DNA of 32,408 nt, taken from a marine bacterium B5-7 (GTDB taxonomy: Bacteria > Pseudomonadota > Gammaproteobacteria > Arenicellales > CAJQKF01). Both the position numbers and the translations under genes were made by a program. The stretch covers positions 1 through 32,408 of the forward strand of contig BQJD01000042.1 in the NCBI GenBank assembly GCA_021604525.1, written 5' to 3'. Under the pieces are notes generated by a model. It was not told where the DNA came from. It did no database searches and saw only the letters and a program-made list of their open reading frames with translations. Shown one piece after another: positions 1-32,408 of this stretch. Position 1 is the stretch's first letter. Each line of letters starts with the position of its first letter.

Positions 1-938
1 ACGACAACCTCATCGTTCGTTTTTAAATCTGCAACCTGGGACGCCGGCGAACCACGAAGCATACAGGCGGTCGCCACGCTGATTGCACCGAGCACGCCAA
101 TGGATGCATGACAACGATGAGGGATAAATGTCCGTGTATTAATGGTACCGCCATGTGAGGGTGGTGATACCAGGGTCATTTTCGGGACCGACTTTGAGGT
201 GACGTCACCAAGATTCATCATTGGACCCGCTTGCAGGCGTATCGATTCCAGCGCCGCCTTGAGGGATTCATTAGCATCGAGTACATCACGAGACTCGTAT
301 CCGGTAATGTCGAAATCGGATGCACGCATCACGACTACCGGCATGCCGTTGTCGATCAACGTGACCTCAACACCATCGATGACATCACAGGTTCGACCGG
401 TAGGCAGTAACGCACCGCAGTTCGCACCGGCCGCCTCGGGAAAATTCTGTAATACCGGCGCGGCACTACCGGGCACCCCGTCGATTACCGCGTCTCCATC
501 ATAGGAAACCTGACCGTTGGGTGTTTGTAGCGTCACCGTTGCCAACTGGTCCGAGTTGACCATGTACACGTTCACTTCGGTTGTGTCATCGCAGGCCTCG
601 ATGAGACCTCGTTCGATTGCAAACTGGCCGACACCGGAGAGAATGTTGCCGCAGTTTTGCGAATCGGTAACGACCGGTTTATCAACAAACACCTGGAGAA
701 AAAGATAATCAATATCGGCATTGTCACGCTTTGATCTCGATACGACCGCGACCTTGCTGGTCAATGGATCAGCGCCGCCGACCCCATCGATCTGGCGCGG
801 GTCCGGAGATCCCATGATGGACAGTAGCAATGCATCACGTCTGCCAATATCGTCAGGCAAATCATCGGCCAGAAAATATGCGCCCTTGGATGTACCGCCA
901 CGCATCAGCGTACATGGCACGGCTATCACGTCAGTCAT
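1..938 (-). CDS. galD: 4-oxalomesaconate tautomerase/isomerase (PrpF family), C-terminus off window
   Basis: PrpF-superfamily isomerase that would act on 4-oxalomesaconate in the protocatechuate 4,5-cleavage route (GalD in Pseudomonas, LigU in Sphingobium). The minus-strand frame is open from ATG at 938 to the window edge, giving 312 complete codons and no stop. Family members are about 350-360 aa, so only the C-terminal tail should be missing. Visible features are the N-terminal CTLMRGGTSKGAYF stretch, GSPDPRQIDGVGG near residue 50, and QNCGNILSGVGQFAIERGL near residue 105, which carries a conserved active-site cysteine region. A second Cys lies in GANCGALLPTG. The gene follows ligJ by 38 bp and has only a weak Shine-Dalgarno (GGTGA), so it is probably read as the last gene of the lig operon. 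The family also includes methylaconitate isomerase PrpF; the neighbours decide the substrate here. Confidence 0.86.
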   Translation of the reverse strand, partial: MTDVIAVPCTLMRGGTSKGAYFLADDLPDDIGRRDALLLSIMGSPDPRQIDGVGGADPLTSKVAVVSRSKRDNADIDYLFLQVFVDKPVVTDSQNCGNILSGVGQFAIERGLIEACDDTTEVNVYMVNSDQLATVTLQTPNGQVSYDGDAVIDGVPGSAAPVLQNFPEAAGANCGALLPTGRTCDVIDGVEVTLIDNGMPVVVMRASDFDITGYESRDVLDANESLKAALESIRLQAGPMMNLGDVTSKSVPKMTLVSPPSHGGTINTRTFIPHRCHASIGVLGAISVATACMLRGSPASQVADLKTNDEVV

Positions 939-976
939 TGTCGATCACCCATTTGCCGCTTGCCGCACCCATCGAC

Positions 977-1999
977 TTACGAGCGAAGTCGTGCGGCAAG
1001 ACGTGGATATACGCGTTTCGAGTTGTCCTCGAAAATCATCTGCCGCTCTGCGTCGGTCAGATTTTTATTTCCGTCGATGTATCGGCGGGTGTCGTCGAAG
1101 TAATGCCCCGTCTCCGGATCGATGCCGCGAACCGCACCCACCATCTCTGAGGCAAACAAAATGTTTTGCGCAGGAATCACATCAAGCAGAAGATCGATAC
1201 CGGGCTGGTGATACACACAGGTGTCAAAATAGATGTTATCGAGAATGAGCTCTTTCAACGGCGGCTTGCCCATCATGTCTGCCAATCCGCGAAAGCGGCC
1301 CCAGTGATACGGCACGGCGCCACCACCATGAGGAACGATAAATCTTAGCGTTGGAAAGTCCTTGAAGATATCCGATGTGATGCACTGCATGACTGCAGTC
1401 GTGTCGGCGCCGAGGTAGTGTGACCCGGTAGTGTGAAATGCCGGGTTGCAAGCAGCGCTCACGTGAATCATCGCCGGCACGTCGAGTTCCACCATCTTTT
1501 CATAAACCGGATACCAGTAGCGATCGCCAAGCGGCGGATCTGTCCAGTAGCCACCGCTTGGATCCGGATTGAGATTGCATCCGACGAAACCAAATTCAGT
1601 AACGCACCGCTCAAGCTCTTCGATACAGCTTCTGGGAGATACGCCCGGTGACTGCGGTAACTGCGCAACGCCAACGAAGTTATTCGGATATAGTTTGGTG
1701 ATACGATAGATCAGTTCATTGCAATGTGCTGACCAGGTGCGGCTGGTCGATTCGTTACCAATATGATGACCCATCCAACTGGCGCGCGGCGAGAAAATAG
1801 TCAGATCGGTGCCGCGCTGCGTCTGCAATTTAAGTTGTGCACCTTCCAGAGAGTCACAAATTTCATTATCGCTGATGTCGATCTTACCCATGACATGCTG
1901 GTGCATCGGGTCTTTTTCTATATCCGCTTTCTGTTGTTGCCGGTAGTCACCGAGTTGATCCGGGGCGGTGGTGTAGTGACCATGACAATCGATTATCAT
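977..1999 (-). CDS. ligJ: 4-oxalomesaconate hydratase LigJ
   Basis: Amidohydrolase-superfamily hydratase that adds water to the 4-oxalomesaconate-derived acid to give 4-carboxy-4-hydroxy-2-oxoadipate. The 340-aa length matches LigJ of Sphingobium (about 341 aa). The N-terminal metal motif is DCHGHYTT (residues 4-11). Further conserved family stretches are FSPRASWMGHHIGNE, the mid-protein MIHVSAACNPAFHTTGSHYL and the metal/substrate region VPHGGGAVPYHWGRFRGL. The start ATG shares one base with the ligK stop (TAATG), and GGAGAAG lies eight bases upstream within ligK, so translation is probably coupled. The product is a cytosolic metal enzyme acting after the LigI and LigU/GalD steps. Confidence 0.93.
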   Translation of the reverse strand: MIIDCHGHYTTAPDQLGDYRQQQKADIEKDPMHQHVMGKIDISDNEICDSLEGAQLKLQTQRGTDLTIFSPRASWMGHHIGNESTSRTWSAHCNELIYRITKLYPNNFVGVAQLPQSPGVSPRSCIEELERCVTEFGFVGCNLNPDPSGGYWTDPPLGDRYWYPVYEKMVELDVPAMIHVSAACNPAFHTTGSHYLGADTTAVMQCITSDIFKDFPTLRFIVPHGGGAVPYHWGRFRGLADMMGKPPLKELILDNIYFDTCVYHQPGIDLLLDVIPAQNILFASEMVGAVRGIDPETGHYFDDTRRYIDGNKNLTDAERQMIFEDNSKRVYPRLAARLRS

Positions 2000-2703
2000 T
2001 ATTCTTCTCCAAGATCGTCGATTGAATCGACATACCGTAGCCCGGCCTGTTCGAGTCGCCCACGCATGTTGTACATATCAAGTCCTGCTTCACCACTGGC
2101 AAGACGTTGACGTTTGTCTTCCTCGTTGGCGGTACGCGCATTGGCCTTCTCCAGCACCGTGTCCGCATAGCGTCGCTTGACGATCACCACGCCGTCGTCA
2201 TCTGCTACCACCACGTCTCCGGGGTCAACTGCCTGCCCGGCACAGACGATGGGAATGTTGACCGCCCCAAGGGTCTCTTTCACGGTGCCTTTGGCAGATA
2301 CTGCCCGTGACCATACCGGGAACGCCATCTCGGTGAGATCGCGAATATCACGCACGCCGGCATCGATAACGAGACCGCGTATGCCGTGTGCCTGACATGA
2401 GGTGGCGAGCAGGTCGCCGAACATGCCATCGGTGTTGTCGGCACTGCATGCGACGATGAGAATATCGCCTGGCTTGCACAGTTCAATAGCCACATGAACC
2501 ATCCAGTTATCGCCGGGCTGGGCGAAGATCGTTACCGCACTGCCGGCGATACGAGCACCCGGATAAATGGGTCGCATATAGGGTTTGAGCAAGCCGACAC
2601 GACCCTGGGCTTCATGGACGGTGGCAACACCCTGACTTGCAAGACCATCGATCACTGCGCCTTCAGCGCGCTTGATATTTCGTACTGCGACAGGTCGAAA
2701 CAT
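1999..2703 (-). CDS. ligK: 4-carboxy-4-hydroxy-2-oxoadipate aldolase LigK
   Basis: Class II aldolase of the HMG/CHA aldolase (RraA-like) fold. It cleaves 4-carboxy-4-hydroxy-2-oxoadipate to pyruvate plus oxaloacetate, the last step of the pathway. The 234-aa length is typical. Signature residues are in [17 protein letters not shown] (about residues 113-129), whose Arg-Asp pair binds substrate and divalent metal, and in the preceding [18 protein letters not shown] loop. The start ATG at 2703 is preceded by a good ribosome site (AGGGGGATAAA). The gap to the upstream ligI is 155 bp and contains a dyad, so ligK-ligJ-galD may have its own promoter. RraA itself shares the fold, but the C-terminal extension and the neighbours support the aldolase. 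Confidence 0.93.
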
Positions 2704-2724
2704 TTTATCCCCCTGATGTAATGA

Positions 2725-2753
2725 GTTGAACCCACGGGCACAGGCTGTTCAAC
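2725..2753. promoter_or_regulatory. Inverted repeat upstream of ligK (possible operator or hairpin)
   Basis: Perfect 7-bp arms GTTGAAC (2725-2731) and GTTCAAC (2747-2753) are separated by 15 bases, centred about 36 bp upstream of the ligK start in the only long gap of the lig cluster. It could be a regulator site, or an mRNA hairpin between ligI and ligK. No clear U-tract follows, so a terminator is less likely. Confidence 0.3.
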
Positions 2754-2858
2754 AAATCCCGTAGACCTCCGATCCGGCAACGTATTTGAGTTATATCAAA
2801 AAACAGTTCTAGCCACCGCGCCTCTAATATATGGCAACAGATAGCGATCGATGAGTTG

Positions 2859-3731
2859 TTAAAATCCGTATAGGCGTGCCGGATTATCGACCAGAACCTG
2901 TTGTCTTATTGCATCGGTAGTACATATTTTCATGATCCGATCAACCAGCAGACCATCGTCCGGCATATGCGACTTCATGTTCGGATGCGGCCAGTCTGTA
3001 CCCCAAAGAATTCTGTCAGGCGCCGCTTCAAGCAGTGACAAGGCGATAGGGTCCACATCGTGATACGGTGGACCGACAAGGGACAGCCGCTCCGCACAGC
3101 TTATCTTTACCCAGAATCGATCATCCGATGAGACCAATGCATGCAGCAAACCGAATGCGTGACCGACCGTCCCCTCGGCGGCGGGTGAACGACCCATGTG
3201 ATCGATTACAACCGGCGAGTCGATCTCTTTTAAAAACGGTGCCAGCTTGTCGATATCCTCGGCGTCGAAGTAAACCACCACGTGCCAGTCGTGTGGCTTG
3301 ATCTTCGATAATATTGTTCGATAAACATCCAGCGGTTTTCCGCCACCAAGACGCTTGACGAAGTTAAAGCGCACTCCGCGCACGCCGGCTTCGTGCATTT
3401 CGGCGATTTCATTAGCGCTCACTCCAGCGTCAACGACGGCAATTCCCCGATAATTTTCACCGCCCGTCTTCAAGGTATCGACCATGGCGCTGTTGTCGGT
3501 ACCATGGCAACTCGCCTGAACGATTACCGAACGATCTATGCCGAGAAAGCGATGCAATTCAAACAAGGCTTCCTTGGGGGCATCCACCGGTTCGTAAGTA
3601 GAAGATGGTGAAAACGGAAACTGCAATGCCGGTCCGAATACATGACAGTGACTATCGCATGTACCTTTCGGCGGCCTGACAGCAGGCGTTTTCGGATTCG
3701 GGTGAAAGGCGAGATAACCGGGCGTCACCAT
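2859..3731 (-). CDS. ligI: 2-pyrone-4,6-dicarboxylate lactonase LigI
   Basis: Amidohydrolase-superfamily lactonase that hydrolyses 2-pyrone-4,6-dicarboxylate to 4-oxalomesaconate in the cytosol. Recognisable stretches are CDSHCHVFGP near residue 25 (HxH motif), VIVQASCHGTDNSAM, GVRGVRFNFVKRLGGG, the IDHMGR motif and the C-terminal ILWGTDWPHPNMK (catalytic Asp). I chose the ATG at 3731 (290 aa), where GGAG sits about 10 bases upstream and the ligC stop is only four bases away. A longer reading from 3767 would overlap ligC by 32 bp and has no better ribosome site. The length agrees with Sphingobium LigI (about 293 aa). It acts directly after LigC. Confidence 0.94.
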   Translation of the reverse strand: MVTPGYLAFHPNPKTPAVRPPKGTCDSHCHVFGPALQFPFSPSSTYEPVDAPKEALFELHRFLGIDRSVIVQASCHGTDNSAMVDTLKTGGENYRGIAVVDAGVSANEIAEMHEAGVRGVRFNFVKRLGGGKPLDVYRTILSKIKPHDWHVVVYFDAEDIDKLAPFLKEIDSPVVIDHMGRSPAAEGTVGHAFGLLHALVSSDDRFWVKISCAERLSLVGPPYHDVDPIALSLLEAAPDRILWGTDWPHPNMKSHMPDDGLLVDRIMKICTTDAIRQQVLVDNPARLYGF

Positions 3732-3735
3732 GCGA

Positions 3736-4680
3736 TTAATCTCCGAGGCATTTCTCGATACGATCAAGAGTGATCATGGCATCAAGACATTGCGCGACAC
3801 TCGCATTGGGCTCACGTCCTTCACGAATGGCGCTGATAAATTCACGGTCGCATAGTTCGATACCGTTTAAGGAGACATCGACTTTTGAAACATCGATGGG
3901 TTGCTCGTGTCCGTCGACAAGATCGTCGTAGCGTGCGATGTAGGTGCCATTGTCACAGATATAACGAAAGAACGTGCCGAGCGGACCATCGTTATTAAAT
4001 GACAGCGACAGGGAACACAATGCGCCCGACGGGGTTTTCATGCCAATGCTCATGTCCATGGCAATGCCGAGCTCTGCATGTTTCGGACCTTGCAGGGCGA
4101 ATACCTCGCTTACAAGTTCGCCAGTTTGATATTGGAAAAGATCAACGGAATGACAGGCGTGATGCCACAGCAAGTGGTCGGTCCAGCTACGCGGTTCGCC
4201 GAGTGCATTCAGATTTTGGCGCCGGAAGAAATAGGTCTGCACATTCAGCTGTTGAATATTGAGGTCCCCGGCAACGATCCTATTGTGAACATACTGATGG
4301 CTGGGATTAAAACGCCGGGTATGTCCAACCATGGCAGTCAGACCGGTGGCCTGCTGTGTCTTCACCAGTGCTTCGGCATCGGCCAGATTATCGGCCATGG
4401 GAATTTCCACCAGCACATGCTTGCCGGCATTCAGTACCTGCATAGCCTGGCTGGCATGCATCGGCGTCGGAGTTGTCAAAATAGCGGCATCAACACCGCT
4501 TTGGGCAAGACCTTCATCAAGGTTCTGAGTCCAGAAGGGTATACCGCGGTCACTGGCGACTTTCTCAGTCGATTCGGCAACGCCGCCAACTAGAGCAACA
4601 ACTTCAACATTATCAATTTTAGCCAGTGCGTCGAGATGTTTGTTGGCAAAGGCTCCCTCGCCAACCATGCAAATTTTCAT
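3736..4680 (-). CDS. ligC: 4-carboxy-2-hydroxymuconate-6-semialdehyde dehydrogenase LigC
   Basis: Gfo/Idh/MocA-type NAD(P)-dependent dehydrogenase that oxidises the hemiacetal of 4-carboxy-2-hydroxymuconate-6-semialdehyde to 2-pyrone-4,6-dicarboxylate. The 314-aa length matches LigC. The N-terminal Rossmann motif is GEGAFANKHLDAL (residues 7-19). LigC-typical stretches include MVGHTRRFNPSHQY, QTYFFRRQNLNALGEPRSW, DHLLWHHACHSVDLF, LSFNNDGPLGTFFRYICDNG and REGREPNASVAQ. These are far more specific than general Gfo/Idh similarity. The ribosome site TAAGGA overlaps the ligB stop codon and lies eight bases from the ATG, so expression is coupled to ligAB. Confidence 0.95.
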   Translation of the reverse strand: MKICMVGEGAFANKHLDALAKIDNVEVVALVGGVAESTEKVASDRGIPFWTQNLDEGLAQSGVDAAILTTPTPMHASQAMQVLNAGKHVLVEIPMADNLADAEALVKTQQATGLTAMVGHTRRFNPSHQYVHNRIVAGDLNIQQLNVQTYFFRRQNLNALGEPRSWTDHLLWHHACHSVDLFQYQTGELVSEVFALQGPKHAELGIAMDMSIGMKTPSGALCSLSLSFNNDGPLGTFFRYICDNGTYIARYDDLVDGHEQPIDVSKVDVSLNGIELCDREFISAIREGREPNASVAQCLDAMITLDRIEKCLGD

Positions 4681-4691
4681 CGGATCAATCC

Positions 4692-5534
4692 TTACAAACG
4701 GTTTTCAAGGATGGTAAGACCATAGTGGGTATTGGATACCGGTACGTGATCGAAGCGATAGACCTCGTTGATGTTGGCGGCCATTGCGCCGCGCATGATC
4801 AGCCACATGATCAGTTCGATCCCTTCCGATCCGGTCTCACGCATATATTCCGTATGGTTGATGCCTGTAATCGATTCGGGATCATTGACCAGTTTGTCCA
4901 GCCACTTCAAATCATAGTCGCGATTGATGACGCCTGCGCGCTCGCCCTGTAGCTGATGAGACATACCTCCAGTACCGAAAACCGCAACAGTCAAGTCGTC
5001 GCCAAAGGATTCAACCGCGCGGCGAATCGCCTTGCCCAACATGTAACAACGATTACCGGTCGGTTGAGGATACTGGACGACGTTGACACTTAGCGGAATC
5101 ACTTTACATGGCCAGGCGTCCGGCTGGTCATACATGATCGTCAACGGCACGGTCAGACCATGATCGACCGGCATATCATTAACCATGGTCATATCGAATT
5201 CATCGAGTATCAATGATTCAGCGATATGCCAGGCGAGTTCAGAATGGCCTTCGACAACAGGCACCTTACGCGGCCCATAACCTTCGTCCGCCGGCGGGAA
5301 CACATCGCCGACCCCTATAGAAAACGTCGAAATGGACTCAAGAGAAAAGGCCGAAGCGTGATCGTTATAAACAATGATGCACACATCCGGTCGGGTATTT
5401 TTCATCCATTCACGCGCAGGTTTTATGCCATTCATTAATGGCTGCCAATACGCTTCGCCGGTTTTACCATTGTCTACGGCAGCACCGATAGCGGGTATAT
5501 GCGAAGTGCCGATACCGGCAATTATTCTAGCCAT
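4692..5534 (-). CDS. ligB: Protocatechuate 4,5-dioxygenase, beta (catalytic) subunit LigB
   Basis: Type II extradiol dioxygenase subunit that opens protocatechuate between C4 and C5 with O2 and Fe(II). I chose the ATG at 5534 (280 aa) because it gives the canonical N-terminus MARIIAGIGTSHIPAIG and overlaps ligA by eight bases (ATGGCTAG); a longer frame from 5582 would extend well into ligA. His12 and His59 (in VYNDHASAF) correspond to the iron ligands, and GSEGIELIMW carries the Glu ligand. GTGGMSHQLQGERAG holds the active-site His. VDHGLTVPL and WPCKVIPLSVNVVQYP are further LigB signatures. It needs LigA for a complete active site. Confidence 0.96.
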   Translation of the reverse strand: MARIIAGIGTSHIPAIGAAVDNGKTGEAYWQPLMNGIKPAREWMKNTRPDVCIIVYNDHASAFSLESISTFSIGVGDVFPPADEGYGPRKVPVVEGHSELAWHIAESLILDEFDMTMVNDMPVDHGLTVPLTIMYDQPDAWPCKVIPLSVNVVQYPQPTGNRCYMLGKAIRRAVESFGDDLTVAVFGTGGMSHQLQGERAGVINRDYDLKWLDKLVNDPESITGINHTEYMRETGSEGIELIMWLIMRGAMAANINEVYRFDHVPVSNTHYGLTILENRL

Positions 5535-5931
5535 ATCTTTGTTCACCCCTGCTGCGATTACCATCAATCGGGCGACCGCCATCGAGCATCATTTGCCTGA
5601 ATTCCGCCAAACTCATTCCGCCGCCACCAGACATCGCCGCACCGACGTGCTGAAATGACAGGCCGTCTGAAGCAGCAATCTTGTAGGTATAGTAGATATT
5701 GCCGCCAAGTCGCAGCATTTGAAGCCAGTCACGATCAAGCACCGCCTGCCGCTGTTCAGCGGTCATCGGAAAACGGTCAAGATATGCCGCCTCGTCCTTG
5801 CGGAACTGGTCGCGACTTTCTACCTTGTTGAGCGACATGCAAAACATGTTGAGATGATATCCCTTGCGATACTGCTCAGCATCGAACACATAGGTTCCGG
5901 GTATATCATCATAGTCGCGTGGCTCTCTCAT
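5527..5931 (-). CDS. ligA: Protocatechuate 4,5-dioxygenase, alpha subunit LigA
   Basis: Small subunit of protocatechuate 4,5-dioxygenase; it forms a lid over the LigB active site. It has 134 aa (family about 120-140) and contains GTYVFDAEQYRKGYHLNMFCMSL (read in two parts, residues 12-34) and the C-terminal LGGNIYYTYKIAASDGLSF and MSGGGGMSLAEFRQMMLDGG, all typical of LigA. It is the first gene of the lig operon, 92 bp downstream of the TetR-type regulator on the same strand. AGGAG lies about 10 bases before the ATG. The stop overlaps the ligB start by eight bases, fitting a 1:1 protein complex. Confidence 0.95.
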   Translation of the reverse strand: MREPRDYDDIPGTYVFDAEQYRKGYHLNMFCMSLNKVESRDQFRKDEAAYLDRFPMTAEQRQAVLDRDWLQMLRLGGNIYYTYKIAASDGLSFQHVGAAMSGGGGMSLAEFRQMMLDGGRPIDGNRSRGEQRYG

Positions 5932-6023
5932 CTTGCCTGTTCTCCTGTGGCGTGAAACGCCTACTGTGTCTTCGTAACCTCAAAATATAAATATAAATTT
6001 ATAAAAATCTACGCGAAATATGG
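5932..6023 (-). promoter_or_regulatory. AT-rich leader between the TetR gene and ligA; probable ligA promoter region
   Basis: On the minus strand this 92-bp gap holds a very AT-rich block (about 5983-6008, repeated TTTATA/TATTT units) followed by a GC-richer leader with a small GGCG-TTTCA-CGCC hairpin at 5949-5961 and the ligA ribosome site. An AT-rich block just ahead of a seven-gene operon is a likely promoter position, but I see no clean -35/-10 pair. Read-through from the TetR gene is also possible. Confidence 0.35.
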
Positions 6024-6719
6024 TCAGGCTCGTTTGCGCATTGCGGCCGGAGTTGTTGTCATGGAGGCTTTACCCTTGTAACCCTTATCACACGACAGCA
6101 ATGATGCAACCATGGCAGTGACCAACTGATTAACCGCCATTTCCTGATCGCCTGAGCGACACTTCCCGTCCGACAACCGGTCGATGCGCTCGCCGTTAAC
6201 AAGCGTGTAATACAACGAACCCAGCAAGAAGTGACAGCGCCAAATAATATCCGCTTTCTTTACCTTGGGCAGGCAACGTGCAATCGCATTCATGAACGTA
6301 TGGGTGGTGTCGTCGAATGTCGTGGCGATGATTTTCTTGGCAATTTCGTTACCCTCCATGGAAAGTATCGCCCGCAGACGGGTAAACCGGGCACCACCAC
6401 CAACACTGTCGACATTCGAGGAAAATGCGGGTACTGCAAAGGCGCGGATAATCGCCGACAGCCGCTCTACCGGATCTTTTATTCGCTCCGCCTCGTTGAG
6501 TAATTCAACACGTCGCTGGTTCATTGGCCTGGAGTGACGCTGGTAGATCTCCGACAATAAATTCGCCTTGGTTTTGAAATAGTAGGTGACACTGCCTAGA
6601 TGTACACCTGCCTCGCTGGCAATTTCACGCATGCTGACAGCATGAAAACCGTGGCGCGACATCAACTCCTCAGCAGCATTCAAAATTAAATTGCGATTGG
6701 TTTCGATATCCTTTTGCAC
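6024..6719 (-). CDS. TetR/AcrR-family transcriptional regulator
   Basis: DNA-binding repressor-type protein, the probable regulator of the lig operon. The N-terminal TetR helix-turn-helix is clear: NLILNAAEELMSRHGF, then SMREIASEAGVHLGSVTYYF and KTKANLLSEIY (about residues 9-55). The C-terminal ligand domain shows PAFSSNVDSVGGGARFTRL and WRCHFLLGSLYYTLVNGERID, resembling TetR regulators with large ligand domains. I chose GTG at 6719 (231 aa), with GGAGG 12 bases upstream. An alternative GTG at 6761 lacks a ribosome site and would lie inside the palindromes at 6747-6773. LigR-type LysR regulators are usual for this pathway, so a TetR regulator is a variation. The effector is unknown. Confidence 0.85.
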   Translation of the reverse strand: MQKDIETNRNLILNAAEELMSRHGFHAVSMREIASEAGVHLGSVTYYFKTKANLLSEIYQRHSRPMNQRRVELLNEAERIKDPVERLSAIIRAFAVPAFSSNVDSVGGGARFTRLRAILSMEGNEIAKKIIATTFDDTTHTFMNAIARCLPKVKKADIIWRCHFLLGSLYYTLVNGERIDRLSDGKCRSGDQEMAVNQLVTAMVASLLSCDKGYKGKASMTTTPAAMRKRA

Positions 6720-6746
6720 TGGATTTATTATCCTCCGTGTTTTGGT

Positions 6747-6787
6747 TGTACGGTAGTACACGATATTTGTACTGTCAAACTGTCAAA
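6747..6787 (-). promoter_or_regulatory. TetR-gene promoter with nested GTAC palindromes and tandem TTGACA repeats
   Basis: TGTAC-GGTA-GTACA (6747-6760) and AGTAC-9 bp-GTACT (6755-6773) overlap, giving three GTAC half-sites at uneven spacing. Directly beyond, ACTGTCAA is repeated head to tail (6771-6786), so the minus strand carries TTGACA twice, eight bases apart, either of which could be a -35 box. A likely -10 is TATCGT (15-base spacer), which falls within the palindrome. This arrangement is typical of an autoregulated TetR promoter. Function is inferred. Confidence 0.45.
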
Positions 6788-7244
6788 TAATCGTTCATTT
6801 AACTTTTAAAACCGCCTATTCACTCCACTCGTGACCCGGTTACAGAGCGGGCTAACTCCCTGGTTACCGACAAGCACACACGGACGACAGACTATTTATC
6901 AACCATGATATCCACGTTAGGCTATTAATCGGCGAGCACCTGATGATTAGCAGTCGCCGTATTTTATACCAGCCAGCATTATTGTTTATTGACAAACGGA
7001 AGCGACGACAAACTATCGTTTGCATGTAGCGCGAAGGTATCTTGATTTAGATCGCGCAATGGGAGGAATTGTATTGCGCTGGTTAGTTGCAAATCTGACT
7101 ATTGCGGCCAGATCCAATACAGGAATCAGGCGATGAACGCCTTTCGTTTCCTGTTCAGTGCATGGAATATAAATTCGACTGTCTCGGGACCAGACGATGA
7201 TTCGAATCGAATATCATCTGACCCCGAAGCAGTAAACCGCCTTT
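6788..7244. other. Intergenic region without recognisable gene
   Basis: About 460 bases between the TetR promoter and the end of the YCII-like gene. I found no frame with a recognisable protein, no tRNA-like cloverleaf and no strong terminator hairpin. The plus-strand frame starting at 7133 is mostly antisense to the YCII-like gene and looks non-coding. The region presumably holds the distal upstream promoter sequence of the TetR gene. Confidence 0.5.
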
Positions 7245-7559
7245 TTACATATCAATCGCTTCGGCAAGCTCTATGGAGCCACCAGCAGATAAAATCGGGC
7301 AACCTTTCGCTTTTGCCACGGCATCTTCTGTATCTGACGCCTCTATCAAGCTATAGCCGCTGGCTGGATTGGAACCACCATTACTCACTACGCTGCCATC
7401 ACTTTGCACAGTGGTTGACAGTCCAACCGGATTGCCACCATCAATAACGGCACTACCCATCGACCCGAACCATTGTCCCCAGGCGTCCATTACCTCGGCT
7501 ATTTCCGCCTCGGATTCAGGCGCGCTGCCACCGTGATATACAAACAAGTATTTAGCCAT
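7245..7559 (-). CDS. YCII/DGPF-family small protein
   Basis: A 104-aa protein beginning MAKYLFVYHGGSAPESEAE, with MDAWGQWFGSMGSAVIDGGNP and a C-terminal GYSLIEASDTEDAVAKAKGCP. This arrangement (N-terminal beta strand, WxxW-type helix, then the GY-and-hydrophobic strand and AVAxAKxCP helix) matches the YCII-related/DGPF family of ferredoxin-like dimers. Its biochemical role is mostly unknown; some members act in aromatic or chlorinated-compound pathways. ATG at 7559 has GGAGAG eight bases upstream and is preferred over a longer TTG/GTG-type extension. It is divergent from the PucR-type gene, sharing a 178-bp promoter region, so it is a probable target of that regulator. Confidence 0.78.
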   Translation of the reverse strand: MAKYLFVYHGGSAPESEAEIAEVMDAWGQWFGSMGSAVIDGGNPVGLSTTVQSDGSVVSNGGSNPASGYSLIEASDTEDAVAKAKGCPILSAGGSIELAEAIDM

Positions 7560-7737
7560 GTGAACTCTCCATAAAATTAACATTGTGATTACCATCGAAT
7601 TGGCCAGGCACCCAATCAGGTGTCAGTGTGCAAGCAAAGTTGCCAACACAACGGGAATTAGAGACTATCAACAATATTCATGGAAAACAGCGGGCATTTT
7701 TCCCGGATTATTTCATTTTTATTGTGCAAACTACACA

Positions 7738-9033
7738 ATGGAAATCATTCCCGAATATCAATTCCCGGCATTAAGCAGAATTCTGAATCGGCTGAGAGAC
7801 AGTCCGCTTCTGGCTTTTGTGGTCGAAGAACTGAAGCAGAACGCGGAGAATATCAACGCGCAACTGGGCGAGACCGTGGTCGCTGAGATACCGGCTTTTA
7901 CTGCAACCCACAATCCCGATGTACTCCCTGAACTAGCCCGTCATGGTGCGCAGCACACGGACGAAATACTGCGCCTGTTAGGCGGGGCTTCTATAGGCAA
8001 TTTTGAATTTGTGCGTGAACATGCGGAGCACCGGGCAGAACAGCGCTTCCCATTGGAAGCCACCTTGCATGCCTATCGTTGTGGCCATAAAGTAATTTCC
8101 GGCCATCTGCGTAGCGCGGTTCTCAAAGCCGCGGGGAAACATAACAGTGACCAACAATTGATTGCCAACGTCACCGACTTCAGCATCGAGTACACAGACG
8201 CAATCAGTACGATCGCCACAAGCGCTTATGTCGAGCAAACACGGCTCCTGGCAGACGTAGTAGGTGATCAACGCGCCGAGCTCCTTAATATTTTGCTGGA
8301 AGGTTACGACGAGGCAGACGGGCGAGTGGCCAGACTGTTGCGCAATGCCGGATATCTCAGCAGGTGGCAGTCGTATTGTGTCGCGCTGGCGCAATCGGTT
8401 GATCCAGCGGAAATGGCCAATCTGCCGCGTGCGCGGCGTATGGCGGATTCCATTAACAGGACCTTGCAAAGCTCAGGTATACGCTACCTGATTGACTTAC
8501 GTGATAACAAGGTCATCATCATATTCTCAGCCAAACGTCGTGCATCGGGCTGGACCGTCCCACACACGGTATTGGCAAAACAGGTGGGCACTGCACTATC
8601 GACCGTTGGCAACGCTGTATTGATCGGCGTAAGTAACGACGTGCCTTCCACTGCGCAAGTTCCGCGTGCCTACAAGGAAGCACAACTTGCATTCGAATTG
8701 GCCAACGTAACACAGCGTGTCGTGGAATTTGCCAGGATACCCACATTCACGCTGTTGCAATCGTTGGCAGGCGAAGAGTTCAGGCGCGTGTTGCCAGCGT
8801 GGTCGCAGGCATTCTATCAACTGGATGACAAGCTGAACGGCATGCTGACCGTCACGTTGCATAGTTATGCAAATGCCAATATGAATGTGCTGAAAACCGC
8901 GCAGTCATTATCACTACACCCCAATACGATTTACGCAAGGCTGCAGAAGATCACAGACATCACCGGACTTGATGCCAGGGTTTATCATGAACTCACCGAA
9001 TTGCTCATCGTTGCTGCAAACAGACGGATATAA
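7738..9033 (+). CDS. PucR/CdaR-type transcriptional regulator
   Basis: A 431-aa regulator with a long N-terminal sensing region, a degenerate GGDEF-like middle (about residues 195-330, with VALAQSVDP and IRYLIDLRDNKVIIIF) and a C-terminal PucR helix-turn-helix at about 383-403 (NVLKTAQSLSLHPNTIYARL). The N-terminal part contains FVREHAEHRAEQRFPLEATL and AYRCGHKVISGHL, as in RsbT-coantagonist-like/PucR sensors. ATG at 7738 gives a natural N-terminus (MEIIPEYQFPALSRIL), although no clear Shine-Dalgarno is present; an extension to GTG at 7585 looks non-coding. PucR proteins often control neighbouring catabolic genes, so the divergent YCII gene and the downstream dioxygenase-like gene are the first candidates. 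Confidence 0.85.
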   Translation: MEIIPEYQFPALSRILNRLRDSPLLAFVVEELKQNAENINAQLGETVVAEIPAFTATHNPDVLPELARHGAQHTDEILRLLGGASIGNFEFVREHAEHRAEQRFPLEATLHAYRCGHKVISGHLRSAVLKAAGKHNSDQQLIANVTDFSIEYTDAISTIATSAYVEQTRLLADVVGDQRAELLNILLEGYDEADGRVARLLRNAGYLSRWQSYCVALAQSVDPAEMANLPRARRMADSINRTLQSSGIRYLIDLRDNKVIIIFSAKRRASGWTVPHTVLAKQVGTALSTVGNAVLIGVSNDVPSTAQVPRAYKEAQLAFELANVTQRVVEFARIPTFTLLQSLAGEEFRRVLPAWSQAFYQLDDKLNGMLTVTLHSYANANMNVLKTAQSLSLHPNTIYARLQKITDITGLDARVYHELTELLIVAANRRI

Positions 9034-9087
9034 TCGTTAGTTACGAATTTAGTCATGAATTATGTTTGAAAGAAAACGGGATAAAGC

Positions 9088-9441
9088 ATGAAACCACCAC
9101 AAACCGCTACCCATCCGCACTACCATGCGCATGTCTACTTCGATGCCGACAGAGTCGATACAGCCATCGAGCTGACGGAACGTGCATCAAAAGAATTTGA
9201 TGTTGTTGCAGGACGTCTTCATCGAAAGAATGTCGGCCCGCATCCGGCGTGGAGTCAGCAGCTCGCTTTCAAGGCTGATGTTTATGAATCACTCATCGAA
9301 TGGCTCGATCAAAATCGCGATGATCTGACCATCCTGGTGCACGCCAATACCGGCAACCATCTTCAGGACCATACCGAGCATGCCTGGTGGCTGGGTTCGC
9401 CTGCGATTTTAAATCTGGAAATATTCAAACAGGGTGAGTAG
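9088..9441 (+). CDS. DOPA 4,5-dioxygenase family protein
   Basis: A 117-aa member of the DOPA 4,5-dioxygenase family, small extradiol ring-cleaving enzymes known from betalain-producing fungi and from many bacteria. It has the three conserved His-rich stretches: HYHAHVYFD (residues 11-19), GRLHRKNVGPHPAWSQQL (about 42-59) and LVHANTGNHLQDHTEHAWWLG (read in two parts, about 82-102). Length is normal for bacterial members. It lies 54 bp after the PucR-type gene on the same strand. Next to a protocatechuate operon, cleavage of a catechol side-compound is plausible, but the substrate cannot be told from sequence. Confidence 0.85.
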   Translation: MKPPQTATHPHYHAHVYFDADRVDTAIELTERASKEFDVVAGRLHRKNVGPHPAWSQQLAFKADVYESLIEWLDQNRDDLTILVHANTGNHLQDHTEHAWWLGSPAILNLEIFKQGE

Positions 9442-9488
9442 ACGCACAAATCGCTCTGCAAGTTGAAAATCTTCGAGATATATATTTG

Positions 9489-10328
9489 TCACTTGATCCC
9501 GACTATATAAGTCACCCAGGCAGGATCATTGGTACCGTAACGGGTTTTGCGATAGATACCGTTACCCGATTCACCATCGTCGTCTGTGCCCTCCCAGTAA
9601 ACATCGACGCGGGAAAAACCGGCCTCCAGCAGGATGTCTCGTATTTCCGGGATTGACCAAACACGCCAATCGTAGGTGAATGCACTCTTCAACTCGCTGC
9701 CGTCCTTAAAACGAAAGTGTATGCGGAGTTTGGCTTCATTGGTTACCGGTGAATACCAGTGTTGGTCCCAGACATAGGTAAATCCAGCCTCAATCAAGGT
9801 TTCTTCTTCCCGCTCCTCAATGCTTTCAGGTCCACCATGCGCATCAAGCACAAAAACGCCATCTTCTGCCAGGTCTTCACGGACCCGTTTGAAGTAGTCA
9901 ATCATCTCGGCGCGCGTCTTGAATATCCAGTATGAAAAATTCTGTGCGCAGCGTACGTCCGGCGCCTTGTCGCTCGATTCGCGAACATCCGCCGTATGGA
10001 TTACCGCGCGCTCGGCGTTTTCACCGAGCTCAGCGAAGTGTCGGGCGCATCCCCAGGCGATTGGCTCGGGATCTATATCAAACGCTTCCGCCGTATATTT
10101 CGGACCTTTCTTGATCCACTCGCAGGTCAGAAGTCCGGTACCGCTAAAGTCTTCGCGAAAGTGACGTGCGGGTCGACCGTTTTGCTTTTTGTAGACCCGT
10201 CGGATGAATTCGATATCGGGTTCTACAGACTGCACTGATAGTTGGTACAACTCGTATTTGTCGGCCGTCTTGGCAGTATATTTTGGCGTACGCCTGGTAC
10301 GGGACTTTGTTTTTTCCTTCTTCGGCAT
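9489..10328 (-). CDS. Class I SAM-dependent methyltransferase
   Basis: A 279-aa protein with a Rossmann-type methyltransferase domain. After a very basic N-terminus (MPKKEKTKSRTRRTPK) come motif I EDFSGTGLLTCEWI (about 59-72), motif II EAFDIDPEPIAWG, a motif IV-like region CAQNFSYWIFKTRAEM and VFVLDAHGGPESIEE. Such FSYW-containing methyltransferases occur widely without known substrate. It is convergent with the dioxygenase-like gene (47-bp gap, no strong hairpin) and has no obvious functional partner nearby. The basic tail suggests nucleic-acid or ribosome contact, but that is only a guess. Confidence 0.78.
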   Translation of the reverse strand: MPKKEKTKSRTRRTPKYTAKTADKYELYQLSVQSVEPDIEFIRRVYKKQNGRPARHFREDFSGTGLLTCEWIKKGPKYTAEAFDIDPEPIAWGCARHFAELGENAERAVIHTADVRESSDKAPDVRCAQNFSYWIFKTRAEMIDYFKRVREDLAEDGVFVLDAHGGPESIEEREEETLIEAGFTYVWDQHWYSPVTNEAKLRIHFRFKDGSELKSAFTYDWRVWSIPEIRDILLEAGFSRVDVYWEGTDDDGESGNGIYRKTRYGTNDPAWVTYIVGIK

Positions 10329-10585
10329 CTTCGGCAGGGGTCCACTATTTTTGCATTACAGAATAAGGCAACGCTCGTTAATCGAATCAATAAGACTCGG
10401 ACCTACGCATCACCACGGCAACCGCGGATAGTACCGCAACTTGATACTCAAGGTGCCAATGTCGATATGAATCGGGTATGTTATCAAAACCAGAATTGCC
10501 ACCATATCCCCGGCACTATCACGAATAAGGTGTATGGATAATACGTTGGGTCGAATCAGACAGAATATGATCACATGGATAAATT

Positions 10586-11338
10586 ATGGGTAGAACGCTA
10601 AAACGGGAATTCATGACACCTGATGTCATGGATGAGCTTAGATACCTGTTGACATCGACCGCGGACATTCTTGAGGATGCGCTCATAGATTATTGGCTGG
10701 ATCGAGGTGTTCTGCTCGGCGCACATAGAAGTGGCGACCTGATTCCGGGTGACGACGATATCGACTTGCGTGTCATGCATACTGACTGGCAGGCGATAGA
10801 GTCGGTGCTGCAGACCGGCCTGCCATCTGATTTACGGGTGAGTGTCCTTCACCATAGCCGGGTGATAAACGATGCGGATGAGAATCACCCTTATCGCTGG
10901 TTTGCGAACAACGATGGGGAATTCCCGATCGCAAGTATCGAGGGAGACTCAAACGGTATCCGGTTTCATACCGCAACCGCGCTGGCGGTCCATTTCAAGG
11001 ACAGACAATGGGATCACAAGCCCAATCTGGACCTGTATAGCTGTCGAATAAATCAACATCACGATTGCACACCCGCGTGTTTATCGGAACCCTGGAAGGA
11101 CGATGATCGGCAATATCTCTGCCTGCCTTCGAGTAGCCCAACGAGCGGCGTGGTGCCAATGGACTATGTATTTCCACTAGGCCACATTACTCTCGCTGGT
11201 CGAAACTATCCGGCACCGGGTCGCTTGATGGAATATCTTCATCATCTTTTTGGGTATATCGGCGAAGACGCTTTTTTTGATGAAGATATTCGTCGCTGGG
11301 TGAAAAGCACCGATGGTAGCGGAGTTATCGTAGAGTAG
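10586..11338 (+). CDS. LicD-family phosphotransferase-like protein
   Basis: A 250-aa protein with the LicD/fukutin-like nucleotidyltransferase-fold signature: YWLDRGVLLGAHRSGDLIPG (residues 36-55) followed by the metal-binding GDDDIDLRV (55-63). LicD proteins transfer phosphocholine or related groups from a CDP-linked donor to surface glycans. The C-terminal part (PMDYVFPLGHITLAGRNYPA) fits the usual second conserved block. The start may be ATG 10586 or ATG 10613, the latter with GGGAA close by. It stands alone between the methyltransferase (257-bp gap) and the dipeptidase gene (127 bp). A HxGH cytidylyltransferase 12 kb downstream could supply a CDP donor, but this link is speculative. Confidence 0.72.
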   Translation: MGRTLKREFMTPDVMDELRYLLTSTADILEDALIDYWLDRGVLLGAHRSGDLIPGDDDIDLRVMHTDWQAIESVLQTGLPSDLRVSVLHHSRVINDADENHPYRWFANNDGEFPIASIEGDSNGIRFHTATALAVHFKDRQWDHKPNLDLYSCRINQHHDCTPACLSEPWKDDDRQYLCLPSSSPTSGVVPMDYVFPLGHITLAGRNYPAPGRLMEYLHHLFGYIGEDAFFDEDIRRWVKSTDGSGVIVE

Positions 11339-11465
11339 GTGCAATCCGGCTGGGAGAAGTTTCAGCGACTACGAAAAATAACGATACACAAGTATCAAGT
11401 CCCCCACTCACCAGCCCATTGGCCTGGTGTAAAATGCCGATTCTTATTTCCCCAGGCGATTTGTC

Positions 11466-12623
11466 TTGTTGCATCTCATTAAAAACGCTCATGTGTTCGC
11501 GCCATCTGATATTGGCATTAATAATGTACTGGTTGCGGCAGGCAAAATCATCTGGCTCGGCGACCACACGCCAGACATCATCGGCGTCGATATCGAGGTA
11601 ACCGATATCGAGGGCCGGCGACTGCTGCCAGGCATCATCGACGGTCATGCCCATCTGACGGGCGGTGGCGGCGAGTCCGGCTTCAAAAGCCGGATTCCTC
11701 CCGTTCCTCTGTCTCATTTTACTGCCGCAGGGGTCACCAGTGTCGTCGGTGTACTGGGTACGGACGACACCACCCGGGATACTCGCTCATTACTGGCACA
11801 GACGCATGCACTTCGTGAAGAAGGCCTGAACGCCTGGTGCCACACCGGCGGCTACCATATACCGCCTGTTACTTTTTGCGGCAGTATTCGGGACGATATC
11901 GTCTTTCTGGATCCTGTAATCGGTGTCGGCGAAGTCGCCATCAGTGATCATCGCTCGAGCCAACCGACCCTGGCCGAGATATTACGACTGGCTAGCGATG
12001 CACATGTCGCCGGATTGATCACGGGCAAAGCCGGTATTGTTCACCTGCATCTGGGTGATGGCTTGCGAGGCATGGAACTGATCCGTCAGGCGCTCGACAC
12101 GTCAGAATTGCCAGCGCGAACTTTCAATCCAACCCACATCAATCGACGTAAGGGGTTGTTTGATGAGGCGCTTGAGCTCGCAATACGTGGTTGTACCGTC
12201 GACATCACCGCATGTCCGGTTGCTGACGACGAGGATGCCTGGTCCGCGGAACAGGCGCTCGGTCTCTATCTGCAATCCTCGGCACCTCCAGACAATGTAA
12301 CGATTTCATCGGACGGTGGCGGCTGTTTGCCCAGGTTCAATGAACGCGGCGAGTTGACACACATGGATATCGGCCGACCGGCAAGTCTGGTGGCAAGCTT
12401 GAAATATCTGCTCGAAGCGGGAATGCCATTAGATCAGGCGTTACCTGCGTTCACCTGTAACGTTGCACGTATCCTGCGGCTGCATGATCGTGGACGAATC
12501 GCCCCTGACATGGCCGCCGACCTCATTATTCTCGATGAGCATCACGATATACGCGATGTCATGTTATCCGGTATCTGGCAGGTACGCGACGGCCTGCAAT
12601 GCGTGCACGGCTACTTCGAATAG
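11466..12623 (+). CDS. iadA: Isoaspartyl (beta-aspartyl) dipeptidase
   Basis: Amidohydrolase-superfamily dipeptidase that would split beta-Asp-Arg released from cyanophycin into Asp and Arg. The 385-aa length equals IadA. The metal site shows HAH (residues 61-63) in PGIIDGHAHLTGGGGESG, GVGEVAISDHRS (about 153-164), IVHLHLGDG and NPTHINRRKGLF, and the catalytic Asp in ISSDGGGCLPRF. The position of the carboxylated lysine of the E. coli enzyme appears to be Glu156 here, which would bridge the metals directly. No ATG fits: the frame starts at TTG 11466 or 11469, with AGG about 10 bases upstream. It is 71 bp ahead of cyanophycinase on the same strand. Confidence 0.9.
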   Translation: MLHLIKNAHVFAPSDIGINNVLVAAGKIIWLGDHTPDIIGVDIEVTDIEGRRLLPGIIDGHAHLTGGGGESGFKSRIPPVPLSHFTAAGVTSVVGVLGTDDTTRDTRSLLAQTHALREEGLNAWCHTGGYHIPPVTFCGSIRDDIVFLDPVIGVGEVAISDHRSSQPTLAEILRLASDAHVAGLITGKAGIVHLHLGDGLRGMELIRQALDTSELPARTFNPTHINRRKGLFDEALELAIRGCTVDITACPVADDEDAWSAEQALGLYLQSSAPPDNVTISSDGGGCLPRFNERGELTHMDIGRPASLVASLKYLLEAGMPLDQALPAFTCNVARILRLHDRGRIAPDMAADLIILDEHHDIRDVMLSGIWQVRDGLQCVHGYFE

Positions 12624-12662
12624 GGCCCGAGCGATACGCGCCTAAACAAATCAGCTCCGAAA

Positions 12663-12668
12663 TATAAT
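12663..12668 (+). promoter_or_regulatory. Candidate -10 box upstream of cphB
   Basis: A perfect TATAAT lies 26 bp upstream of the cphB start in a short AT-rich gap. The expected -35 position (around 12640-12645) reads GCCTAA, which is poor, so activator dependence or read-through from iadA remains possible. Confidence 0.35.
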
Positions 12669-12694
12669 TTTCCACAATAAAGAATTCCCATCAG

Positions 12695-13516
12695 ATGAGT
12701 CCATCCATAAATCATACAAATTCCGAACGCGGCTACATTATTCCTATCGGCGGTGCCGAAGAGAAGCTGCACGATCCCAAAATTCTTGATCGCTTTGTCG
12801 AGATCTGTGGTGGTGCTGATGCACGTATCGCCATTATTCCAACAGCATCTGAACTGGAAGATACCGGGCGCAACTACGAGAAGCTGTTTCGCAAACTCGG
12901 TATACGTCATGCACGCGTGTTGCCGTTGCTTACCCGTGAAGACTGCCAATCAAGCGAGGCGCTCGACTACATCGATGCCGCCACCGGCGTATTCATGACT
13001 GGAGGCAATCAGTTGCGGTTATCAACCACATTGGGCGGTACACCTGTTGCGCAAAGAATCCGCCGACGCAACGCCGAAGGCATGCATGTTGCCGGAACAT
13101 CGGCCGGTGCCGCCTTCATGCCGGAACACATGATCGCCGGCGGCAATGAAGGCAGTACACCGTCACCTGACATGGTGACTCTTGCTCCCGGTCTCGGCCT
13201 GACCAACAGCTTCATCATCGATCAACACTTTCGTCAGCGTGACCGACTGGGTCGTCTGCTGACAGCACTTGCCTACAACCCATTTGCAGTCGGTATCGGA
13301 CTGGATGAAGATACCGCGGCCTTTATCCGACCAGGCGATAACCTTGAGGTCGTCGGCAGCGGCGGTATCACCATCATCGACCCAAGCGAGCTTTCCTATT
13401 CCTCAATGGATCGAGCCCGCAGCGGAGATCCGGTCAGCTTGATCGGCGTGAAGCTTCACATCATGGTCGAGGGCGGCCGTTTCGAGATTGACTCGCGGGA
13501 GGCTTTTGCCGAATAG
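12695..13516 (+). CDS. cphB: Cyanophycinase
   Basis: Serine peptidase of the S51 family that cuts the polymer cyanophycin (multi-L-arginyl-poly-L-aspartate) into beta-Asp-Arg dipeptides. The 273-aa length is typical. Motifs are IPIGGAEEK (residues 16-24), FMTGGNQLRL (100-109) and the nucleophile elbow GTSAGAAFM with Ser136. SFIIDQHFRQRDRLGRLL and GIGLDEDTAAFI are cyanophycinase-specific. It sits between the dipeptidase and cyanophycin synthetase, so degradation and synthesis are encoded together. The predicted ribosome site is weak. Confidence 0.95.
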   Translation: MSPSINHTNSERGYIIPIGGAEEKLHDPKILDRFVEICGGADARIAIIPTASELEDTGRNYEKLFRKLGIRHARVLPLLTREDCQSSEALDYIDAATGVFMTGGNQLRLSTTLGGTPVAQRIRRRNAEGMHVAGTSAGAAFMPEHMIAGGNEGSTPSPDMVTLAPGLGLTNSFIIDQHFRQRDRLGRLLTALAYNPFAVGIGLDEDTAAFIRPGDNLEVVGSGGITIIDPSELSYSSMDRARSGDPVSLIGVKLHIMVEGGRFEIDSREAFAE

Positions 13517-13571
13517 TCAACGAATCAAAATATAAGCGTTCGAAATAAAGTATTAAGGAGGAGACGTCGTT

Positions 13572-16358
13572 ATGAAAATAGTCAGCACAAACGTATATGT
13601 TGGTCCCAATACGTTCGCGCACTTCCCCGTCATCCGACACGTGCTCGATCTCGGGGAACTCGAACACTGGCCAACCATGCGCCTTGGTGATGATTTCATC
13701 ACGGCATTACTCACGCATCTGCCCGGCCTTGACGAACACGGCTGCTCGTATCGTGAACCCGGCGGCTTCGTTCGCCGCATGCGTGAAGACGAAGGCACCT
13801 GGCTTGGTCACGTGATGGAACATGTTGCTATTGAACTGCAAAACGTCGCCGGTTCGCCGGTAACCTATGGTCGAACGCGTTCCATCGACGGTCAGCCGGG
13901 TTTTTATAACATGGTATTCGAATACCTCGATGCGGAAGTCGGACAGGAAGCCAGCCGACTTGCCCTGCTGCTGATCTACAGTCTGCTTCCGCAAAATTTG
14001 AAACCCTCAGATTCACCCGCTAACGATTGGGTCTTTGGCGAGGCGCGCGATACTTTCATTCGCTATGCCCAAAGTCGCGCCTTCGGTCCGAGTACCGCAT
14101 CGCTGGTGCGGGCGGCCGAGGCACGCGACATTCCCTGGATACGACTCAATGGCCAAAGCCTGGTCCAGTTCGGACATGGTCGCTACCAGCAACGCATACA
14201 GGCAACCACCACATCACGCACCAGCAACATTGCGGTAGAACTGGCATCAGATAAGGAGGAAACCAATACGATTCTTCGCGATCTCGGTCTGCCCGTTCCC
14301 AAACAGCGGATTGTCAGAACATCGAGCGACGCCAAACGCGCCGCCGAACGAATTGGCTACCCGGTGGTACTCAAACCACTGGCTGGTAACCACGGCCGTG
14401 GCGTATCGATTAATCTGAAGTTGCCGGAGGAGATCGAGGTTGCCTTCGATAAAGCGCGTGAACATGGACGCACAATTGTCGTTGAGGGTTATATCGAAGG
14501 CTTCGACCATCGCCTGCTGGTAGTGAACGGCAAGCTGGTGGCGGCTGCCAAACGCATGCCTGGACACGTGGTCGGCGATGGCATTCATACTATCGAACAA
14601 CTGGTCGACATTGTTAATCAGGACCCACGTCGTGGCGTCGGACATGAAAAAGTGCTGACCCGCCTGGAGTTCGATGATCAGGCCGAGCGATTGCTGGCAT
14701 TGAGTGGTTATGAGCGAACATCGATCCCCGCGGCTGATGAAATCGTTTTCCTCCGATCGACCGCCAATCTGTCCACCGGTGGAACGGCCATCGATGTAAC
14801 CGATGTCATTCATCCGGATAATCGCGACATGGCCATTCGATCCATTGCCGCCATCGGCCTCGACATTGGCGGCGTGGATTTCTTGACTAACGACATCTCC
14901 GAATCGTATAGAGATACCGGCGGTGGCATCTGCGAAGTTAATGCGGGACCCGGCTTTCGCATGCACGTTGCGCCTAGTGAAGGTACAGCGCGGGATGTCG
15001 CGGGACCGGTCATCGACATGCTGTTTCCAGAAAGCTTGCCGAGCCGGATTCCAATTGCCGCTGTAACCGGCACCAACGGAAAAACCACCACCTCGCGAAT
15101 GCTGGCCCATATTTTGAAAATGCGCGGCTTCATTGTCGGCCTGACTTCTACTGACGGTGTATACATAGACGGGCAACTCAGTGTGCCCGGCGACATGACC
15201 GGACCCATATCCTCGAACATTATCTTGCGCGACCCATCGGTGGACGCGGCGGTAATGGAGACCGCGCGCGGCGGCATGTTACGAAGCGGCCTTGGTTTTC
15301 GACAGTGCAACGTAGCTGCCTGCCTCAATGTGACTGCCGATCACCTCGGCCTTAAAGGCATCGATACACTTGAACAGCTTGCCGAGATAAAGCGTGTACC
15401 CCTGGAAATCGCAACAGACGCAGCCATACTCAATGCCGACGATGTGCATTGCCTGCAAATGGCTGACTATACCGATGCGAAAACGCTTTGCTATATCACC
15501 ATGAATCCGGCACATCCGCTGGTCAAGCAGCATATTCGCGCCGGCGGCCAGGCCTTTGTACTCGAACAGGGTATAAATGGTCATATGATCACCCTGTATG
15601 ACAACGAGAGTCATATCCCATTGGTATGGACCCATCTGATACCTGCTACAGCGGAAGGCCGCGCCATGCACAATGTGCAAAATGCCATGTTCGCCGCGGC
15701 CCTGGCACATAACATGGGTGTTGGCCTTGAAGACATTCGTCATGGCCTTAGAACCTTCGATGCGACTTTTTTCCAGGCGCCGGGTCGCATGAATATATTC
15801 GATGAACATCCCTTCAAGGTCATCCTCGACTATGCCCACAACCCGGCTGCGGTGAAGGCGATGTGTCAACTGGTCGAGCGGTTCGAGCCGGAAGGCCGAC
15901 GCATTGTTGTTTTATCCGCACCAGGTGATCGACGCGATGAAGACATCGAGGAAATTGCCCGGCTGGCATCGACCCACTTCGATCACTTTATCTGTCGTTG
16001 CGACGATCATCGAAGAGGTCGGGGAGAAGATGAGGTCGCGGTCATCCTGAAAAATACCTTGATGGCGTGCGGCGTAACGGAAGATCGCATTCAGGTCATC
16101 CCGGATGAGCAGCAGTCAATTCAAGCGGCGCTCGAGATGGCGCAACCGACAGATTTATTGCTGGTGCTGGCTGACGCCATCAAGCGTAGCTGGAAGCAGA
16201 TCATCTACTTCAATTCCGGCACTCAGACTGACGATCCTGTCGGTAAGTCGGCGGCTTCGGTCAAACTGCCGGACGGTCTCGACTTCGACCTGGCTGATGA
16301 TCTCGAAATCATCAGCGACGAACGTGGCGTTCGTATTGCCCGCGAAGCAGGCGATTGA
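13572..16358 (+). CDS. cphA: Cyanophycin synthetase
   Basis: A 928-aa CphA1-type enzyme that uses ATP to add Asp to the poly-Asp backbone and Arg to its side chains, making the nitrogen reserve cyanophycin. Domain order: N-terminal domain (about 1-160, with GTWLGHVMEHVAIELQ), ATP-grasp domain (about 214-485, glycine loop KPLAGNHGRGVS at 268-279, CEVNAGPGFRMHVAP near 454-468) and C-terminal Mur-ligase domain (P-loop GTNGKTTT at 500-507, METARGGMLRSGLG, DYAHNPAAV at 753-761). The full length and intact motifs indicate an active enzyme. A very strong ribosome site, AAGGAGGAG (13555-13563), lies eight bases before the ATG. The stop is eight bases from the next gene's ATG. Confidence 0.97.
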   Translation: MKIVSTNVYVGPNTFAHFPVIRHVLDLGELEHWPTMRLGDDFITALLTHLPGLDEHGCSYREPGGFVRRMREDEGTWLGHVMEHVAIELQNVAGSPVTYGRTRSIDGQPGFYNMVFEYLDAEVGQEASRLALLLIYSLLPQNLKPSDSPANDWVFGEARDTFIRYAQSRAFGPSTASLVRAAEARDIPWIRLNGQSLVQFGHGRYQQRIQATTTSRTSNIAVELASDKEETNTILRDLGLPVPKQRIVRTSSDAKRAAERIGYPVVLKPLAGNHGRGVSINLKLPEEIEVAFDKAREHGRTIVVEGYIEGFDHRLLVVNGKLVAAAKRMPGHVVGDGIHTIEQLVDIVNQDPRRGVGHEKVLTRLEFDDQAERLLALSGYERTSIPAADEIVFLRSTANLSTGGTAIDVTDVIHPDNRDMAIRSIAAIGLDIGGVDFLTNDISESYRDTGGGICEVNAGPGFRMHVAPSEGTARDVAGPVIDMLFPESLPSRIPIAAVTGTNGKTTTSRMLAHILKMRGFIVGLTSTDGVYIDGQLSVPGDMTGPISSNIILRDPSVDAAVMETARGGMLRSGLGFRQCNVAACLNVTADHLGLKGIDTLEQLAEIKRVPLEIATDAAILNADDVHCLQMADYTDAKTLCYITMNPAHPLVKQHIRAGGQAFVLEQGINGHMITLYDNESHIPLVWTHLIPATAEGRAMHNVQNAMFAAALAHNMGVGLEDIRHGLRTFDATFFQAPGRMNIFDEHPFKVILDYAHNPAAVKAMCQLVERFEPEGRRIVVLSAPGDRRDEDIEEIARLASTHFDHFICRCDDHRRGRGEDEVAVILKNTLMACGVTEDRIQVIPDEQQSIQAALEMAQPTDLLLVLADAIKRSWKQIIYFNSGTQTDDPVGKSAASVKLPDGLDFDLADDLEIISDERGVRIAREAGD

Positions 16359-16366
16359 GTGACAAA

Positions 16367-18043
16367 ATGGAATTGCTCGATGCCCGTCGGCTGACAGGAC
16401 CGAACCTGTTACTCAATAGCGCTGGCACAATCATCGATGTTTGCTGTACGACGGCGGAAGCCGACCGGTTGATCCCGTTGTGGGAGTCACATATTTCGGC
16501 CATCTTGCAACGACTTGGCTGGCAATTCGAGACACTCGCATACAGGCAATTCAAGGCGGGCGTCAGTCTTGCATTCAGCGCACCGATTGATGCGTTGTAT
16601 GCGGCAACAAGTATCAACGAATGGGCATTTGCCAGCTGTGAAGCAAAGATCAACAGAACTGCTGCGCCGGATTTCGATCAGCAGTTCGATATGATCATCA
16701 ACGCGATCAAAGAGGAGGCTAATGAACCGCTACTGGCTCTGGAAGCCGCAGCCAAACTGCACAATGTCGAGCTGCTCTGGGATGACGACCATGTATCCAT
16801 CGGCCTCGGCAGCGGCTCAACGACCTGGCCCTGTCGTGAAATTCCCGATGTAAGCACCATCAATTGGAGCGATTACCATAACGTACCTGTCGGCATGGTC
16901 ACCGGTACAAACGGTAAAACCACCACAGTGCGTATGGCACGTCAAATCATGCGTGCCGCCAACCTCAATGTCGGCATCAGCTCCACTGAATGGATTGCAG
17001 TCAACGACCGAATCATCGATCGTGGTGACTGGTCAGGACCCGGCGGTGCACGTCAGGCACTTCGTCAACAAGAAGTTGACGTCGGCATACTTGAAACAGC
17101 TCGAGGCGGGTTGCTCAGACGCGGACTCGGCGTTGCCACGGTGAATGCTGCGGTAATAACCAATGTCTCTGAAGATCACCTTGGCGACTTCGCATCACAA
17201 AGCATTGACGAACTTCTCGATATCAAATGGGTTGTCTCACGTGCCGTGAGTACCGGTGGCGTGTTAATTTTAAATGCCGATGATGAACGACTGGTTTACA
17301 AATCCGTCAACTACAGCGGCGCAATCGCATGGTTCAGTCTTGATGCTAACAACCCGATTATCGCAGAGCATACGGGTGCAGGCGGCCTGGCCTATGTACT
17401 CCAGGAGGATAGACTTGTTCGCATCAAAGGTAATGAGTATCAGAATTTATGTAACAGTATTGATATACCGATAGTTCTCGGTGGCGCTGCTCGTCACAAC
17501 ATCGCCAATGCACTGGCTGCCGCTGCGTTGACGGAACAACTTGGCGCAGCACCTGACGATATCCGCACCGGACTCATCAGTATGTCAAGAGACGACAACC
17601 CGGGTCGCGCCAATCATTATGTCGTCAACGATGCCACCGTCATCGTTGACTTCGCCCATAATCCGGCAGCCATGCGTGCCGTTCTGGACATGTCCCGGGC
17701 AGTACCGGCCAAACGACGACTACTCTCCTTCGGCCAGGCCGGCGACCGGCCCGATGACCTCATTAGGGATCTCGCCCGGCATGCCTGGTCGATTGGCCTC
17801 GATGCTGTCAACATATCTGAGCTCGCTCATTATCATCGAGGCCGAAACCATGGTGAAGTGTACACAGTCATTCGCGATGAACTGTTACGCTGTGGCGCCA
17901 GGGAGGATCAAATACAATACTTCGAAGAGGAGACAGATGCCCTTGATGCAGCACTGCATTGGGCTGAACCAGGCGATATGATCATCATGCTGGCGCTCGA
18001 CAGCAGCACGCAGATTCAGCAAACACTACGTGCCATGGAGTAA
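16367..18043 (+). CDS. Mur-ligase-like protein linked to cyanophycin synthetase
   Basis: A 558-aa protein starting MELLDARRLTGPNLLLNSAG. The N-terminal ~170 residues do not resemble the CphA N-domain or ATP-grasp domain. The rest is a Mur-ligase module: P-loop VTGTNGKTTTVRMA (about 178-191), LETARGGLLRRGLGVA, ITNVSEDHLGDF and DFAHNPAAMRAV. It closely parallels the C-terminal half of the adjacent CphA. Similar stand-alone genes follow cphA in many proteobacteria. Candidate roles are an assisting amide ligase, chain priming, or re-ligation of beta-Asp-Arg as in CphA2; none is proven. ATG 16367 is preferred to TTG 16355, which overlaps the cphA stop. Confidence 0.86.
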   Translation: MELLDARRLTGPNLLLNSAGTIIDVCCTTAEADRLIPLWESHISAILQRLGWQFETLAYRQFKAGVSLAFSAPIDALYAATSINEWAFASCEAKINRTAAPDFDQQFDMIINAIKEEANEPLLALEAAAKLHNVELLWDDDHVSIGLGSGSTTWPCREIPDVSTINWSDYHNVPVGMVTGTNGKTTTVRMARQIMRAANLNVGISSTEWIAVNDRIIDRGDWSGPGGARQALRQQEVDVGILETARGGLLRRGLGVATVNAAVITNVSEDHLGDFASQSIDELLDIKWVVSRAVSTGGVLILNADDERLVYKSVNYSGAIAWFSLDANNPIIAEHTGAGGLAYVLQEDRLVRIKGNEYQNLCNSIDIPIVLGGAARHNIANALAAAALTEQLGAAPDDIRTGLISMSRDDNPGRANHYVVNDATVIVDFAHNPAAMRAVLDMSRAVPAKRRLLSFGQAGDRPDDLIRDLARHAWSIGLDAVNISELAHYHRGRNHGEVYTVIRDELLRCGAREDQIQYFEEETDALDAALHWAEPGDMIIMLALDSSTQIQQTLRAME

Positions 18044-18078
18044 CAACCGTCATAGCCTGAAACCTTGAAATAATAACC

Positions 18079-20127
18079 ATGAAATCTTCTACATCAACTC
18101 AAGATGACAACCGTTCAACCAGCGCATCCGGAAACAGGCCCTTCCGGCGACTTGGCGATGCCTATCATTTAAATATAGCCAACGATAAGGATCTCGAAGC
18201 TGTTCTGACACTGGACGAGGCTCACTGGGTTGCGACAACGGCACCTACCAACACTATCAATACAGATAGTGTTTTTTTGAATCTGGTGGATTCGGATTGT
18301 GATGGCAGGCTTCGCGCCGAAGAGGTCAAGGATGCCATTCGCTTCCTGCTTCGATATCACAAAAAGCCGGAAGATATCCGTGACGGTAATCTGACACTCG
18401 ATATTGACGCCATCAATCCATGCGATGAATCCGGGCAACAGATAAGGGAGTCAGCGAACAAGGTTCTGGCCAGGCTGTCAGATAACGACAAGCTTATTCC
18501 TCTTGCACAACTACGAAAGATCAAAAACGAAGTCCTTGACGGCGGTCTTGACCAGGCAGGCATTGTTCTTCCTGAAGCGACAACAGATAAAGATATCCAT
18601 GGATTCATTAACGACCTTGTGAAGTCCGTAGGCGGCAAACAACATCCCCAAGGCAAACATGGCGCCGATACCGAGACACTCAATACATTCATGGATGAGT
18701 GTCAGCGTTTTCTCACCTGGCGGCTTGAAGCTGGCGCATTGAATGAAGAAGGCCCAAGCAAGATTTGGCCACTCGGCACCAAAACCGCAAGCCTATATCC
18801 GACATTCGAGTTATTACATAAGAAGTTCATACAATATTTCCTGCTTTGCGATCTGAAAAGAATAAATCCGGAATTGCTGGCAAGTGCAATGAATACACCT
18901 GAGGGAAATATCGCCAGCAACCTGATGGATAGTGAACATGCCGAGGCGTATTTATCCAACGCCCCACTGGCTCAACTAAATGACGAAGGCGTACTCGATC
19001 TGACCGGCGAGATGAACCCATACTTCAAAAAGAATATCGAAACGTTTTTAAGTGAGATTGCCCAGCCACTTCTGAGCAGTGCCATAACGCATCTTGATAA
19101 GCATACTTTTCAATCATTGCTGACCATGTTCAATCCGTATCTCGACTGGCTTGATAGAAAACCTCAAGTATCGGTTGAATGTGTTGATTTCGATACCATG
19201 GCGCGATATGTCAACGACAGCAAGTATCGACAACAACTTGAACTGCTTATTGCAGAGAGTCATCGAACCGCGTTTGTTCTCGAAAATCTCAAGGAACTTG
19301 AAAGGCTGCTGCTCTACCAAGGGCACTTGCTTGGCCTGGTAAACAGTTTTGTGAGTTTTCCGCATCTGTACGATCCAAACAGCCGTGCGCTGTTTGAAAT
19401 GGGAACACTCATTATGGATGGCCGGCACTTTACGCTTGCCGTTACCGTAAATGACAGGAAACGACATATCGAAGTCGTAAAGTCGAGCAATATCTTTATG
19501 ATGTATCTCGAACTTTACGGACCCGGCCACACACTGGAATATGAAGTCGCAGTGCCGATTACTTCCGGTAATCATGGCAATATTCATCTTGGCAAATGGG
19601 GAATTTTCAACGACATCCACGGGCGCGAGCTGCATGCACAGATAGTCGATATCGTCGAGAATCCGATCTCTATCGGTGAGGCCATGATCGACCCGTTCGT
19701 GCGCCTGGGTCGATCCTTTATTAACCGCCTTGAAGAATTTTCCTCTAAAGCCGAGCAACAACTTTTCAAAAGTGGCGATGGTGACAAGGACAAAAAGAAG
19801 GATGGATCCAGCGGAGGATTGCTGGCTGGAGGCGGCATTGCAATAGCGGCGATCGGCTCGTCCTTCGCATTCATTACCGAAACGCTTGCTGGTTTAAGTT
19901 TGAAGGTCATCTTGATAGCCTTGGGTATTACCGCAGCACTGATCGCAATACCCGCAGCCATAGCCACGTATTATCGTCTGTCGCGACGGGACTTAAGCAC
20001 AATACTGGAAGGATCAGGATGGGGGCTGAATGCGAGAATGCGTCTCACTCGGGAACAGGCCAACACCTTTACCCTGCGCCCGCCCTACCACCTTGAGCAG
20101 GAAACTAATCCTGAATCACCGAAATGA
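18079..20127 (+). CDS. Uncharacterised membrane protein with an EF-hand-like loop
   Basis: A 682-aa protein of no family I can name. After a polar, Ser-rich N-terminus there is an EF-hand-like calcium loop DSDCDGRLRAEEV (residues 71-83) flanked by predicted helices. A long, mostly helical soluble region follows (about 90-560) with a beta-rich part near 430-530 (EMGTLIMDGRHFTLAVTV, VPITSGNHGNIHLGKWGIF). A charged KSGDGDKDKKKDG linker (about 564-576) precedes two hydrophobic segments (about 581-603 and 606-630), and the tail carries GSGWGLNARMRLTREQ (645-660). It begins 35 bp after the Mur-ligase-like gene on the same strand, so it is probably part of the cyanophycin operon. A role in granule or membrane organisation is possible but unproven. 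Confidence 0.82.
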   Translation: MKSSTSTQDDNRSTSASGNRPFRRLGDAYHLNIANDKDLEAVLTLDEAHWVATTAPTNTINTDSVFLNLVDSDCDGRLRAEEVKDAIRFLLRYHKKPEDIRDGNLTLDIDAINPCDESGQQIRESANKVLARLSDNDKLIPLAQLRKIKNEVLDGGLDQAGIVLPEATTDKDIHGFINDLVKSVGGKQHPQGKHGADTETLNTFMDECQRFLTWRLEAGALNEEGPSKIWPLGTKTASLYPTFELLHKKFIQYFLLCDLKRINPELLASAMNTPEGNIASNLMDSEHAEAYLSNAPLAQLNDEGVLDLTGEMNPYFKKNIETFLSEIAQPLLSSAITHLDKHTFQSLLTMFNPYLDWLDRKPQVSVECVDFDTMARYVNDSKYRQQLELLIAESHRTAFVLENLKELERLLLYQGHLLGLVNSFVSFPHLYDPNSRALFEMGTLIMDGRHFTLAVTVNDRKRHIEVVKSSNIFMMYLELYGPGHTLEYEVAVPITSGNHGNIHLGKWGIFNDIHGRELHAQIVDIVENPISIGEAMIDPFVRLGRSFINRLEEFSSKAEQQLFKSGDGDKDKKKDGSSGGLLAGGGIAIAAIGSSFAFITETLAGLSLKVILIALGITAALIAIPAAIATYYRLSRRDLSTILEGSGWGLNARMRLTREQANTFTLRPPYHLEQETNPESPK

Positions 20128-20316
20128 ATTGACAGTTAATTACATTCGTGAGGTACATCCATCGCATTGAATGTGACAGTCTGTAATGGCAAACATTCCA
20201 GCTCGCGCGACGATGCAGAAGGAGGTCTTAAGCACTTGCAAGTCTTTTCGTATGGTACTGGATTACGCTTACAGGTGTCTGATATTGCAAACTCGTTTTA
20301 ACATAGTGATAAACCG

Positions 20317-21381
20317 ATGCATGATACTAATCGAAGACGGTTTCTAACCAAATTATTGGTGGGGATGTTTGCAACCACCTCGCTCGATTCATTTGCAAAC
20401 GATTGGCCGACACGTCCAATTACCGCCGTTATTGGTTACAAGCCAGGTGGTGGGACGGATTTTGTAAGTCGCTCCATCTCACCATTACTGGAGGATCACC
20501 TACATACTTCGATAAAGCTGGTTAACCAACCCGGCGCTGCTGCGGCCATTGCCACGGATTTTATATGGAACAAACCATCGAACGGCTACTGGTGGCTAAT
20601 GTCCTCGGGTTTTAATCGTGGACTTCGGGTGACCGGGCAACACGCTACTGTCCCTTATAGTGATTGGCAGTTTTATATGGCCGACACAACAATCATGAGC
20701 TTTTCCGTCAGGGCAGATTCACCAATCACGGATTTCGATGACTTCCTCGAAAGATGCCGGTCAAACTTGAGAGCGCTCACCGTATCCAATAGCGGCATCG
20801 GCGGGTCGTGGCATCTGGGTGGTACGTTAGTAAAGAAAGTTGCGAAAGTTGATTTCGTCGATGTCCCTTACAAGGGCGGCAAACCCGCCTTGCTGGCCTG
20901 CCTGAATGGTGAAGTCGATGTAGTTAGCGGCGGGATCCACGAACATCTGGGTAGCATAAAATCCGGCAGTCTTCGTAACCTGTGTGTTTGTGCAACCAGC
21001 GATTTGTCCGTGAGCGGCATAACACTAAAGACGATTAACCACTTCGTTCCCGGGTTACAAACTCATACTCCATTCGGCGGCGGTTCCACCATGGCCATAA
21101 AACGTGATACCGACCCTTTAATACTTAAGCAAATTGCCAACGCCTGGATGCAGGCTGCAACATCACTGAAATTTGTTGAACTTGAAACAGCGAAAGTACG
21201 ATTCGTCAATCCGCTTGTTGGTGCCGAGGCAGACAAGAAAGCTGCCCTCTGGGAATGCATAGCCGCCAACCTGCTGCATGAGGCTGGTAAATCGAAATAC
21301 GACCCCCAGGTACTTGGCATTCCACCAATATCCGAGTTTGAAAACTTCTGGCCACCCAAACATTACCGACCAGCGATATAA
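20317..21381 (+). CDS. TTT transporter periplasmic substrate-binding protein (TctC/Bug)
   Basis: A 354-aa extracytoplasmic receptor of the tripartite tricarboxylate transporter family. The N-terminus carries a twin-arginine-like signal (TNRRRFLTKLLVGMFATTS), with probable cleavage near residue 28 before NDWPTRPITAVIGYKPGGGTD. That WPxRPI...PxxPGGGTD start is the TctC/Bug signature, and VDVPYKGGKPALLACLNGEVDVV is the second conserved block. The substrate of such proteins cannot be read from sequence; carboxylates are most common. It begins the operon tctC-tctB-tctA, with five bases before the next gene. Confidence 0.92.
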   Translation: MHDTNRRRFLTKLLVGMFATTSLDSFANDWPTRPITAVIGYKPGGGTDFVSRSISPLLEDHLHTSIKLVNQPGAAAAIATDFIWNKPSNGYWWLMSSGFNRGLRVTGQHATVPYSDWQFYMADTTIMSFSVRADSPITDFDDFLERCRSNLRALTVSNSGIGGSWHLGGTLVKKVAKVDFVDVPYKGGKPALLACLNGEVDVVSGGIHEHLGSIKSGSLRNLCVCATSDLSVSGITLKTINHFVPGLQTHTPFGGGSTMAIKRDTDPLILKQIANAWMQAATSLKFVELETAKVRFVNPLVGAEADKKAALWECIAANLLHEAGKSKYDPQVLGIPPISEFENFWPPKHYRPAI

Positions 21382-21386
21382 CGCTG

Positions 21387-21935
21387 ATGGCGAATGACAC
21401 ACGATCAACCGCTCATCACAGCATCAGTGAGCTGGTAACTGGTATATGCCTCATTATTGTTTCAGCTTCCTTCGGTTTTCACAGCTTAGTCATGGAACGC
21501 CCTGGTGGATGGGGAACCGCACCGGGCCTGATGCCGCTGATACTCAGTATTGCATTATTCCTGCTTGCGGTAACGATCTGTTTCTCCACCATTAAAGGCC
21601 GCATTCAACCTGCAAAACAAACAAGCCAGGTTGGCTCTATTGCACAAACCCTAAATGATACACACCAACATTTTGGTCAGGCTATCAAAGCCGCCTGTGT
21701 GACTGGCCTGTTCTATTTCGTCTTGCTCGACCTGATGCCATTTGAAGTTGCCGCCATACTGTTCTACCTCGCAATGACATATTTATTCTGGAGCAGTGCA
21801 TCACTAGTGCGACGATTGATGGTATCCATAATTCTGCCGCTTGTTATTACTATAGTATTTCAGGTTGTTCTCCATATGCCTTTACCTGGAAGTGGAAGCC
21901 TCTTGGAACATTTCATCTACACGATACAACGATAA
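21387..21935 (+). CDS. TTT transporter small membrane subunit (TctB)
   Basis: A 182-aa membrane protein with about four to five hydrophobic segments (ELVTGICLIIVSASFGFHSL, LMPLILSIALFLLAVTICF, a mid-protein VTGLFYFVLLDLMPFEVA and LPLVITIVFQVVLHM). The pattern GGWGTAPGLMPLILS near the first loop is typical of TctB, where GxGPGxxP follows the first helix. It is weakly conserved as a family, and the call rests mainly on its place between TctC- and TctA-type genes. Confidence 0.9.
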   Translation: MANDTRSTAHHSISELVTGICLIIVSASFGFHSLVMERPGGWGTAPGLMPLILSIALFLLAVTICFSTIKGRIQPAKQTSQVGSIAQTLNDTHQHFGQAIKAACVTGLFYFVLLDLMPFEVAAILFYLAMTYLFWSSASLVRRLMVSIILPLVITIVFQVVLHMPLPGSGSLLEHFIYTIQR

Positions 21936-21946
21936 TACCCGACAAG

Positions 21947-23425
21947 ATGGCGTTCGACTGGACATTCATACTGAGCGTCTACGGACTCGCAACCTGTTTT
22001 GCAGGTGCTGGTTTAGGCATTATTTGGGGCGCCCTGCCCGGCTTGTCGGTCACCATGGCCATGGCGTTACTGGTAGGGCTGACCTACACCATGCCTGCAT
22101 CCCTATCCATCATCTTCATGATTGCTGTTTGGACCGGCGCAGAGTTTGGCGGGGCAATTTCTGCGATCCTGCTGAACATGCCTGGTACGCCATCCGCGGT
22201 CCCGACGCAACTGGCTGGCTATCCCCTGGCTAAGCGTGGCGAGGGCGGTCTTGCAATAGGAACAGCGCTCACGTTCTCGATGCTTGGAAACTGGGCAGGG
22301 TTATTCGTTCTTCTCTTGCTTGCGCCAGTCATGATTGCGCTTGCCCTCAATTTTTCTTCCTGGGAAATGTTTTTACTGGTAACGCTTGGAATCTCGATCA
22401 GCGGCTCACTTACAAGCGGAGAACGTCCGGTCAAGGGCTGGGCAATGGGCTGTCTCGGCATGCTGATATCCATGGTTGGCAAAGACCTGATCCACGGGGT
22501 CGACCGATTCACTTTCAATATCAGCTTCTTCAATGCAGGGATTCACTATTTACCGATACTCATCGGGCTATTCGGACTTGCGGAAGCATTGAAAGTGTTA
22601 AATAGCAGCACGCCGAAATCAATTCCCGCGAAGATGGGCCGTCTATTGCCACCGCTAAGCTTCGTCATGAAATATTGGCAAAGCGCACTGCGATCCAGCG
22701 CCGTGGGCACATTCATCGGCGCCATTCCGGGCGTGGGCGCCAACATTGCCTCGTATGTCTCCTATAGCCTTGGCGAGCAATTCACCGGACGACGCTTCTC
22801 GCGCGGCGACTTCGAAGGCGTGGTGTGTTCAGAGGTCGCTAACAATGCCAACATCGGCGGTGGTTTGCTGCCAACCATCACACTCGGCATCCCGGGGAAT
22901 AGCTCATCGGCGTTAATCATTGCATCGTTAGCTCTTCATGGTGTCGTGCTTGGCCCGACGATTGAGAGTGACCAGCCAGGATTCCTGCTGTTTCTCTATG
23001 TGGCATTACTTCTTGCCAATATATTCATGTACCTGAGTGCACTCGCACTGATTCGACCCAGTATCTACCTGCTATCGATGCCTGCGGGCGTTGTGATGCC
23101 AAGTGTCCTGATGTTTTGCCTGATCGGTACCTTTGCAGCATCTTATTCGTCTTTTGATGTGGCAGTCATGTTTGTCGCTGGCATTATCGGCTTTATACTG
23201 AACAGGCAAAATTATCCTTTTGCGCCGTTGGTACTCGGCGCACTACTTGGACCCACTGCAGATGAAAACCTGCGCCGCAGTATACTCGTCAACGAAGGTC
23301 ACTACGTTGATATGCTTCTTCGGCCTATTGGACTTGTTCTCATGATTGTCATCATCTGGTCGATTTACTATGGAATAACGCGATCGACCAAAACGGCGCG
23401 AAGGCCATATTCGACAGACATCTGA
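21947..23425 (+). CDS. TTT transporter large membrane subunit (TctA)
   Basis: A 492-aa integral membrane protein, the permease of the tripartite tricarboxylate transporter. The TctA signature GIIWGALPGLSVTMAMALL lies near residue 25, and the second copy GTFIGAIPGVGANIASYVSY near 258, reflecting the internal repeat. ILLNMPGTPSAVPTQLAGYP and ITLGIPGNSSSALI are the two conserved substrate-path motifs. About 11-12 hydrophobic segments are visible. It starts 11 bp after tctB. Confidence 0.95.
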   Translation: MAFDWTFILSVYGLATCFAGAGLGIIWGALPGLSVTMAMALLVGLTYTMPASLSIIFMIAVWTGAEFGGAISAILLNMPGTPSAVPTQLAGYPLAKRGEGGLAIGTALTFSMLGNWAGLFVLLLLAPVMIALALNFSSWEMFLLVTLGISISGSLTSGERPVKGWAMGCLGMLISMVGKDLIHGVDRFTFNISFFNAGIHYLPILIGLFGLAEALKVLNSSTPKSIPAKMGRLLPPLSFVMKYWQSALRSSAVGTFIGAIPGVGANIASYVSYSLGEQFTGRRFSRGDFEGVVCSEVANNANIGGGLLPTITLGIPGNSSSALIIASLALHGVVLGPTIESDQPGFLLFLYVALLLANIFMYLSALALIRPSIYLLSMPAGVVMPSVLMFCLIGTFAASYSSFDVAVMFVAGIIGFILNRQNYPFAPLVLGALLGPTADENLRRSILVNEGHYVDMLLRPIGLVLMIVIIWSIYYGITRSTKTARRPYSTDI

Positions 23426-23464
23426 AGCTGTTACCAACTAATAATTGCATTTAAGTCCGAGTCC

Positions 23465-23899
23465 ATGGTCCCGACATCCAACAAAAAGAAGAAAGTGTAC
23501 GTTACGATGGTGGCAGACCTTTTCCATTATGGACACGTCGTTTTCCTTCGACGTGCACGTGATTTCGGTGACTATCTGGTTGTGGGTGTTTTGACCGATG
23601 AACTGGCCGCCACATACAAACGGGTTCCGATACTCAATGCCGAAGAAAGAATGCGTGTTGTCGAATCCTGCCGTTATGTTGATGAAGTACGCCTTCACGA
23701 CAGATTGCTTAATAATGAATGGCTACAGGAAAACGGCTTTGCTGCCAGAGTATATGCGGTAGGTGGAACAGATGACCTGATTCGAAGACAAACCAGAAAG
23801 AATGACTTTTTACCGGAATATCGTATCAAGGTTCCTTATGAACCCGGCATCTCGACAACTGGAATCATAGAGCGAATACGTTCGCGCGATGCTTGCTGA
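23465..23899 (+). CDS. HxGH cytidylyltransferase family protein
   Basis: A 144-aa nucleotidyltransferase of the TagD/Pcyt type, making CDP-linked products from CTP and a phosphorylated alcohol such as glycerol-3-phosphate, phosphoethanolamine or phosphocholine. It carries MVADLFHYGHVVFLRRAR (HxGH at 21-24), a nucleotide-binding middle VVGVLTDELAATYKR and ISTTGIIERI (129-138) in place of the classical RTEGISTT-type motif. Length matches stand-alone bacterial enzymes. The next gene follows after 30 bp. The ribosome site is weak. The alcohol substrate is unknown. Confidence 0.82.
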   Translation: MVPTSNKKKKVYVTMVADLFHYGHVVFLRRARDFGDYLVVGVLTDELAATYKRVPILNAEERMRVVESCRYVDEVRLHDRLLNNEWLQENGFAARVYAVGGTDDLIRRQTRKNDFLPEYRIKVPYEPGISTTGIIERIRSRDAC

Positions 23900-23929
23900 T
23901 GTCCGATCAAAACCAATGAAGACTTAAGT

Positions 23930-25459
23930 TTGCGATTTCAATATCAACATAATAGCTCCCTGCCTCGCCTTGCCTGGGGTGCAGTATTAAATAGCGATGG
24001 CATTCTCGTACACCATGGTTCCGGTGTTGAAACACATCCTGATTTTTTTGTAGAAGGTGCATGGGACGGACCATTCAAGGATGGTGGATTCGAGCAAGCC
24101 GTCACATTTACCGGAACGGGTGCCCGCATCCATGGCGACATGATCCGATTTTCTTCGCCAAGCCACAATCTCGAACGTTGCTATTCACTCAGTAAGGGAC
24201 ACTCGCTCTATTTGTCAAACTCACTGGCTTTCGTCATGACGATGGCAGATGAGAGGTTAAAACCGGATTACCCTTTTTACTATTTCGATTTTATTCGTTG
24301 CTACCGTACCGGGCTTCGCCAGAGAAACCAGGGAATCAAAACACTCGACAATCTGAAAGTGACTTTTCACGATTGCCATAATATCGATATTCGCAACAGT
24401 AAAATTATTCAGCAACAGATGAGAGACTTCGGTCGTGCACCAATGTCCTTTGATGAATATCATAAGATCATGCTCGATACGACCCGACATGTTTTCAGCA
24501 ATGCTGCGGACCCAGCCCGACATGTTCGGTATAAGCCCCTTGCATCCATCTCGACAGGCTATGATTCTCCGGCAACTTCAGTCCTGTCCGCCGACGCCGG
24601 TTGCGAAGATGCGTTTACATTCAGACGAAGCAATGCCAATGACAGTTCGATCTATCAGGATGACAACGGCCAGTTCATCGCCAGGCAGCTTGGCCTGAAT
24701 TGTGAAGTGCATGATCGGATCAACCTGTGCGATGCCAGGCCGGATCTTTTGAAACTCCATTTTCAAAACCCCTTCGGCTCAATCGTCAGCTCAATGGATC
24801 AGGCAAGTGATCTGTTGTTGAATCGCATATTCGTAACTGGCCGCCACGGTGAGCACTTCTGGAGTCTTGATCCGGCTCGCTCCCTGCCTTGGTACCAGGA
24901 ACCCACAGCACGCAAAACCCTGGTTCAGAATACGCTGGAATTTCGGCTCGATCGGGGTTATATCGACTTTCATTTACCCTACACCTGTGGTGTGTTCGCG
25001 CCTTCTCTGCTCAAGATCAGCCGTTCTGATGAAATGGCTGCGTTTAGAATCGGAGGCAATTATGATCGACCCATACCGAGACGAATAGTGGAACAAGCCG
25101 GCGTTTCCAGAGAACAATTCGGACTGGAGAAAAAGGGAGGCGCCGAAGACATTCCAGCGCTATGCACATTCTCCGAAGAGTCGAAGACAGACTTCAATGC
25201 GTTCTATGAAACCTATGTGCCGGACTCAATTATAAATACACAGCGCCATAGTAAGCGAGGGCGCTTCGGATACTACGAACACGGCTTTTCCCATGGGTTA
25301 GATCGCTGGCTCAGGACACAGTACGGTTTACGCACTATCAGCGAATATGTACTGGGATTTCGAAATCACCAACGACGCTATTCACCGTATTTGTATGCAT
25401 TTCACTGGGGCTTCGAGTTCGTCGCGGAACGCTATCGTCAGGTTTTGAGGAAAACGTAA
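23930..25459 (+). CDS. Divergent asparagine-synthetase-like ATP-pyrophosphatase
   Basis: A 509-aa protein with asparagine-synthetase architecture but no Cys at the N-terminus. The N-terminal half has GATase-II-like traces (FVEGAWDGPF near 41, VTFTGTGARIHGD, CYSLSKGHSLYLSNSLAFV). The C-terminal half has a PP-loop-like STGYDS (208-213), TGRHGEHFW (303-311) and YDRPIPRRIVEQAGVSREQF (378-397), close to the Asn-synthetase C-terminus. It therefore probably makes an acyl-adenylate, but without glutamine as nitrogen donor. No ATG fits; the start is TTG 23930 with GAAG eight bases upstream. The pairing with a cytidylyltransferase suggests a surface-polymer or small-molecule role. Confidence 0.75.
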   Translation: MRFQYQHNSSLPRLAWGAVLNSDGILVHHGSGVETHPDFFVEGAWDGPFKDGGFEQAVTFTGTGARIHGDMIRFSSPSHNLERCYSLSKGHSLYLSNSLAFVMTMADERLKPDYPFYYFDFIRCYRTGLRQRNQGIKTLDNLKVTFHDCHNIDIRNSKIIQQQMRDFGRAPMSFDEYHKIMLDTTRHVFSNAADPARHVRYKPLASISTGYDSPATSVLSADAGCEDAFTFRRSNANDSSIYQDDNGQFIARQLGLNCEVHDRINLCDARPDLLKLHFQNPFGSIVSSMDQASDLLLNRIFVTGRHGEHFWSLDPARSLPWYQEPTARKTLVQNTLEFRLDRGYIDFHLPYTCGVFAPSLLKISRSDEMAAFRIGGNYDRPIPRRIVEQAGVSREQFGLEKKGGAEDIPALCTFSEESKTDFNAFYETYVPDSIINTQRHSKRGRFGYYEHGFSHGLDRWLRTQYGLRTISEYVLGFRNHQRRYSPYLYAFHWGFEFVAERYRQVLRKT

Positions 25460-25460
25460 T

Positions 25461-25477
25461 TCATGGGGCACCCATGA
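25461..25477. terminator. Hairpin between convergent genes
   Basis: A perfect 7-bp stem TCATGGG-GCA-CCCATGA followed by GGTTTTATC lies two bases after the asparagine-synthetase-like stop and eight before the convergent cupin stop. It is placed as a bidirectional terminator; the U-run is short. Confidence 0.5.
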
Positions 25478-25484
25478 GGTTTTA

Positions 25485-25934
25485 TCAGGTACTTCCATCA
25501 AACCATTTCAAATTATGACGATCCCATTTCGGTTCTTCGTGGTTGTCACGTTGGAATCCCGAATCCGATTCAAAGTGGAGCACTTGAATAATTTCCGCAT
25601 CTTCTTCACTCTCACACTCGAATCGATAACGATTATTACGCGGCAGCATGATGCCTTGCATCGGCCCGAATTCACCGAATAGCTCATTATTATCACCATA
25701 AAAACGAACCCTTCCAGAAATCACCATCCAGAAACCATCAACCGTCCTGTGTGAGTGCAAGTGTTCTCCGCCGCCTTTTCGGATAACGTGCACCGATCCC
25801 CTCATGGTAGGACTTTTACACAATACAACGATCTCTTTTTGACCCTTGTGGTCATCGGATGGTTTGCGATAAGCAAACGTGCTTGGAGGTGTAATCTCGA
25901 CGAGATTATCTTGAGACGAGTCATTTTTTGTCAT
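25485..25934 (-). CDS. Cupin-domain protein
   Basis: A 149-aa small beta-barrel protein. The cupin motif 1 region is IRKGGGEHLHSHRTVDGFWM, with metal-ligand-type His residues (GxHxH), followed by VISGRVRFYGD. The second motif is weaker (GIMLPRNNRYRFECESEEDAEI). The C-terminus has DNHEEPKWDRHNLKWFDG. ATG 25934 is used; a TTG six codons upstream is possible. No specific activity can be assigned; cupins of this size include sugar-modifying epimerases, dioxygenases and sensors. It lies opposite to both neighbours, with its promoter in the 434-bp gap shared with the decarboxylase gene. Confidence 0.8.
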   Translation of the reverse strand: MTKNDSSQDNLVEITPPSTFAYRKPSDDHKGQKEIVVLCKSPTMRGSVHVIRKGGGEHLHSHRTVDGFWMVISGRVRFYGDNNELFGEFGPMQGIMLPRNNRYRFECESEEDAEIIQVLHFESDSGFQRDNHEEPKWDRHNLKWFDGST

Positions 25935-25970
25935 TGAATATACCGTCAGCAATCAATCAGTAGAGTATCG

Positions 25971-25990
25971 GTAACGTGATTCACGGTTAC
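25971..25990. promoter_or_regulatory. Imperfect palindrome upstream of the cupin gene
   Basis: GTAACGTGAT-TCACGGTTAC has arms GTAACGTGA and TCACGGTTAC that pair with one extra base. It is centred about 46 bp upstream of the cupin ATG, a position where an operator would overlap the promoter. Function is inferred. Confidence 0.3.
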
Positions 25991-26386
25991 TAAATATTAA
26001 ACACAGCATTCCATTCATGACGAATGATAAACCAACCTCGCTATCATGCAACACATTACATTGAACTATAGTCCTGCAGGAATGAAAACCTTTCCAAATG
26101 GATCAACATGAAAATTATATGCATTTTTTCAGTTCTCCTTCGCTGCAATGACAACTTTTGTTGCACGACAACATTCTCATTCTGGAACGGCCTGTACCTG
26201 TAAGTTGCAATGTCCAACATCAGTTGGCTGCATTGACTTTATGCATACTTGATTAACCGTTATACCCTTTTCTATCCAGCGCCAAATATTTATCAACATG
26301 ACGCAAAGTCTGCTACGTGTAATACTCAAAGAGTATTTAATGGCAACATATTAGATCCAACCGTGTAGTAGCAATTCGAGGAAATC
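25991..26386. other. Long divergent intergenic region (cupin / decarboxylase)
   Basis: About 400 AT-rich bases with no recognisable coding frame and no tRNA. It should hold the decarboxylase promoter. TTGACT at 26233 and TTATAC at 26260 resemble promoter boxes but are spaced 21 bases apart, too far for an ordinary sigma-70 site. The decarboxylase ribosome site GAGGAA (26378-26383) is good. Confidence 0.45.
26321..26337. promoter_or_regulatory. Perfect inverted repeat in decarboxylase leader
   Basis: AATACTC-AAA-GAGTATT, seven-base arms with a three-base centre, ends 49 bp before the decarboxylase ATG. Its short spacing suits a dimeric regulator site or a small mRNA hairpin; it is too AT-rich and lacks a T-run for a terminator. 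Confidence 0.35.
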
Positions 26387-29245
26387 ATGCCTGACAATTC
26401 CCCTCAGATACTCAGAAAATCACTGGATTTTTACCACAGTGCGAGTCAATTGCGTTTCGATACATGGCATCGACTCGAACACTATACATCGCAATTAACC
26501 TCTCGTTCAGCGAGGAAGGCGGATGTTGCCCGCTTCAGAAAAGCAGCGCACGACGCGATGACAATGCTTGAAACCATCGAGTATTACACTGCTTTTCCAT
26601 CGCGTGAAGATTTTCGAATTCTCTGGCAGGTATTCGAACGGGAGGACTACACCATCTTTGCACGGATGGTCGAGCAACTGGTTCGCTCATTAACCAACCA
26701 TTCGTACCGACGCAGCACATTTTCATCGATCAGGAAAATTGCTGAAGGCGAGGAACTCGATGTAGAGGAGGAAGGTGATCCGCTGGATCTCGATGGCCCA
26801 CTTGCCAAGCCGTATTTCGAAGTGCTGTTCGTCGAAGAGATGACCATTGATGAGGAGAACAGGCTCCGATCCGGCTTAAGGAGCATGCGGCGGGCTGAGG
26901 ATCGTTTCATATACGAACTGATATCTGTACCCACATTTGAAGATGCCCTGATCGCCATTTTGTTTAATTACAATATTCAGGCATGCGTTATTCGTTACGG
27001 ATTTCCCTTTCGCTCAAAGAACCAACTCGACATACTGCAACGCTATCTCGCCGGATTAAGTGATTCCGATGCTGAAGAACAGCCTGACACCGATCGTGGA
27101 CCGCTGCTCGGTGCCATGATGTCCGAACTTAGACCGGAACTTGATCTCTACCTTGTCACTGATGTTGCGGTCGAAGAAATCGCAGCAACCATAACTGAAA
27201 AGTTTCGACGCATTTTCTATCGCCAGGAAGATTATCTTGAGCTTCATCTGGCGATACTGCGTGGTATAGAAAGTCGTTATCAAACTCCGTTTTTTACTGC
27301 GCTCAAAGACTATAGCCGTAAACCGACCGGCGTATTTCATGCCATGCCGATCTCACGCGGCAAATCGCTGACCAAGTCGAAATGGATCCGTGACATGATG
27401 CAGTTCTATGGAATGAACGTGTTTCTAGCGGAAACCTCAGCGACATCGGGCGGTCTCGATTCGCTTCTTCAGCCACACGGACCACTAAAAAAAGCCCAGG
27501 AGCTTGCTGCACGCGCATTCGGGGCACGTCGCACCTATTTCTCAACAAACGGCACATCCACTTCCAACAAGATTGTTGTTCAGGCATTGATCAAGCCCGG
27601 TGATATTGTTCTTATAGATCGAGACTGCCATAAGTCGCATCATTACGGTCTGGTGCTGGCGGGTGCCATGGTGTCCTACCTCGATTCCTATCCACTCGAC
27701 GATTACTCCATGTACGGAGCGGTGCCGCTCACCGACATCAAGCGTCGGTTACTTGAGTATAAAAGCGCCGGACTGCTGGATCGGGTACGGATGCTGTTAC
27801 TGACCAACTGTACCTTTGACGGCGTGGTCTATAACGTCGAACAGGTTATGGAGGAATGCCTCGCCATCAAACCGGATCTTATCTTCCTCTGGGACGAGGC
27901 ATGGTTTGCGTTTGCCAGCTTTCATCCAACCTATCGCAAACGTACCGCCATGTATTGCGCACGTACACTGGAAGCACGTTACCGTAGCATTTCATACCAG
28001 GAGACCTATAAACCTTTCCGTAAGCAGCTCGATAAGCTTGAAGCAAAAAATGATACCGAAGGCTTGATTCATACACGGCTGATGCCCGATCCCGAACTTG
28101 TCAAAATCCGGGTTTATGCAACACAGTCGACACATAAGACACTGACATCCCTGCGTCAGGGATCGATGATCCACATATATGATCAGCAGTTTCGACATAA
28201 GGTCGATGAGTCTTTTTCCGAGGCCTTCATGACTCACACATCCACCTCGCCCAACTACCAGATTCTGGCATCGCTGGACATCGGGCGGCGTCAGGTCGAA
28301 CTCGAAGGATATGAGCTCGTGCAAAAGCAGCTCGATCTTGCCATGGCGTTGCGCGAACGGATCGCCACCCACGAGTTGTTGAGCAAGTATTTCAGCGTAC
28401 TGGTGGCAAGCGACATGGTTCCGGAAGAATTTCGCCCATCAGGCATCGATTCTTACTTCGACCCCGTAACAGGTTGGAGAAACATGAGAATGGAGGAGGC
28501 CTGGGCGAGTGATCACTTTGTTGTCGATCCTACCCGCATCACTTTGTATATTGGCAAAACCGGTGTCGATGGCGATACATTCAAAAATCGTTATCTAATG
28601 GATAAATACGGCATCCAGATCAACAAGACATCACGTAACACGGTGCTGTTCATGACCAATATTGGCACCACCCGCAGTTCCGTAGCCTACCTGATCGGCG
28701 TGCTGGTAAAGATAGCCAACGAACTTGACCGTGAATGGAACGACAGTAGCCCGCGTGAACGAAAACTTTTCGACAAACGCGTCCATTCATTAACGACCGA
28801 TCTTCCACCGCTACCGGACTTCAGCCGCTTTCATCCTGTGTTCAGCACGGGTCGGGAGTCCGGCACACCGGATGGCGATATCCGCACTGCTTACTTCCTC
28901 GCCTATGACGAGCGCTTTTGTGACTACCTGCGCATCGACGAGGATCTGATCGACCAGGAACTCGCCGCCGGTCGCGACGTGGTATCGGCGGGTTTCGTCA
29001 TTCCTTATCCGCCGGGCTTCCCGATCCTCGTTCCCGGCCAAATATTGAGCCAGGAGATATTGACTTTCATGCGCGCGCTGGACGTTAAGGAGATTCATGG
29101 TTATCGACAGGAACTTGGGCTGCGTGTTTTTCTCGATGAAGCACTTGCTTCCGTACGCCAGACACCAATCCCTGTCACTGTCGCGGATATTGCAGCGGAT
29201 ATTGCACCCGACCCTGGCTCCCATGAAGAGCCTGCGGAAGATTGA
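26387..29245 (+). CDS. Orn/Lys/Arg decarboxylase-family PLP enzyme (long form)
   Basis: A 952-aa fold-type I PLP enzyme related to bacterial ornithine/lysine/arginine decarboxylases (about 710-755 aa), with an N-terminal region of about 300 residues that I cannot assign. The PLP core begins near 310: AETSATSGGLDSLLQPHGPL, FSTNGTSTSNKIVVQ (385-399), DRDCHKSHHYGLVLAGA (411-427), LLTNCTFDGVVYNV, FLWDEAWFAF (Asp503 binds the pyridine nitrogen) and ATQSTHKTLTSLRQGSMIHI with the Schiff-base Lys584. The C-terminal block has IPYPPGFPILVPGQ, as in Arg/Lys decarboxylases. Arginine is the likeliest substrate because cyanophycin breakdown would supply it, but Lys or Orn cannot be excluded. It is first in a cassette with an ATP-grasp and a C45 enzyme. 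Confidence 0.88.
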   Translation: MPDNSPQILRKSLDFYHSASQLRFDTWHRLEHYTSQLTSRSARKADVARFRKAAHDAMTMLETIEYYTAFPSREDFRILWQVFEREDYTIFARMVEQLVRSLTNHSYRRSTFSSIRKIAEGEELDVEEEGDPLDLDGPLAKPYFEVLFVEEMTIDEENRLRSGLRSMRRAEDRFIYELISVPTFEDALIAILFNYNIQACVIRYGFPFRSKNQLDILQRYLAGLSDSDAEEQPDTDRGPLLGAMMSELRPELDLYLVTDVAVEEIAATITEKFRRIFYRQEDYLELHLAILRGIESRYQTPFFTALKDYSRKPTGVFHAMPISRGKSLTKSKWIRDMMQFYGMNVFLAETSATSGGLDSLLQPHGPLKKAQELAARAFGARRTYFSTNGTSTSNKIVVQALIKPGDIVLIDRDCHKSHHYGLVLAGAMVSYLDSYPLDDYSMYGAVPLTDIKRRLLEYKSAGLLDRVRMLLLTNCTFDGVVYNVEQVMEECLAIKPDLIFLWDEAWFAFASFHPTYRKRTAMYCARTLEARYRSISYQETYKPFRKQLDKLEAKNDTEGLIHTRLMPDPELVKIRVYATQSTHKTLTSLRQGSMIHIYDQQFRHKVDESFSEAFMTHTSTSPNYQILASLDIGRRQVELEGYELVQKQLDLAMALRERIATHELLSKYFSVLVASDMVPEEFRPSGIDSYFDPVTGWRNMRMEEAWASDHFVVDPTRITLYIGKTGVDGDTFKNRYLMDKYGIQINKTSRNTVLFMTNIGTTRSSVAYLIGVLVKIANELDREWNDSSPRERKLFDKRVHSLTTDLPPLPDFSRFHPVFSTGRESGTPDGDIRTAYFLAYDERFCDYLRIDEDLIDQELAAGRDVVSAGFVIPYPPGFPILVPGQILSQEILTFMRALDVKEIHGYRQELGLRVFLDEALASVRQTPIPVTVADIAADIAPDPGSHEEPAED

Positions 29246-29393
29246 TTACATTACCAGTTAGTATTGGAACAGCACTGTGATGGAGTTCATGAAGGTCTTC
29301 AACACCCGTCGTTACATACAATGTTTGCGCAATTTTTTTAAAGAACCTGATAAAGAACCAATTAATACACGAGAAAAGTCGAGGAGTAGCCCC

Positions 29394-30851
29394 GTGACCA
29401 AGCTCAAAAATATATCTGACATTCGTCGTTATTTTCATCGCAACGAAACGCCGATCTTCTTTTTTAGTGCAACGAATTTCAATCTCCTGGGTATCAGTGA
29501 GTGGGTACGCAATTTCCATTACATCAACTATATCGATTGCTTCGACGGCAGGCATCCGAGCGTGTTTGTTCCGTCTGAAGCGCCGCACCGCGAATTCGAA
29601 GGCATCGAGGATATCAACAACTACTTGTTACAACACAAGGAGGTAATCGACTTCATAGAAAAACGCGGCCCAGGTGGCAAAGCTGTATTTTTGATGTTCG
29701 ATGAAGAAACTGAATCTCTTTGCGCGGAACTTGGACTCGACATCTGGTTTCCATCGGCAGAATTGCGTAGCCGGGTGGACAACAAAATCGAGACTGTCCG
29801 CATAGGCGACAAGGCCGGTGTTCCAAGCGTGCCAAATGTGCTTGCAAAAGTAGATAGCTATGAGACATTGCGCAATGTCTCAGGCGACCTTGGCGAGCAT
29901 CTTGTTGTGCAGTCCGCCTTCGGCGACTCGGGTAAAACCACCTGGTTTATATCCGACGAAGCGGATTATAAAAAGTATGCAAAGGAAATCGAACGGGAAC
30001 CTGAAATCAAGATCATGAAGCGTGTCAATGTTCGCGGTTCCGCAATCGAGGCATGCACCACCAAACAAGGTACTATTGTTGGTCCCTTGATGACCGAGTT
30101 GGTCGGCTTCAAGGAATTGACCCCATACAAGGGTGGCTGGTGCGGTAACGAGATATTTGCCGACGCCTTCACCCAGGATGTTCGCGACAAGGCGCGCGAA
30201 TACACCTACAAATTTGGCGAAGCATTGCGTGAATCCGGTTATCGCGGCTATTTTGAACTGGATTTTCTCATCGATCAGGACAATGGTGAGCTTTATCTCG
30301 GCGAACTCAATCCGCGTGTGACCGGCGCGAGTACAATGACCAACAGCGCGGCATTTGCACACGCCGATGCGCCCTTGTTTCTGTTTCACCTGCTTGAATT
30401 TTCCGACATCGAGTTCGATCTTGATGTCGAAGAGTTGAATAACCGCTGGGCAGACTCCGAGAACATTGATAGCTGGAGCCAGTTGGTCATCAAGTTTTGC
30501 GACGATCGTGTCGAATGGGTCAGCGCAGCGCCTGAATCCGGAATATGGCGCCTTGAAGACGATGGTCGTATGGTCTACCGGCGGTTCGACTATCACCGGC
30601 GTGGAATTGAAACGGAAAAAGAAGGCTTTTACCTGCGAATCGTCGGAGAAAACGATTATTTTTACAAAGGTGCCGATCTCGGCATATTAATTACCCGTGG
30701 ACGCTTGATGAATGACGACTTCACACTCAATGAAAGGGCGTTACGCTGGATACGCGATATTCGCAGTGCCTACGCTTCGCAATCAATTGAAAATGTCAAC
30801 CAGGACAATGTTCCGATGAGCCTTGAAGCAGGCGCATTTAAAATTCTTTAG
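29394..30851 (+). CDS. ATP-grasp ligase (biotin-carboxylase-like)
   Basis: A 485-aa ATP-grasp enzyme, a fold that makes acyl-phosphates and joins them to an amine or thiol. The glycine-rich loop is VQSAFGDSGKTTW (172-184). The metal-binding end of the domain is ELDFLIDQDNGELYLGELNP (288-307) with RVTGAS, where Glu and Asn bind Mg-ATP. The N-terminal FFFSATNFNLLGISEW and YIDCFDGRHPSVFVP are conserved in a group often labelled biotin carboxylase, but no biotin-carrier domain is present. I prefer GTG 29394, which has GAGGAG seven bases upstream; a start at 29277 or 29280 would add 38-39 residues with a weaker ribosome site. The C45 gene starts 11 bp after the stop. Confidence 0.85.
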   Translation: MTKLKNISDIRRYFHRNETPIFFFSATNFNLLGISEWVRNFHYINYIDCFDGRHPSVFVPSEAPHREFEGIEDINNYLLQHKEVIDFIEKRGPGGKAVFLMFDEETESLCAELGLDIWFPSAELRSRVDNKIETVRIGDKAGVPSVPNVLAKVDSYETLRNVSGDLGEHLVVQSAFGDSGKTTWFISDEADYKKYAKEIEREPEIKIMKRVNVRGSAIEACTTKQGTIVGPLMTELVGFKELTPYKGGWCGNEIFADAFTQDVRDKAREYTYKFGEALRESGYRGYFELDFLIDQDNGELYLGELNPRVTGASTMTNSAAFAHADAPLFLFHLLEFSDIEFDLDVEELNNRWADSENIDSWSQLVIKFCDDRVEWVSAAPESGIWRLEDDGRMVYRRFDYHRRGIETEKEGFYLRIVGENDYFYKGADLGILITRGRLMNDDFTLNERALRWIRDIRSAYASQSIENVNQDNVPMSLEAGAFKIL

Positions 30852-30862
30852 CCGGAACCACG

Positions 30863-31900
30863 ATGCAGTTACGTTTTCAATCCGTATACGAGCCACGCCC
30901 TGACGGCAACTGGCTGAAACTTCTTTCAAGGCATTGGAGTGCCTACGAGAAGTGGTTCCTGTCCGAAGGTGATGCGGCACGACCCAGTTACCTAAAGACG
31001 CGCCAGATGCTACGCAAGCACATGCCCGAATTGATGCCGACATATGAGCGCCTTGTCGATCTCGCGGGCGGTTCTGATATGACCGCACGATTTCTCGGCC
31101 ATTATTGTCCGCCACCATATATCTCGGGCTGCTCTCAAGCCATCTGGCCGGATCCAGATCAGGCACTGCTGATTCGAAACTATGACTATAGTCCGAGCCT
31201 GTGCGAAGGTACTTTGTTATACAGTTGCTGGAACGGTCGTAAGGTCATTGCCATGAGCGACTGCTTGTGGGGCGTGCTCGACGGCATGAACGATGCGGGA
31301 CTTGCAGTTTCGCTTTCGTTCGGTGGGCGACGGGTTGTCGGTGAAGGCTTTGGAGTACCTCTCATACTGCGTTACATACTTGAATTTTGCGAAACGGTTG
31401 AAGAAGCCACCCGTGCATTGGGCCGAATCCCGACGCACATGTCATACAATGTCACCGTACTCGACAAAAGTAATCAATATCGAACCGCATTCGTTTCCCC
31501 CGACCGACGCGTGGTCATTCGTCAGCTACCGGTAGCCACCAACCATCAGGGTCGCGTCGAGTGGCAAACACACGCCGAGGCAACGGCTTCCACCGAGCGT
31601 GAAAGTTTCCTGATCAATCGTCTGGCAGACAGCGAGGAAACTGAAGGCAATTTCATCGACTCATTCCTGCAACCACCCTTATATTCAACCGCCTACAAGC
31701 GTGGCTTCGGTACGTTATACACAGCCTGGTATCGGCCTCAAGAAGGTGAGATGGCGCTCATGTGGCCGGGATCGTCACTGGTTCAAAACTTCACGAATTT
31801 TACCGAAGAAAGCCGTACGATTCGCTATGACGGTATTACGGAAGAAGTCGATGAAGTGCAGGCAAGCCAACACGAAAGGGCTTCTCTGATGGCGTTGTAA
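30863..31900 (+). CDS. C45-type Ntn hydrolase / acyltransferase
   Basis: A 345-aa protein of the acyl-CoA:6-aminopenicillanate acyltransferase (C45) type. These enzymes cleave themselves before a Cys, which becomes the N-terminal nucleophile, then hydrolyse or transfer amide-linked acyl groups. The site is YISGCSQAIW with Cys90, followed by ALLIRNYDYSPSLCEG, the typical strand after the nucleophile. SDCLWGVLDGMNDAGLAVSLSFGG is the second conserved block (WG..DGMNxxGLxxS), and THMSYNVTVLDKS is the third. No signal peptide is seen, so it should be cytosolic. It is last in the decarboxylase-ATP-grasp-C45 cassette. Confidence 0.85.
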   Translation: MQLRFQSVYEPRPDGNWLKLLSRHWSAYEKWFLSEGDAARPSYLKTRQMLRKHMPELMPTYERLVDLAGGSDMTARFLGHYCPPPYISGCSQAIWPDPDQALLIRNYDYSPSLCEGTLLYSCWNGRKVIAMSDCLWGVLDGMNDAGLAVSLSFGGRRVVGEGFGVPLILRYILEFCETVEEATRALGRIPTHMSYNVTVLDKSNQYRTAFVSPDRRVVIRQLPVATNHQGRVEWQTHAEATASTERESFLINRLADSEETEGNFIDSFLQPPLYSTAYKRGFGTLYTAWYRPQEGEMALMWPGSSLVQNFTNFTEESRTIRYDGITEEVDEVQASQHERASLMAL

Positions 31901-32174
31901 AAAAGCTAAATCGAACCATTCCCGCCGTTGAAGGAGATGGTCAGCTGGAACCTGACACTGTCCCAATTGACCATCCATTTCCCTCAACGACTGGATGATC
32001 ACATCAGCCTGGGACTAACCAGCGCTGACACAGAGTTTTGAACACCCTCAGCTTTCATGATTCTGACAAGACTTTCCGGGTTTCTATAGTAGACGATTGA
32101 CAATGGTTTCTCTTTGTAAAATTAGTAACAATCCCAAAACGATTTCTACTATAGTCGGACCTGAATAATTCCGT
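31901..32174. other. Intergenic region before the transposase end
   Basis: No recognisable gene. On the minus strand a 22-codon frame reads MVNWDSVRFQLTISFNGG and ends GNGSI; it could be the remnant of a mobile-element gene, but it has no partner sequence here. No rho-independent terminator is evident after the C45 gene. The right part contains the inverted repeat at 32084-32154. Confidence 0.35.
32084..32154. repeat. 10-bp inverted repeat flanking 51 bp, next to the transposase end
   Basis: CTATAGTAGA (32084-32093) and TCTACTATAG (32145-32154) are perfect complements. The right arm lies about 20 bases past the transposase stop, near TAGTCGGACCTGAATAA, where the IS end would be expected. It could be an IS-end hairpin, a tiny MITE-like relic or a chromosomal hairpin hit by the IS. 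The other IS end is outside the window. Confidence 0.5.
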
Positions 32175-32408
32175 TTAAACGGTTTGGACTCGATTTACGT
32201 AATGATCGGATGCAAACATCACGCCCATCGCGTCTTTAAACAGCCGCAGAATCCAGGCGCAAAAAGGCCGGGCCCGCAGCCAGGCCAGCACCTTGCGTAG
32301 ATTGTGACCACTGGCCACCAGTAACACATTCATCGCATCACCATCCGTACCCTTGAGATAGTTGCGGCCAAGATGTCCATCGTTCTTCATGTGGCCAATC
32401 TCAGGTTC
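32175..32408 (-). CDS. IS5-family-like transposase, C-terminal fragment (off right edge)
   Basis: The minus-strand frame is open from the window edge to TAA at 32175, giving 77 residues, so this is the 3' end of a longer gene that starts beyond the window. EIGHMKNDGHLGRNYLKGTDG followed by DAMNVLLVASGHNLRKVLAWL is the conserved C-terminal signature of IS5-group DDE transposases (the catalytic Glu helix with LxR and the GHNLR motif). The internal Met at 32390 is not the start. Whether the element is intact cannot be judged. It marks insertion of a mobile element just downstream of the C45 gene. Confidence 0.85.
   Translation of the reverse strand, partial: EPEIGHMKNDGHLGRNYLKGTDGDAMNVLLVASGHNLRKVLAWLRARPFCAWILRLFKDAMGVMFASDHYVNRVQTV

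What the first reader, a model, noticed from the sequence alone, without database searches (positions are those of the whole stretch)
26387..31900. Decarboxylase / ATP-grasp / C45 cassette: candidate undescribed amine-amide pathway
Three consecutive plus-strand genes encode a long Orn/Lys/Arg-type PLP decarboxylase, an ATP-grasp ligase and an Ntn acyltransferase/hydrolase. Each catalytic motif is intact (Lys584, the ATP-grasp E/N pair, Cys90). Decarboxylation gives an amine, ATP-grasp enzymes form amides, and C45 enzymes hydrolyse or exchange amide-linked acyl groups, so the set could make and mature an agmatine-like conjugate. I know of no named pathway with this trio; the reaction order is inference.
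Basis: partly seen in the sequence, partly recalled or inferred. Interest (0 to 1): 0.72.

Follow-up and report, generated by a model that had tools for sequence, protein, structure and literature searches.

The report
Widespread GABA-linked amide-enzyme gene cassette
Three neighbouring genes turn out to be the core of a widely conserved but apparently undescribed bacterial operon that makes and breaks amide bonds and appears to feed the GABA breakdown route; its starting compound is still unknown.

Summary
In detail: a 952-aa PLP decarboxylase (DC), an ATP-grasp protein (BC) and a C45 Ntn hydrolase (C45) lie in tandem, catalytic residues intact. The co-occurrence test favours one pathway: of 398 genomes drawn evenly from the phylum, 11 carry BC, and all 11 carry DC and C45 near it. 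Six others carry DC without BC.

Elsewhere the unit is usually NIT (nitrilase-superfamily amidase) with DC-BC-C45, sometimes led by succinate-semialdehyde dehydrogenase and GABA transaminase: SSADH-GabT-NIT-DC-BC-C45 in eight loci from several phyla. Five genomes have an amidase-signature enzyme instead of NIT. The window's genome has NIT and a GabT relative on other contigs.

The agmatine idea is weak but alive. DC belongs to the Rv2531c family (activity unknown), lacks the Glu of Lys/Orn decarboxylases, has gained arginines, and in DC-only genomes adjoins Asp-Al_Ex exchangers. BC lacks the biotin-carboxylase catalytic Glu.

Best reading: catabolism converging on GABA through amide-forming and amide-cleaving steps, probably from glutamate or its gamma-amide. 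Five open-access searches for the gene set found no description. The substrate is unproven; an arginine route is a serious rival.

The parts
26387..29245 (+). DC: long OKR-type PLP decarboxylase of the Rv2531c family (952 aa; PLP lysine K584)
   Evidence: PF01276 262.9 bits; profile hits PDB 9n0n/9n0o/9n0p over nearly the full length, 1122 bits; AlphaFold model matches 9n0o, TM 0.92 by target length
29277..30851 (+). BC: ATP-grasp protein labelled 'biotin carboxylase' (NF005096)
   Evidence: 768.6 bits, cut-off 684; fold nearest biotin carboxylase/PurK; AccC E296 position is A351
29394..29396 (+). Probable true start codon (GTG, V40) of BC, with GAGGAG upstream
   Evidence: homologue N-termini, low pLDDT before it, sequence; inference
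30863..31900 (+). C45: Ntn-type autoproteolytic acyltransferase/hydrolase (nucleophile C90)
   Evidence: NF040521 180.5 bits, cut-off 85; C90 invariant in 24 of 24
25960..26386 (+). Intergenic stretch before DC, presumed to hold its promoter; GAGGAAA ribosome-binding-like site before ATG 26387
   Evidence: sequence reading; promoter not tested

Best explanation
The trio is the core of one catabolic module whose full form is SSADH-GabT-NIT-DC-BC-C45. Shown: DC, BC, C45 and NIT are conserved neighbours across several phyla, and in a minority of loci the next genes encode a GABA transaminase and a succinate-semialdehyde-dehydrogenase-type enzyme. Inferred: the module breaks down a nitrogen compound to GABA and on to succinate. 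DC removes the alpha-carboxylate of an amino acid; BC spends ATP to form an amide (or N-carboxyl) bond on an intermediate; C45 and NIT (or AMID in its place) hydrolyse amides; GabT and SSADH finish. Substrate (inferred, about 0.4): glutamate or a gamma-amide of glutamate, so that DC yields GABA or a GABA amide, rather than ornithine, lysine or arginine. In the window's genome NIT and GabT relatives lie on other contigs.
For: Co-occurrence: BC in 11 of 398 phylum genomes, DC in all 11 and in 6 of the other 387 (Fisher p about 1e-17, not corrected for shared ancestry). Of 77 distinct loci with 6 kb or more on both sides of BC: C45 in 75, DC in 71, NIT in 71 (tblastn, 40% coverage or more). Six-gene clusters: eight loci in one order and strand plus one rearranged (L040). 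Of six class III aminotransferases tested, four pass the TIGR00700 GABA-transaminase cut-off; of four ALDHs, one passes TIGR01780 SSADH. A same-genus genome has DC-BC-C45-NIT-GabT. Amide step: five loci have AMID without NIT, and NIT was not found in any of those five genomes. Acidic-type substrate: N746 for CadA E526/SpeF E532, plus R324, R590 and R750 invariant in 40 of 40; Asp-Al_Ex exchanger next to DC in 5 of 6 DC-only genomes, the sixth unread, one of them beside aspartate 4-decarboxylase; bacterial NAD-glutamate dehydrogenase upstream of DC in three relatives. No GadB above cut-off in 13 of 13 cassette genomes.
Against: No reaction has been tested. Two hydrolases for one ligase is unexplained. 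GabT is found in only 29 of 107 loci, and it and SSADH are common genes; no background rate was measured. In Halomonas-type L080 the flanking transaminase is not GabT but a PRK07482-type, DoeD-like enzyme. The divergent pair L041/L042 has neither NIT nor AMID, and its two genomes have no NIT. Arginine signs: the Thiofilum cluster, and agmatinase-family ureohydrolases above the TIGR01230 cut-off near the cassette in L054 and L185. DC shares DEAW with AdiA, and AdiA also lacks the Glu (T571). R750 is Ile in Rv2531c. GadB is uncommon anyway (above cut-off in 3 of 14 controls), and G903 has a sub-cut-off match.
Confidence: 0.55

Rival explanations
1. Arginine/agmatine/putrescine route with a protecting group, like the Puu pathway: DC makes agmatine (or putrescine), BC gamma-glutamylates the diamine, a transaminase and an aldehyde dehydrogenase oxidise the free end, C45 removes the glutamyl group to give GABA, and NIT cleaves a ureido or amide intermediate.
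For: Thiofilum NIT-BC-C45 (no DC found there) is followed on the same strand by an amino-acid-transporter-like gene, an agmatinase-family ureohydrolase (TIGR01230 208.2, cut-off 174.3), 5-guanidino-2-oxopentanoate decarboxylase (769.9, cut-off 500), an ALDH nearest the aminobutyraldehyde-dehydrogenase model (436, below its cut-off of 615) and D-amino-acid dehydrogenase (447.3, cut-off 383). Relatives of that ureohydrolase lie 0.9 to 1.2 kb from NIT in L054 and L185, both above the TIGR01230 cut-off. DC shares DEAW with AdiA. NIT scores weakly against N-carbamoylputrescine amidase (66-78 bits, cut-off 410).
Against: tblastn with E. coli PuuB and PuuD finds nothing in the 107 loci, and PuuA only one 30% match (L069). 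Ureohydrolase in only 3 of 107 and the 2-oxo-acid decarboxylase in 1 of 107 loci. Loss of the Glu and gain of arginines in DC. DC-only genomes pair DC with Asp-Al_Ex exchangers rather than basic amino-acid antiporters.
Confidence: 0.3
2. BC is a PurK-like, biotin-independent N-carboxylase (carboxyphosphate chemistry) acting on a guanidino or amino group, and C45 plus NIT/AMID hydrolyse the N-carboxyl or ureido products: a new way to strip a guanidino group.
For: BC's nearest folds are biotin carboxylase and PurK, TM 0.46-0.57 by query length among the 50 matches listed. Amidase-signature enzymes include allophanate hydrolase (recalled).
Against: The AccC bicarbonate base E296 is A351 in BC (role of E296 recalled). 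A fold match at this level does not separate carboxylases from amide ligases.
Confidence: 0.1
3. The genes are neighbours only by shared regulation or selfish clustering and act on unrelated substrates.
For: DC occurs without BC in 6 of 17 DC genomes; BC-C45 occurs without a DC of this family in the genomes of L052 (Thiofilum), L066 (Plasticicumulans), L090 and L122 (Aquitalea) and L120.
Against: Linkage kept across phyla and through several gene orders; all 11 BC genomes in the even sample keep DC.
Confidence: 0.05

Closest known systems
Rv2531c of Mycobacterium tuberculosis (PDB 9n0n, 9n0o, 9n0p)
   Same: Relative of DC over nearly its full length: 1122 bits, about 40% identity and the same fold, N-terminal extension included.
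   Different: Its activity was not clarified by the structure study, according to passages of the review PMC12910592. Whether M. tuberculosis has the cassette partners was not tested.
Puu pathway (PuuA-PuuB-PuuC-PuuD-PuuE) of E. coli
   Same: ATP-dependent amide protection, hydrolysis of the amide, aldehyde dehydrogenase and GABA transaminase (gene names seen; chemistry recalled).
   Different: Ligase of glutamine-synthetase type and a class I glutamine amidotransferase-type hydrolase (recalled), plus an FAD oxidase; no decarboxylase or nitrilase in the cluster.
Butirosin side-chain enzymes BtrJ/BtrK/BtrH
   Same: Logic of ATP-grasp ligation, PLP decarboxylation of a bound glutamate and acyl transfer. 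[quoted passage not shown] the BtrJ and BtrH roles are recalled.
   Different: BtrK is named there among alanine-racemase-fold enzymes; an acyl carrier protein is used (recalled); it is antibiotic biosynthesis, not GABA catabolism.
doe ectoine-degradation cluster of Halomonas
   Same: In many Halomonas-type loci NIT-BC-C45-DC lies between doeX-like and doeC-like genes (doe names by resemblance, supported by Pfam domains).
   Different: In H. elongata doeX adjoins doeC (passages of PMC3187862); whether that species has the four genes elsewhere was not tested.
Biotin carboxylase AccC
   Same: ATP-grasp fold; E/N/R residues align.
   Different: Catalytic E296 replaced by Ala; no AccB-like carrier protein in the 107 loci.

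Membership tests
Orn/Lys/Arg decarboxylase (OKR, PF01276) | Major domain with PLP lysine | tested here: met
   262.9 bits against 27; K584 invariant in 40 of 40
Orn/Lys/Arg decarboxylase (OKR, PF01276) | Glu aligned with CadA E526/SpeF E532 (its role in binding the substrate's distal amine is recalled) | tested here: not met
   Asn746 in 40 of 40; AdiA itself has Thr571
Orn/Lys/Arg decarboxylase (OKR, PF01276) | PGH(Q/M)GG loop seen in AdiA, CadA and SpeF | tested here: not met
   Replaced by P-(I/L/V)-S-R-(G/A)-(K/A)-S in 40 of 40
Orn/Lys/Arg decarboxylase (OKR, PF01276) | Activity on Orn, Lys or Arg | not testable with these tools
   -
Rv2531c family | Full-length similarity and same fold | tested here: met
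Biotin carboxylase (NF005096 label) | Score above the family cut-off | tested here: met
   768.6 against 684
Biotin carboxylase (NF005096 label) | Catalytic Glu (AccC E296; role recalled) | tested here: not met
   A351 by hhalign, probability 75.6
Biotin carboxylase (NF005096 label) | Biotin carrier protein encoded nearby | tested here: not met
   tblastn with E. coli AccB: 0 of 107 loci at E 1e-8 and 40% coverage; carboxyltransferase not tested
C45 / AAT Ntn hydrolase | Profile match and invariant nucleophile Cys | tested here: met
   180.5 against 85; C90 in 24 of 24
C45 / AAT Ntn hydrolase | Autoproteolytic cleavage before Cys90 | not testable with these tools
   residue before Cys is Gly in most but not all of 24
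GABA transaminase (GabT) for the neighbouring aminotransferase | Above TIGR00700 cut-off 506.65 | tested here: met
   L115 598.0, L046 585.6, L040 577.3, L098 535.0 pass; L106 498.6 falls short; Halomonas-type L080 belongs to another subfamily: 4 of 6
SSADH for the neighbouring ALDH | Above TIGR01780 cut-off 646.35 | tested here: inconclusive
   L040 684.8 passes; L080 608.2, L106 358.1 and L069 250.1 do not
Puu pathway | PuuA-, PuuB- and PuuD-like genes near the unit | tested here: not met
   0 of 107 for PuuB and PuuD, 1 of 107 (30% identity) for PuuA

The most novel reading that the evidence does not exclude
A previously undescribed, widespread catabolic pathway in which glutamate (or another amino acid) is decarboxylated while its side chain is held as an ATP-made amide, then released as GABA by a C45 Ntn hydrolase and a nitrilase or amidase-signature partner. 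This would give the whole Rv2531c family of orphan decarboxylases a substrate class outside Orn/Lys/Arg.
Probability: 0.25. Interest if true: 0.85.

Novelty: new variant of a known kind. Interest (0 to 1): 0.66.

Why it matters
Settling it would name four enzyme families at once, correct a probably misleading NCBIfam label, and suggest a substrate for the structurally solved but functionally orphan Rv2531c. Intact clusters in named, cultured strains (for example Halomonas and Sulfitobacter) make it directly testable.

Tried and rejected
Agmatine conjugate biosynthesis: set aside because GabT and SSADH recur. True biotin carboxylase: rejected, E296 missing and no AccB-like gene nearby. Membership in the ectoine doe pathway: rejected as a general reading, since doeX adjoins doeC in H. 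elongata and most non-Halomonas loci show no doe-like neighbours. Lysine-type Dav route (NIT as DavA): considered, no supporting NCBIfam match. Link to the cyanophycin genes upstream in the window: tblastn found the window's cyanophycinase and beta-aspartyl peptidase in 0 of 107 loci and its cyanophycin synthetase in one, at 27%, so treated as chance. PMC7866039 (passages) gave no substrate-side residues. Of the ten paper searches, five were aimed at the gene set and returned nothing relevant; one search was for the doe genes, 42 for Rv2531c, 81 for residues, 82 for C45 roles, 98 for butirosin. PDB search with C45 found nothing at E 0.01.

They showed ureohydrolases near the cassette in 3 of 107 loci, against my earlier belief that none recurs outside Thiofilum, so the arginine rival was raised from 0.27 to 0.30; they also confirmed by family search the Asp-Al_Ex, aspartate 4-decarboxylase and glutamate dehydrogenase labels first read by eye. 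The coincidence rival was lowered from 0.08 to 0.05 so that the readings sum to one.

Count caveats: the 80 loci are the best 80 of 576, so biased to close relatives; 6 of the 113 regions were duplicates, leaving 107. Of the 32 SSADH hits in the 107, 20 are Halomonas-type DoeC-like enzymes at 46-49% identity (list). L083's AMID hit is a 31% match 8.5 kb from BC and is not counted as displacement. Only two of the five AMID proteins were checked against Pfam; the others rest on 51-55% identity in tblastn. L137 (a DC-only genome) could not be read for neighbours, as the greedy ORF caller failed at high GC. Neighbour clusters include antisense artefacts, which were dropped; only some cluster representatives were read.
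Full report
OBSERVATION. The three plus-strand genes exist as described: DC 26387-29245 (952 aa), BC 29277-30851 and C45 30863-31900. BC ends 11 bases before C45. DC and the listed BC start are 31 bases apart; the likelier BC start, GTG 29394, follows a GAGGAG. Family assignments are above curated cut-offs: PF01276, NF005096 and NF040521. Lys584, E343/N345 and Cys90 are invariant in their family alignments.

CO-OCCURRENCE. NF005096 was sought in 398 genomes drawn evenly from the phylum. Eleven have true relatives (E 2e-153 or better); in the other 196 genomes with any match the best E is 5e-14 or weaker, i.e. ordinary biotin-carboxylase-type enzymes. In all 11, DC and C45 lie near BC. A DC profile over the same 398 genomes at E 1e-100 found 17, namely these 11 plus six without BC; Fisher p is about 1e-17, not corrected for relatedness. 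Further searches found BC in 9 of 150 genomes of a planctomycete's class, 10 of 369 of the window's class and 7 of 21 close relatives. With stretches from these there are 107 distinct loci. Of the 77 with 6 kb or more on both sides of BC, C45 is in 75, DC in 71 and NIT in 71. Gene order varies: of the 94 loci that hold DC, BC and C45, 52 read NIT-DC-BC-C45, 22 NIT-BC-C45-DC and 20 otherwise.

THE LARGER UNIT. A nitrilase-superfamily amidase (NIT, PF00795) is the commonest fourth member, in 87 of 107 loci. It matches no NCBIfam equivalog near cut-off. In L048, L049, L050, L188 and L192 an amidase-signature enzyme (AMID, PF01425 in the two tested) is linked instead, and NIT was not found in those five genomes. 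This looks like non-orthologous displacement, so the step is probably amide hydrolysis. In two planctomycete-class genomes with isolated BC, NIT lies elsewhere in the genome. A class III aminotransferase at 50% identity or more to the cassette GabT is within the fetched stretch in 29 of 107 loci. Nine loci hold all six genes: L175, L176, L177, L181 (class of a planctomycete), L065 (Planctomycetota), L062 and L106 (Gemmatimonadetes) and L191 (the window's own order) as SSADH-GabT-NIT-DC-BC-C45 on one strand, and L040 rearranged. Of six aminotransferases tested, four pass TIGR00700, L106 falls just short, and Halomonas-type L080 is another subfamily; of four ALDHs only L040's passes TIGR01780. 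The window's genus shows the same: G903 has DC-BC-C45-NIT-GabT. In the window's own genome NIT (77% identity) is on contig C24 beside what look like hydrogenase genes and a GabT relative (70%) on C4. BC is present in all three genomes of the genus that were searched.

THE DECARBOXYLASE. The DC profile matches M. tuberculosis Rv2531c over nearly its whole length (1122 bits), and the AlphaFold model (mean pLDDT 79.7) matches 9n0o at TM 0.92 by target length. A 2026 review says its activity was not clarified (passages of PMC12910592); the structure paper itself was not held. Aligned with E. coli AdiA, CadA and SpeF, all 40 members carry N746 for CadA E526/SpeF E532, R324 in place of a Gly in the PGHxGG loop, R590 for a Ser, and R750. 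Five DC-only proteins share these motifs; Rv2531c keeps N746, R324 and R590 but not R750. That E526/E532 contacts the distal amine is recalled, not tested. In five of the six DC-only genomes an Asp-Al_Ex exchanger lies next to DC (the sixth could not be read); four of the five come from one genus. In L136 aspartate 4-decarboxylase stands beside it (TIGR03801 779.9, cut-off 435.1). This suggests an acidic substrate and a zwitterionic product. Against this, DEAW is shared with AdiA, which itself has Thr at the Glu position.

THE ATP-GRASP AND C45 PROTEINS. BC's model (pLDDT 87.0) is nearest to biotin carboxylase and PurK. An hhalign match to E. coli AccC puts A351 at the catalytic E296, and no AccB-like gene is nearby, so the NCBIfam name is probably wrong in function. 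Amide ligase and N-carboxylase both remain open. C45 has no PDB relative at E 0.01. C45 is the most faithful partner of BC (105 of 107 loci).

CONTEXTS THAT BEAR ON FUNCTION. Towards glutamate: bacterial NAD-glutamate dehydrogenase (PF05088 873 bits) ends 22 bases before DC in L046, with relatives upstream of DC in L045 and L183; solute-binding proteins nearest the glutamate/aspartate type, though below cut-off, lie in L066 and L075. Less specific: fused TRAP permeases near the unit in 16 of 107 loci, and an oligopeptide-type ABC transporter in four roseobacter loci. In Halomonas types NIT-BC-C45-DC lies between doeX-like and doeC-like genes, though in H. elongata these adjoin. Towards arginine: in Thiofilum, without DC, NIT-BC-C45 leads an operon-like run with a transporter, agmatinase-family ureohydrolase, 5-guanidino-2-oxopentanoate decarboxylase, ALDH and D-amino-acid dehydrogenase, a known type of arginine-to-GABA route (recalled); ureohydrolases also lie near NIT in L054 and L185. 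One reading that fits both: DC supplies GABA where present, and the arginine route supplies it in Thiofilum, with NIT-BC-C45 acting at the GABA level. This is inference.

VERDICT. The cassette is real and conserved, and five open-access searches aimed at it found no description. Catabolism converging on GABA is the best-supported reading; the starting compound is not settled. Glutamate or a gamma-amide is my first choice (about 0.4), arginine-derived amines second (about 0.3).

Noticed in passing
window 11466-18043 (+): Apparently complete cyanophycin gene set: beta-aspartyl peptidase (TIGR01975 395 bits), cyanophycinase (TIGR02069 263), cyanophycin synthetase (TIGR02068 1118) and a second, short Mur-ligase protein matching only the C-terminal half of cyanophycin synthetase (349 bits, below cut-off).
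   Followed up: partly
window 18079-20127 and 23930-25459 (+): Proteins of 682 and 509 aa with no Pfam match at E 0.001 (nothing better than 0.18), one on each side of a TctCBA transporter.
   Followed up: no
window 32175-32408 (-): Open frame at the contig end that looks like a transposase fragment (by eye, no family search); perhaps why the contig stops after C45.
   Followed up: no
window 977-5582 (-): Aromatic-degradation-type cluster: LigB-type extradiol dioxygenase, two amidohydrolases, an RraA-like aldolase and a GFO/IDH/MocA oxidoreductase.
   Followed up: no
L186 (G890:C26): A second, divergent NIT-C45-BC copy (BC 42% identity) without DC on the 5.2-kb contig, in a genome that also has a full cassette.
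   Followed up: partly
L053 / L146: A 62%-identical C-terminal DC remnant upstream of BC in the Osedax symbiont Rs1, with a stop codon reported inside the match: DC apparently decaying while BC-C45-NIT persist.
   Followed up: partly
L077: A record titled Oceanobacillus carries a DC-BC-C45 set of proteobacterial type (60, 65 and 52% identity to the window's); possible mislabelling or transfer.
   Followed up: no
L069 2234-6220 (+): Directly before NIT-DC-BC-C45: a glutamine-synthetase-like protein (30% to PuuA), an ALDH and what looks by eye like an iron-type alcohol dehydrogenase.
   Followed up: no
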